Of a stretch of DNA of 45,800 bases, positions 1 to 45,800 are shown in pieces. The notes under the pieces were generated by a model. The model was given only the letters and a program-made list of their open reading frames with translations. It was not told where the DNA came from and did not search any database. The DNA comes from a candidate division Zixibacteria bacterium RBG_16_53_22 (GTDB lineage Bacteria > Zixibacteria > MSB-5A5 > UBA10806): contig MEWP01000016.1 of the NCBI GenBank assembly GCA_001775395.1, forward strand, positions 1-45,800, in the 5' to 3' direction. The position numbers and the translations under genes were made by a program. Each line of letters starts with the position of its first letter. The stretch's first letter is position 1.

Positions 1-81
1 AAGCCCGCAGTACGTTCGGCAACTCCACCGGTAGCAGCTTAACGCGCCGTGGTTCAACCAGCCTCAGCCGATTGAAAGATT
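1..81. repeat. 81-bp terminal direct repeat, left copy
   Basis: Bases 1-81 are identical to 45720-45800. The copy begins inside the last unit of an 18-bp tandem repeat at the 3' end of the gene ending at 45761. This is the usual signature of a circular assembly of a circularly permuted or circular genome. A true short packaging repeat is less likely, because the boundary falls in mid-gene. Confidence 0.95.
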
Positions 82-98
82 CGCTGGGGCTTTTATTT
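61..98 (+). terminator. rho-independent terminator before queC
   Basis: An 8-bp stem is formed by GCCTCAGC (61-68) and GCTGGGGC (83-90), with one G-U pair. It is followed directly by the T-rich run TTTTATTT at 91-98. On the closed circle it lies just after the gene ending at 45761 and just before queC, so it separates or attenuates the two units. Confidence 0.75.
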
Positions 99-109
99 GG
101 AGAATGGAA

Positions 110-829
110 ATGGCAAAAGCACTCGTGGTTTTATCTGGTGGGCAAGACTCCACCACCTGTTTGTTCTGGGCGCGAACCAAGTTTGATGAGGTGCACGCGA
201 TCACCTTTGACTATGGCCAGCGCCATCGCGCGGAGGTCGAGGCAGCGAAGCGTATCGCCCGCATGGCAAAGGTCGCCTCGCACGAGGTGGTAAAAGTACC
301 AGACATCCTGCTAGGCACCAGCCCGCTGGTCAATAGCGCCCAGTCGGTCGAGGAGTATGCAGATGCGCAGAGCCTTCCTGGTGGTATTGAAAAGACCTTT
401 GTGCCAATGCGCAACACCTTGTTTCTGACCATCGCTGCCAATCGGGCGGTGGTGCTGGGCTGCTCCGATATTATCACCGGCGTTGGTCAAGAGGACTTTG
501 GTGGTTATCCAGACTGCCGCGAAGCATTCCTATTCATGCTCCAGAAGACTTTCCAGGAATCATTGCGCGGGGTGGCGGAAGTTAATCTGGTGGCACCACT
601 GCTCTACCTGATCAAGAAGGAAACGGTCGAATTGGCCTGCGAGCTGGGAGTAGAGTGTCTGGACGCATTGGCATACACTCACACTTGCTATAAGGGGGAG
701 TATCCACCATGCGGTCATTGTCACGCTTGCCTGTTGAGACAGAAGGGCTTTGACGAGGCAGGGATCGCCGACCCGCTGATTGTCCGCTCCGGTCCAGTGC
801 CGATCGTGGGAGGTCACTGTGTTCGGTAA
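110..829 (+). CDS. queC: QueC, 7-cyano-7-deazaguanine (preQ0) synthase
   Basis: QueC converts 7-carboxy-7-deazaguanine to preQ0 using ATP and ammonia. The 239-residue protein has the PP-loop motif SGGQDST at residues 9-15 and the zinc cluster Cys193 plus CGHCHAC (Cys201, 204, 207), both diagnostic. I chose ATG 110 over ATG 104 because GGAG at 99-102 gives 7 nt spacing to 110 but only 1 nt to 104. There is no fused glutamine amidotransferase, unlike the Gat-QueC of phages that make deoxyarchaeosine. It is the first gene of the modification operon, after the terminator at 61-98, and overlaps queE by 11 nt. Confidence 0.95.
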   Translation: MAKALVVLSGGQDSTTCLFWARTKFDEVHAITFDYGQRHRAEVEAAKRIARMAKVASHEVVKVPDILLGTSPLVNSAQSVEEYADAQSLPGGIEKTFVPMRNTLFLTIAANRAVVLGCSDIITGVGQEDFGGYPDCREAFLFMLQKTFQESLRGVAEVNLVAPLLYLIKKETVELACELGVECLDALAYTHTCYKGEYPPCGHCHACLLRQKGFDEAGIADPLIVRSGPVPIVGGHCVR

Positions 830-1610
830 AAACATGGTGGCCAAGAACCTCGGCAGCCTGAATGGAGCGTCGCTATCGGTCAAGGAGATATTCGGCTCGA
901 TACAGGGAGAAGGATCCAGTGCCGGTTGCCCAGCGGTATTCGTTCGCTTGGCAGGGTGCAATCTGCGCTGCCACTTCTGCGACACTGACTTCGAATCCGA
1001 TGCGGAAACCCTGCTGGTGACAGACATCCTGTGCAGAGTGGCAGAGGCAGCAATCTACATGGGAGCCCCTACTGTACCGCTGGTGGTGATTACCGGCGGA
1101 GAGCCGTTGCGGCAGAACATCACGCAACTGGTCAAGGGATTGCTGGAGAACAGTATTCGGGTCGAGGTCGAGACTGCCGGCACCATCATGCCGCCAGAAC
1201 TGGCTGAGAGCCTTGCGACGTTCTATCGCACCGGCGACTTCCGCCTTATCTGTTCTCCGAAGACCCCTGACATCAATCTATTGGTTGCGCTCTACTGTGA
1301 TACCTACAAGTACGTGGTGCAGGTCGGGGACGGTTGTTTTGACGAGGGCACCCCGTGCAGTAATACCCAGTACAAGGGCGGCAAGCGGGAGCAGCTCTAT
1401 CATCCTGGCGGCGCAAAGTGGGTCAGCATCTTCGTGCAGCCGATGGAGGAGTATAAGGATGCGGGCTGGTTTGATCTATTGCTGGGCAGGGAGCGGCGCG
1501 CCCCAGATGATGAAAAGACACTGGCGAATCATGCCTACGCCGTTAAAATAGCTCAGCGATATGGCTATCGCGTCAGCATCCAGATTCATAAACTGCTGGG
1601 CTTACCCTAA
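819..1610 (+). CDS. queE: QueE, 7-carboxy-7-deazaguanine synthase (radical SAM)
   Basis: QueE is the radical SAM enzyme that contracts 6-carboxytetrahydropterin to 7-carboxy-7-deazaguanine. In the 263-residue protein I see FGSIQGEG near residue 25, the iron-sulfur motif CX3CX2C (Cys47, 51, 54) and the SAM-binding ITGGEP segment. I chose GTG 819, preceded by GGGAGG at 808-813; ATG 834 in the same frame is the alternative. It overlaps the 3' end of queC, which implies translational coupling. Length and motifs match canonical QueE. Confidence 0.95.
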   Translation: MFGKNMVAKNLGSLNGASLSVKEIFGSIQGEGSSAGCPAVFVRLAGCNLRCHFCDTDFESDAETLLVTDILCRVAEAAIYMGAPTVPLVVITGGEPLRQNITQLVKGLLENSIRVEVETAGTIMPPELAESLATFYRTGDFRLICSPKTPDINLLVALYCDTYKYVVQVGDGCFDEGTPCSNTQYKGGKREQLYHPGGAKWVSIFVQPMEEYKDAGWFDLLLGRERRAPDDEKTLANHAYAVKIAQRYGYRVSIQIHKLLGLP

Positions 1611-1620
1611 GGAGAAAGAG

Positions 1621-1806
1621 ATGAAAGGAAAACCAAGAACAACCAAGACCCCTCGCCGCGCTACTGGTCGCTCGATGCCCTTGCGTGGGGGACCATTCAA
1701 TGGTAAGGTCGCTACCCTGTCCGGCGAGGCGCGTCGTGAGACTGCGCAGTTTGAGAGTGCCGGGCAGGTCGGTCGCTATGTCAACGGCAACTGGGTGGCA
1801 AAATGA
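1621..1806 (+). CDS. small hypothetical protein between queE and queD
   Basis: This 61-residue basic protein starts at ATG 1621 behind AAGGAG (1609-1614). It is rich in Arg, Lys, Gly and Thr at the N-terminus, with a GGPFNGKVA segment in the middle and an aromatic VGRYVNGNWVAK end. Small one-domain proteins with a GGPF(N/D)GK motif occur in phages, but I cannot assign a function. It overlaps queD by 4 nt, so it is translated as part of the modification operon. Confidence 0.7.
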   Translation: MKGKPRTTKTPRRATGRSMPLRGGPFNGKVATLSGEARRETAQFESAGQVGRYVNGNWVAK

Positions 1807-2243
1807 ACCACCTCATCGCTGAACGTTATCACGATATATCCTGCGGTCATCGGGTCTACCAGCACGAGAGTAAATGCGCTCACCTACATGGCCATAACTA
1901 CCGCATCCATTTCAGCGTCGCCCCGGATGTCGGGCTGGATGCAATCGGGCGGGTGCTCGACTTCTCGGTCATCAAATTTCAGTTGTGCATGTGGCTGGAG
2001 GATAACTGGGACCATAAATTCCTGGTATGGGAGATGGACCCGTGGTCGACCATCCTCAAGACCCTTGACGAGCGCGGGGTGGTGATTACCCCCTTCAATC
2101 CGACCGCCGAAAACATGGCACAGCATCTTGCTGAAGTGGTCGGTCCTGACTTGCTGGCAGGGTTCAATTGCCATTTGACCGCAGTGCGGATCGAGGAGAC
2201 CCGCAAGTGCAGCGCATCCTATCTTACCGGGAGAACGCTATGA
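1803..2243 (+). CDS. queD: QueD, 6-carboxy-5,6,7,8-tetrahydropterin synthase
   Basis: QueD converts dihydroneopterin triphosphate, the product of FolE, to 6-carboxytetrahydropterin. The 146-residue protein has the expected zinc ligands His16 and HLHGH (His29, His31), catalytic Cys25 just before them, and an Asp-His pair (WDHKF, residues 69-73). It overlaps the previous gene by 4 nt (ATGA) and the next by 4 nt (ATGA), so all are translationally coupled. Length is normal for the family. It supplies the substrate for QueE upstream. Confidence 0.95.
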   Translation: MNHLIAERYHDISCGHRVYQHESKCAHLHGHNYRIHFSVAPDVGLDAIGRVLDFSVIKFQLCMWLEDNWDHKFLVWEMDPWSTILKTLDERGVVITPFNPTAENMAQHLAEVVGPDLLAGFNCHLTAVRIEETRKCSASYLTGRTL

Positions 2244-2437
2244 ACAAAGGATCGCCGGAGCAATATACCCTTGACGGGGAGAACTATACCTTGAAGCGCA
2301 TCCTGGACAAGTCGATCCTGATCGAGACCGTGGATGGTGAGGACATCTTCCTACCCAAGTCGCAACTGGAGAAATACAATACCAACGAGATCATCATGCC
2401 AGCATGGCTGGCCAAGGAGAAGGGGTTTATATCGTGA
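2240..2437 (+). CDS. small hypothetical protein in the preQ operon
   Basis: The protein has 65 residues and is mixed-charge, with no membrane segment. A CCGGGAGA ribosome site lies at 2227-2234 and the start overlaps the queD stop; its own stop overlaps the GTG of the folE fusion. The sequence reads like a small beta-rich domain (alternating charged and hydrophobic residues around residues 8-40). I do not recognise it. The tight coupling on both sides argues for a real gene with a role tied to the pathway or to phage metabolism. Confidence 0.7.
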
Positions 2438-3354
2438 TTAAACTTTCACATCAAGCAATCGAGACCGCGGCCATTGCTACCGCCCGCGCTATCACCGAGC
2501 ACTTCGGCATCAAGGCAGTGGCGCGTCGAATGGTAGCGGCATTCCCCGTGCCGCGTGGTGGGGTGGCGGCGGCTTACGCAGTGCGTAAGCACTGCCCGTC
2601 GCTCTACCTGGTAGACACCGCTGATGAGGCGGACTGCTTTATCGACGATTTGGTGGACAGCGGTCGAACGCGGGACGCTTATGCTGAGCAGTTCGAAGGC
2701 ATCCCATTCTTCGCGCTGTTTGACAAGCAGAAGCAGGTATTCAATGATGAAGTAGGTGCCCCAGATCCCGGTTGGCTAGTCTTCCCGTGGGAGGGTAACT
2801 CGCAGAGCAGTGCCAGCGACATCCCGATCCGACTACTGCAATTCATTGGCGAGGATCCGGGGCGCGGCGGATTGGCCGAGACTCCCGGTCGGTTCCTGCG
2901 AGCCTGGAGCGATTGGACCATCGGCTATGGGCAAGATCCAAAGGACGTGCTCAAGGTCTTCGAGGATGGTGCCGAGCGATGTGATCAATTAGTGCTGGTG
3001 AAAGACATTCCGGTGTACTCCCATTGCGAACATCACCTTGCCCCCTTCTTCGGGGTCGCGCACGTCGGCTATATCCCGAATGGCAAGATCGTCGGGTTGA
3101 GCAAGATCAGCAGGTTGGTGGACATCTTCGCCAAGCGATTGCAGGTGCAGGAGCGGTTGACCAACCAGATCGCTGATACCCTGACCGAGTACCTCGACCC
3201 GCTCGGGGTCGGGGTGGTCATCGAGTGCCGGCATATGTGCATGGAGAGCAGGGGCATCCAGCGGCAGGGGTCGACCACCATCACCTCAGCGATGCGCGGG
3301 GCACTGCTCGATGAGCCGTCAGCACGCGCCGAGTTTCTCGCGATAATGAAATGA
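2434..3354 (+). CDS. folE: phosphoribosyltransferase-GTP cyclohydrolase I (FolE) fusion
   Basis: A 306-residue two-domain protein. The C-terminal half (about 135-306) is FolE, which converts GTP to dihydroneopterin triphosphate. It has [13 protein letters not shown], the zinc site SHCEHH (Cys198, His201) and RHMCMESRG (Cys269). The N-terminal part (about 1-130) looks like a type I phosphoribosyltransferase: VPRGG near 39-43 and the PRPP-loop-like [11 protein letters not shown] at 69-79. Ordinary FolE lacks this domain. GTG 2434 overlaps the previous stop by 4 nt; a longer frame to 2404 exists but would overlap more and lacks a ribosome site. The N-domain's substrate is unknown. Confidence 0.9.
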
Positions 3355-3698
3355 TTAACCATGGCGAAGAGCAAGGGATAGATTTTGAACGCTTGTACAA
3401 AGCGGTTAAATCGAAATCGGTTATCATGATCGATAACGGCTTCTGCCACTACCATCATAGACGCGATGGGCAACTCACAATTCATGTGCTGCTGAGTGCA
3501 CAGCCCGGTGTCGGGAAAAAGATGTTGGCAATGCTACTTAAAATTCAGTGCACGTTCATCGTTGCGAAATGCCCCGCCGACCTGAAATCAAACAAGTGGT
3601 ATGCAAAACGGGGCTTCGTTCTCTCCGGAACGCAAGAATCTAAAACAGGACGTGTCATTAACATATGGAGATTCAACAAATGCCAAACTCTCACCTGA
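3351..3698 (+). CDS. GNAT-like N-acyltransferase in the 7-deazaguanine operon
   Basis: The protein has 115 residues. The middle to C-terminal part resembles compact phage GNAT acetyltransferases: a QPGVGKKML loop (near residues 51-59) fits the acyl-CoA pyrophosphate-binding turn, and [16 protein letters not shown] fits the N-x-x-Y-x-x-x-GF end of the fold, followed by a final strand VINIWRF. It is coupled to folE by a 4-nt overlap and overlaps queF by 19 nt. Its base composition is visibly more AT-rich than its neighbours, suggesting separate acquisition. The substrate is unknown; the amine of preQ1 is an attractive but unproven candidate. Confidence 0.7.
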
Positions 3699-4090
3699 CC
3701 CACCTGGGCAGCGAAAAAACCGATTATGCTTATAGCGCACCGGACAAAGCTCTTCTCGAAACATTTCCTTCGCCGTTTGCGCAGCATCTGGCAACTCGTA
3801 TCCATATTGAGGCGCCGGAATTCACTTCTCTGTGCCCCAAAACCGGCCAGCCTGACTTCGCAACCATCGTCATTGATTACACCCCCGCTGACGCTTGCGT
3901 GGAATCTAAATCGCTGAAACTGTATCTCGGTTCATTCCGTATGCACGGTGAGTTTCATGAGGCGTGTGTGAACCGAATCACCTGCGACCTGGTCGAATTG
4001 CTCAAGCCCATGTGGCTCAAGGTCGAAGGCCGCTTTACGCCGCGCGGGGGCATCCCCTTCTGGCCCACTGCAGAATACTTCAGAGCATAG
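3680..4090 (+). CDS. queF: QueF, NADPH-dependent preQ0 (nitrile) reductase
   Basis: QueF reduces the nitrile of preQ0 to the aminomethyl of preQ1. The 136-residue protein is of the short, unimodal type. It carries SLCPKTGQPDF with catalytic Cys52 and Asp59, the NADPH motif ESKSLKLY (75-82), FHE (His93, Glu94) and the C-terminal RFTPRGGI. The intact NADPH motif favours true reductase over the archaeal amidinotransferase QueF-L. ATG 3680 is preferred over 3665 because GGAG at 3667-3670 is correctly spaced. Its presence predicts preQ1, not preQ0, as the base offered to DpdA. Confidence 0.93.
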   Translation: MPNSHLTHLGSEKTDYAYSAPDKALLETFPSPFAQHLATRIHIEAPEFTSLCPKTGQPDFATIVIDYTPADACVESKSLKLYLGSFRMHGEFHEACVNRITCDLVELLKPMWLKVEGRFTPRGGIPFWPTAEYFRA

Positions 4091-4092
4091 CC

Positions 4093-5028
4093 ATGTTGCG
4101 GCTATTCTTTTCCGGTACACCGTCGATGACTACTGAGCAGAAGCATTCATTGAATCGTGTCTTGCGGCGGCGGTTGAATTCATGTCATGGTGACTACATC
4201 CGCGAAGCCATGATATGGGGAAAGGTGCTCTCCGATCCCGAGAGCATCATCGAGGAATGGATGCTTGATTCAGGCGCCTTCACCGCATGGAGCAGGGGTG
4301 ATGTAGTATCGCTTGATCAGGTGATGGAGAGTTATGATAGAGCTCTTGAAACCATGACCAACCCAAAGGTCAAAGTATGGTTGATTAACCTTGACGTGAT
4401 ACCGGGCAGGCGCGGCATTGATCCAACCACTGCTGAAATTGATGCCGCGGTGCGCCAATCGGACATCAACTTCTCAAGCCTCAACAAGCGTTATGGCGAC
4501 TGCATCCTGCCAGTATTTCATCAAGGAGAATCAGAGCAGCGGCTACATGAAGTGCTTCAGCAATCGAGCTACATTGGTGTTTCACCGCGAAATGACCTTG
4601 GAGAACCTTTGCGGGTTTCCTGGAGCAAGCAGGCCCATCAGCTGATGGGTGAAACGGGGAGATCGCATGGCCTCGCAGCAACAGGAGCGGGTATGACCAG
4701 CCAAGTGCCATGGTGGTCGGTGGATTCGGCGTCTTGGCTCTATTCAGCGGCAATGGGGTCAATCGATATCCTCATCGCAGGGAAGCTTCGCACCATTGCC
4801 ATCTCGGATCGTAGCCCACAAATGAAGAATCGCGATCAGCATTTCGACAACCTCGCTCCGCAACAAAAAGAGGTGGTCGTTGCCGCGATAGAGGAGCTGG
4901 GCTTCGATCTCGAAGGCCTTGCCACCACTGCCAATATGCGCGTCGCGTTTTGTGCAGTTATGAATCAACGCTGGGCTGACGGCGTTGCTTATCGGGCATC
5001 GACTGTTAACACACTTTTCCCACTCTAA
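4093..5028 (+). CDS. dpdA: DpdA, 7-deazaguanine DNA transglycosylase
   Basis: DpdA is the DNA-acting relative of tRNA-guanine transglycosylase and swaps guanine in DNA for a 7-deazaguanine. The 311-residue protein opens with RLFFSG and carries the hallmark MLDSGAFTAW with its aspartate, later GVSPRNDLGEP, an HGLAATG segment and SVDSASW, all characteristic of phage DpdA-like proteins. ATG 4093 lies 2 nt after the queF stop; the ribosome site is weak, so coupling to queF is likely. The full set of preQ1 genes beside it makes a tRNA role unlikely. Sequence specificity on DNA cannot be read from here. Confidence 0.9.
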   Translation: MLRLFFSGTPSMTTEQKHSLNRVLRRRLNSCHGDYIREAMIWGKVLSDPESIIEEWMLDSGAFTAWSRGDVVSLDQVMESYDRALETMTNPKVKVWLINLDVIPGRRGIDPTTAEIDAAVRQSDINFSSLNKRYGDCILPVFHQGESEQRLHEVLQQSSYIGVSPRNDLGEPLRVSWSKQAHQLMGETGRSHGLAATGAGMTSQVPWWSVDSASWLYSAAMGSIDILIAGKLRTIAISDRSPQMKNRDQHFDNLAPQQKEVVVAAIEELGFDLEGLATTANMRVAFCAVMNQRWADGVAYRASTVNTLFPL

Positions 5029-5056
5029 TCTTACTTTTAACCACAAGGAGAACACC

Positions 5057-5230
5057 ATGCCTACCATGCACCAGCGTCGTAACAGCTTTCAACGCCGCAA
5101 GCTATCCATGCGGTATCACAGTCAGACAGAAGCGAAGGCATCCGCGCGCGTGCTATTCCAGAGCGTGCGGGAGGTCATGAAGGACGGCAAGAAGATGTTC
5201 CAGAAGTTCATCGCACGGCGGGGCGCGTGA
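5057..5230 (+). CDS. small basic hypothetical protein
   Basis: The protein has 57 residues and is strongly basic (about a third Arg, Lys or His) with a central helix-forming stretch. AAGGAG at 5045-5050 precedes ATG 5057. It ends in a TGATG overlap with the sliding-clamp gene, linking the modification and replication modules. Charge suggests nucleic-acid binding, but I do not recognise a family. Confidence 0.65.
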   Translation: MPTMHQRRNSFQRRKLSMRYHSQTEAKASARVLFQSVREVMKDGKKMFQKFIARRGA

Positions 5231-6213
5231 TGCTTGCCACACTGAAGCTCGTCAGGGGTGCCACTTCGGACAAGGGTATCATCCCGGCGATGAGTCACTT
5301 CTTCATCTATCAGGGGCGCATCCAAAGCACCAACGGGCGCATCAGTATCGACGCACCCTGCGAGCAGCTCAAGGACTATTCGCTCACTGTCCCTGCCGAT
5401 AAGTTCATCAAGGCCATCGACGGCATGGATGCGGAGCCGGTCATCACTATCAGCGAGACGCGGGTGACCCTCGCCGAGGGATCGCTGAAGGTGCGCTTGC
5501 CGATCTTGGCTAATGATGCGTTCCCGCGCACTGAACCGGAGGGAGATGCCTTCGCCCCAGAGACCCCGCTGTTGCCCGTGCTGCGCGTGTTGCGCCCCTA
5601 TATTTCGAGCGATGCCAGCAAGCCCTGGAGCACTGGCCTGCTGCTGACCGATAGGGGCGACGCCCTCGCCACCAACAACGTCATCATGGTCAAAATGCCC
5701 TGCGACCTGCTGGGCGACACCGGTTTCAATATTAACCTGCCCATCACCGCGGTGGAGGAGCTGCTGCGCATCGGCGAGGAACCCACCGGTTTCGGGATTC
5801 GCGAAGACGCCGGCAGCATCACTTTCCACTACGCCAGCGGTCTGTGGCTCAAGTGCTCGTTGTTGCAGAACGACTGGCCGACGGAATCGGTCGGTAAACT
5901 GTTCGCTGGGATCAAGCCCAAGACCCTCGTGGCGGTGCCCAAGGGCCTGAAGGATGCCATCAAGCGCATTCTGCCTTTTTGCCCTGATGAGAAGTTCCCG
6001 ATGGTGCAGCTCAATGAGCAGGGGATCAGCACTGCCGAGGGCGATCAATCGGCAGAGGTGGCCGGGATCAAACTGCCGCAGGGCAAGTTCAACGGCAACA
6101 TGCTCCTGCTGGTTCTTGATGCCGCCAAGAAGTTCGCCCTACACGAAGATGCTCCCTCGTATTTCAGCGGAGAGGGGGGCCTGCTGGGCGTATTCGTGGG
6201 GGTGAAGATATGA
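5230..6213 (+). CDS. DNA polymerase III beta-like sliding clamp
   Basis: The protein has 327 residues and resembles phage DnaN-like clamps. It shows repeated beta-strand/helix units such as VPADKFIKAIDGM followed by VTISETRVTLAEGSLKVRLPIL, and an end consisting of small-residue strands (GVFVGVKI). A clamp encircles DNA and tethers the polymerase; here the client would be the family A polymerase encoded 340 bp downstream. The start is ATG 5230, overlapping the upstream stop. Identity rests on fold-like pattern and context rather than a catalytic motif, so a more divergent replication factor is possible. Confidence 0.7.
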   Translation: MLATLKLVRGATSDKGIIPAMSHFFIYQGRIQSTNGRISIDAPCEQLKDYSLTVPADKFIKAIDGMDAEPVITISETRVTLAEGSLKVRLPILANDAFPRTEPEGDAFAPETPLLPVLRVLRPYISSDASKPWSTGLLLTDRGDALATNNVIMVKMPCDLLGDTGFNINLPITAVEELLRIGEEPTGFGIREDAGSITFHYASGLWLKCSLLQNDWPTESVGKLFAGIKPKTLVAVPKGLKDAIKRILPFCPDEKFPMVQLNEQGISTAEGDQSAEVAGIKLPQGKFNGNMLLLVLDAAKKFALHEDAPSYFSGEGGLLGVFVGVKI

Positions 6214-6410
6214 AGATCACAGCGAGCAGATGGCCGTGGCAGGGGTATGGCTGGTTCCCGCATAGGAGGGGTAGCTCCCCTGCTTCCGCACTCTTCAATC
6301 CAATGGGCGCGCGCTTCGGCGGCGGGTGGAGATACAAGCTCGGGCTATCAGTTGGCGGCAGAACCATAATAATAGACCTGTTGTTTGGATCGCTGAGGAT
6401 TGAATTATGA
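6210..6410 (+). CDS. small hypothetical protein
   Basis: The protein has 66 residues, is rich in Gly, Arg and Trp in its N-terminal half and ends in a hydrophobic strand-like IIIDLLFGSLRIEL. It overlaps the clamp gene and the next small gene by 4 nt each, which supports translation. No family is recognised. Confidence 0.55.
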   Translation: MKITASRWPWQGYGWFPHRRGSSPASALFNPMGARFGGGWRYKLGLSVGGRTIIIDLLFGSLRIEL

Positions 6411-6571
6411 GTAACGGCCGAGAGTATGGCTACGACAATCGCGCACCCAACCCGCCATGGTTGTTTCGCGATCAGCAGAATAAGTGCCAGCGATGCGGCA
6501 GCTTATTTGTCGGGCCAGGTCGGGCGCTATGCCCAAAGTGCCAGGAGCAGCGATGCGTGACGACGCCGTAG
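6407..6571 (+). CDS. small zinc-ribbon protein
   Basis: A 54-residue reading frame starting at ATG 6407 (ATGA overlap with the preceding gene). It contains two knuckles, CQRCG (Cys27, Cys30) and CPKC (Cys42, Cys45), the arrangement of a zinc ribbon, preceded by an aromatic, proline-rich segment. It overlaps the 5' end of the DNA polymerase gene by 19 nt, and the polymerase ribosome site lies inside it. It may be a small replication or transcription accessory factor; function is not known. Confidence 0.65.
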   Translation: MSNGREYGYDNRAPNPPWLFRDQQNKCQRCGSLFVGPGRALCPKCQEQRCVTTP

Positions 6572-8538
6572 GTCTCTTCTGGCAAGAGCTGGACGCCACC
6601 ACCAAGGAAAAGAAAACGCGGGTAGTGGGCAATCGCCCGCTGCCGCCGATCCCGGACACTGGCTGGGTCACCCCGACCGAGTTCCCCGACCTGAGCGGTG
6701 CGCGGCAGATCGCCATCGACTGCGAGACCAAGGATGTCGATCTGCTAGAGAAGGGACCGGGAGTGCGTCGTGGTGCGCGCATCGTCGGTCTCGCTATTGG
6801 CACCGATGATGGCTTCCGCGCCTACTATCCCATGCGTCACGAAGTCGAGCCGCAGTACAACCTTGACCCAGCAACTGTGATGCGCTGGGCATCGGCCAAC
6901 CTGAGCCGTCCCAACCAGCCCAAGGTCGGAGCGAATCTTGGCTACGATCTGGACTTCCTGATTGCTGAAGGAGTGCAGGTGGCGGGACCCTTCCATGATG
7001 TGCAGGTCGCCGAGCCGCTACTCGATGAGAATCAGTTCAGCTACTCGCTGGGTAGCATCGCGCAACGCCGGCTCGGCGAGGGCAAGAAGGGCTCCGAGCT
7101 GCGCAAGTGGGTGGAGCGAGCTTATGGCACCAAGGGGGAGGGCTATCGTGGCGAGATATGGCGCTGTCCGCCGCGGTTGGTAGGACCCTACGCCGAGGGT
7201 GATGCCGACCTGCCCCTGCGCATCCTGGCGCATCAGCTCCCCTTATTGGAAGCCGAGGGACTGCTGCGGGTATGGGAAACCGAGAGCAAAATCCTGCCTA
7301 TTATGGTGAAAATGCGCCAAAGGGGGGTCAGGGTCGACCTGGAGCGGGCAAAACAGCTCGATAGCGAGCTATCGGCCGCGATAAACACCGCCCAGAATCG
7401 CTTGGATTCCGCTGCCAATAGGGAGGTGAAGGTAAACGCGGCAGAATCGCTTAAATCGCTGTTTGACGCGTTAGGGGTACAGTACCCGACCACGGCCAAG
7501 GGAAATCCCTCGTTCATCAAGGAGTGGTTGGAGCATCATCCCCATCCGGCAGCTCAGCTGGTGATGCAGGTGCGCAAGCTGACCAAGCTGCGCGACACCT
7601 TTATCCGCAGTTATATTCTGAACAACCATATCAATGGCCGTATCCATTGCATGTTCAATCAGATGAAGGGCGATGATAGTGGCACGGTGAGCGGGCGCTT
7701 CAGCAGCTCCAACCCAAACCTGCAAAATATTCCTAGCCGTGACCCGGAGTGGGGACCGAAAATCCGCTCCATCTTCCTGCCCGATGAGGGGGAGGAATGG
7801 GTGCGCCATGATTGGTCGCAGATTGAGTATCGCTTCCTTGCGCACTTTGGTATTGGTGCCAATGCCGAAGTGGTCAGGGGCATGTATCGGGACGACCCAG
7901 ATACCGACTTCCATATGATGACACTACAGCTGCTCGGCTGGGGACCGGAGATGCGCAAGCCCGCCAAAAACGTAAACTTCGGGCTGGTGTATGGTATGGG
8001 TCCGCAGACTTTGGCAGATAACATCGGCATGTCGCTAGACGAGGCGACCGAGAAGGTATTTGTTCCTTACCATGCCCGCATGGAATTTGTAAAGAAGACC
8101 TACGATCGCGCGGCAGCGAGGGCAGCGGAGAAGGGCTTCATTCGCACCATAAGCGGCCGCCGCGCGCGCTTCGATATGTATGAGAAGGCTAAGTGGTCAG
8201 CGGAGAAGAGCCTGCTGCCGCATGACCAGGCACTGGCAGCGTGGGGACCTGCCCTCAAGCGCGCCATGACCCACAAGGCACTCAATCGGCTGCTGCAAGG
8301 CTCCGCCGCTGATCTGATGAAAGAAGCCATGGTAGCGATAGATGCAAGCGGCGTGCCGGGCGTGGTCGGGCCAGCCCTGCTCACCGTGCATGATGAATTA
8401 GATCACTCAACACCAAAAACAAACGCTGGGAGGGAAGCAATGCTCGAATGCAGGCATATAATGGAGACTGTGATGAAGCTCAAGGTGCCAATCATCGCAG
8501 ACATGGAAAGTGGACCTAACTGGGGAGAATGCAAATGA
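6553..8538 (+). CDS. family A DNA polymerase with 3'-5' exonuclease
   Basis: The replicative polymerase, 661 residues. The N-terminal exonuclease domain has IAIDCETK (Exo I, Asp56/Glu58), GANLGYDLDF (Exo II) and YAEGDADL (Exo III). The polymerase domain has motif A HDWSQIEYR (about 419), motif B RKPAKNVNFGLVYG (about 468) with the phenylalanine found in E. coli Pol I, and motif C TVHDE (about 610). There is no 5'-nuclease domain, as in other phage Pol A enzymes. I chose ATG 6553, with AGGAG at 6543-6547; the frame is open to 6484 but without a better site. Confidence 0.95.
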   Translation: MRDDAVGLFWQELDATTKEKKTRVVGNRPLPPIPDTGWVTPTEFPDLSGARQIAIDCETKDVDLLEKGPGVRRGARIVGLAIGTDDGFRAYYPMRHEVEPQYNLDPATVMRWASANLSRPNQPKVGANLGYDLDFLIAEGVQVAGPFHDVQVAEPLLDENQFSYSLGSIAQRRLGEGKKGSELRKWVERAYGTKGEGYRGEIWRCPPRLVGPYAEGDADLPLRILAHQLPLLEAEGLLRVWETESKILPIMVKMRQRGVRVDLERAKQLDSELSAAINTAQNRLDSAANREVKVNAAESLKSLFDALGVQYPTTAKGNPSFIKEWLEHHPHPAAQLVMQVRKLTKLRDTFIRSYILNNHINGRIHCMFNQMKGDDSGTVSGRFSSSNPNLQNIPSRDPEWGPKIRSIFLPDEGEEWVRHDWSQIEYRFLAHFGIGANAEVVRGMYRDDPDTDFHMMTLQLLGWGPEMRKPAKNVNFGLVYGMGPQTLADNIGMSLDEATEKVFVPYHARMEFVKKTYDRAAARAAEKGFIRTISGRRARFDMYEKAKWSAEKSLLPHDQALAAWGPALKRAMTHKALNRLLQGSAADLMKEAMVAIDASGVPGVVGPALLTVHDELDHSTPKTNAGREAMLECRHIMETVMKLKVPIIADMESGPNWGECK

Positions 8539-8696
8539 TTGATGACACACAAATGGAATCTAGGCTTACAAACAACTTGCAGACTTTGAAAGACAAATTG
8601 AGGGGCTTGAAGCTGCTGCTTGATTCTGGAACGATAAAGCCAATGATGCGAATGACAGGCTTGCAGAAGCTCAAGCACGGGAGAATGAGCGGATAA
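8535..8696 (+). CDS. short reading frame, possibly the broken 5' part of a gene
   Basis: A 53-residue frame from ATG 8535 that overlaps the polymerase stop (ATGA) and has GGGGAG upstream at 8522-8527. The first 15-20 codons look like a genuine gene start (MIDDTQMES). The rest is less convincing, because from about 8560 another frame reads as a coherent, charged helical protein that continues into the gene at 8711. It may be translated as a short peptide or be the front of a frameshifted gene. Confidence 0.4.
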   Translation: MIDDTQMESRLTNNLQTLKDKLRGLKLLLDSGTIKPMMRMTGLQKLKHGRMSG

Positions 8697-8947
8697 AAGC
8701 ACTACAGGCTATGGCAGAAGATGGATGGCTTTCCTATGGTGAAGAGGGAATGAGTGAGCCACAAAAGAAGGTATTAGCAGCACTCGCTATTCCACAAGAT
8801 TCAACTGCGTTGGATAAGTGGGTAAAAGATGCGCAGGTGAGGATACTGGAAGAAGCTGCTACCAAAATGGACTCGATAACAATGAATCCTTTAGCAGGAA
8901 AAACAATTCGCCGCATGGCACAGAAACTTAGAGAGGAGGCACCGTGA
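8560..8947 (+). pseudogene. probable frameshifted and nonsense-interrupted helical protein gene
   Basis: In the frame of the open 8711-8947 gene, the upstream codons 8564-8710 read as a continuous alpha-helical, Glu/Arg/Ala-rich protein (for example LADFERQIEGLEAAA, then NDRLAEAQARENERIKALQ). They are broken by TGA at 8621-8623 and TAG further upstream. The start at 8535 is in another frame. A one-base shift plus one nonsense change would explain the pattern. TGA and TAG are used as normal stops elsewhere, so recoding is unlikely. Confidence 0.45.
8711..8947 (+). CDS. hypothetical helical protein, possibly the surviving 3' part of a larger gene
   Basis: The protein has 78 residues, with no convincing ribosome site before ATG 8711 or the internal ATG 8750. 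It is mixed-charge and predicted helical (repeated Ala, Glu, Lys and Arg). The reading frame stays protein-like upstream of 8711 as far as about 8564 apart from stops, so this is probably what is left of a longer coiled protein. It overlaps the next gene by 4 nt. The region is more AT-rich than the polymerase. Confidence 0.5.
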   Translation: MAEDGWLSYGEEGMSEPQKKVLAALAIPQDSTALDKWVKDAQVRILEEAATKMDSITMNPLAGKTIRRMAQKLREEAP

Positions 8948-9297
8948 ACCAACCACAATGTACTACCCGAATCGAGCTAGTCGAACACTGGTTGGCTGTG
9001 CTCAAGTTCTGCGAGGGGACGGATATTAAACCAGGGGATTGTTGGAAACTTCAAGGACATCTTCTTGGTGATAGTCCATGCTTTGATTTTTATCCAGAAG
9101 ACTACGAATTCGCGATTGGCCTCTACCAAGGCAAACCAGTATGGCGGGCAATAAAGAAGTCCATCACTATTAATGGGGTGGAATGTGCAAGGCCGAGTAA
9201 TACGCACATTGACGCCGGAGATAATTGGATATTACTACGCTTCGAAACAAATGAAGAAGCCAAAGCCGTTCAGGATGCGTTTAACAAGGAGAAATAG
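8944..9297 (+). CDS. hypothetical protein
   Basis: The protein has 117 residues, starting at GTG 8944 behind a strong GAGAGGAGG at 8930-8938. It is acidic with several aromatic residues (a Phe-Tyr-rich stretch around residues 38-60) and ends in a helix with alternating Glu and Ala. There is no signal peptide or membrane segment. The family is not recognised. It is part of the AT-richer accessory block 8535-9837. Confidence 0.65.
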   Translation: MNQPQCTTRIELVEHWLAVLKFCEGTDIKPGDCWKLQGHLLGDSPCFDFYPEDYEFAIGLYQGKPVWRAIKKSITINGVECARPSNTHIDAGDNWILLRFETNEEAKAVQDAFNKEK

Positions 9298-9298
9298 A

Positions 9299-9583
9299 AT
9301 GCAGATCAATAAAATTGCGGTAAAGCAATACGATTGGGTAGAGCGTATGGGCTGGCACAATAAAACCGTGCTTGAGGCACTGGCGCTGATTGCCTCTGAA
9401 GTTGGTGAAGCTGTAAATGAGTGCCGTGGTGAAACGCCCTCTGAGGATTTTCCACTGGAGCTTGCGGATATAATCTTGCGTACACTTGATCTTGCCCACT
9501 GGCAGGGCATCGACATTGCGGACGCGATAGCTACAAAGATGGCGAGCAACGAGAGAAACGGAACGCGAGGCAGGCGTATATGA
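9299..9583 (+). CDS. MazG-like nucleotide pyrophosphohydrolase
   Basis: The 94-residue all-alpha protein has the layout of the MazG/dUTPase-like superfamily: ALIASEVGEAVNECR supplies the ExxE metal-binding helix, and PLELADIILRTLDLAHWQGID the second ExxD helix. Such enzymes hydrolyse (d)NTPs to monophosphates, and phage versions may adjust nucleotide pools or alarmones. AAGGAG at 9286-9291 precedes ATG 9299. A link to modified-nucleotide metabolism is possible but unsupported. Confidence 0.8.
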   Translation: MQINKIAVKQYDWVERMGWHNKTVLEALALIASEVGEAVNECRGETPSEDFPLELADIILRTLDLAHWQGIDIADAIATKMASNERNGTRGRRI

Positions 9584-9837
9584 CCTCCGCTGAAAAATGG
9601 GTAGCACTCGGCACGATCTGCCTCCTCATCCTCATCATGGCAGCCGGTGCAAGAGCTTGGCAGAAGGATATTGATCTACTGGAGAAGATGACACTGGTCA
9701 ATGAGAGATGTATTCGAACGGCTGATGTGATGATGGACAAACTCACGCCGATGAGTCACCCGTTACCGAATACGATTTTGAACCCTGCGCCGAGATGCTG
9801 GAAAAAGGGAAAGAGAAAAAAGTGTGAGAGGGTATGA
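9580..9837 (+). CDS. small inner-membrane protein
   Basis: The protein has 85 residues. A single hydrophobic segment at about residues 8-27 (WVALGTICLLILIMAAGARAW) is followed by a charged helix and a basic, Cys-containing C-terminus (RCWKKGKRKKCERV). It overlaps the MazG-like gene and the nuclease gene by 4 nt each. It resembles small phage membrane proteins generally; a specific role is not visible. Confidence 0.6.
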   Translation: MTSAEKWVALGTICLLILIMAAGARAWQKDIDLLEKMTLVNERCIRTADVMMDKLTPMSHPLPNTILNPAPRCWKKGKRKKCERV

Positions 9838-10262
9838 TGAGCGAGAAACAATTATGGAGCAGGATCCGCGCCAAGCTGAATCACTTTGGTCACTTTGAGC
9901 GGGTCGAGAACGGCGTCGGCGTCGGCACCCCTGATATAGACTTCTGTGTGCATGGTGTGGAGGGCAAGATCGAGCTGAAGTACCTGGCTCATTATCCGGT
10001 TCGCGAGGGCACCCGACTGCTGGGACGGAATGGTCTGCGCCAGGAGCAGGTGGTGTGGATCAGTCGCCGTTGTCGGCACGAGGGCAGGGTGTTTGTCTTG
10101 GTTGGAGTAGGCACCGATCTGTATCTGCTGCGCATGACCGCTGGACTGGCAGCGGAGCTGAATGAGCTGTCGCGCGGGGCACTGGTGGAGCACTTATGCT
10201 GGTTCCATGTTGGCAGGAAAGCACCCGATTATAGCGGCTTGGTCAGGGCGCTGGTGGGGTAG
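9834..10262 (+). CDS. PD-(D/E)XK nuclease, VRR-NUC / Holliday-resolvase type
   Basis: The protein has 142 residues. The catalytic signature is visible as an N-terminal helix with glutamates, GTPDIDF (Asp of the PD pair), GKIELK (ELK, the E-x-K part) and LRQEQVVWISR with the conserved glutamine helix. This order matches small VRR-NUC nucleases that cut branched DNA; in phages they serve as resolvases or recombination nucleases. Starts at ATG 9834 or 9837. Its 3' end overlaps the oppositely oriented regulator gene by 20 nt. Confidence 0.8.
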   Translation: MMSEKQLWSRIRAKLNHFGHFERVENGVGVGTPDIDFCVHGVEGKIELKYLAHYPVREGTRLLGRNGLRQEQVVWISRRCRHEGRVFVLVGVGTDLYLLRMTAGLAAELNELSRGALVEHLCWFHVGRKAPDYSGLVRALVG

Positions 10263-10575
10263 TTTGGTTGAGTAGCAAGCTGTTTCTGTAATCCAATAGC
10301 ACAGAAAGGAGCACCTCGCGCTGCGCGCACCCAGTGAAGGCGGGCAAGTCACGGACCTCCTCCCATAAGCTCAAGGTGTATGAGTCGAGCGCGAAACTGA
10401 GCCTCTTATCTATTTTATTTTCTTTAGTGTTTCCGTGCATTCTCGTAGCATCGAATGATGGATCCGCTAACACTTTAGCGAATGCTTTCCATTTTCTTTT
10501 GCTGCGAGTTGGGATGTTTCCCATCGTGGTTTCGAGTAAATTGATGTACTCCAAACTATATCTTCCCCTGCCCAT
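10243..10575 (-). CDS. putative ribbon-helix-helix transcriptional regulator (only leftward gene)
   Basis: The protein has 110 residues, on the minus strand. ATG at 10575 is preceded by AAAAGGAG (complement of 10582-10589) and a TATAAT box (complement of 10599-10604). The C-terminal 45 residues fit an Arc/MetJ-type ribbon-helix-helix: a strand KRLSFALD, helix TLSLWEEVRDL, then REVLLSVLLDYRN. The basic N-terminal part could add DNA contacts. Being the sole divergent gene next to an operator-like region suggests a repressor controlling itself and the late promoter. The family assignment is by pattern only. Confidence 0.65.
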   Translation of the reverse strand: MGRGRYSLEYINLLETTMGNIPTRSKRKWKAFAKVLADPSFDATRMHGNTKENKIDKRLSFALDSYTLSLWEEVRDLPAFTGCAQREVLLSVLLDYRNSLLLNQTTPPAP

Positions 10576-10598
10576 GGTTTGCTCCTTTTCAAAATGTG

Positions 10599-10604
10599 AT
10601 TATA
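10599..10604 (-). promoter_or_regulatory. -10 box of the leftward regulator promoter
   Basis: A perfect TATAAT on the minus strand about 24 nt upstream of the ATG, giving a leader of roughly 17 nt. The -35 candidate (TTATAA at 18-nt spacing) is poor, so activation or weak basal expression is likely. Confidence 0.55.
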
Positions 10605-10673
10605 GCAAAAATTAAAATACCTTTATAAAGATAATTTATTTTTTTTTGCGGGGATCACTATTAGCGCGCGATC

Positions 10674-10706
10674 TAGCGCATTGCAGATGGCTGCGCCAAT
10701 GCGCTA
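10674..10706. repeat. 10-bp perfect inverted repeat containing the iteron core
   Basis: TAGCGCATTG at 10674-10683 and CAATGCGCTA at 10697-10706 are perfect complements around a 13-nt loop. The GCGCATT core is shared with the iterons downstream, so it is probably a palindromic binding site for the same protein. Confidence 0.65.
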
Positions 10707-10775
10707 AGGGCATATATAAGCACTTTTGAGAATTATTTTTTTTATTTTTTTTTTACGAGCAGTTATCGCATTAAC

Positions 10776-10864
10776 GCATTAAACCTACTAGATCCGTGAT
10801 ATATTATCGTTTGCTTATGCACATTGCAGCGCATTATCGCATTAAACTCACTAGATCCGTGATA
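10776..10864 (+). repeat. 26-bp direct repeat pair, 63 bp apart
   Basis: The copies at 10776-10801 and 10839-10864 match at 24 of 26 positions and both end in the 14-bp CTAGATCCGTGATA. They lie exactly 63 bp apart, about six helical turns, between the T-runs and the late promoter. Confidence 0.8.
10802..10843 (+). repeat. 42-bp intergenic repeat, copy 1
   Basis: Identical over 42 bp to 35600-35641 upstream of the early helicase gene. It contains an ATTATCG motif, TTTGCTTATGCAC, and the second iteron pair. Nothing else in the genome is this similar outside coding sequence. Confidence 0.9.
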
Positions 10865-10911
10865 CCAGGTTATTTCCATGGCTCATTGCCTTTTTGAGTA
10901 TTAAAAACGAT

Positions 10912-10941
10912 TTGATTTTCAAAATGATTTGCCCCTATAAT
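10912..10941 (+). promoter_or_regulatory. late-region sigma70-like promoter
   Basis: TTGATT (10912-10917), an 18-nt spacer and a perfect TATAAT (10936-10941), about 40 nt upstream of the small terminase start. It is the only good promoter in front of the long late operon. Confidence 0.65.
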
Positions 10942-10981
10942 ACCGCCCAGGTAATCATCTTTGTACTGTATTGGGTTAAAT

Positions 10982-11335
10982 ATGGCGAACGGGAAGGCGG
11001 GCGCACCACTGGGTAATACGAACGGCACGAAGACAAAGCTGTTCCTGAAGACCCTGCACAAGATCATCACCGACGACGAGTACAACTTGCCGGAGAAGAA
11101 GCGTCGTCTGTTCCTGGCTGGCCAGCAACTGGTCAACCAAGCCGCACGCGGCGAAGAGTGGGCGATCAAGGAACTGGCCAACCGCCTCGACGGCAAGGCC
11201 AAGCAACAGGTGGAACTATCCGGTGAGGATGGCGCCCCGCTAAACTTCTTCGATCCTGCCAACCTGCGCAACCTGAGTCCCGAAGAGACTCAGGCCCTGA
11301 AAGTTCTGCTCAAGAAGGCCGCCGTCAATGAGTGA
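10982..11335 (+). CDS. terS: terminase small subunit
   Basis: The protein has 117 residues. The N-terminus MANGKAGAPLGNTNG and the following basic helix segment are typical of small terminases that recognise the packaging site, and the gene sits directly before the large terminase, which it overlaps by 8 nt. ATG 10982 is preceded by only a weak ribosome site, reflecting a short leader after the TATAAT at 10936. The C-terminal half is helical and charged, fitting oligomerisation. There is no separate catalytic motif to confirm it. Confidence 0.8.
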   Translation: MANGKAGAPLGNTNGTKTKLFLKTLHKIITDDEYNLPEKKRRLFLAGQQLVNQAARGEEWAIKELANRLDGKAKQQVELSGEDGAPLNFFDPANLRNLSPEETQALKVLLKKAAVNE

Positions 11336-12860
11336 GGTTGCTGCCATGCTCGATGAGGTCAACCTGCTAGAGCGGGTGCGCACTGATCCCATCTGGTTCA
11401 TGGAAGATGTACTGCACATCAAGGGCAAGGGTTGGGACCTGGACATTTGGAGCAAGGAACTCTTCGAGGCAATCGCCGACGTCTACCGCCACAAGAACAA
11501 TCTCCCCACGAAGTACAACCACGAAGGCAAGTCCATGTTCACCGTGCGCGCCATGCACGGTCCTGGGAAGACGTTCAACATGGCGGCGGTCATGCACTGG
11601 TTCTGTTGTGCATTCCGCGGACGCATCGTATGCACCGCCCCAAAAGAGAAGCAGCTTACTACGCGACTATGGCCTGCGTTCCGGAAGATCAATGCCCGTG
11701 CCGGTAAGCTGTACGCATCTCCTATCAAGGTAGACAGTACGAAGATCACCTGGCACGGCGACGAAGACTGGTGCGCGCTGGTAGAGACCGCCAGCCAGCC
11801 GGAGAACCTCGCAGGCTACCATGACGACTACATGCTGTTCCTGGTAGACGAGGCATCCGGCGTATCAGAAGCGCTTTACCCCGTCATCGAGGGCGCGATC
11901 TCCACCGGCACCATCGTCATCCTCGTGCTCATCGGCAACCCGACCAAGAATCAGGGAACCTTCCACGCCAGCCATTGCATACCGAAAGTTGCGAAGCACT
12001 ACTACCAAGTGCACGTGGATCTTGAGAAGACGACCCGCGTTAGTAAAGAATGGGTGCAGCGCATGGTCGATAAGTACGGGCGTAACTCGCCCGTGGTCAA
12101 GGTACGTTGCTACGGGGAGTTTGCGGACAGCGATGAAGCACAGCTCATTCCCTATGCGTGGCTGACCGAAGCACTCGGGCGCGAGGATGTAGGTGCTGGG
12201 ATGCTGCCGCGTCTGCGCGTGACGGTGGACGTAGCTGACGGCGGGGCGAACTTCACCGTGGTCACGGCGGGTATCATCTACGGGCACGACAACATCATAG
12301 TGAAGAAGCAGACCCTACACTCATTCCCTGCCAGCGAGTCCCCGATACTTGCGGCGCAGGCGGCGCATAATATGTACAAGCGGTACGGCGGCTCCGCAGC
12401 GAACGGTGATGACATCGTGGTGGACTCGCTGGGCGTGGGCGCGGGGACTGCCGGCTACCTGATGGAGAAGGGGCTGCCGGTCATCACGTACAAGGGCGGC
12501 GAGTCTAGCGACGATCCCAAGCAGTGGCGCAATCGCCGCACGCAGAGCTACATTGTCATGCGCGACGCACACCGCGACAAACGGATCAGCTACGACGAGG
12601 ACTTCCTGGAGGAGGCTGACGGCGTGGGCGGGGACTGGGACGACTTTACCGCGCAAATGTGCAGCGTGCACACATTGCCCGGAACCGAGCGCGTAGAAGA
12701 CCTGGAAACGAAGAAGGCCATGATGGCGCGCGGCATAACATCCCCTGACCGTGCGGACAGCGTCGCGCTACTGTTCGCCACGCAGACGCCCACCATTCCA
12801 GGACAGCTCGGCAACATCCTGGTGACCGCACAATCGGAAGCAGCAAAGGAGAACTGGTAA
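11328..12860 (+). CDS. terL: terminase large subunit (packaging ATPase and nuclease)
   Basis: The DNA-packaging motor, 510 residues. The N-terminal ATPase has FTVRAMHGPGKT (71-82, a Walker A variant with Pro in the loop) and the Walker B-like FLVDEAS (about 170). A Thr-Gly-Asn coupling segment (LIGNPTKNQG) follows. The C-terminal nuclease begins with VTVDVADGG and carries further acidic residues up to DRADSVALLFA. Length and order match Mu-like and siphophage TerL. The stop overlaps the portal start (TAATG). Confidence 0.93.
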   Translation: MSEVAAMLDEVNLLERVRTDPIWFMEDVLHIKGKGWDLDIWSKELFEAIADVYRHKNNLPTKYNHEGKSMFTVRAMHGPGKTFNMAAVMHWFCCAFRGRIVCTAPKEKQLTTRLWPAFRKINARAGKLYASPIKVDSTKITWHGDEDWCALVETASQPENLAGYHDDYMLFLVDEASGVSEALYPVIEGAISTGTIVILVLIGNPTKNQGTFHASHCIPKVAKHYYQVHVDLEKTTRVSKEWVQRMVDKYGRNSPVVKVRCYGEFADSDEAQLIPYAWLTEALGREDVGAGMLPRLRVTVDVADGGANFTVVTAGIIYGHDNIIVKKQTLHSFPASESPILAAQAAHNMYKRYGGSAANGDDIVVDSLGVGAGTAGYLMEKGLPVITYKGGESSDDPKQWRNRRTQSYIVMRDAHRDKRISYDEDFLEEADGVGGDWDDFTAQMCSVHTLPGTERVEDLETKKAMMARGITSPDRADSVALLFATQTPTIPGQLGNILVTAQSEAAKENW

Positions 12861-15136
12861 TGTGGAAGCTGTTTGCCAAGAAGGTAGAGCCGGTCGTTCC
12901 GAAGCAGGCGGAGGTCGCATGGTCAGAGTCGTCGCTGTACACCGGAGCGGACTTCCCCAAGTACAATCCAGACTCGCTGATCGGGCGCAAGGGCTACGGC
13001 ATCTACCAGAAGATGATGACTGACGAGCAGGTCAAGGCGGTGGTGCGCTTCCGCCGCGACGCGATCACATCCAGGCAGTTCATGTTCGATTGCATACACG
13101 AAGAACTGGGTGACGAGGAAAAAGAGTTCCGCATCGCGCTGTGCGAGCACATCATGAAGCAGATACAAGGCTCCACGTCCGACGCCCTCAACGGCATCTT
13201 GTCGGCCATGTACAACGGCTTCAGCATGACCGAGAAGATTCATGCGCCGATAGGTTATCAGGGCAAGGCATGGATCGGCATCCAGCGTCTGGAGGTTAAG
13301 CCGTGCGATACGTTCTTCTTCCATGTCAACGAGTATGGCCAGATAGAGAAGGTCGCGCAGAAGCTGAACATGCGGGAACAGGACGTCGACCCGAAGAAGT
13401 TCGTTCACTTTGTGCAGAACCCCGACGTAGATAAGCACTACGGGCGCTCCGAGCTGCGCGAGTGCTACCGCGCGTGGTTCTCCAAGGATATGGCAATCAA
13501 GTTTCAGAACATCCATCTGGAGCGGTTCGCTGCGGGCTTTGTCTGGGCGCAACCCAAGGAAGGGAAGACGCTGGTCGCGGGGTCGCAGGAGCTGACTACC
13601 TTGCAAGCTGTAATGACCAACCTGCAAGCGACTTCCGCTATTATACTGCCCGCGAATGTAGACCTGCACATCGAGCACCCCGCGACGACCGACATGTTCG
13701 AGCGCAAGATCGCGCAGGAGGACAAGAGTATTGCCAAGTCGCTGCTGGTGCCGAACCTGCTGGGCATCACCGAGCAGGGCAGCACCGGAGCCTACGCACA
13801 ATCGCAGACGCAGCTTGAGGCGTTCTTCTGGACGCTGGATGCCGACGTGCGCCGCCTTGAGGACGCGCTCAATGAGCAAGTGTTCCGCGAGCTGGGCGAC
13901 CTGAACTGGGGCGATGGCCTGTATCCGCAGTTCAAGTTCAAGCCGATCAGCGAGAAGCGCATGATGGAGATCATCAAGACCTGGACCTCATTGGTCACGG
14001 GCAAGGCGGTAGAGGCCACGGACACCGACGAGAAGCACCTGCGCGAACTGCTGGAGTTTCCGGAGAAGGGCGAACCGATCACCGAGCCAGTTATACAACC
14101 GATGCTCCCTGGTGCAGTTCCGAAGAAAGACGATGATGAAGACGAAGAGCTCTTACCGAATGGGGACAAAAAGCCGAAGGCGGGTACTGATGGTAAGCCG
14201 CTGCTTGAAGAAACTATCATTGGTAAGCTGGGCATCAGTATCAGTGCATTCTCCCGCGCCATGAAGCGAGTGGACTTCGCGGTCATCGCGAACAAGGCCG
14301 ACAACAGCGCGGAGGACGCGGCGTACGAGGTCGCGGCGATCAACAGCGCGGCGGTCGCGCGCCTCGTGGCGCTGGCGGAGGAGCTGAGGCTGGGCACCGC
14401 CGAGGGCAACCCGAACGACATCCAGAAGATACAGTACACCGCCAGTGAGATGTCGGCGCTCAAGGGCGCGGCGACCAAAGGGCTGAAGGAGGCGTGGGCA
14501 ATCGGCGAGTCGCACGCGCGGCGCGAGGTGCAGAAGGCAAAGGGTGCAGATTTCGCAGTCAACGACCTCGCGCTCCAGGACGTAGCCGCCGCGTATCTGA
14601 AGCAAAAGGGCTACTCGCTCGCGGGCGACATCAGCGCCGCCACGCAGAAGACCATCCGCAACATCCTGATGGAGGGCGTCAAGGTCAGCAAGACGCAGGC
14701 TGAGACCAAGCAGGCGATCTACAAGGCGCTGGAGGCCGACGGCATGTTGACCGAAGAGGCTGTGCAGGCTGCCCTCGGCACGACCACGGTGCGCAGCACG
14801 AAGGCGCGCATCGAAACTGCGATACGCACTACCAGCTTCGAGGCGATCAACGAAGCACGCTATCAATTCTTCACTGAGCCGGCACTACAGGGTTTCGTCG
14901 AGGCGCTTGAGTACAGCGCCATACTGGATGACCGCACCACTGAAATATGCTCACAGCTCGACAGCCAGACATTCGGCATAGATGATGAGGTGTGGTCTAC
15001 TTTTCGGCCGCCTAACCATTTCAACTGTCGCAGCATCCTGGTCCCGGTCACGGTTCAGGATACGTGGGAGCGGAGCGACGACCCGACCGTGCTGCCGCAA
15101 AAGGGGTTCGGATTCAGCAAGTGCTGTAACCACTAA
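12860..15136 (+). CDS. portal protein fused to a Mu F-like minor head protein
   Basis: The protein has 758 residues. The first about 450 read as a DUF935/Mu gp29-type portal (the ring through which DNA is packaged), with helical and wing segments and an acidic linker (DDDEDEELL). The C-terminal about 130 residues match the Mu F/SPP1 gp7 minor head domain: EAINEARYQFF, then YSAILDDRTTEICSQLDSQTF, FRPPNHFNCRSILVPV with conserved Cys and His residues. In Mu these are two genes; here no stop separates them. It couples to TerL by overlap. Confidence 0.9.
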   Translation: MWKLFAKKVEPVVPKQAEVAWSESSLYTGADFPKYNPDSLIGRKGYGIYQKMMTDEQVKAVVRFRRDAITSRQFMFDCIHEELGDEEKEFRIALCEHIMKQIQGSTSDALNGILSAMYNGFSMTEKIHAPIGYQGKAWIGIQRLEVKPCDTFFFHVNEYGQIEKVAQKLNMREQDVDPKKFVHFVQNPDVDKHYGRSELRECYRAWFSKDMAIKFQNIHLERFAAGFVWAQPKEGKTLVAGSQELTTLQAVMTNLQATSAIILPANVDLHIEHPATTDMFERKIAQEDKSIAKSLLVPNLLGITEQGSTGAYAQSQTQLEAFFWTLDADVRRLEDALNEQVFRELGDLNWGDGLYPQFKFKPISEKRMMEIIKTWTSLVTGKAVEATDTDEKHLRELLEFPEKGEPITEPVIQPMLPGAVPKKDDDEDEELLPNGDKKPKAGTDGKPLLEETIIGKLGISISAFSRAMKRVDFAVIANKADNSAEDAAYEVAAINSAAVARLVALAEELRLGTAEGNPNDIQKIQYTASEMSALKGAATKGLKEAWAIGESHARREVQKAKGADFAVNDLALQDVAAAYLKQKGYSLAGDISAATQKTIRNILMEGVKVSKTQAETKQAIYKALEADGMLTEEAVQAALGTTTVRSTKARIETAIRTTSFEAINEARYQFFTEPALQGFVEALEYSAILDDRTTEICSQLDSQTFGIDDEVWSTFRPPNHFNCRSILVPVTVQDTWERSDDPTVLPQKGFGFSKCCNH

Positions 15137-15146
15137 GGAGATGCTC

Positions 15147-15737
15147 ATGAACATTGACAAGATGATTTATCAAGTACGCAACTGGAGAGCGCATTGGAGA
15201 GCCTTCTACCTCGGTGCTTACGTCGCGATTGATGGTATCGTTGCGCGCCTGTTCGGCTATGACCGCGTGGTATTCGAGGGGCGCGTGGATGCAGTGATTC
15301 TGCGTGGAAACGGTAATCGCGTCGATCTAGGTTGCTTGGGACGGCGAGTGGTTACCACAGCCTTCGTCAATTACCTGCGCGATGACTTGGCAAATGCGGC
15401 AGGGGGCGCTGATGTATCTACGTTTAAGTACCACGAATGCGGCACGAATAGTACGGCGGAAGCGATTGGAGATACCGCACTGATAGCTCCCTGCACTACG
15501 GTACTAAATCCAGACAGCACGCGGGCGGTTGGTACACAGGTCAACTCGGTTGCCAAGACCTATTCATCTGTCGGCACCCTTACCTTTGACGGTAGTGCTG
15601 CTGTCGTCGAGCATGGGATATTCAATGCAGCTGCTACTGGTACCTTGCTAGATCGCACCGTGTTCGCAGCGATCAACGTGGCAAACGGCGACTCAATTCA
15701 GTTCACTTATACACTGACAATTTCTGACGGGGGATAG
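15147..15737 (+). CDS. conserved virion structural protein
   Basis: The protein has 196 residues, with AAGGAG at 15135-15140 ahead of ATG 15147. The N-terminal 45 residues are amphipathic and aromatic. The remainder is Thr/Ser/Ala/Gly-rich beta structure (for example DRTVFAAINVANGD), as in phage head or adsorption-apparatus proteins. It lies between the portal and three beta-rich proteins, so it is likely part of the virion surface or neck. The exact role is not recognisable. Confidence 0.65.
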   Translation: MNIDKMIYQVRNWRAHWRAFYLGAYVAIDGIVARLFGYDRVVFEGRVDAVILRGNGNRVDLGCLGRRVVTTAFVNYLRDDLANAAGGADVSTFKYHECGTNSTAEAIGDTALIAPCTTVLNPDSTRAVGTQVNSVAKTYSSVGTLTFDGSAAVVEHGIFNAAATGTLLDRTVFAAINVANGDSIQFTYTLTISDGG

Positions 15738-15739
15738 TC

Positions 15740-17239
15740 ATGACTTACGGCTCAGTTACCCTAAATCCTGGTACCGGTGGAGAGGGGGTTGCTACCGATG
15801 AATTCGGTGGTAAGGCATATCAACTTGTCAAGATGCAGCATGGCGCAGAAGGCGTAGCTAATGAGGCCACCGCAGCTACTCCACTTCCAGTAGCCTTCCT
15901 GCGAGATGCTGCAACGCATGTCATTACCACAGCTACGCCACTTGCTGCGGGTGCTACCTACACCTCAGCCTCACACGATAGTTTGATGACTGGTGCATTC
16001 GTCACCCACTATATAATCGCTGACGTTGATGGCACGCACTATTATGAAGAGTCAATCGACAATACCAACTGGGATGTGCTGGACGCTGATACAGTTTTCG
16101 GTGGAACTCCGTTCGAAGAAGCACATCTGGTACAAGCTCGGTATCATCGCACTCGCTATGTGAATGGTGGGACTATCCAGACTGTCTTCCGGCATCAGAT
16201 GATTAGCCGTGTGGTAGGTGCGCCTCATACTATTGGTATCTCCTCAAACGATAACATTATCGCTGGTGATAAGACTCATAATGCTAACGCACCATCAGCA
16301 GATGCTCTTGAATCTCTCGGTCATGTAGCCAAGGCAGCCGCTCCTACTTACAGCGAAGGTGCTGCGGTAATGGCTCGGGTTACGCTTAGTGGTGATCAAG
16401 CAGTTACGCTGGATGGAGAGGCTGTAGTCCTTGGCGCAGGCTCTGCAAACATCGGAGATGTAGATATTCTCAGCATTGCGGCAGGTGATAATAATATCGG
16501 TAACGTAGATATTGTGTCCCTTCCCTCGCTTGTAGCTGGTAGTGCCAACATAGGTGACGTGGACGTATTGACTGTCCCTGCACCATTGTCTACTACTGGT
16601 GGTGGCACGGAAGCAACCGCTCTGCGAGTGACTATTGCCAGTGATTCGACGGGCGTGCTTTCGATAGACGACAACGGCTCTTCTATCACAGTTGATGGAA
16701 CATTCTGGCAAGCGACACAACCTGTCAGCAATGCAGGAACTTTCGCCACACAATCAGCCTCTACTGGTAATGTGGCGCATGATGCTGCTGACTCTGGTAA
16801 TCCGATGAAAGTAGGTGGCATTGCTCGCACTGCCAACCCAACAGTAGTAGCAGCCCTTGACCGCGTGGATGCGTTCTATGACACAGAAGGCAGGCAGATT
16901 ACTCAGCCTTTCGCCCCAAGAGCCTTGACTGTTCACAATACCATCACACTAACAACTACCAGTGAGACCACGCTGATAGCAGCCGCAGCGTCGATCTTCC
17001 ATGACGTGCTTGGTATCTTCATTGCAAATTCTTCTGCGACAGCCGTTACCGTTACTATCAAGGACGCTACAGCGGGCACGACACGGGCAGTCATCTACGC
17101 ACCAGCAGGACAGAATGCCGGCTTCATGCTGCCAATACCGATGACTGCTTCCGCAGCTAACGCTAACTGGACAGCCACACTCTCTGCCGGCGTGTCCTCA
17201 GTCTATGTAACCGCTATTGCAGTCAAGAAGACAGGCTAA
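15740..17239 (+). CDS. repetitive beta-rich virion protein (head fibre or surface protein)
   Basis: The 499-residue protein is rich in Thr, Ala, Gly, Val and Asp. The middle (about 232-278) carries three near-copies of a motif based on NIGDVDILS, and nearby are segments such as WQATQPVS and GNPMKVGGIART that recur in phage surface and fibre proteins. The C-terminal 120 residues form an alternating hydrophobic beta domain. It sits 2 nt downstream of the preceding structural gene. Head-fibre or decoration function is inferred from position and composition. Confidence 0.6.
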   Translation: MTYGSVTLNPGTGGEGVATDEFGGKAYQLVKMQHGAEGVANEATAATPLPVAFLRDAATHVITTATPLAAGATYTSASHDSLMTGAFVTHYIIADVDGTHYYEESIDNTNWDVLDADTVFGGTPFEEAHLVQARYHRTRYVNGGTIQTVFRHQMISRVVGAPHTIGISSNDNIIAGDKTHNANAPSADALESLGHVAKAAAPTYSEGAAVMARVTLSGDQAVTLDGEAVVLGAGSANIGDVDILSIAAGDNNIGNVDIVSLPSLVAGSANIGDVDVLTVPAPLSTTGGGTEATALRVTIASDSTGVLSIDDNGSSITVDGTFWQATQPVSNAGTFATQSASTGNVAHDAADSGNPMKVGGIARTANPTVVAALDRVDAFYDTEGRQITQPFAPRALTVHNTITLTTTSETTLIAAAASIFHDVLGIFIANSSATAVTVTIKDATAGTTRAVIYAPAGQNAGFMLPIPMTASAANANWTATLSAGVSSVYVTAIAVKKTG

Positions 17240-17241
17240 TC

Positions 17242-18447
17242 ATGGCTGATGTAAGCATAGACTCAGCAGTAGGAAATAGCCCTTATGTCTCGCTGGTCTT
17301 TGTCAGCCCGACTGTTGGCTATTGCTTCTATTCTGATTCTGACGGCTTATTCAAATATAGCAAGACTTCGGATAGTGGACAGAGTTGGGGAGCTGGAGTA
17401 ACTATTTCCACCACAGGAGCTATTCTCGCGTATGGCATTTGGTTTGACAAGTGGACTCCCGGAGATAGTGGAACACTGATTCATACTTGCTATTTTGGCT
17501 CAACAACAGATGATCTATTCTGGAGAACACTTGATACCAGCGGGGATGGATTAGGTACAGAGCGTGTTGTCTTTGCCGGAGCAACGTTTACTGCCGCTAG
17601 TGGTGCCAATCCATTCTGTTCCGTCACCAAGACCCGCTCAGGCTACATCTACGTTGCCTACGATGGTGATGCCGGAGTTGAGAAAGGACTATTCCGCTCG
17701 ACAGACTCAGGTACAAGCTGGAGTGCAAATCTCTCTACGACCTTCATCGAAGCTACGCTGGATAAGTGCAAACTCTATCCCGCTTCCAACACCGGAGACA
17801 ACAACGACTGTTGGGCTATTTATGAGGACGTAAGTGCATCTGCCCTGACGTTGAAGATGTGGGATAGCAGCGCAGGTTCGGCAACTGAGTCGGCCACTAT
17901 TCAAGCCTTCACTTCGAACACAACGCTTCCCACTGGTTACTACGGATGGGATGCATCTGTCAGACAAAGTGATGGGCACTTAATACTGGCAAGTGTATCA
18001 GCAAGAGATACAGTCACATCAGACCATCAAGTCTATGACATCAACGGAACTGGTTCAATCACCGGCCTGACAGCAATTACCACAGATATAGATGACCACT
18101 ACTTCCCATCTGTCTATATTGACCAGCTTACCAATGACATCTACGTAGCCTACAATGGCAAGCGTGATGGCAGTGAAGTGATGGATACGACCACCAAGGT
18201 TTATTACACCAAGTCCACGGATGATGGAGCAAGTTGGTCAGCTGGAGATACAGCGTATATGGAAGGTGCGGCTGGCGTAGTATTGCAAACCTTCTGCCCG
18301 AAGATGGGAGATAGATTCTATGTCGGCTGGAGAGTAGGAGCCACACTTCTGGGCAACTATGTAAACAGCGTAGACACCTCTGGTGGTGGTGGGCCTCCTC
18401 CATCCTCTACTTACACAGACACTTTACCTTTTCTAGGAGCAGGCTAA
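17242..18447 (+). CDS. Asp-box beta-propeller virion protein (sialidase/BNR-like repeats)
   Basis: The protein has 401 residues. Three Asp-box motifs S-x-D-x-G-x-x-W are visible: SDSGQSW (about 43), STDSGTSW (about 153) and STDDGASW (about 324). They are separated by strand-rich segments, as in six-bladed propellers of sialidases and BNR-repeat lectins. The end is Gly/Pro/Ser-rich, then a short hydrophobic tail. Located among structural genes, it is probably displayed on the virion and binds or trims host glycans. A catalytic Arg triad cannot be confirmed by eye. Confidence 0.65.
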   Translation: MADVSIDSAVGNSPYVSLVFVSPTVGYCFYSDSDGLFKYSKTSDSGQSWGAGVTISTTGAILAYGIWFDKWTPGDSGTLIHTCYFGSTTDDLFWRTLDTSGDGLGTERVVFAGATFTAASGANPFCSVTKTRSGYIYVAYDGDAGVEKGLFRSTDSGTSWSANLSTTFIEATLDKCKLYPASNTGDNNDCWAIYEDVSASALTLKMWDSSAGSATESATIQAFTSNTTLPTGYYGWDASVRQSDGHLILASVSARDTVTSDHQVYDINGTGSITGLTAITTDIDDHYFPSVYIDQLTNDIYVAYNGKRDGSEVMDTTTKVYYTKSTDDGASWSAGDTAYMEGAAGVVLQTFCPKMGDRFYVGWRVGATLLGNYVNSVDTSGGGGPPPSSTYTDTLPFLGAG

Positions 18448-18448
18448 T

Positions 18449-18721
18449 ATGGCAACCGTCACCATAATACTCATAACAGAGTCAGACATTCACCTGCATC
18501 TGGAATGCAACTTCGTCAACACTTCTCCGGCTATTACATGGAGCGAGACAATAACTATAAACCGCACTCGGCTGGATGGTATGACACAGGCACAGATCAG
18601 GGATGAGGTATTCTTTCCCTTGTGTCAGAAACTCATTACAGAGCGCGTAGGACTGCGCAGGGCACAGCTTGCTGCGAACTCTATTATCAACGTGGCGCAG
18701 ACTGTTCCTGATACTAACTAG
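18449..18721 (+). CDS. small hypothetical structural-module protein
   Basis: The protein has 90 residues. It starts with a hydrophobic beta segment and has a helical C-terminal half (a QAQIRDEVFF helix, then an Arg/Ala-rich helix). It follows the propeller gene by one base. No family is recognised; position suggests a virion component or chaperone for the propeller protein. Confidence 0.6.
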   Translation: MATVTIILITESDIHLHLECNFVNTSPAITWSETITINRTRLDGMTQAQIRDEVFFPLCQKLITERVGLRRAQLAANSIINVAQTVPDTN

Positions 18722-18727
18722 GGATAG

Positions 18728-19306
18728 ATGATGCTACTTTTATTCCAACTAAACCTTACAGCAGGGGGAACGCTTAATTACAAAAGCGTGGCTGGTGATC
18801 TGACCTTCGCTGGAGCATACACGCGTAGCGTTGGTAAACTTTCTGCGGGGACACTGACCTTTTCTGGGGGGGTTTCGCTACTGGCATCTAAGCTTCTTAC
18901 TGGGGCGCTGTCCTTTGTCGGAGGACTAGATGCTATCCGACTCTTCACAAAGGCGGTAGCTGGGGCACTCAGCTTCACCGGCAGTGCTGTTAAGTTAGCA
19001 GGCAAGGCTGCGACAGGATCTCTGAGCTTTGCCTCTGGTTACATTGGAGTTGGGATTAGCAAGGGCATTGCTGGCGTGCTGACATTCGGTGGCATACTGC
19101 CGAAGCGAGTTTCAAAGCAGATAGCTGGTGTGTTGACATTCATCGGTGCGTGGTTGGGGGGACTTATTGGCACCTCCGCAGTCAACCTACCGCCATCATC
19201 TAGGCGACATAGAGTTGCAGCTGAAGCGCGCCAGCAAAGCGCGGCGGCTGAGAATCGCTACATCCGCGTTAGCGCTGAAGACAGAAGGAGCACAGGAGAT
19301 GATTAA
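18728..19306 (+). CDS. repeat protein with about 22-residue AG-LTF-G units
   Basis: The 192-residue protein is built from seven or so copies of a unit resembling A-G-x-L-T/S-F-x-G followed by about 14 residues with a Lys near the end. The units are beta-solenoid-like and rich in Gly, Ala, Leu and Ser; the last 35 residues are Arg/Ala-rich and charged. Similar repeats occur in phage structural proteins of unknown role. The unit count is prone to change by recombination. ATG 18728 or 18731. Confidence 0.6.
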   Translation: MMLLLFQLNLTAGGTLNYKSVAGDLTFAGAYTRSVGKLSAGTLTFSGGVSLLASKLLTGALSFVGGLDAIRLFTKAVAGALSFTGSAVKLAGKAATGSLSFASGYIGVGISKGIAGVLTFGGILPKRVSKQIAGVLTFIGAWLGGLIGTSAVNLPPSSRRHRVAAEARQQSAAAENRYIRVSAEDRRSTGDD

Positions 19307-19556
19307 AGATCCATCAGCAGTCAAGGACTACGGCTTCGACTGGTCGCCATGGATGAGCAGTGGTGATACCATCTCCAGCTCGACGTTCTCGGCGGACACG
19401 CTGGCTGTCACCTCGTCGTCCATCTCGTCGCATACGACCATCTGTTTTATTGGCAGTGGCTCGGCGGGCGGTAACCACAAGGTGACGAACCGGATCGTTA
19501 CGGCACAGGGGCGTACGGATGAACGTAGCTTTGATATGAAGATTATCAATTTATAA
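19299..19556 (+). CDS. small conserved phage structural protein
   Basis: The protein has 85 residues, with ATG 19299 behind GAAGGAG at 19284-19290. The pattern DYGFDWSPWMSSGDTI followed by strand-rich sequence and TNRIVTAQGRTDERSFDMKI resembles a widely distributed family of small phage proteins with an immunoglobulin-like, strand-rich character found next to head or tail genes. The precise role is not established. It lies between the repeat protein and the protease. Confidence 0.65.
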   Translation: MIKDPSAVKDYGFDWSPWMSSGDTISSSTFSADTLAVTSSSISSHTTICFIGSGSAGGNHKVTNRIVTAQGRTDERSFDMKIINL

Positions 19557-19566
19557 GGAGGCAGTC

Positions 19567-20598
19567 ATGGAACTCGACGCAGAGATATTCGCAACAGGCA
19601 AGTGGAATGGCATGACATTCACCACCGACGACCTGAAACAGATCGCGGAGACCTTCACCGCGCTCGGCGACAAGATGCGCGTGGCGCTGAAGCTCGGACA
19701 TAACGACAAGCAAGCCATGACCGACGGACACCCCGCACTTGGTTGGGTAGACAAGGTGTGGGTCGTCGGCGAGAAGCTGATGGCACACTTCACCGACCTG
19801 CCGGACGTGGTTTACAAGGCGGTGCAGAAGAAGCTCTATAATAATGTCAGCGTTGAGATGGATGTTGACGTGAAACACATGGAAAAGAATTACCCCTATG
19901 TCCTTACAGGGGTAGCGCTACTGGGTGCTGACATACCTGCGGTCAACACTCTGAAAGACCTGACTCACTACATGAGCCGAGGCGCTGAGTTCAGCGTTGG
20001 TCGCCATGCAGTGTTCTCAGCAATCGCAGGGCAATCACAAGGAGGTAATACCATGGAACTGGAACAAGCGACCAAGAAAATCGCCGAGCTGACCACGACC
20101 GTCGCGACCTTCACCACCGACACTGCCCGACTGACTGCTGAGAATGCAGACCTGAAGGCAAAGGTGCTGAAGTTCGAGGCGGACGCATTAGCGAAGAAGG
20201 CAGCGGACGAGAAAGCGCGCATCACAACGAAGCGCGCAGAAGTCACGACCATCTTCGAAGACGGGGTCAAGTCCGGCGCGATCACGCCAGCACAGCGCAC
20301 GCAGTACACCAAGCTGCTGCGCATCGAGGATGACACTGCCCTGGATGCACTGGACATTGCCGACATCAAGGCACTGACCGCAGGCGGCAAGCAGTTCAGC
20401 CGTGAGCAGGGCAGGGAGAAGCAAGCCGATGATGGTAGTGATTTGCCGGTGGACGTTCAAGTGGTGAACGAAATCAATGCCATCCTGGCCAAGAAGGAAG
20501 CAGCAAACTTCGTGGCTGCGCAAGCATTGCTCTTCACCCGTAACCCGAAGCTGGCGCGCGAGTATGCCGACTTCAATGACGCGAAAGGAGGTGCGTAA
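19567..20598 (+). CDS. prohead protease with C-terminal scaffold (Mu gpI-like)
   Basis: The protein has 343 residues. The N-terminal half resembles Mu gpI-type capsid maturation proteases: KLGHNDKQ with a likely catalytic His near 45, then NNVSVEMDVDV with a Ser, and VLTGVALLGADIPAV. The C-terminal half from residue 163 is a long charged coiled coil (QATKKIAELTTTVATF onward) typical of scaffolding. An in-frame ATG at 20053 with its own ribosome site would give free scaffold. It precedes the decoration and capsid genes as in Mu. Confidence 0.85.
   Translation: MELDAEIFATGKWNGMTFTTDDLKQIAETFTALGDKMRVALKLGHNDKQAMTDGHPALGWVDKVWVVGEKLMAHFTDLPDVVYKAVQKKLYNNVSVEMDVDVKHMEKNYPYVLTGVALLGADIPAVNTLKDLTHYMSRGAEFSVGRHAVFSAIAGQSQGGNTMELEQATKKIAELTTTVATFTTDTARLTAENADLKAKVLKFEADALAKKAADEKARITTKRAEVTTIFEDGVKSGAITPAQRTQYTKLLRIEDDTALDALDIADIKALTAGGKQFSREQGREKQADDGSDLPVDVQVVNEINAILAKKEAANFVAAQALLFTRNPKLAREYADFNDAKGGA
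20053..20598 (+). CDS. nested in-frame capsid scaffolding protein
   Basis: Translation from ATG 20053, preceded by AAGGAGG at 20039-20045 with good spacing, yields 181 residues identical to the C-terminal half of the protease. It is a helical coiled coil ending at GGA. This is the same nested arrangement as Mu I/Z and lambda C/Nu3, in which scaffold is made in excess over protease and removed during maturation. The evidence is the strong internal ribosome site and the domain boundary. Confidence 0.75.
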   Translation: MELEQATKKIAELTTTVATFTTDTARLTAENADLKAKVLKFEADALAKKAADEKARITTKRAEVTTIFEDGVKSGAITPAQRTQYTKLLRIEDDTALDALDIADIKALTAGGKQFSREQGREKQADDGSDLPVDVQVVNEINAILAKKEAANFVAAQALLFTRNPKLAREYADFNDAKGGA

Positions 20599-20957
20599 TG
20601 AGCACTGAAAGCGAAAAAGGTACTATCAGCGTTGCCGCAGGTGCCGACCTGTCTGGTTGCCAGTACAAGGCGATCGAAGTGGCGGGTACGGTAGCTGCGG
20701 CGAATGCGCTGGCACTGGGCATCCTGCAAAACAAGCCGCAGATTGGCGAGGGCGCGAGCATCGCGTATGCGGGACACATGAAGGCTTACGTCGGCGGTGC
20801 CGTCACTGCGGGAGTGCGACTGAAGGTCACGACAAGTGGCTGGCTGGTAGTTGTTGCTTCGGGGGACGGCGCAGTCGGCAAGGCTATCAAAGCGGCAGGC
20901 AGTGGAGCGTTGTGCGAGATCGTCGCCAACTTCCCATCCGCCGCTACAACGTACTAA
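20598..20957 (+). CDS. capsid decoration protein (DUF2190-like)
   Basis: The protein has 119 residues, rich in Gly, Ala and Val with short strands (KAIEVAGTV, GILQNKP, GVRLKVTTSGWLVVV), typical of DUF2190 head decoration proteins that stabilise the expanded capsid. AAAGGAGG lies before ATG 20598, which overlaps the protease stop by one base. Its place between protease/scaffold and major capsid matches lambda D order. Confidence 0.75.
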   Translation: MSTESEKGTISVAAGADLSGCQYKAIEVAGTVAAANALALGILQNKPQIGEGASIAYAGHMKAYVGGAVTAGVRLKVTTSGWLVVVASGDGAVGKAIKAAGSGALCEIVANFPSAATTY

Positions 20958-20975
20958 GAAAGGAGGGCTCACATT

Positions 20976-21926
20976 ATGGGTTCTGCTATAGGCCGCGACT
21001 TACACATTGACGCAGTGCTTTCTCAGATGGCGATGGGTTATCGCCCCGAGGGATTCATTGCCGATATGATTTTCCCAACCGTATCGGTTCAGAAACAATC
21101 TGACCTGTACCTCGTCTTCGATCGCGGCGACCGCATGCGCGTTGAAGACACAACTCGCGCTCCGGGCACCCCTGCTCGCCGCGTGACCGAGGCTGTCGGC
21201 TCGGCGACCTACTTCGCACGCAACTATGCCCTCGCTGGGGCGGCTGTGCTGGAGGACAAGGTCAACGCCGATCCGATGCAGCTTGCCAATATCGTCAACG
21301 GCAAGGCTACGTTCCTCCTGGACAAGCTCATGCTCGACTGGGAATGGCGCGTGGCTCGCATGGTGACATCTGGCACCAACGTCGGCTCCAGTTCTGCTGT
21401 GGCCTCCGCGTGGAATGGCGCGGGTGTGCCGCTTAACAACATCAATACTGCCATCGACAACGTGCAGGGAGCCAACGGCGTGCGTCCAAACCGTATCGTC
21501 ATGGGCATCAACGCATGGAAGTCTTTCCGCCGTGACAGCACCGTGCGCAATTTGATTTTCGGCACGAACAATGGCGGCGGTTATCCAAATACCAAGCAGG
21601 CCGCATCGCTGTTTGATGTGGATGACATCCTGATCGGCGGAGCCTACCAGAACACCGGACAAGAAGGCGTTGCCGAGTCGTTGGCTTCCATCTGGAACGA
21701 TCAGGTGTTGGTGTACTACGCGCCCCCTGCTCCGACCATCGAGAAGCCGAGCTTTGGCTACAACTTCCGCTGGGCTGCTGCCGGTCTGCCTAACATGCAG
21801 GTCGAGCGGCATCCGTACGATTCCAAGATCAAGGCGGAATTGATCGAGGCGGGCTACTACCAGGACGAGAAGATCACGGGCGCAAGCTACGGCTTCCTGT
21901 TGAAGTCGGTGAACAGCTCAACGTAA
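20976..21926 (+). CDS. major capsid protein
   Basis: The 316-residue protein is expected to adopt the HK97 fold. The N-terminus YRPEGFIADMIFPTVSV and the following DRGDRMRVEDTTRAPGTPARRV are typical of siphophage and Mu-like capsid proteins. A long helix region (ANIVNGKATFLLDKLMLDWEWRVA) serves as the spine helix, and the C-terminal half is strand-rich. AAAGGAGGG at 20959-20967 is a strong ribosome site. A strong hairpin and a terminator follow the gene, as expected for a highly expressed capsid gene. Confidence 0.88.
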   Translation: MGSAIGRDLHIDAVLSQMAMGYRPEGFIADMIFPTVSVQKQSDLYLVFDRGDRMRVEDTTRAPGTPARRVTEAVGSATYFARNYALAGAAVLEDKVNADPMQLANIVNGKATFLLDKLMLDWEWRVARMVTSGTNVGSSSAVASAWNGAGVPLNNINTAIDNVQGANGVRPNRIVMGINAWKSFRRDSTVRNLIFGTNNGGGYPNTKQAASLFDVDDILIGGAYQNTGQEGVAESLASIWNDQVLVYYAPPAPTIEKPSFGYNFRWAAAGLPNMQVERHPYDSKIKAELIEAGYYQDEKITGASYGFLLKSVNSST

Positions 21927-21946
21927 GTTTCCTGCCACCGCAGGGC

Positions 21947-21979
21947 GGCGCATCCTCTTCGTGCTCCCGAGGATGCGCC
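21947..21979 (+). terminator. 11-bp hairpin after the capsid gene
   Basis: GGCGCATCCTC (21947-21957) and GAGGATGCGCC (21969-21979) form a perfect stem with an 11-nt loop. There is no U-run, so it may protect the capsid mRNA 3' end or act together with the terminator just downstream. Confidence 0.65.
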
Positions 21980-21985
21980 ATTTCA

Positions 21986-22013
21986 AGGGGAGCTTGTACA
22001 GGCCCCTCTTTTT
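21986..22013 (+). terminator. terminator before the 22027 gene
   Basis: A short stem AGGGG (21986-21990) / CCCCT (22003-22007) followed by TCTTTTT-like sequence to 22013. The ribosome site of the next gene begins immediately after, so partial termination that steps down expression of downstream genes is likely. Confidence 0.55.
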
Positions 22014-22026
22014 AAGGAGAAGTGAA

Positions 22027-22395
22027 ATGAGTCTCACACCAGCAGCAGACGATCCGAACCGCAAGGTAGAATTGCAGCGGAAGAAACAGAATCAAGAAGC
22101 GTATGACGGCAATGCGCAAGACCCGACTCCGACTGCTGCGCAGCTAACCTTTCAAGGTAGCGGCTTGGTAGCAGATGCAGAACACGTGACACAAGAAGAT
22201 GGCGCTGAGGAGCCGCAGTCAGGAACCGACTGGACAGATTACCTAGTGCAGTCTGTCGGCGATCTGGTCCCTCAGTTGTCCGACCTGGATGACACACAGC
22301 TCGAAGAAATGCGCGAAGCAGAACTAGCTGGCAAGGCGCGGGTTACCTTGCTGACCGCAATCGAAGAAGAACTTACTCAACGTCAAGGAGCGTAA
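22027..22395 (+). CDS. hypothetical acidic protein after the capsid gene
   Basis: The protein has 122 residues, with ATG 22027 behind AAGGAGA at 22014-22020. It is acidic, with a hydrophilic first half (Gln, Asn, Asp) and a C-terminal helical region (DLDDTQLEEMREAELAGKARVTLL) resembling the small helical motifs near head-completion proteins. No family is named. It lies between capsid and the giant glycosyltransferase gene. Confidence 0.6.
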   Translation: MSLTPAADDPNRKVELQRKKQNQEAYDGNAQDPTPTAAQLTFQGSGLVADAEHVTQEDGAEEPQSGTDWTDYLVQSVGDLVPQLSDLDDTQLEEMREAELAGKARVTLLTAIEEELTQRQGA

Positions 22396-22396
22396 A

Positions 22397-25345
22397 ATGT
22401 ATCTCGTCATGCACTGCGGTGGTCTTTCATTTAACGGGGACACAATAAAAACCAAGTCCCTTGGTGGCAGCGAGAGTGCTGCCTATTACATGGCGCGCGA
22501 ACTCGCGAAGCTGGGGCACAGCGTCACGCTGTTCACCGAAGCGCAAGAGACCGGCACCTTCGACGGCGTGAAGTACGAGTGGATGGGCAACGTCAGCAAC
22601 GACACCCCGCTCGGCGACCGCTTCACCTTCTACGCGGAGAACACCCCGCACGACGTCTGTATCATCCAACGGCACCCGCGCGCCTTCGAACGCAAATGGG
22701 CGAGCAAGATCAATCTATGGTGGCTGCACGACCTCGCTACATACCACAATAAAGACCTCGCGGTCGGCCATATGTGGAATGTGGACAAGGTGCTCTGCGT
22801 TTCTGAATATCACAAGGCGCAGGTGGTGAAGGTCTACGGACTGCCCGCTGACATCATCGCCGTGGTGCGTAATGCCATAGACATGGCGACGTATGCCATA
22901 GAGCCGATGGTGCTGCAAGACAAGGTAGTTTCTACTAAGCGCGAGCTGGAGGAAGGCACCATTGTCACGCTTCCGGCCACCTACCATCTGTTTTACTCTT
23001 CACGCCCTGAGCGCGGTTTAATCAACCTCGTAAAGCCGGACGGCATCATGGAGCGTCTCAAGAACAAGAACGTCCACTTGCATGTGTGCGGCTATGAGAA
23101 CACCACGCCGCAGATGGAGGCAGAGTATCGCTATCTGTGGGCGCGTTGCGCGGAGCTGCCGAACGTGATGAACCATGGTGCGCTATCCAAGCAAGACCTC
23201 GCGGCATTGCAGAATGCTTGTGATGCATGGGTGTACCCTACCGAGTTTGAGGAGGCCTCCTGTATCACGGCTATGGAAGCGATGGCTGCGGGGTGTGTCA
23301 TCATTGCCAGCGACCTTGCGGCATTGCCCGAGACCTGCGCCGGTGACGAGGACACCGTGCTGATTCCGCTCAAGGATGGCAAGGTGGATATTGACAAGTT
23401 CATCGCCAGCATCCTGGAACCCACTATCGTGGCCAGTAGCCGGCAACGTTACTCGTGGCGGGCGTCAGCAGAATCTCTGCTAGACGAAGTGCAGGGCATC
23501 TTCGCATCAGCGCAGCCCTCCTCGCTGGCACACCATTTCCTTCGCCATTCGGACATCAAGGCGTTCGAGAGTTTGAAGCTCTCCCCTGATGTGTCGGCAT
23601 TCGTCACCGAACTGCTGACCGAGTACAACGTCGCCTATCGCTTCTACCGCGAGGGCACCTACGAGCAGCAGTACAAGGAAGTCTATCAGTACGAAGAAGA
23701 TCGTGGCGTACATTACGGTCCGGAGGATGTCACCGGCACATCACGCTACCAGTGCGTCGCGAACAAGGTAGGTGAACTGCCCGCTGGAAGTCGAGTGTTA
23801 GATTATGGCTGCGCGCACGGACACTACGTCGTGATGCTCGCGAAACAATTCCCGCATCTGGTCTTCGTAGGTGCTGACATCGCACAGAGCAATCTTGATA
23901 AGGCTGCGAAGTGGGCAGCGGACGAGGGGTTGACCAACATCGACTTCTTGAAGGTGGATGGGACACTCGCTGCAATCAGGGATGCGTGCCCGCTATCTGA
24001 TTTCATCATTGCAGCGGAAGTGATAGAGCATGTCGGTGACTCGCAGGGGTATGTAGACACACTCGCTGATTGCCTGCGCAACGCTCAGAGCAAGATGGTT
24101 ATTACCACGCCGTATGGTCCGTGGGAAGCTCAAGGGTATCGCGAGCAGGGTTATCGTCGCGCGCACCTGCATCATTTTGAGCGTGCTGACCTGCAAGAGA
24201 TGCTAGGGCACCATCCCGATTACAAGGTGGTCGCGGCACCGAGCGGCCAGTCCAGATTTCACGCACCGCTGGGCAGTTACATCGTCTCGTTCAGCAAGCC
24301 GACCGAACCGAGCCGCGCGATCAACTACACGCGCAAGGTGATGCAGACCATGCCCGACCAGACGGTATCGTGTTGCATGATTGTGAAGGATGCGGAGCAG
24401 GATATAGTGCGCTGCCTGCGCTCCGTGCTGCCCTTCGTGCAGGAGGTGGTAGTTGGGGTTGACCGCGCCACCCGCGACGCCACCCTGGAACTCCTACGTA
24501 TCCTCGAACGCACTAACCTGCTGGTGGCTTTCCGCATTATTGACCTGGAGCCAGTACAGGAGACCGGCTTCGCGGCAGCGCGCAACGCTACCCTGAGGTA
24601 CGCTTCATGCGACTGGATTCTGTGGATTGACTCGGACGAGGTCCTAAGCAACGCGGAGCATCCGACCAGCCGACTATTGCGTAATTCCATGTATAACGGC
24701 TTCGCGGTGAGACAGCATCATTTCAGCACTGACCCTGTAGGCATCATCAAGGTGGACATGCCCTGCCGTCTGTTCCGCAATCGCAAGGGTATTCAGTTCT
24801 TCGGCGCGGTACACGAGCATCCTGAACTGAAGCTGAACGAGGGGCTCGGTCCGGTATCGCTGATGAGCGGTATGGAGATCGTGCACCACGGCTACGCCAA
24901 CGAGCAGGTGCGGCGCAAGCGATTTGACCGCAATCTGCCGCTGCTGAAGCGCGACCGCGAAGAATTACCAGAGCGTCTATTGGGCAAGTTCCTGTGGCTC
25001 CGCGATCTGGCGCAGCTCACGCAGTACGAGCTTGAGGACAACTGCCTGGACAGGGATGCACTGCCCCAGCGCATCGAGGAAGGCATCAATCTCTGGCTCG
25101 AACTGCTGGCGGCCAAGAACTACCGCATCATACTGGATGCGCTACCCTACTATTCGCAGCTCGCGATCATCAAGGGCGGTGGGGTAGACTTCAGCTTTGT
25201 GGTCAACGCGAACTGGATGGGTGAGGCAAAGCTGGAAGGAGTGCCGAAAGTGGAAGGTTACTTCGCGGACAAGGCGCACGCATTCGCGCTGATGAATGGT
25301 CTGGCGGAAGATAAGTTGCTGGAACTGGACAGGAGGTATCTATGA
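22397..25345 (+). CDS. three-domain glycosyltransferase (GT4)-methyltransferase-glycosyltransferase (GT2)
   Basis: The protein has 982 residues. Domain 1 (about 1-370) is a GT-B, GT4-type glycosyltransferase: LGGSESAAYYMARELAKLGH near 22, and EFEEASCITAMEAMAAGCV (about 283) forms the donor-site E-x7-E helix. Domain 2 (about 455-620) is a SAM-dependent methyltransferase, VLDYGCAHGHY at about 467 being motif I. Domain 3 (about 655-850) is a GT2-type transferase with CCMIVKDAEQDI and WIDSDEVL (the DXD region, about 743). It lies inside the morphogenesis module, coupled to connector genes by 4-nt overlap. It probably decorates virion proteins or host glycans; the target is unknown. Confidence 0.88.
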   Translation: MYLVMHCGGLSFNGDTIKTKSLGGSESAAYYMARELAKLGHSVTLFTEAQETGTFDGVKYEWMGNVSNDTPLGDRFTFYAENTPHDVCIIQRHPRAFERKWASKINLWWLHDLATYHNKDLAVGHMWNVDKVLCVSEYHKAQVVKVYGLPADIIAVVRNAIDMATYAIEPMVLQDKVVSTKRELEEGTIVTLPATYHLFYSSRPERGLINLVKPDGIMERLKNKNVHLHVCGYENTTPQMEAEYRYLWARCAELPNVMNHGALSKQDLAALQNACDAWVYPTEFEEASCITAMEAMAAGCVIIASDLAALPETCAGDEDTVLIPLKDGKVDIDKFIASILEPTIVASSRQRYSWRASAESLLDEVQGIFASAQPSSLAHHFLRHSDIKAFESLKLSPDVSAFVTELLTEYNVAYRFYREGTYEQQYKEVYQYEEDRGVHYGPEDVTGTSRYQCVANKVGELPAGSRVLDYGCAHGHYVVMLAKQFPHLVFVGADIAQSNLDKAAKWAADEGLTNIDFLKVDGTLAAIRDACPLSDFIIAAEVIEHVGDSQGYVDTLADCLRNAQSKMVITTPYGPWEAQGYREQGYRRAHLHHFERADLQEMLGHHPDYKVVAAPSGQSRFHAPLGSYIVSFSKPTEPSRAINYTRKVMQTMPDQTVSCCMIVKDAEQDIVRCLRSVLPFVQEVVVGVDRATRDATLELLRILERTNLLVAFRIIDLEPVQETGFAAARNATLRYASCDWILWIDSDEVLSNAEHPTSRLLRNSMYNGFAVRQHHFSTDPVGIIKVDMPCRLFRNRKGIQFFGAVHEHPELKLNEGLGPVSLMSGMEIVHHGYANEQVRRKRFDRNLPLLKRDREELPERLLGKFLWLRDLAQLTQYELEDNCLDRDALPQRIEEGINLWLELLAAKNYRIILDALPYYSQLAIIKGGGVDFSFVVNANWMGEAKLEGVPKVEGYFADKAHAFALMNGLAEDKLLELDRRYL

Positions 25346-25809
25346 GCACTATCATCACATGGGTAGACGTGACCGCGCGCTATGCGGAGATGGACAAGCT
25401 GCCCAACGGCACCAGCCCGGAGGTACAGGCCAATCTTATCCTGATGGCGGAGGCATCGGTACATAGCCGCTTGGCATCGCGCTACGCCGTGCCGTTCAGC
25501 TCCAGCAACTACACTGCGCGCGACCTTGCCGTGGACACGCTGTATGTACAGGCGCAGCTCACGCGGCAGCCAGAGAAGGCGCAGGCGTTGCAGGAGTCCA
25601 TCGACGCGCGCATCACTGCGTTGGTGAATGGCCAAGCCAACATGATAGATGCGACTGGCGCAGCTGTAGCAACGATGGTCGGGGACACTATCTGGAGCAG
25701 CTCGGAGAATTACCCGCCGGTATTCGGCGTAGGTGACATCGCGAAAGCGGAGGTCAGCTCGGAGCAGCTGCTGGATGAAGCTACCACGCGCGGGGAGTTT
25801 ACTGTATGA
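25342..25809 (+). CDS. head-tail connector (Mu gp36 / DUF1320-like)
   Basis: The protein has 155 residues. The N-terminus WVDVTARYAEMDKL and the helical arrangement that follows (EASVHSRLASRYAVPF, then DLAVDTLYVQAQL) match the DUF1320/adaptor pattern of proteins that dock below the portal. The ribosome site is GGAGG at 25332-25336. It overlaps both neighbours by 4 nt. Function by family resemblance and position. Confidence 0.75.
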   Translation: MSTIITWVDVTARYAEMDKLPNGTSPEVQANLILMAEASVHSRLASRYAVPFSSSNYTARDLAVDTLYVQAQLTRQPEKAQALQESIDARITALVNGQANMIDATGAAVATMVGDTIWSSSENYPPVFGVGDIAKAEVSSEQLLDEATTRGEFTV

Positions 25810-26297
25810 CCGTCTCCGTTCAACTGAACCAGCCCGCAGTCGATGCGTTCAAGGCAGCTCTGAAAGCTGCGCGCGAAGGGTTGAAGAATGATGGCGTCGC
25901 AATGCGGCAGGTTGCTGTGTTTCTGGACTCGTGGGTGCAGCGCAACTTCAAGGGCAAGGGCAGCGGGGTCGGGGGGTGGGTACCGTTTACATATGGTGGC
26001 AGGTTATCGCTGAAGCGCAAAGCGACGGCTTATTCAAAAGAGGCGCGCCACTGGATCAATACGAATGCTGCATTACTCCAGGATACCGGAGCCTTGCGTC
26101 ATTCGTTCCTGCCGTTCATCCGCAAGGGGGTGGCGGGTATTGGCTCCGAGCTACCTTACTCCAAGCCGCATGACGAGGGTGACGACGAGCGCAACATACC
26201 GCAGCGGCGCATTTTACCAGAAGACCGCGAGGTCAGGGTGCAGGTCTTCGAGATACTGGACAACTTTGTACTATTAAAAACGAGGGGGCTGAAATGA
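25806..26297 (+). CDS. phage virion morphogenesis protein (Mu gpG-like)
   Basis: The protein has 163 residues, resembling the phage virion morphogenesis family needed for head-tail joining and tail assembly. It has a helical N-terminus, then the short pattern HWINTNAALLQDTGALRHSF and IPQRRILPEDREV, where a strand ends in R-x-(F/I)-L. It follows the connector and precedes the tail terminator candidate in the standard order. No catalytic role is expected. Confidence 0.8.
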   Translation: MTVSVQLNQPAVDAFKAALKAAREGLKNDGVAMRQVAVFLDSWVQRNFKGKGSGVGGWVPFTYGGRLSLKRKATAYSKEARHWINTNAALLQDTGALRHSFLPFIRKGVAGIGSELPYSKPHDEGDDERNIPQRRILPEDREVRVQVFEILDNFVLLKTRGLK

Positions 26298-26743
26298 TCG
26301 ATGTAAGCACGCTGACTATTGCCCTACATGACAAGCTCATAGACAGCACGGCACTCGACTTGCTACGCTGCGAGCGCGAGCGTAGCGTGCGCATCAACTT
26401 CGACCCCGCGCGCTGTCCGTGGGTCGGGGTATATCCGGGCACGGTGGAGACCAACCCGCGTACGGCAGCGGGCAGTAAGTCGTGGACGGAGCCGGTGGAA
26501 TTGCAAGTAGTCGCGCAGACGGCTTCTTTTGGAAGCGACGGTGCGGACGCAAGTGATGCGCTGGAGGGTTTGCTTAAAGCTATCATGGATGTCATGAACG
26601 AAGACCTGACGCTTGGCATCACAGGTGCGCGGGTCGTCAAGTTCCGGCGCGAGTATCGGTATGTGCAGTTCGACGATGATGGTCAAGGTGACTTGTTTAT
26701 GCCGCAGGCAGTCATCACAATAAGTTTAGAAGTGCGGTCGTAA
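26294..26743 (+). CDS. tail terminator / tail completion-like protein
   Basis: The protein has 149 residues with an alpha/beta layout: helix (LTIALHDKLIDS), strands with a WVGVYPGTVE turn, then helix LEGLLKAIMDVMNE and final strands. Proteins of this size and layout directly before the tail tube gene are usually tail terminators that close the tube and join it to the head. Assignment is from position and size; no unique motif. Confidence 0.55.
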   Translation: MIDVSTLTIALHDKLIDSTALDLLRCERERSVRINFDPARCPWVGVYPGTVETNPRTAAGSKSWTEPVELQVVAQTASFGSDGADASDALEGLLKAIMDVMNEDLTLGITGARVVKFRREYRYVQFDDDGQGDLFMPQAVITISLEVRS

Positions 26744-26762
26744 CCACAACCTAGGAGGCTGT

Positions 26763-26930
26763 ATGAAGTACTATTGGAGCAGCGAAAGTGGCATGGTACC
26801 TAACATAGGTCACTTTGAAAAGGGTGATGAGGTGTCAGCCGACATCGCTCAGAAATTGCGGGATGCTGGCTATACCATTCGCACGGACGAAAAGTCCGAA
26901 AAGAAGATTACTAAAGGAGAAGAATTATGA
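26763..26930 (+). CDS. small hypothetical protein before the tail tube gene
   Basis: A 55-residue frame with AGGAGG at 26753-26758 before ATG 26763, ending in an ATGA overlap with the tail tube gene. The protein is hydrophilic with an aromatic start (KYYWSS) and charged ends. The FEKGDEVSADIAQKLRDAGY stretch resembles small phage proteins that occur just before tail tube genes, but function is unknown. The overlap and ribosome site support expression. Confidence 0.6.
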   Translation: MKYYWSSESGMVPNIGHFEKGDEVSADIAQKLRDAGYTIRTDEKSEKKITKGEEL

Positions 26931-27892
26931 GCTACGGAATGGATGCAAGAATCGGGATCAGTTTCCAGAACAGCTACGGAACGGCGAATACCGCTTCGAT
27001 GCACTGGCTGGAGCCAGTCAGTGAGTCAGTGGTTTTGAACAAGGCGCAAAATACTCAGAAGGGTGTGCGCGGCATCTACGATAAGGGTCAACTGTACGAA
27101 GGAGTGAATACCATCGCAGGGGACATTGTCATAGAAGCCCGCGCAAACTCGCTGGGTGTATTATTGACATCTGTGTGCAACTCACCGACGACTGTGACCA
27201 GCGCCGCGCTGTATACGCACACATTCAAGCCGCGCGCCGCAGATCACAGTCTGCCAAGTGCAGAGCGCCCATTCACCTATCATAAATTCCTTGGAGACAC
27301 CGGGTCAGCGCAGCAGTACAGTGATATGAATGGCACTGCACTGGAGTTATCCATCAACAATGGTGAATTGATGACAGCAAGGTTGAATATGGTAGGTGGT
27401 TCATTTGATCGCTCCGCAGCTATCGCAGCAACCTACGGTACGACAGAGCCATTGGACTGGTCTATCAGTTCCATGTCGTTTGCTGGCGTCGGCGTATCTA
27501 ACCTTCGCCAATTCACACTCACCCAGGACAATATGCTGGAAGTCCAGCACGTCATTGATACCGATAAATTTCCGGCGCGTATCAAGCGAACTGATATGCG
27601 CAGCATCAATGTGGCCGGTACGATATTATTTGACGATCAAGCACAGGCGGATATATTCCTTGCGCAAACTACGCAAGCTGTCAAGCTGTACATGCGAGGC
27701 AACACTGCTGTGCAATCTGGATACTATGATGCGTTGCTGGTGGATATTCCAGCGTTGCGTTATACGGAGTTCCCGCTTGTGATAGGAGGACCCGGCCAAG
27801 TAGAGGTCAGCTTCAAGGCAGAGGCAACCTACCATCCGTCTTCGGCAACCGCGATTGCTTACGTACTCGCCTGCGGAAAGGCTGGGTTCTAA
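26927..27892 (+). CDS. major tail tube protein
   Basis: The 321-residue protein is strand-rich, with Thr, Ala, Ser and Gly. It follows the connector genes and precedes the tail chaperone frameshift pair, which is the canonical place for the tube protein. Segments such as GIYDKGQLYEGVNTIAGDIVIEARANSLG and the paired halves suggest two tube-like beta domains, consistent with a long siphovirus tail tube subunit. AAAGGAG at 26913-26919 gives strong translation, as needed for an abundant protein. Confidence 0.8.
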   Translation: MSYGMDARIGISFQNSYGTANTASMHWLEPVSESVVLNKAQNTQKGVRGIYDKGQLYEGVNTIAGDIVIEARANSLGVLLTSVCNSPTTVTSAALYTHTFKPRAADHSLPSAERPFTYHKFLGDTGSAQQYSDMNGTALELSINNGELMTARLNMVGGSFDRSAAIAATYGTTEPLDWSISSMSFAGVGVSNLRQFTLTQDNMLEVQHVIDTDKFPARIKRTDMRSINVAGTILFDDQAQADIFLAQTTQAVKLYMRGNTAVQSGYYDALLVDIPALRYTEFPLVIGGPGQVEVSFKAEATYHPSSATAIAYVLACGKAGF

Positions 27893-27894
27893 TC

Positions 27895-28251
27895 ATGGGA
27901 AATTGGACGAGCAACGTAATTCTTGAGCCGATTGAATTTGACGGCGACAGTATCGTGTTTACCTGTGGTCGATTGACTGTGGAGGATATGCTGGCGCTGT
28001 CAAAATTCTTTGATCAAGAAAAGGGCGTGTTGCGCTTTGACGATCAACTCCAGGCGCTGAATACCGCGCAGGGCTTGATTGGTAAGTACGTTAGGCGGAT
28101 CGACGGAATGCGAATGCCGGATGGTGCGTCAATTACTGTCGAGCAGTTCTCTGAAGTAGCGCGTGAATTCTATTTTGTGCCACTGCTCGGCGAGTTATTG
28201 GCAAATCTAGTAACGATCAGCACGGTAGGCAAATCGGAAAAAAACTCATAA
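27895..28251 (+). CDS. tail assembly chaperone, short product
   Basis: The protein has 118 residues, acidic and helical, and starts 2 nt after the tube gene. It occupies the position of lambda gpG, which chaperones tape measure and tube assembly. Its last codons contain the slippery sequence A AAA AAC at 28239-28245 in the correct frame, followed by TCA TAA. The short product ends at TAA 28249-28251; a minority of ribosomes should shift to make the longer fusion. Confidence 0.85.
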   Translation: MGNWTSNVILEPIEFDGDSIVFTCGRLTVEDMLALSKFFDQEKGVLRFDDQLQALNTAQGLIGKYVRRIDGMRMPDGASITVEQFSEVAREFYFVPLLGELLANLVTISTVGKSEKNS

Positions 28252-28490
28252 CCGCCTTTGCAAAGATGCTGCGCGGTGTGGTTCGTGCAGAGGCGGTTGT
28301 AATTGGGAACATCGAGGCAGCACAATGGATGCTGGTCTACAGTGACACACATGATGGTAATGGGCGTATCGAATGGCCGGATGGCGGATGTTATCTTCAA
28401 CAAGTCGCCTTCGTGCCCGAGATATTTAGACTCGCAGCACGGGAGATCAGGCAATATCAGCAGGAACTTGCGAATAGGAAAAAGCGATGA
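27895..28490 (+). CDS. tail assembly chaperone, -1 frameshift fusion (G-GT type)
   Basis: Reading 27895-28245 in frame 0 and then from 28245 in the -1 frame gives a 198-residue fusion: 117 residues of the short product plus 81 from the open frame that ends at 28490. The junction is the slippery heptamer A AAA AAC (28239-28245). The downstream frame has no stop between the slip site and its end, encodes a well-formed domain (QWMLVYSDTHD, VAFVPEIFRLAAREIRQYQQEL), and has no convincing ribosome site at its ATG 28266. The segments are 27895-28245 and 28245-28490. Confidence 0.8.
28239..28245 (+). other. programmed -1 ribosomal frameshift site
   Basis: The heptamer A AAA AAC in the frame of the chaperone gene, six bases before its stop codon. 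Simultaneous slippage of the two A/P-site tRNAs moves ribosomes into the 28245-28490 frame. Confidence 0.8.
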
Positions 28491-30862
28491 ACGTCATTGA
28501 GTTTTCGATTAAGGCGCTGGACAATTTTAGCGCCAACATGGACAAGTTCCATAGAGGCTTGACTAAGACTGAGAAGGCGTTCGCGGCGCTCGGTCTCACC
28601 GCTGCGGCATACGCTGCTGTGCGCTCCGTCAAGGCATCGCTGGATAATGCGGAGGCGATGGGTGTCGCCGCACAGAAAGCCAACATGGCGACGGAGCAGT
28701 TCTCTGCACTGGCGTGGGCTGCGAAGATGTCGAACGTGGAGCAGGGTTCGCTGACCACCGGACTGAAGCTGCTAGGGCGCGCGCTCGCGGAGGGGGACGC
28801 CACCCCTGCCGGTAAGGCGCTAGGATTCTTGGGCGTTTCCGCGACTGATGCGAATGGCAGGCTCCGCCCAACTATTGACGTCTTGATGGATGTAGCAGAT
28901 GGCTTCAAGAATGCGAAGGACGATGCTAACAAGACCAAGACTGCGATGGAGCTGTTCGGGCGCAGCGGCGTGGACATGGTGCCTATGCTGAATCAAGGTA
29001 GCGAGGCTATCAGGGAGATGATGGAAGATGCCAAGAAGCTGGGAATTGTCATTTCCGATGACTTTGCAGCCTCGGCGAATCAGGTCAACGATAACCTCGA
29101 TACTCTTGCACAGGTTATCAAAGGCTCGGTCAACGTCGCAATGGCACAGGTGTCACCAGTCATTGAGCAGATCACCGGCCAATTCATACAGTTTGCCACT
29201 GAAGGCGATAATGTTGCGAAGGTTGGTGAATCAATCGCTGCTGGGTTGCGCGTAGTAATGACTGCGGTTGTCGGCGTATCTGGAGCATTCAAAACGATGG
29301 GCGAGTGGCTGGGTGGTGTATTCGCAGCACTCGCCGCCGCCGCTAGTGGTAATTTCAAAGAAGCATTCAACATCTTAAAGATCACGGTCGCGGATGCTGA
29401 AAAGAACGTAACGGTCGTTGCTAAGAATATAGCGGATGTCTGGGATAAAGGTGCACAAAGCGTAGCAGGGTCGGAAGCCAAGAAGATGACCGCCTTGCGC
29501 AAGGCGGCGGCATCGCTGAAAAACGTAGAGCATGAGACGAAGGCTGCGAAGGAGGCGCAAGAGGCATACGCAGAGACTTACAAGCAACTCACCGACTTAC
29601 TCAAGGCTGCGCAGACACCTGAAGAAGCACACATTGCGCGACTTGAAGCGATCACAGACTTACAGAAAAAACTGGGAGGCACCTCTAAGGAGTTGACTGC
29701 CGCTATCGCGCGCGAGAATGAAGAATGGGAACACACCGAGCTTTCGACGCAGAGATACAAGGACAGCGTGACGGGCGTGATGGCCACGACGACCCGTCTC
29801 ATCAAGGATGATCTGAAGCAAGTAGGTAATGCGACCTACCAGATGTCGGTGGCGCTCAAGTCCGCGTTCAAGACTCTGTCAAAGGGTATCGGGGACTCAA
29901 TAGGTGATGCTATCGTGAACGGTAGCAGCCTTCAGGATTCGATGGAATCGATTGGGAAGAACATCGCTGTCAGTCTTATATCCGCATTCGTGCAGGCGCA
30001 GATCGCGGGCGTGGTCGCGGGCACGGCGGTCAATACGGCGTGGCTTCCGTGGGCTGCTGCGATCATCGTGCTGAAACTGCTCCTGGATGAGTTCGGGCCG
30101 ATAGTCATCGCATTAGGTGCGGTTGCCGTCGCTGTCGGCCTTGCGGTATCCGCTGCGTGGGCAATCCCGGGAGCGGTGATTCTCGTGATCATAGCTGCTG
30201 TATTAATCCTTAAGAAACTGTTTGAAGAGTTCGGCATACTTGGCGTGATATTCGCGCCACTAATTGCGACCTTCTACGTCTTAAAAGCGGTGGTAGAGTT
30301 GGTCAGCGATGCTGTCAAATCGCTCTTCAGTACCGATGGTGGTATATTCTCGTCAATGCTGGATGGTGTGCTTTCAGCATTCCGTGCGATACTGGACGTC
30401 ATCCGTGCGATAGTTGATGCTGCGAAGAACATAATCGGCGGAGGCGGTGGCATTATCGGGAATATACTTGGAGGTGCCGGGAACCTAATCGGCGGGGCGG
30501 TCAGCAGCATCGGTAGTATGCTCGGTTTCGCAGGGGGTGGATTCACAGGCTACGGCTCACGCAGTGGTGGGTTGGATGGGCAAGGTGGCTTCTTGGCAAT
30601 GCTACACCCCCAAGAGACTGTGATTGACCATGTGCTGGATAGCGAAGGCACCACCCGAGGCAGTACAGGAGCAGGAGGCACACAAGGTCTGTCTATCCAG
30701 AGCGTAACTATTCACGTACTTGAGAATGCCATCAATGTGGATGCTTTTGCACACATGGATAAAATGCAACTGCGCGCTGCGCTTGGGCAACCTATTATTG
30801 ATGCGCTGAATGAAATGACTTCGATCGGTGTCCGACCTAACTTTGCAACGGAGAATAGATAA
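28487..30862 (+). CDS. tail tape measure protein
   Basis: The protein has 791 residues. The N-terminus has long helices typical of tape measure proteins (KALDNFSANMDKFHRGL; EKAFAALGLTAAAYAAVRSV). The middle holds several hydrophobic segments (about 510-620), and the C-terminal Gly-rich stretch GGGGGIIGNILGGAGNLIGG precedes a final mixed domain with a conserved-looking HPQETVIDH. Its length sets the tail length; at about 1.5 Å per residue, 791 residues suggest a tail near 120 nm. It directly follows the chaperone pair. Confidence 0.92.
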   Translation: MNVIEFSIKALDNFSANMDKFHRGLTKTEKAFAALGLTAAAYAAVRSVKASLDNAEAMGVAAQKANMATEQFSALAWAAKMSNVEQGSLTTGLKLLGRALAEGDATPAGKALGFLGVSATDANGRLRPTIDVLMDVADGFKNAKDDANKTKTAMELFGRSGVDMVPMLNQGSEAIREMMEDAKKLGIVISDDFAASANQVNDNLDTLAQVIKGSVNVAMAQVSPVIEQITGQFIQFATEGDNVAKVGESIAAGLRVVMTAVVGVSGAFKTMGEWLGGVFAALAAAASGNFKEAFNILKITVADAEKNVTVVAKNIADVWDKGAQSVAGSEAKKMTALRKAAASLKNVEHETKAAKEAQEAYAETYKQLTDLLKAAQTPEEAHIARLEAITDLQKKLGGTSKELTAAIARENEEWEHTELSTQRYKDSVTGVMATTTRLIKDDLKQVGNATYQMSVALKSAFKTLSKGIGDSIGDAIVNGSSLQDSMESIGKNIAVSLISAFVQAQIAGVVAGTAVNTAWLPWAAAIIVLKLLLDEFGPIVIALGAVAVAVGLAVSAAWAIPGAVILVIIAAVLILKKLFEEFGILGVIFAPLIATFYVLKAVVELVSDAVKSLFSTDGGIFSSMLDGVLSAFRAILDVIRAIVDAAKNIIGGGGGIIGNILGGAGNLIGGAVSSIGSMLGFAGGGFTGYGSRSGGLDGQGGFLAMLHPQETVIDHVLDSEGTTRGSTGAGGTQGLSIQSVTIHVLENAINVDAFAHMDKMQLRAALGQPIIDALNEMTSIGVRPNFATENR

Positions 30863-31215
30863 TGCCAAGCTACGCGCTTTCGGATGGTGTTAATGTAGTT
30901 AACATGGAACCTGACTACGACCTGGTGACGTCTGCGCGCAAAGTGCAGACAATGCACCGCACGCGATCTGGCGCTGCATACCTATACAAATGGGGGCGGT
31001 TCGATCATGTTGCGTTCGGTGTTACCTATCTGTCTTCCGCCGATATGTGCCGCGTCAATTCTTGGTGGGGGGCTAACACGCCAGTCGTGTTGTACGATCT
31101 GAATAGTGTCGCAGTAGTGAGTGGCTATCTAATAAACGCATCGACGCCGGTTGACCGGATGATAAAGCCGTACACGGACTTATTCATGGGTTTGATAGAA
31201 TTGGAGAGTTTCTAA
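30862..31215 (+). CDS. minor tail protein after the tape measure
   Basis: The 117-residue beta-rich protein has an aromatic core (GAAYLYKWGRFDHVAFGVTYLSS; VNSWWGANTPVVLYD). It resembles the small, strand-rich tail-tip or distal tail proteins that follow tape measure genes in siphophages. It overlaps the tape measure stop by one base. No exact family can be named. Confidence 0.65.
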   Translation: MPSYALSDGVNVVNMEPDYDLVTSARKVQTMHRTRSGAAYLYKWGRFDHVAFGVTYLSSADMCRVNSWWGANTPVVLYDLNSVAVVSGYLINASTPVDRMIKPYTDLFMGLIELESF

Positions 31216-32373
31216 GTGTATTCCGTTTCCTCATCGTTCTTGTCACGTGCTACCAGCAAGACCGCCCCGTGGTCGCGCAAGTTCTTGATTGGTAGTAGCG
31301 ATTATACTAACCGCGTCTTGTCATGGCCGGTCATCGCGCGCCGGTGGGATGACGTCGTGCCAAGCACAGTCACGATTGACCTGTCGAACGCGGATCAGAT
31401 GTTCAACTTCTTCCTGCCTGATGGCACGCTGCTGAACACGAACTGCACCTTGCAGATGGGGTTCACAGATGAATACCTGTCCTTGATGTCTGGCACGATT
31501 GACGCACTGCGCTATAAGAATGAGGTTGTTTCACTAACATTGATTAATAAGTTCAAGAAGTTATCTGACCGCATCATTGGCGATTTGACATCCCCGGCGA
31601 TATACACAAATTCAGATTACATGGTACACGACCTAGCGTGGTACGTCTGTACGTCGCACAGTGGTTTGTCCGCACTTACCAGCACTAACAATCCTGACAT
31701 TGACTATGCCAGCTTCACGAGTTGGTCGAGCGTATTCTCCGCGGACAACGTGCGTATAAACGCGCGCTTTACCGGCAATGTGGCATCCGCTATGCTGAAG
31801 AAGATTGCAGAACTTACGCAGTCCGCGATTTGGGTAGAGAATGACAAACTGAAATTTATGCGTTTCACCATCGCGGATTCTGCCGCGATGTCATTCGATG
31901 ACAGCGCAACGATAGGCGGTACGCAGACGATGGATGCGCGCAGCTTACTAAATCGGTGCTATGTTGGTGCGGCGTACAACGTGACTTCAATGACCTATGG
32001 CATCACGGTCAGCAATGCAGACTCATCCAGCATCTCGCGCTATGGCGCAAAAGAACGCATCGTCAAGGAAGAGACGATCTGGTACGTGGATTCTGCGTCG
32101 GCGCTGAACTTGGCACAACGCAAAGTGCTAATCGGACGCGAGATATTTCCGCGCTTAGTTATTGATGCACCGCTACAGGGAATCCATCTGAGCATCGGAG
32201 ACTGCATCGTCGTGGTAGACGCACAGATCGGTGTGTCAGACAGCTTTCGGATCATGGAAGAAGCAATAAGTATGGACAGCGGCAAGAAGACCTACATCGC
32301 AGATCAAAGCCAGTACCAGAACGGCTTTCGGCTGGATTATTCTGCACTTGATTCATCTGACGTACTCACGTAA
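31216..32373 (+). CDS. tail tip / hub-like minor tail protein
   Basis: The protein has 385 residues, with a GTG start (31216) behind GGAGAG. Strand-rich regions (NRVLSWPVIARRWDDVVPSTVTIDL; MQMGFTDEYL-type turns) mix with loops, resembling hub or tail-tip proteins that connect tube to fibres. A helical stretch KKIAELTQSAIWV lies in the middle. The order tape measure, small tail protein, this, fibre matches a siphophage baseplate region. Function is by position. Confidence 0.6.
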   Translation: MYSVSSSFLSRATSKTAPWSRKFLIGSSDYTNRVLSWPVIARRWDDVVPSTVTIDLSNADQMFNFFLPDGTLLNTNCTLQMGFTDEYLSLMSGTIDALRYKNEVVSLTLINKFKKLSDRIIGDLTSPAIYTNSDYMVHDLAWYVCTSHSGLSALTSTNNPDIDYASFTSWSSVFSADNVRINARFTGNVASAMLKKIAELTQSAIWVENDKLKFMRFTIADSAAMSFDDSATIGGTQTMDARSLLNRCYVGAAYNVTSMTYGITVSNADSSSISRYGAKERIVKEETIWYVDSASALNLAQRKVLIGREIFPRLVIDAPLQGIHLSIGDCIVVVDAQIGVSDSFRIMEEAISMDSGKKTYIADQSQYQNGFRLDYSALDSSDVLT

Positions 32374-32385
32374 GGAGACACGAGC

Positions 32386-32595
32386 ATGGCAATTTTGAGA
32401 ATGATTAAGTGTGACATCAAAGGTTGCACCGAGACGTGCGTAGAACCAGAACCAAACGCTGGTTGGATGGGGTGGGGTATGTTACAAGGCATCGTTCTAA
32501 ACGGCGCGGAGAGTCCGTCGCTGTGTCCAACGCATCTTCGCACACTTGCTAAGATTGCTGACAATTTGGAGGTAGCGTGCCATGGGATGGACTAG
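32386..32595 (+). CDS. small Cys/His-rich protein
   Basis: The protein has 69 residues. Cysteines at CDIKGCTETC and C-P-T-H-L near the C-terminus could bind one zinc in a treble-clef-like arrangement. GGAG at 32373-32376 precedes ATG 32386. It overlaps the next gene by 14 nt. The product may be an accessory to tail genes; no family is recognised. Confidence 0.6.
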   Translation: MAILRMIKCDIKGCTETCVEPEPNAGWMGWGMLQGIVLNGAESPSLCPTHLRTLAKIADNLEVACHGMD

Positions 32596-33241
32596 CTTAG
32601 CCTTTGCTTATGGGTCGGTGCTGACCAGCACCAAGATGACCCAGTTACAGGACAATTTCGGGTACGGCGCGGGAAGCCCCAATCCAACCTTTATTGCGCC
32701 GGCACTTGGGACTCCGGCATCCGGCATAGCGACTAATCTGACTGGCACCGCTTCTGCTTTAAGCATTGGCGGGAACGCTGCTACAGCCACTACAGCCACT
32801 ACAGCCACTACAGCCACTACAGCCACTACAGCCACTACAGTCACTATTTCAGACGCAGGTGGCGACACTACCACATTCCCCCTGCTCGGGACTGCTGCGA
32901 CTGGTAATCTTGGCCCCGCCACTGACGTAGGGTTGACCTACAACGCGACCACAAATGCGCTGTCTACCACGACATTTGTTGGCGCGCTGACTGGCGCTGC
33001 ATCTGGTAACATACCAATTGATGCCGGTTCCGAAGGTGTTGGGCTCCCGATGACGCTTTATAATTCGTCAGCTGGTGCGGTAGCTTCTGGGGATGTTGCA
33101 GCAGGGTCTGGTTTAAGATTCCACTTTCAAAATGCGGACGGTACTGGAACGGCATCTGGAACTCCGACAGGAACATGGAGGAATATAACCGGAGTCGTTA
33201 GCGCAAATGGCAATATCCATGACTGGCAGCGCATATCTTAA
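32582..33241 (+). CDS. tail fibre-like protein with tandem Ala-Thr-Thr repeats
   Basis: The protein has 219 residues. The N-terminal third has the ALGTPASGIATNLTGTAS pattern common in phage tail fibres, followed by a pure Ala/Thr stretch from a 9-bp DNA repeat (32783-32845). The C-terminal 100 residues are strand-rich and end in a Trp-containing VSANGNIHDWQRIS, suited to a receptor-binding tip. It is followed by a likely assembly-chaperone gene. Confidence 0.7.
   Translation: MGWTSLAFAYGSVLTSTKMTQLQDNFGYGAGSPNPTFIAPALGTPASGIATNLTGTASALSIGGNAATATTATTATTATTATTATTVTISDAGGDTTTFPLLGTAATGNLGPATDVGLTYNATTNALSTTTFVGALTGAASGNIPIDAGSEGVGLPMTLYNSSAGAVASGDVAAGSGLRFHFQNADGTGTASGTPTGTWRNITGVVSANGNIHDWQRIS
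32783..32845 (+). repeat. 9-bp tandem repeat inside the tail fibre gene
   Basis: Six perfect copies of ACAGCCACT (32783-32836) and one with a single change (32837-32845). Each copy adds three residues (Thr-Ala-Thr), so copy-number change keeps the frame and alters fibre length. Confidence 0.95.
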
Positions 33242-33253
33242 CAAGGAAAAATC

Positions 33254-33670
33254 ATGCAAACTCGCAACCTCAAATACAATCGCTCCGGCACAGTGGACAT
33301 GGAAATCGAGCATCCTAAATATGGATGGATTCCATTCACTGCATCACCTAATGATTCGGAGCAACGTGGCAGGGAGCTTTACGCTGCTGCTATTGCAGGA
33401 GAATTCGGTGCTATTGCCGCTTACATCGCCCCAATCAAGACGGTAGAGGAAGAGAACGCAAGTATCCAAGCCCAGATTGATATGTTGGAACGCCAGCAAC
33501 TCATGCCGCGAGTGACGCGAGAAGCCTTGCTCGGGATCGCTTTGCAACAAGCGGCTACACTCGGTATGACTGAGACGCAATTAGCTGATGCGAACACAGG
33601 CTTTCGCAAGCTCCGCGACTTCGAGACAAGCATCATTACGCTGCGCGATCAGATGGTAGCAATCAAATGA
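33254..33670 (+). CDS. tail fibre assembly-like protein
   Basis: The protein has 138 residues. The N-terminal half is strand-rich (GTVDMEIEHPKYGWIPFTASPNDSEQRGRELYAA), resembling fibre assembly proteins and DUF4376-like proteins. The second half is a charged helix (EEENASIQAQIDMLERQQL) and a C-terminal helical pair. AAGGA at 33243-33247 precedes ATG 33254. It lies just behind the fibre gene, the usual spot for a fibre chaperone. Confidence 0.65.
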   Translation: MQTRNLKYNRSGTVDMEIEHPKYGWIPFTASPNDSEQRGRELYAAAIAGEFGAIAAYIAPIKTVEEENASIQAQIDMLERQQLMPRVTREALLGIALQQAATLGMTETQLADANTGFRKLRDFETSIITLRDQMVAIK

Positions 33671-33969
33671 TAACCATCCTTCTCCTCACTTGGTTCACCA
33701 TCGTCAGCTTCGTGGTCTACATGGGCGTGCGCCAGTGTTGGTACTCGCTACACTGGATTTCCAAAGTGTTGCTCGGCATCTTCTGGCTAGGCTATCCGGT
33801 TGACCTGCTACTGGGTGCGACTGTGCTGACGCTTTACTTTCGCGAACTGCCTGCGCTCAACGAGGTATCAATCAGTCACCGGATGCGGAAGCACCAGTAC
33901 GATTCAAAGCTGGCTGCATTCGTATGGACTGAGATTCGCAAGATTGACCCGAAACATCTTGGAGATTGA
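33667..33969 (+). CDS. small membrane protein, two transmembrane segments
   Basis: The protein has 100 residues, with hydrophobic segments at about 2-22 and 32-56 (LLTWFTIVSFVVYMGV; KVLLGIFWLGYPVDLLLGATVLTLY). A basic, hydrophilic C-terminus follows. It overlaps the fibre chaperone gene by 4 nt and precedes holin-like and endolysin genes, so it may belong to the lysis cassette, for example as a holin partner. Confidence 0.65.
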   Translation: MITILLLTWFTIVSFVVYMGVRQCWYSLHWISKVLLGIFWLGYPVDLLLGATVLTLYFRELPALNEVSISHRMRKHQYDSKLAAFVWTEIRKIDPKHLGD

Positions 33970-33970
33970 A

Positions 33971-34216
33971 ATGGACACTGCAACATTCAACGCTGTATTG
34001 ATAAGTCTGCTCGCAACGTGCTTTGCCTTATTGATGATACTGCTCGGTTGGATTGGCGCGCGGCTGCACGCCAAACTCGATGAGACCATCAGGATACTGC
34101 GCGCGATAGAGCGTGACTTGCGCGGTGATCTGGCCAAGATCGACCGGCGCGTAACGCGGATAGAAGATCATCCGGCACTAGCGATACCGCCGCTGTTAAG
34201 AGAAGCGCCGCAGTGA
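33971..34216 (+). CDS. holin-like protein with one transmembrane segment and coiled coil
   Basis: The protein has 81 residues. GGAG at 33961-33964 precedes ATG 33971. A single hydrophobic segment (about 8-30) is followed by an amphipathic, charged helix ending near residue 70, a layout found in phage holins or antiholins. It overlaps the amidase GTG by 4 nt, so it is coupled to endolysin expression. It could equally be a lysis regulator. Confidence 0.6.
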   Translation: MDTATFNAVLISLLATCFALLMILLGWIGARLHAKLDETIRILRAIERDLRGDLAKIDRRVTRIEDHPALAIPPLLREAPQ

Positions 34217-34743
34217 ACGATAATCAGCATCTGAAGAACGCGATAGCGGCAGCCAACCCGCAGTTGAATACCGTGCAGCGGCACAGCGTCTACGGCACGG
34301 CACACCAGTCCCCAAACCGCATCGTCGTCCACGCGATGGGCGAATACATCCTGTCCGAGGACGGCAGGGGCTACGACTACGCACCGGACTTCCTGGAGCG
34401 GATGCAGCTATCGGCGCACGCGCTGGTAACATCAGATGGTACGGTGCTGCGCTGCCGCAACGACGACGAGGGAGCCTACCACGCGCGCGGGTTCAACGCC
34501 GGTTCGCTGGGTATGGAACTGCTGGTGTCGGGCAAGCACGACTACGACTCGTTCCTGCGCACGATCAAGCACCCGTATGTGACCGACGCCCAGTACGCCG
34601 CAGCGGTGATGCAGTGCCGCGAGTGGGTGCGCTTGTACAGGATCACCCTGATTGACCGGCACAGCGATGTATCACCAGGACGGAAGTTCGATCCCGGAGC
34701 AGGGTTCCCGTGGGGCAAGTTCTTAGATGATGTGAGGAGGTAG
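34213..34743 (+). CDS. endolysin, N-acetylmuramoyl-L-alanine amidase
   Basis: The protein has 176 residues and is an amidase_2 fold enzyme that cuts the amide between MurNAc and L-alanine. The VVHAMGE segment (about 37) gives a zinc His, HALVTSDGTVLRC and GFNAGSLGMELLVSG are conserved beta strands, and IDRHSDVSPGRKFDPG has the second His and the Asp metal ligands. There is no signal peptide, so release depends on the holin. GTG start 34213, overlapping the holin-like gene by 4 nt. Confidence 0.9.
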   Translation: MNDNQHLKNAIAAANPQLNTVQRHSVYGTAHQSPNRIVVHAMGEYILSEDGRGYDYAPDFLERMQLSAHALVTSDGTVLRCRNDDEGAYHARGFNAGSLGMELLVSGKHDYDSFLRTIKHPYVTDAQYAAAVMQCREWVRLYRITLIDRHSDVSPGRKFDPGAGFPWGKFLDDVRR

Positions 34744-34745
34744 CC

Positions 34746-35090
34746 ATGACTGAACTTAACCTGTGGTCGTTCCTTGCCGTGTTCGGCTTACAGTTCCTTG
34801 GCATGTTCATGCACTGGCGCAAGCTGAAGAAGCAGAAACGCGTGGGCGGGAACTTCGTCAGTTACTTGTTTGCAGATTACCCCGGACGCTCACTGACCAC
34901 CTTTGCCGCACTGCTGGGTTCCGCGTGGCTGTCGTCAATCGGCGGCGTGGCAGACAATATCAACCCTGAATTGATCTTCACCATGCTGTCGCAAGGCATC
35001 CTGCACGTACCTAGTATCGGTGCGGTTGTGGCATCGTACATGACCGGTTACGGGTTCGACAGTTCCATCAACAAGGGAGCCTCGCTGTGA
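34746..35090 (+). CDS. holin-like membrane protein
   Basis: The protein has 114 residues, with a hydrophobic start (WSFLAVFGLQFLGMFMHW), a basic loop (KLKKQKR) and two further hydrophobic segments (FAALLGSAWLSSI; GILHVPSIGAVVASYMTGYGF). This layout suits a three-segment holin. GAGGAGG at 34734-34740 is a strong ribosome site. It overlaps the Rz-like gene by 4 nt. One of this protein and the 33971 product is likely the holin and the other an antagonist. Confidence 0.65.
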   Translation: MTELNLWSFLAVFGLQFLGMFMHWRKLKKQKRVGGNFVSYLFADYPGRSLTTFAALLGSAWLSSIGGVADNINPELIFTMLSQGILHVPSIGAVVASYMTGYGFDSSINKGASL

Positions 35091-35509
35091 ACTGGCGCAT
35101 CGTGATCGCCCTGCTGGTAATCACCTTCGCTGCCGGCTGGTACGTGAACGGACTGCGACACGAGCAGAAGGCGGACGAACTGGAACTGGCACACAGTGCG
35201 GAACTGATCGCCGAGCGCGCCAGGAATGCCGCGCTGACAACCAACCTACAGAAGGAGAGACAGAATGCCGAACATGCTCTTAACACTTTGCTTGACCGCC
35301 CTGCTCCTCGGGTGCGCCTCCCCATCTGTCCGCCTGGAGAAGCCCACTCCGCCGGTGGAAGTGCGCTACCCACTGCCGCCGCCGAACGAGCCGACCATCG
35401 AAGTCAGGAGATTCTTGACGACGCTACAAGACGCCTTGACAGCAAAGCCGCCGAGTGGTCAAGAGCCATAGAAGCGTGCCGCGTAGTGATGGGCTGGGCG
35501 CTCAATTAG
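35087..35509 (+). CDS. Rz-like inner-membrane spanin
   Basis: The protein has 140 residues, with an N-terminal transmembrane anchor (about 4-20, VIALLVITFAAGWYV) and a long charged periplasmic coiled coil, as in Rz i-spanins. These bridge to the outer-membrane lipoprotein and fuse the membranes at lysis. A lipoprotein gene is embedded in another frame at 35265-35471, the classic Rz/Rz1 pairing, which is the strongest evidence. Confidence 0.85.
   Translation: MNWRIVIALLVITFAAGWYVNGLRHEQKADELELAHSAELIAERARNAALTTNLQKERQNAEHALNTLLDRPAPRVRLPICPPGEAHSAGGSALPTAAAERADHRSQEILDDATRRLDSKAAEWSRAIEACRVVMGWALN
35265..35471 (+). CDS. Rz1-like outer-membrane lipoprotein spanin (embedded)
   Basis: The 68-residue protein is nested in the +1 frame of the Rz-like gene. 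AAGGAG at 35251-35256 precedes ATG 35265. The signal peptide ends with the lipobox LLLGC, so Cys17 is the lipidated residue. The mature part is rich in proline (KPTPPVEVRYPLPPPNEP), as in Rz1 proteins, and ends hydrophilic. It forms the o-spanin partner of the overlapping Rz-like product. Confidence 0.85.
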   Translation: MPNMLLTLCLTALLLGCASPSVRLEKPTPPVEVRYPLPPPNEPTIEVRRFLTTLQDALTAKPPSGQEP

Positions 35510-35532
35510 ATATATAGGGATTTTGAAAAGAG

Positions 35533-35552
35533 AAAAATAAAATTTTATTTTT
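35533..35552. repeat. 20-bp AT-rich perfect palindrome
   Basis: A self-complementary run of A, T and AAAATTTT type centred at 35542/35543, directly before the first iteron pair. It could be a DNA-unwinding element or a weak bidirectional terminator of the lysis genes. Confidence 0.7.
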
Positions 35553-35599
35553 GACGCCAGTTATCGCATTATCGCATTAAACCCAATAGGCGCGTTGCT

Positions 35600-35641
35600 T
35601 ATTATCGTTTGCTTATGCACATTGCAGCGCATTATCGCATT
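35600..35641 (+). repeat. 42-bp intergenic repeat, copy 2
   Basis: Identical over 42 bp to 10802-10843 in front of the late operon. Flanking bases differ, so the shared block is exactly bounded. The upstream 25 bp (35559-35583) also matches 10761-10785 at 24 positions. Confidence 0.9.
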
Positions 35642-35688
35642 GCTCATTGGTTTTTATATACCAGGATTTGGATTAGTCAGCCAAGCCA

Positions 35689-35706
35689 CTGCCCTATAAT
35701 AAGGGC
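35689..35706 (+). promoter_or_regulatory. early promoter -10 inside a palindromic operator
   Basis: TGCCCT and AGGGCA (35689-35694 and 35701-35706) flank ATAATA-type sequence, placing the perfect TATAAT (35695-35700, overlapping by a base) inside a palindrome. A regulator bound here would block the promoter of the helicase operon. No good -35 hexamer is visible. Confidence 0.55.
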
Positions 35707-35729
35707 AGCAATAATCAGGGTTGAATAGA

Positions 35730-37265
35730 ATGACTCATCAAGAACGGGTTAAGAGTTTTGCTCACCAGAAAGAAGCGCGCAAGCTATCTAAAGGCAGGGC
35801 AGCGTTCGGCTATCTGATGGAGCAGGGCACGGGAAAGTCCAAGACGCTGGTAGATGACGCTGCCTACCACTTCTCCATCGGCGAGATCGAGCTACTGGTG
35901 GTCACTGCACCGAATGGGGTGCAGCGCGGTTGGTTCTATCAACACCTGCCCGATCATATGCCGGTCGGCATCCTGTATAAGGCCATGGTCTTTTCCGCCG
36001 AGAAGACCAAGAAGCGGGAACGGCTGGTGGAGGATATGCTCAACAACCCGTTCAAGGGGCTGCGCGTCTTCCTGCTCAACTACGAATCGCTGATTGATAA
36101 GAAACGGGGAGCGGGCTTCTTGCTCCTGGAGCTGCTCAAGAAGTACAAGACGCTATGGGCACTGGATGAGTCCCATCGGATCAAGAACTGGGATGCCAAG
36201 ACCACCCGGACGATTATTGATCTATCCACTCACGCCAGTGTGCGGCGCATCATGACCGGCACCTTTGGCTTCTCGCCGGAAGACCTTTATCCGCAGATGG
36301 CATTCCTGGATAAGCACATCCTTGGGTACCCTTCCTATACTGCCTACCGCTGCCACTTCGCCGTGATGGAGCCGGATAACTCCAACACCATGCGGATGAT
36401 AAAGCGGCGACTAGTGCAGAAGTATGGTGAAGTGCGAGCGCGCAGTATGATGCCCAAGGTGGTCGCGCGAGATGCTGCGGGCAGGAAGATGTACAAGAAC
36501 CTGGATGAGCTGCAACAGCTGATCGCTCCACACACCTACCGCAAGCTAAAGGTAGACTGCCTCGACCTGCCGTCAAAGGTTTACCAGAAGCGATATGTGG
36601 AACTGACCAGCGAGCAGCGCACCATCTATAATACTTTGCGCGACAGCTACATGGCAGAGTACGAGGGCAAGTTTCTGGATGCTAGTATGGCGCTGACCCG
36701 CTTGACCCGCTTACAGCAGGTTGCTGGCGGCTTCTTCCCTTCGGATGATGAGGGCGGCAAGGTCTTCCCGATTGGTGAGGTGAATCCAAAGCTGCAAGAG
36801 GTGTTGGAGATAATCGAGGACACCGGAGAAGGGAAGGTGATTATATGGGCGCGCTTCGTAGCGGAGCTGCACTTGATCGCCAACATTCTTCGTGAGACTT
36901 ACGGTCCTGGCACGGTAGCCCGTTACTGGGGCGACATCAAAACAAAGGAGCGGGATCTTGGCAAGGATGAGTTCTGCGCTGCCGGGAGCAAGCGGCGGTT
37001 CTTTGTTTCGCAGCAGCGTTCTGGTGGCACCGGTCTTGATGGCTTGCAGATAGCACGCATGGAAATCTATGTCAGCAACGACCACAGCCTCCTAAACAGA
37101 CTGCAGTCGGAGGATCGCTGCGATAGAATAGGGGCGCTGGGTAGTTTGACTATTGTTGATATTGAGGCGACAGATACCCGTGACGGTTTCATCATTGATG
37201 CTTTGCGCGGCAAGAAGGATGTAGCAGATATAATCAATGGCGATCCCAGTAAGGCTTGGATTTAG
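35730..37265 (+). CDS. SNF2-like DEAD/H helicase
   Basis: The protein has 511 residues. Walker A is LMEQGTGKSK (about 29-38), the Walker B-like box is LDESHRIKNW (DESH, 146-149), motif III is MTGTFGFSPEDLYPQ, and motif VI is QSEDRCDRIGA. The second RecA domain has VIIWARFVAELH and QQRSGGTGLDGLQIA. This SF2/SNF2 family moves on dsDNA or remodels DNA-protein complexes and is common in phage replication modules. ATG 35730 follows the promoter palindrome; a TTG at 35721 is in frame but weaker. Confidence 0.9.
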   Translation: MTHQERVKSFAHQKEARKLSKGRAAFGYLMEQGTGKSKTLVDDAAYHFSIGEIELLVVTAPNGVQRGWFYQHLPDHMPVGILYKAMVFSAEKTKKRERLVEDMLNNPFKGLRVFLLNYESLIDKKRGAGFLLLELLKKYKTLWALDESHRIKNWDAKTTRTIIDLSTHASVRRIMTGTFGFSPEDLYPQMAFLDKHILGYPSYTAYRCHFAVMEPDNSNTMRMIKRRLVQKYGEVRARSMMPKVVARDAAGRKMYKNLDELQQLIAPHTYRKLKVDCLDLPSKVYQKRYVELTSEQRTIYNTLRDSYMAEYEGKFLDASMALTRLTRLQQVAGGFFPSDDEGGKVFPIGEVNPKLQEVLEIIEDTGEGKVIIWARFVAELHLIANILRETYGPGTVARYWGDIKTKERDLGKDEFCAAGSKRRFFVSQQRSGGTGLDGLQIARMEIYVSNDHSLLNRLQSEDRCDRIGALGSLTIVDIEATDTRDGFIIDALRGKKDVADIINGDPSKAWI

Positions 37266-37280
37266 TAAGGGCTTAGAGTA

Positions 37281-37478
37281 GTGCAGTGCCGGGATAAGTC
37301 CACAAAACCCTCTCCGGCAATACCTCCAACTCTGGACTGCAATAGGGAAGGGGCAAGCGGTGATGACTTTAATGCGCGGTATGAGAACGTCTGGAACCAG
37401 AAGCACCGCAAGAACGACGTGACTGCCGAGAGAGTTCGGCAAGATTTTGCAGCACCGGAGCGCGCCCTGCACTTTTAA
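37281..37478 (+). CDS. possible small protein after the SNF2 helicase
   Basis: A 65-residue frame from GTG 37281, with no strong ribosome site. The C-terminal 40 residues (DDFNARYENVWNQKHRKND and on) look protein-like, rich in Asn, Arg and Asp; the N-terminal 25 are Pro/Ser/Thr-rich and could be non-coding. The frame may be a real small gene or a remnant. The surrounding 37266-37538 otherwise holds only a weak GCCGG/CCGGC stem. Confidence 0.35.
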   Translation: MQCRDKSTKPSPAIPPTLDCNREGASGDDFNARYENVWNQKHRKNDVTAERVRQDFAAPERALHF

Positions 37479-37538
37479 TCAGTCAAGGGGTTGGAAAAAC
37501 GGGGATGCGCTCCGCCTAATTTTACATCGAGAAAGAAA

Positions 37539-37898
37539 ATGAATAACCTAGCAGACCGACCACGCATATACATCCCGCACGAGCCCTGCCGCTGGGATGA
37601 TGTGGGACAGACCTTGGTACCGATCTACGACCTGGGACCCGCTACCAAGCACGGCACCCTGACCCCGCTACTACCACGCGGACCGCTGACCCTATCATCG
37701 CGGGAGGTCGTTGCCAAACTGCGCGAACAGCTCCAGGATTTCACCGATGATGACTTCATCCTCTGTATCGGGGATCCGGTCATCGTCGCCAGCGCCTGCA
37801 TGGTGGCGGCACAGATCAATGGCGACTATGCCAAGGTGCTGCGCTACGACCGCCACAACAAAGAGTACCGCCCCGTAGAAATTAACCTAGGAGAATGA
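37539..37898 (+). CDS. hypothetical protein in the replication operon
   Basis: The protein has 119 residues, with start ATG 37539 after a weak GAGAAAG site. It has a strand-rich first half and a helix SSREVVAKLREQLQDFTDDDFILCIGDPVIVASACMVAAQIN. The latter part resembles small phage replication-associated domains but has no clear motif. It immediately precedes the hypothetical 37900 gene and the SSB-like gene, probably in one operon. Confidence 0.65.
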   Translation: MNNLADRPRIYIPHEPCRWDDVGQTLVPIYDLGPATKHGTLTPLLPRGPLTLSSREVVAKLREQLQDFTDDDFILCIGDPVIVASACMVAAQINGDYAKVLRYDRHNKEYRPVEINLGE

Positions 37899-37899
37899 A

Positions 37900-38469
37900 A
37901 TGGCAAGCAAAGCAAAATCACTGGTAGACATGGAAGAGGACGCCAAGGCGGTAAACAAGACCAGCATCGCAGAACTAATAAAGCTGGTGGAGCGGCAGCT
38001 TGCGATAGAAGCATTCATCGCTGACCTGTCGGATAAGTCGAAGAAGGCCGCAGAGAACCTCAGGGCACTGACCGAGATCGAACTGCCTACCTTTTTCGAT
38101 TCGGTCGGGATCAAGGAGATCACACTGCCCGATGGCACCTCGGTCAAGGTCGAGGAGAAGGTCTACCCGAACATCCCGGAAGACAACTGGGCAGATGCGG
38201 TGACCTGGCTCAAGGAGAACAACTTCGACTCGCTAATCAAGAATGAGGTCAAAATAATCTTCGGCAAGGGTGAGGATGAAAAGGCAGAGAAAATAATGGA
38301 GATGCTGGTTAAGAAGAAGTGCACCGACTTCACCAACAAGCAGTTCATCCATCCGCAGACACTGGGCGCATTTGTCCGGGAGCGATTGGCGGAGGGCAAG
38401 GACCTCCCTTCGGCAATCAATGTAAATCCGGTCCGTAAGTCAACCATCAAGAAGCCTAAACTTAAATAA
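37900..38469 (+). CDS. hypothetical protein, phage replication module
   Basis: The protein has 189 residues. The first third is helical and charged (KLVERQLAIEAFIADLSDKSKKAAENL), the middle has IKEITLPDGTSVKVEEKVYPNIPEDNW, and the C-terminal end is basic (RKSTIKKPKLK). This pattern recurs in phages upstream of single-strand-binding proteins but has no established name that I can cite. It shares its ribosome site region with the preceding gene (AGGAGA). Confidence 0.6.
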   Translation: MASKAKSLVDMEEDAKAVNKTSIAELIKLVERQLAIEAFIADLSDKSKKAAENLRALTEIELPTFFDSVGIKEITLPDGTSVKVEEKVYPNIPEDNWADAVTWLKENNFDSLIKNEVKIIFGKGEDEKAEKIMEMLVKKKCTDFTNKQFIHPQTLGAFVRERLAEGKDLPSAINVNPVRKSTIKKPKLK

Positions 38470-38481
38470 GGAGCAGCGAAC

Positions 38482-39333
38482 ATGGCAGCGAAGAAACCAC
38501 AAGTAGGAAAACCAGCGGCAGAAGAATCGACTGCCGTGACCACCAAGAAGGGCACCAGCGTGGCGGTGCCCCTAATCAACATGGAGCAGGATGCCGGGGC
38601 AGGGTTCGAGGGAGCCACCAAGGAATCCTTTGCCATCCCGTTCACTGCCATCCTGCAAAGTGGCAGCCCGCAGTGCAAGAAGTCCGATGGTGCATACATC
38701 AAGGGCGCGCAGGAGGGCATGTTCATCAACACCGCTACCAACGAGATCACCGATGGCGACGAGGGCTTCTTGTTTGTACCCGCCTGCTACACTCTGACCT
38801 ACGTTGAATGGGCGCTGCGCGAAAACGGTGGCGGCTACCGTGGCGAGCATGACGCCACCAAGGGCTTGGCAATGACCCGTGCAGCGCACAAGGACGATAA
38901 GGGGCGCGACATCCTGCCGAACGGGAACCAGCTCAACCCGACCCATAACTTCTACGGTATCCGGATTGATGAAGATGGTTCAGCCCAGCGCACCATCCTG
39001 TCGCTGACCTCGACCCAGATCAAGACGGCCAAGAAGCTGATGACCACTTTGAACCTGCAAGAGGTCGAGCGTCCCGATGGCACCCGCTTCCCCGCCCCGA
39101 TGTTCGCCAACCGGCTGCGCATGACCACTGAGCCGCAGTCCAACGATAAGGGCTCCTGGTTTGGTTGGACACCGACCATCGAGCGGCGGCTGGACCTGAC
39201 TGACAAAGGGGATGTCGATCTGTATCTAAAGGCGCGCGCATTCAAGGACTCTATCTTGAAGGGCGAGGTCAAGGTTGCTGACCGCCAAGCAGATGCCCCA
39301 GTCCCGCCAGTCGAAGGTGATGAGGAGTTCTAA
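38482..39333 (+). CDS. putative single-stranded DNA-binding-like protein
   Basis: The protein has 283 residues. The Lys/Thr/Ala-rich start is followed by a beta-rich core (SFAIPFTAILQSGSPQCKK; FLFVPACYTLTYVEWALRENGGGYRGEH) and it ends in the acidic tail PVEGDEEF. An acidic C-terminus is typical of phage and bacterial SSBs that recruit replication proteins. It lies among primase and helicase genes. No oligonucleotide-binding motif can be proven by eye, so this is a working call. A strong terminator follows at 39349-39373. Confidence 0.5.
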   Translation: MAAKKPQVGKPAAEESTAVTTKKGTSVAVPLINMEQDAGAGFEGATKESFAIPFTAILQSGSPQCKKSDGAYIKGAQEGMFINTATNEITDGDEGFLFVPACYTLTYVEWALRENGGGYRGEHDATKGLAMTRAAHKDDKGRDILPNGNQLNPTHNFYGIRIDEDGSAQRTILSLTSTQIKTAKKLMTTLNLQEVERPDGTRFPAPMFANRLRMTTEPQSNDKGSWFGWTPTIERRLDLTDKGDVDLYLKARAFKDSILKGEVKVADRQADAPVPPVEGDEEF

Positions 39334-39348
39334 TAACAATCAGAGAGG

Positions 39349-39374
39349 AACGCGGGAGCAATCCCGCGTTTTTA
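39349..39374 (+). terminator. strong rho-independent terminator after the SSB-like gene
   Basis: AACGCGGGA (39349-39357), loop GCAA, TCCCGCGTT (39362-39370), then TTT at 39371-39373. The stem is nine pairs with high GC, followed by a U-run. It divides the replication operon and lies only a few bases before the next ATG. Confidence 0.9.
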
Positions 39375-39377
39375 ATC

Positions 39378-39746
39378 ATGCAGAAGACTTTCAATGTGAA
39401 GGCGCACGGTAAGGGGCTGAAGGTGATCCTGCTGGACAGCGTCGCAGCGGTCAGGGGCAAGTGGGACAAATTATACGGCAAAGCTGCCACTGAGGACGAT
39501 CTGGCAACTGCCTTCTTTGTGCCGCCGCATCACCGGTGCCGCGAATCGAGTTACGGCACCATCTATCTGCCGCGCAGGCATCCGCAGGTAACTGCTTATG
39601 TAATCCATGAGTGCACCCATGCCGCGATCAATCAAGCACGTGAACTGGGGGCAGAGGAGCTGGATGCTTCCGCCGAGGAGAATGTGGCAATCTTGACCGG
39701 CCTGCTAGCTGCCAGAGTATTGTCGAAACTGTCCGCGCACAGGTAG
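39378..39746 (+). CDS. small metallopeptidase-like protein (HExxH)
   Basis: The protein has 122 residues. VIHECTHAAIN (about 75-85) carries HExxH, the zinc-binding helix of zincins. A C-terminal helical segment (AEENVAILTGLLAARVL) may hold the third ligand. The protein looks like compact phage peptidase-like proteins of unknown target. There is no ribosome site before ATG 39378, which lies five bases after a strong terminator, so expression may require readthrough or another start. Confidence 0.6.
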   Translation: MQKTFNVKAHGKGLKVILLDSVAAVRGKWDKLYGKAATEDDLATAFFVPPHHRCRESSYGTIYLPRRHPQVTAYVIHECTHAAINQARELGAEELDASAEENVAILTGLLAARVLSKLSAHR

Positions 39747-39750
39747 TACC

Positions 39751-41328
39751 GTGGAAAAGGATAGAGTGCTGGTTAAGCTGGCAGAGCATTTCCTTTCCCT
39801 GTTCGCCGGTCTCGACCGCGCACATGGGACATATAATATACCGACTGATGGCAAGACCATCGAAGGGGAGAAAGTACAAGGGAGACCATACACCGAACAT
39901 AAGCCAGTCACTGCTGACCTATGGTACGCACACCTTGCCGGCACCAAGGGCATCGGCATTATCCCGATCACCGATCAAGCAACTGTTCACTGGGCAGCAA
40001 TAGACGTAGATACCTATCCACTCGACCTGAAGGAGATGGAGGAGAAGCTGACCGCATTGAATCTGCCACTAGTGATCTGCCGTAGCAAGAGCGGCGGGGC
40101 GCACCTGCTGCTGTTCTGCCGCGAACCGATCAAGGCATCACTGGTGCGCACAAAACTGGCAGAGTGGGCGTGCGCTGTGGGCTATCCCAGCGCAGAGATA
40201 TTCCCAAAGCAGAATTCACTGGCCAATAAGACCGATGTGGGCAACTGGCTGAACATGCCCTACTTCAACGTCAAGGATACTAATCGGTACGCTTTGCTGG
40301 AGGGCAAGAAGCTCAAGGTAAAAGAGTTTCTGGAGCTGGCAGAGTCGCGCAAGGTTACGGCGGATGCGCTGCGGGCATTCTCATTAACCGCGCTGGGCGG
40401 CGAAGAGTTTGAGCAGGGGCCGCCTTGCCTGCAATTCTTGGCTGGCAAGGGCTTTCCGCGCGGCAGTAGAAACATCTCACTGTTCAACCTGGCGGTATTC
40501 GCGCGCTTTGCTTTCGAGGATGATTGGAAAGAGAAGGTCGATGAGTATAATCGCTCCCTGATGGACCCACCATTGGCGACCTCCGAGGTGATGAACACCC
40601 TGAAATCCGCCGGTCGCAAGAGCTACTTCTTCACCTGCGACAAGGACCCCATTGCCTCGGTCTGTAACAAAGAGGTGTGTCGCACCCGCAAGTATGGCAT
40701 CGGCGGAAACAGCGACGCCAGTATCGCTCCGATAATGCTGGGCGCGATGACCAAGATCAACAGCGACCCGCCGATCTGGATTATAGACGTCGAGGGTTAT
40801 CGCATCGAGATCACCACCGAAGACCTGGTCAACCAGACGCGATTCCGCAAGCTGTGCATGGATAAGATCAATAAGCTGCCGGCTATGCTGAGGCAGCCGG
40901 TCTGGGAGGCAGCGATTCGGGACCGGCTGAATAATATCGAGGTGGTGGAAGCGCCCCCAGATTCCGGTCCAGAGGGGCAGTTCAGGGTACACCTGGAGAC
41001 CTTCTTGACCCAGCGAGCAGGAGGAAACAACCTCGACGAACTGATAATGGGCAAACCATTCCATTGCGAGAAGGACGTGCCGCCATTGACCATCGCTCAT
41101 GTCGGGCGCACCTTCTTCCGATCACCTGACCTGATTCGCTACCTGGAGCAGCAACACTTTCGCGAGTTCAAGGAGCGACAGATATGGGCACTATTGCGCA
41201 AGACCGGAGCCGAGCACCATGGCTTCACCTTGAAGGGCAAGTATGTGACCGCCTGGAGCGTGCTCAGCTTCGCGGCGCAGAACGAAGAGTTTGCTGTCCC
41301 GACTAACCCTGACGGAGATATGATGTGA
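39751..41328 (+). CDS. archaeo-eukaryotic-type primase (PrimPol-like)
   Basis: The protein has 525 residues. WAAIDVDTYP (Asp85, Asp87) is the AEP catalytic motif I, and RSKSGGAHLLLF (112-123) is the S-G-G-x-H motif II. Later helical and strand regions, including a C-terminal winged-helix-like segment (RQIWALLRKTGAEHHGFTLKGKYV), complete the picture. Such primases start DNA synthesis from nucleotides and may also extend primers. GTG 39751 has only a weak site; the gene overlaps the helicase gene by 4 nt. Confidence 0.85.
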   Translation: MEKDRVLVKLAEHFLSLFAGLDRAHGTYNIPTDGKTIEGEKVQGRPYTEHKPVTADLWYAHLAGTKGIGIIPITDQATVHWAAIDVDTYPLDLKEMEEKLTALNLPLVICRSKSGGAHLLLFCREPIKASLVRTKLAEWACAVGYPSAEIFPKQNSLANKTDVGNWLNMPYFNVKDTNRYALLEGKKLKVKEFLELAESRKVTADALRAFSLTALGGEEFEQGPPCLQFLAGKGFPRGSRNISLFNLAVFARFAFEDDWKEKVDEYNRSLMDPPLATSEVMNTLKSAGRKSYFFTCDKDPIASVCNKEVCRTRKYGIGGNSDASIAPIMLGAMTKINSDPPIWIIDVEGYRIEITTEDLVNQTRFRKLCMDKINKLPAMLRQPVWEAAIRDRLNNIEVVEAPPDSGPEGQFRVHLETFLTQRAGGNNLDELIMGKPFHCEKDVPPLTIAHVGRTFFRSPDLIRYLEQQHFREFKERQIWALLRKTGAEHHGFTLKGKYVTAWSVLSFAAQNEEFAVPTNPDGDMM

Positions 41329-42830
41329 AACAGCAAACCATAATCCTTGGTCCGCCCGGCTGCGGCAAGACCACGCACCTGCTGAACCTGGTCGACCAGG
41401 AAATGAGCAAGGGGGTGCATCCAGCGCGCATCGGATACTTTTCGTTCACCAAGAAGGCGACCGTTGAAGCGATGGATCGAGCTTGCGCCAAGTTCAAGAT
41501 GACCCGCGCCGAGCTGCCCTTCTTTCGCACCTTCCATTCGCTGGCATTCCAGCAGTTGGGCTTGACCAAGGAGCAGGTGATGGGTCCCGCTGCCTACCGC
41601 TCCATCGGGCAATCGCTGGGGCTGGAATTCAGCGATTATATGAACTTCGAAGAAGGGGTGCCCACGGGCAGCAAGACCGGAGACCAGTGCCTGTGGATGG
41701 TGGGTATGAGCCGAGCGCGCATGGTCGACCTCCGCGAGCAATGGCAAGAAGCCAATAGCGAGCTGGACTGGTTTCAGTTGAAGCAATTCAATGATACCTT
41801 GGTTCAGTATAAAGAGACCACCGGACTGCTGGACTTTTCCGATATGCTGGATCGCTGCATGGAGGTGTGCCCGCCCCTCGACCTGGAGGTGGCGGTTATT
41901 GATGAGGCGCAGGACCTGAGCAAGCAGCAATGGGCACTCGCCTTATATATGACCATGAACGCGAAGCGCGTCTATACAGCAGGGGACGACGACCAAGCGA
42001 TCTACCGCTGGTCGGGAGCCTGCGTCGATTCGTTCCTGGAACTGGAGGGGGAGCGCGTGGTGCTGAACCACTCCTACCGATTACCGCGCACAGTGTACAA
42101 CCTATGCTGGCGCATCGCTGAAAGAATATCGCGGCGCATCCCGAAGCAATGGGGTCCGCGTGATGAGAACGGGCGAGTGGATTACCTGACCTCGTTGGAC
42201 AATATCAAATGGCGCGATGGCTCTTACCTGATCCTGGCGCGCAATCAATACTTGCTGGGACCGATTGAAGAGTTCGTGAAACGTGCCGGGATCCCCTACA
42301 CCACCCAGCGGCGCTCGTCGGTTAATACTGACCACATCAAAGCGATCGTGCTATGGGAGCGATTGCGCAAGGGTGACAGCATCACCGGAGAGGAGGCGCG
42401 CTCGATCTACAAGTACCTGCGATCAGGGGAAGGAGTGTCGCGCGGATTCAAATTGTTGAAAGCAGTGCCTGATGATGCACAAGTGAACCTGGCCTACCTG
42501 CAAGAGAACGGCGGATTGCTCACCACCGCAATCTGGCATGATGCGCTGACCGCTATCCTGCCAGAGGACCGGGAGTTCTATTTGATGGCGAAGCGGCGCG
42601 GCGAGAAGCTGACCCGTAAGCCGCGCGTGCATATCAGCACTATCCATGGCGTCAAGGGCGGCGAGGCAGACCACGTGGTGCTGCTATCAGATATGGCATA
42701 CCGCACCTACCAGGATTATCAGGGCAATCCCGATGACGAACACCGCGTGGCGTTCGTCGGGGCGAGTAGGGCGCGACAGACTCTTTCAATCCTGATGCCG
42801 CAGACCAACCGAGCGTATGACTATAGATAA
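41325..42830 (+). CDS. UvrD/Rep-like superfamily 1 DNA helicase
   Basis: The protein has 501 residues. Walker A GPPGCGKTT (9-17), Q-motif-like SFTKKAT, DEAQDLSKQQW (motif II, 193-203), GDDDQAIYRWSGA (motif III), the ISTIHGVKGGEADHVVLL (motif V) and VGASRARQTL (motif VI) are all in order. It unwinds DNA 3' to 5' and would pair with the primase and SNF2 helicase in replication or recombination. It ends before a promoter region (42853-42916). Confidence 0.95.
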   Translation: MKQQTIILGPPGCGKTTHLLNLVDQEMSKGVHPARIGYFSFTKKATVEAMDRACAKFKMTRAELPFFRTFHSLAFQQLGLTKEQVMGPAAYRSIGQSLGLEFSDYMNFEEGVPTGSKTGDQCLWMVGMSRARMVDLREQWQEANSELDWFQLKQFNDTLVQYKETTGLLDFSDMLDRCMEVCPPLDLEVAVIDEAQDLSKQQWALALYMTMNAKRVYTAGDDDQAIYRWSGACVDSFLELEGERVVLNHSYRLPRTVYNLCWRIAERISRRIPKQWGPRDENGRVDYLTSLDNIKWRDGSYLILARNQYLLGPIEEFVKRAGIPYTTQRRSSVNTDHIKAIVLWERLRKGDSITGEEARSIYKYLRSGEGVSRGFKLLKAVPDDAQVNLAYLQENGGLLTTAIWHDALTAILPEDREFYLMAKRRGEKLTRKPRVHISTIHGVKGGEADHVVLLSDMAYRTYQDYQGNPDDEHRVAFVGASRARQTLSILMPQTNRAYDYR

Positions 42831-42852
42831 GCTGTTACTAATATAGAAAAGA

Positions 42853-42892
42853 TCAACTAGTTTAGAACCTACTTATATTCTAAACTAGTTGA
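42853..42892. repeat. perfect 15-bp inverted repeat overlapping the -35
   Basis: Arms 42853-42867 and 42878-42892 are perfectly complementary around a 10-nt loop. There is no U-run, so it is not a normal terminator. The second arm contains the first four bases of the -35 hexamer, which fits an operator. Confidence 0.85.
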
Positions 42893-42916
42893 CCGATTCG
42901 TAGGGCTCATTATAAT
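42889..42916 (+). promoter_or_regulatory. strong sigma70-like promoter before the DUF932-like gene
   Basis: TTGACC (42889-42894), a 16-nt spacer and a perfect TATAAT (42911-42916), giving transcription from about 42923. Eleven of twelve consensus bases make it the best promoter in the genome. Confidence 0.8.
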
Positions 42917-43121
42917 AGGGTCAAGTTGATAGGCAGTTAGACCGGCAGGAAAGGTTCAGGCCACCGGCTCTATCAAACGACCAGCACGGAACTCAGGGCG
43001 CAGACGGCAGGTTCGGCCAGCGCGACTCAGACGACTCCCGATGATCTTTTCGAGTTACGCGATCTGATTGTTGCAAGGTATCGTAGCAGTCAGCGCGAGT
43101 CGCTCGACTCAAACAACTAAT

Positions 43122-43138
43122 CTAGAATGGAGAATGAT
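43122..43138 (+). promoter_or_regulatory. repeated translation-start element, copy 1
   Basis: A 17-nt element CTAGAATGGAGAA(T/C)GA(T/C) directly before ATG, also at 44032-44048 and 44498-44514, each in front of a separate gene. The GGAG inside is the ribosome site; the flanking bases are conserved beyond what that requires. Confidence 0.8.
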
Positions 43139-43969
43139 ATGCAAAACCAAATCGTATTAAGCAACGACGCAATCCGCAAAGCAGCTCCCAGCGTATTCGC
43201 CACTGAACCGTGGGATCAGGTCAGTGAGCGGTATGTGTTCATCCCAACCATCGAAGTAGTCAATCAGCTCCGCGCCAACGGCTTTCAGCCGGTACGCGCA
43301 TCCCAATCCAAGTCGCGCATCGAAGGCAAGGGGGAATTCACCAAGCACATGCTTCGCTTCCGCCGGGAGCACGACATCCTGACCCAGCTAGGCGATGAGC
43401 TGCCCGAAATCGTGTTGGTGAATAGCCACGACCGCACCAGCTCGTATCAATTGTCCGCTGGCGTCTTCCGCCTCGCCTGTCTCAACGGCATGGTGGTGAA
43501 GTCCGCAGATTTCGGCAGCATCAAAGTGCAGCATTCGGGCAACATCGTCGATAACGTGCTTGAAGGCTCCTACCGCATCATTGAGGAGGTACCAGCAATC
43601 ATGGAGCGGGTGCAGGCGTACAAGGGCATCGTGCTGGATGACGAGGAGCAGCGGGTATTTGCGAGTGCTGCGATGGAGCTGCGCTATCCAACCCCGCTCG
43701 ATGAGGAGACCGGCGAACCCTTGCCGAACTACGCCGCGCCCTTCGTGGCAGCCAACCTGCTGACAGTGCGGCGCACTGTAGACGCCAAGCGGGACCTGTG
43801 GACGATCAGCAATCGGGTGCAGGAGGCATTCATGCGTGGCGGTATCCGTTCGCTGGCAGCATCGGGACGGCGCAGCAAGACCCGCAGCATCAATTCGGTC
43901 AGCGAGGAATTGCGCTTGAATAAGGCACTTTGGCAACTTACCGAGCGCATGGCGCAGTTGAAGGTGTAA
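43139..43969 (+). CDS. DUF932-like conserved phage protein
   Basis: The protein has 276 residues, with the DUF932/phage-plasmid protein pattern: VLVNSHDRTSSYQLSAGVFRLACLNGMVV in the middle, then a helical C-terminus. Such proteins occur widely in phages and plasmids without known function. ATG 43139 is preceded by GGAG at 43129-43132, giving spacing of 6. It is the first gene from the strong promoter at 42889 and so presumably early and abundant. Confidence 0.75.
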   Translation: MQNQIVLSNDAIRKAAPSVFATEPWDQVSERYVFIPTIEVVNQLRANGFQPVRASQSKSRIEGKGEFTKHMLRFRREHDILTQLGDELPEIVLVNSHDRTSSYQLSAGVFRLACLNGMVVKSADFGSIKVQHSGNIVDNVLEGSYRIIEEVPAIMERVQAYKGIVLDDEEQRVFASAAMELRYPTPLDEETGEPLPNYAAPFVAANLLTVRRTVDAKRDLWTISNRVQEAFMRGGIRSLAASGRRSKTRSINSVSEELRLNKALWQLTERMAQLKV

Positions 43970-43980
43970 GGCAGCACGTC

Positions 43981-44023
43981 AAGGGCTCCAGAACACCGGA
44001 GCCCTTCGCGGGCAATTTTGCCC
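43981..44023 (+). terminator. tandem hairpins before the 44049 gene
   Basis: AAGGGCTCC / GGAGCCCTT (43981-43989 and 43998-44006) followed by GGGCAA / TTGCCC (44010-44015 and 44018-44023). There is no clean U-run, so they may attenuate rather than terminate, or protect the upstream message end. Confidence 0.6.
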
Positions 44024-44031
44024 TGTTAAAT

Positions 44032-44048
44032 CTAGAATGGAGAACGAC
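44032..44048 (+). promoter_or_regulatory. repeated translation-start element, copy 2
   Basis: Same 17-nt element as 43122-43138, differing at two positions, directly before ATG 44049. Confidence 0.8.
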
Positions 44049-44438
44049 ATGAAAAAGGCAATCGTAAAACCCGCAGTCAAGATCACCAAGGCAGCATTGC
44101 TCAATGGCATCAATGGCATCAAGGACAAGAGCAAGGCCGCTGCGCCCGCCAAGAAGATCGGCAAGCGTGCCGCCGCCGCTGCGGATCCCGCATCCATCGC
44201 CCGGATGCAAGCGGCTCAGAAGCCGCTGGATGTCCTGATGAAATACTTTCGCAAAGGGCAAGCGTGCAAGGTGCACATTATCCGTGCGATTGTAGGTAAC
44301 TTTCCTCTGCTGCACCGTGAGGCCATCGTATTGCTCACAGGTGTCGGGTTCAACAAGCCCACCATCAGTGCAGTTTTCCAAGGGGTGCGGTCAGGAGACT
44401 ATGCAGTACCCTCCTTGCCAAAGGACCTGACCAAGTAG
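44049..44438 (+). CDS. basic, Ala/Lys-rich hypothetical protein
   Basis: The protein has 129 residues. The first 55 are Lys/Ala-rich and histone-H1-like; the rest forms a helical domain (LDVLMKYFRKGQACKVHIIRAIVGNF; LLTGVGFNKPTISAVFQGV) that could be a small winged-helix-like or helix-turn-helix domain. DNA or RNA binding is likely from charge. The function is not known. It follows the DUF932-like gene and carries the same translation element. Confidence 0.6.
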   Translation: MKKAIVKPAVKITKAALLNGINGIKDKSKAAAPAKKIGKRAAAAADPASIARMQAAQKPLDVLMKYFRKGQACKVHIIRAIVGNFPLLHREAIVLLTGVGFNKPTISAVFQGVRSGDYAVPSLPKDLTK

Positions 44439-44447
44439 GCTAGACTG

Positions 44448-44486
44448 GCTGACCTGTGACAGAGGTCAGCGGGAGCGTAGCCCGCT
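44448..44486 (+). other. overlapping hairpins before the 44515 gene
   Basis: Stem GCTGACCT/AGGTCAGC (44448-44455 and 44463-44470) and stem AGCGGG/CCCGCT (44468-44473 and 44481-44486) share three bases, so only one may form fully at a time. They sit just before the third copy of the translation element. Confidence 0.6.
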
Positions 44487-44497
44487 CGTAGTGCAAC

Positions 44498-44514
44498 CTA
44501 GAATGGAGAACGAT
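44498..44514 (+). promoter_or_regulatory. repeated translation-start element, copy 3
   Basis: Third copy of the 17-nt element, directly before ATG 44515. Confidence 0.8.
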
Positions 44515-44736
44515 ATGAAAAAGAGAATCCCAGTAAAGAATGATTCGGCCTATACCGTCCGGAGCCAGGTGCACCGCTTTGACCTGCTGCACAATGGCAG
44601 GTCGATTCCGGTGACTATCGCTCGCGACCTGCCACGCGGCATCGTGACCCAAGGGCACGTCGACGAGATCGCTGCGCATATCAACTACGTCGAGTCCGGA
44701 GCGAAGCACAGTCGCGCCAGAGGGGCAAGGTGGTAG
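44515..44736 (+). CDS. small hypothetical protein
   Basis: The protein has 73 residues, basic at the start and end (KKRIPVKND; AKHSRARGARW), with a strand-like centre (DLLHNGRSIPVTIARDL). ATG 44515 with spacing of 6 to GGAG. No family is recognised. It lies 2 nt before the next gene, so the two are likely cotranslated. Confidence 0.55.
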   Translation: MKKRIPVKNDSAYTVRSQVHRFDLLHNGRSIPVTIARDLPRGIVTQGHVDEIAAHINYVESGAKHSRARGARW

Positions 44737-44738
44737 CC

Positions 44739-45761
44739 ATGAGAGTACTTTGCAATCATCATCGGCACATCGTCCTGGAGATCGAGCGGGGCAACCGCAA
44801 CGTGGTCTACCTGGACTTTGAGGGGGAGCTGGTCGTCAAAACCTGCTCTATCGACAGCTTCGACAACGTGCAGTATGATAATCGGCAAAAGGCCATCGAG
44901 ACGGAGGACGGCACCCCGTACAACCTGTTCGCTCTGAAGGCGGATGGAGTGAGCGAGTACCTGCCGGTCGACTTTGCGCGGCATTACATAAGCAAGTCGA
45001 TGGATATATATACCTTCTCCGAGGAAGTGGAGCAGCTGTTAGTTGGTATAATCGCGACAGCTGGTGAGGGGATGGAGCACCCGAGCGTTATCATTCGCAA
45101 AGGTGATCCAGATCCGGTGGTGGCAGTATGTGCTAGTCGCGAAGATGCGGTTATCGTGGGCAGCAGAATGGGCGGCGACCTCGTGTTGCTGACCAGCGGG
45201 GCAGACCTGGCAGCTTGCCTGTCTCCCTTGGAAGTGGCAGAGCTTCGCCGCTTGTTAGACCCTTCAGCAAAACCGACCCTTTTCCGGGCGGAACTGGGGA
45301 AGGGATTTTCGTTAACTTGTGAAGGAGTTTATAAAATGGCATCCGCCAAGAAGGTAACAAAGAAGGCAGTAGTGAAGAAGGTGGCAGCAGTATCAAAGGA
45401 GCGCGTAGCGAAGAAGGATGGTCCAGTGGCGAAGGGCATGGCATACCTCGACAAGCACACTGCCGACATCGCATCGGGCAAGTTGAGCAAGAAGGATGCG
45501 AAAAAAGGTTTGGTCGATTCTGATAGCGGTATCTCGACTGGCCTGGCTCACGGGATCTGCGCCAAGTGGTCGAAGGATCGTGATATGTCCTTCGCTGAGC
45601 TGGTGAATGTGGAAAAAGCAGCTAAGGCCAAGCCCGCAGCTAAGGCCAAGCCCGCAGCTAAGGCCAAGCCCGCAGCTAAGGCCAAGCCCGCAGCTAAGGC
45701 CAAGCCCGCAGCTAAGGCCAAGCCCGCAGTACGTTCGGCAACTCCACCGGTAGCAGCTTAA
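44739..45761 (+). CDS. two-part protein: hypothetical domain plus basic repeat tail
   Basis: One open frame of 340 residues. The first about 199 (44739-45335) form an alpha/beta domain with no recognised motif (VLCNHHRHIVLEIERGNRN at the start). The last about 141 are a basic Lys/Ala/Pro protein that also has its own start at 45336. Stops occur in the other frames near 45311-45320, so the two parts may once have been separate genes joined by a small indel. The AAKAKP tail repeats six times. Confidence 0.5.
   Translation: MRVLCNHHRHIVLEIERGNRNVVYLDFEGELVVKTCSIDSFDNVQYDNRQKAIETEDGTPYNLFALKADGVSEYLPVDFARHYISKSMDIYTFSEEVEQLLVGIIATAGEGMEHPSVIIRKGDPDPVVAVCASREDAVIVGSRMGGDLVLLTSGADLAACLSPLEVAELRRLLDPSAKPTLFRAELGKGFSLTCEGVYKMASAKKVTKKAVVKKVAAVSKERVAKKDGPVAKGMAYLDKHTADIASGKLSKKDAKKGLVDSDSGISTGLAHGICAKWSKDRDMSFAELVNVEKAAKAKPAAKAKPAAKAKPAAKAKPAAKAKPAAKAKPAVRSATPPVAA
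45336..45761 (+). CDS. basic AAKAKP-repeat protein, nested start (histone H1-like)
   Basis: The protein has 141 residues from ATG 45336 with AAGGAG at 45322-45327 (8 nt spacing). The N-terminus is Lys/Val/Ala-rich; the middle has a helical DSDSGISTGLAHGICAKWSK segment; the end is six copies of Ala-Ala-Lys-Ala-Lys-Pro. The composition resembles histone H1-like tails and suggests DNA compaction or RNA binding. Copy number may be misassembled because the contig end lies in this repeat. Confidence 0.6.
   Translation: MASAKKVTKKAVVKKVAAVSKERVAKKDGPVAKGMAYLDKHTADIASGKLSKKDAKKGLVDSDSGISTGLAHGICAKWSKDRDMSFAELVNVEKAAKAKPAAKAKPAAKAKPAAKAKPAAKAKPAAKAKPAVRSATPPVAA
45618..45725 (+). repeat. 18-bp tandem repeat, six copies
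   Basis: Six perfect copies of an 18-bp unit GCAGCTAAGGCCAAGCCC (45618-45725) encoding AAKAKP. The contig junction falls just after the last unit, so the true number may be larger. Confidence 0.95.
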
Positions 45762-45800
45762 CGCGCCGTGGTTCAACCAGCCTCAGCCGATTGAAAGATT
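45720..45800. repeat. 81-bp terminal direct repeat, right copy
   Basis: Identical to 1-81. Joining the two copies reconstructs the reading frame of the gene ending at 45761, the terminator at 61-98, and the start of queC. Confidence 0.95.

Follow-up and report, generated by a model that had tools for sequence, protein, structure and literature searches.

A predicted virion glycan synthase with GT4, methyltransferase and GT2 domains is linked to the major capsid gene of uncultured tailed phages

Glycosylation of phage virions has been described in the literature for actinobacteriophages, where it is explained by immune evasion in animals. It is established for the virions of mycobacteriophages, and glycosylation of the Che8 capsid has been reported (Freeman 2023, as cited in PMC12363180). 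In the chlorovirus PBCV-1, the three-domain enzyme A064R, which consists of two glycosyltransferases and a methyltransferase, builds the terminal, O-methylated part of the glycan on the major capsid protein (PMC9614988). The bacterial enzyme GmaR of Listeria transfers GlcNAc to flagellin (PMC9638930). In the present study, we analyzed a phage protein of 982 aa in which a GT4 domain, a methyltransferase domain and a GT2 domain are joined in a single chain. The results suggested that this protein is probably a soluble enzyme of late expression, whose product would be an O-methylated glycan carried by a head protein; the major capsid protein (MCP) is the most likely acceptor.

The window, which is the whole stretch of DNA analyzed here (45.8 kb), was a complete contig with an exact terminal repeat of 81 bp, and the same contig was present in IMG/VR as IMGVR_UViG_2708742752_000002. 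These two observations indicated that the window is probably a complete, terminally redundant phage genome. Short tandem repeats resembling GCCAAGCCCGCAGCTAAG were located immediately before the terminal repeat (45680-45730), and a phage primase with a TOTE-type archaeo-eukaryotic primase domain (AEP-TOTE) and PriCT-1 was found at 39751-41328. The contig was binned within a bacterial assembly of 3.86 Mb, and this binning is no proof of the host. A search of phages for sequence nearly identical to the window region gave zero matches. A search of the whole-genome relatives of the MAG revealed no further three-domain copy and returned mostly bacterial GT2 proteins of ~900 aa.

The head-tail genes were all encoded on the forward (+) strand. 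Upstream of the enzyme were a Mu-type portal fused to a Mu F-like protein (12860..15136), a Mu-I-like head maturation protease (19567..20598; Pfam and phrog_976), a scaffold-like protein (20598..20957; phrog_673) and the MCP of 316 aa (20976..21926; phrog_1005, E 1.1e-58). The MCP was followed by an acidic ORF of 144 aa (21961..22395), which was found in 10 loci, and the enzyme (22397..25345) started 1 nt after this ORF. Downstream of the enzyme, we found a conserved neck-region protein (25342..25809; found in 60 loci), a Neck1/tail completion protein of 163 aa (25806..26297; phrog_26), a second conserved neck-region protein (26294..26743; found in 53 loci) and the tail tube protein (26927..27892; Phage_tube_2 in Pfam, phrog_290). 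The sequence-only reading had described the enzyme as sitting directly between capsid and connector genes and as coupled to its neighbor by a 4-nt overlap. The overlap was confirmed, since the enzyme ends at 25345 and the next gene begins at 25342. The position between the capsid and connector genes also held, but the direct adjacency to the MCP did not, because the 144-aa ORF intervenes. In the interval between the portal and the protease, a 401-aa ORF (17242-18447) contained three Asp-box-like motifs (SDSGQSW, STDSGTSW and STDDGASW), comparable to those of sialidase-type beta-propellers. Together with the preceding 499-aa ORF (15740-17239), it has the appearance of an insertion encoding a virion appendage, and neither ORF recurred in the other loci of the 97 analyzed.

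The same reading had assigned three catalytic domains to one protein, and this assignment was upheld by an open reading frame with an ATG start and by Pfam matches that all exceeded the curated cut-offs, namely Glyco_transf_4 (residues 23-163), Glyco_trans_1_4 (219-329), Methyltransf_23 (460-606) and Glycos_transf_2 (658-751). The N-terminal domain (residues 1-370; 22397..23506) was classified as GT4 with a GT-B fold by its family profiles (PF13439 and PF13692), the EX7E motif and its GT-B fold neighbors in Foldseek, the best of which was MshA (3c4q, E 6.9e-16). The central domain (residues about 441-640; 23717..24316) showed the PF13489 profile (E 1.3e-13) and the glycine-rich SAM motif of a class I SAM methyltransferase. 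The third domain, with the helices that follow it (residues 650-880; 24344..25036), was a GmaR/SunS-like GT2 domain of GT-A fold, as indicated by the PF00535 match and the DxD motif. The family-specific C-terminal domain (residues 881-982; 25037..25345), defined from the alignment and the model, was the least conserved, with a mean identity of 26%. Among 45 aligned members, position 286 of the EX7E motif was E in 38 and D in 7, and E294 was present in 45/45; G471 of the methyltransferase DxGxxxG motif was present in 43/45; and both D745/D747/E748 of the GT2 DxDE motif and the VHEHPE motif were present in 45/45. The glycosyltransferase catalytic residues were kept in members down to about 30% identity to the window protein, which points to conserved active sites rather than an accidental fusion or a defunct gene.

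Structure prediction, which had been named as a check, gave a confident AlphaFold2 model built from 45 sequences (pLDDT 91.6, pTM 0.91), and the domains are thus predicted to pack as one enzyme. Foldseek recovered MshA-type GT-B structures for the N-terminal part and SunS and ThuS for the GT2 domain. When the profile of the GT2 domain was compared with PDB sequences, the top ranks were GmaR (8.5e-30), SunS (4.8e-25) and ThuS/7msk (2e-22). On this sequence comparison, the nearest solved relatives of the GT2 domain are protein or peptide glycosyltransferases. The enzyme was also compared with the SunS peptide S-glycosyltransferase model (TIGR04195); it scored 57.4 bits against an equivalog cut-off of 350 and is not a SunS.

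The window also carried a queuosine locus at 104-5028, in agreement with the queuosine-pathway setting that had been proposed for this phage. It comprised QueC, a radical-SAM protein in the QueE position, QueD/PTPS, FolE and a phrog_887 gene, which encodes a DpdA-like queuine tRNA-ribosyltransferase. DNA glycosyltransferases of the T4 type exist, and the presence of QueC, QueD, FolE and the DpdA-like protein raises the alternative that the enzyme glycosylates phage DNA, perhaps on a preQ0-type base supplied by this locus. We considered this explanation highly improbable because the enzyme gene belongs to the structural module and is distant from the queuosine locus, and because its GT2 domain resembles protein transferases.

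We collected homologous loci from IMG/VR by a protein query (11 loci) and by an alignment query (the best 80 of 206 relatives) and from GTDB genomes (10 loci); after removal of repeats, 97 loci were analyzed, which are not independent and include several near-duplicates. Several bacterial phyla were represented among the genomes into which clade members had been binned or integrated, and L105 is a prophage-like copy on a contig of 982 kb. A search for the same domain order and neighbors had been suggested, and the GT4-MT-GT2 order was indeed kept in 91 of the 97 loci, with the same MCP family upstream in 83. Natural variants included GT4-GT2 proteins without the methyltransferase (L109-L111), a GT4-MT form (L242) and two tandem GT4-GT2 copies downstream of an MCP, again with no methyltransferase (L189, 2122-7128). 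In the tree, the node at L109-L111, on which gain versus loss of the methyltransferase turns, had low support and a long outgroup branch. Among 50,697 phage genome records, none aligned over 80% of the enzyme, and partial glycosyltransferase matches occurred in 16. The predicted viral structures included other multi-domain GT/MT proteins that belong to uncultured phages.

The linkage between the enzyme and the MCP was close. In the 83 loci with an MCP of the window's family, the capsid gene ended 55-1732 bp (median 329) upstream of the enzyme. The remaining 14 loci comprised seven that lacked upstream sequence (L027, L038, L060, L084, L101, L107 and L108), three in which an MCP of the unrelated family phrog_1328 was located immediately upstream (L015, L109 and L111) and four with no recognized MCP upstream (L104, L110, L112 and L113), among which only L104 was a full three-domain member. 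In the reverse scan, all 51 loci that had this MCP (at least 48% identity) and at least 3.5 kb of downstream sequence carried the enzyme. A second scan, in which the MCP identity was lowered to 32%, found the glycosyltransferase domains of the enzyme in 52/52 loci and all three domains in 50; the two scans have many contigs in common. A scan that started from the phrog_1328 MCP gave no relatives. The linkage could reflect a core late operon instead of a shared substrate. As an internal control, the ORFs between the portal and the protease (251, 499, 401, 90 and 192 aa) recurred in only 1-2 of the 97 loci, indicating that the persistence of the enzyme is not mere general synteny. Among cultured phages, more distant relatives that share the MCP fold (RDJL1, CRP-6, RHph_Y60 and Ottawa) had no annotated glycosyltransferase at that place, so the enzyme is not required by the MCP fold; none of the four was among the 16 matching phage records. 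A Ser close to the C-terminus of the MCP, conserved in 77 of 78 MCPs, was considered as an acceptor site; the Ser also occurs in two of the four relatives without the glycosyltransferase and provides no evidence on this point.

The genes that phages carry for glycosyltransferases often act on the host, as with GtrABC and TarP. The enzyme might accordingly alter a host surface glycan, such as LPS, teichoic acid or an S-layer sugar, and so change receptors late in infection, blocking superinfection or the re-adsorption of progeny. The NCBIfam near matches, which include LPS and EPS glycosyltransferases, fit this explanation, and the pathways that make LPS and EPS commonly employ GT4 and GT2 enzymes. 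However, no transmembrane segment was apparent in the enzyme, no flippase or lipid-carrier gene was found among the annotated neighbors, and the combination of a membrane-embedded transferase with a flippase partner that marks GtrABC-type systems is thus missing here. In almost every locus, the gene is part of the head-tail operon, and its GT2 domain is closest to protein or peptide transferases. We therefore regarded a host-directed role as distinctly unlikely. The linkage to the MCP, the occurrence beside a second MCP family and the protein-directed relatives of the GT2 domain together favored decoration of a virion protein over the host surface, as the sequence-only reading had proposed, and a virion target appears likely, with the glycosylated protein and its identity still putative.

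Several virion proteins could serve as the acceptor. The MCP is the favored candidate because it is the head protein adjoining the enzyme in most loci, and we hold this assignment tentatively, at slightly below an even chance. The acceptor might instead be another virion protein, namely the 144-aa protein, a neck protein or the fiber-like proteins encoded downstream; this is a sub-case of decoration of the virion, and the likelihoods given for the two overlap. The 144-aa ORF lies between the MCP and the enzyme, and tail tube proteins of mycobacteriophages have been reported to be glycosylated (PMC12363180). In many relatives, moreover, a coupled gene for a protein of about 175 aa and genes for large repeat proteins stand between the enzyme and the neck. 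Among the 60 loci with an identified neck gene, an additional 0.4-7.3 kb separated the enzyme from the neck in 37. The protein of about 175 aa (152-192 aa) followed the enzyme in 33 loci, and its gene usually overlapped the enzyme end. Its model had a pLDDT of 77, the only significant PDB match was a tail chain of the archaeal virus HFTV1 (E 1.4e-6), and its profile matched a weak 'tail fiber' family. Large repeat-rich, fiber-like proteins (e.g. 424-1070 aa) were frequent downstream, and radical SAM proteins were sometimes present. These intervening proteins look like appendages of the particle, which fits a module for virion decoration, and they do not single out the acceptor. Against a non-MCP acceptor, no fiber insert was present between the enzyme and the neck in 23 of the 60 loci, the window among them, and the 144-aa ORF was detected in only 10 loci, whereas the MCP is the head gene in most. 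An acceptor other than the MCP was thus judged unlikely, though less so than a host glycan.

Two further features near the enzyme were recorded. In loci L031-L100, the interval between the enzyme and the neck genes contained large variable repeat proteins, with repeats resembling RTLSDSIxxxD, and Ser/Thr-rich fiber-like proteins. In addition, 11 radical-SAM-like proteins adjoining the enzyme in seven loci (e.g. L069:7409-8098) formed a cluster, one member of which was tested; they possibly carry out a further modification of a virion protein or sugar.

For the preferred reading, in which a head protein is decorated, we propose the following order of events. The enzyme, expressed from the capsid-neck operon, would modify newly synthesized head proteins in the cytoplasm, ahead of assembly or while it proceeds; its late expression is what we infer from the position in the operon only. 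The GmaR/SunS-like GT2 domain may transfer the first sugar onto an amino-acid side chain in a head protein, for which the MCP is the leading candidate. This first step is placed with the GT2 domain because the nearest relatives of that domain are protein glycosyltransferases, and we give it about an even chance. The GT4 domain would then extend the glycan by one or more sugars, and the methyltransferase would O-methylate it as a cap. The capping step is proposed by analogy with PBCV-1 A064R and because the absence of the methyltransferase in L109-L111 fits a tailoring role; there is good reason to expect that the methyl group is placed on the sugar and not on the protein.

Taken further, these results would describe a large clade of uncultured tailed phages whose capsids are obligatorily glycosylated, and mostly O-methylated, by one three-domain enzyme co-inherited with the MCP, so that the sugar coat is a core part of the head and not an optional decoration. 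We advance this broader view with caution, as a possibility that falls a little short of even. For environmental phages, a glycan enzyme linked to the capsid almost universally would call for a reason other than immune evasion in animals, such as particle stability, diffusion, adhesion or protease resistance. If the proposal is true, it offers a defined single-chain enzyme for the direct study of phage capsid glycosylation.

The sequence-only reading had not recognized a three-domain enzyme of this kind; precedents exist in PBCV-1 A064R and in the GT2-MT fusion gp108 of Che8. Like the phage enzyme, A064R combines two glycosyltransferases and one class I methyltransferase in one viral polypeptide. 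It differs in belonging to a eukaryotic virus, in its length (638 aa), in its GT-GT-MT order as opposed to GT4-MT-GT2 and in its other glycosyltransferase families; moreover, it elongates an existing N-glycan, and placement of its gene beside the MCP is not described. Che8 is a tailed phage with its own glycosyltransferases (gp108-gp110), but these are smaller, separate proteins encoded at the right genome end and not in the head module, and gp110 is GT25-like. In sequence, the domains of the enzyme were not closely related to these proteins: the GT2 match to gp108 was weak, and gp109 and gp110 gave none. GmaR, which ranked first among the solved structures for the GT2 domain, shares the arrangement of a GT2 domain followed by helices, and its substrate polymerizes after modification; it has no GT4 or methyltransferase domain, and its antirepressor domain is absent from the phage enzyme. 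SunS and ThuS share the GT2 fold and sequence similarity but are single-glycosyltransferase proteins that act on small peptides. The podovirus genomes ctKR88 and ctxSa4 from Manatee Spring (MW202524 and MW202718; L024 and L118) carry, immediately downstream of the MCP, a gene for a fused GT2-TPR-GT4 protein together with additional GT and MT genes. Their domain order is reversed, the methyltransferase is on a separate gene, the head module is that of a podovirus and the glycan cluster is uncharacterized; this cluster is a separate case of GT/MT placement directly after the MCP. Neither the phage collection nor the open-literature searches yielded a single-chain GT4-MT-GT2 enzyme with linkage to a tailed-phage MCP. 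Virion glycosylation and a three-domain capsid-glycan enzyme are thus already known, and what is new here is the single-chain GT4-MT-GT2 enzyme and its linkage to the MCP of tailed phages.
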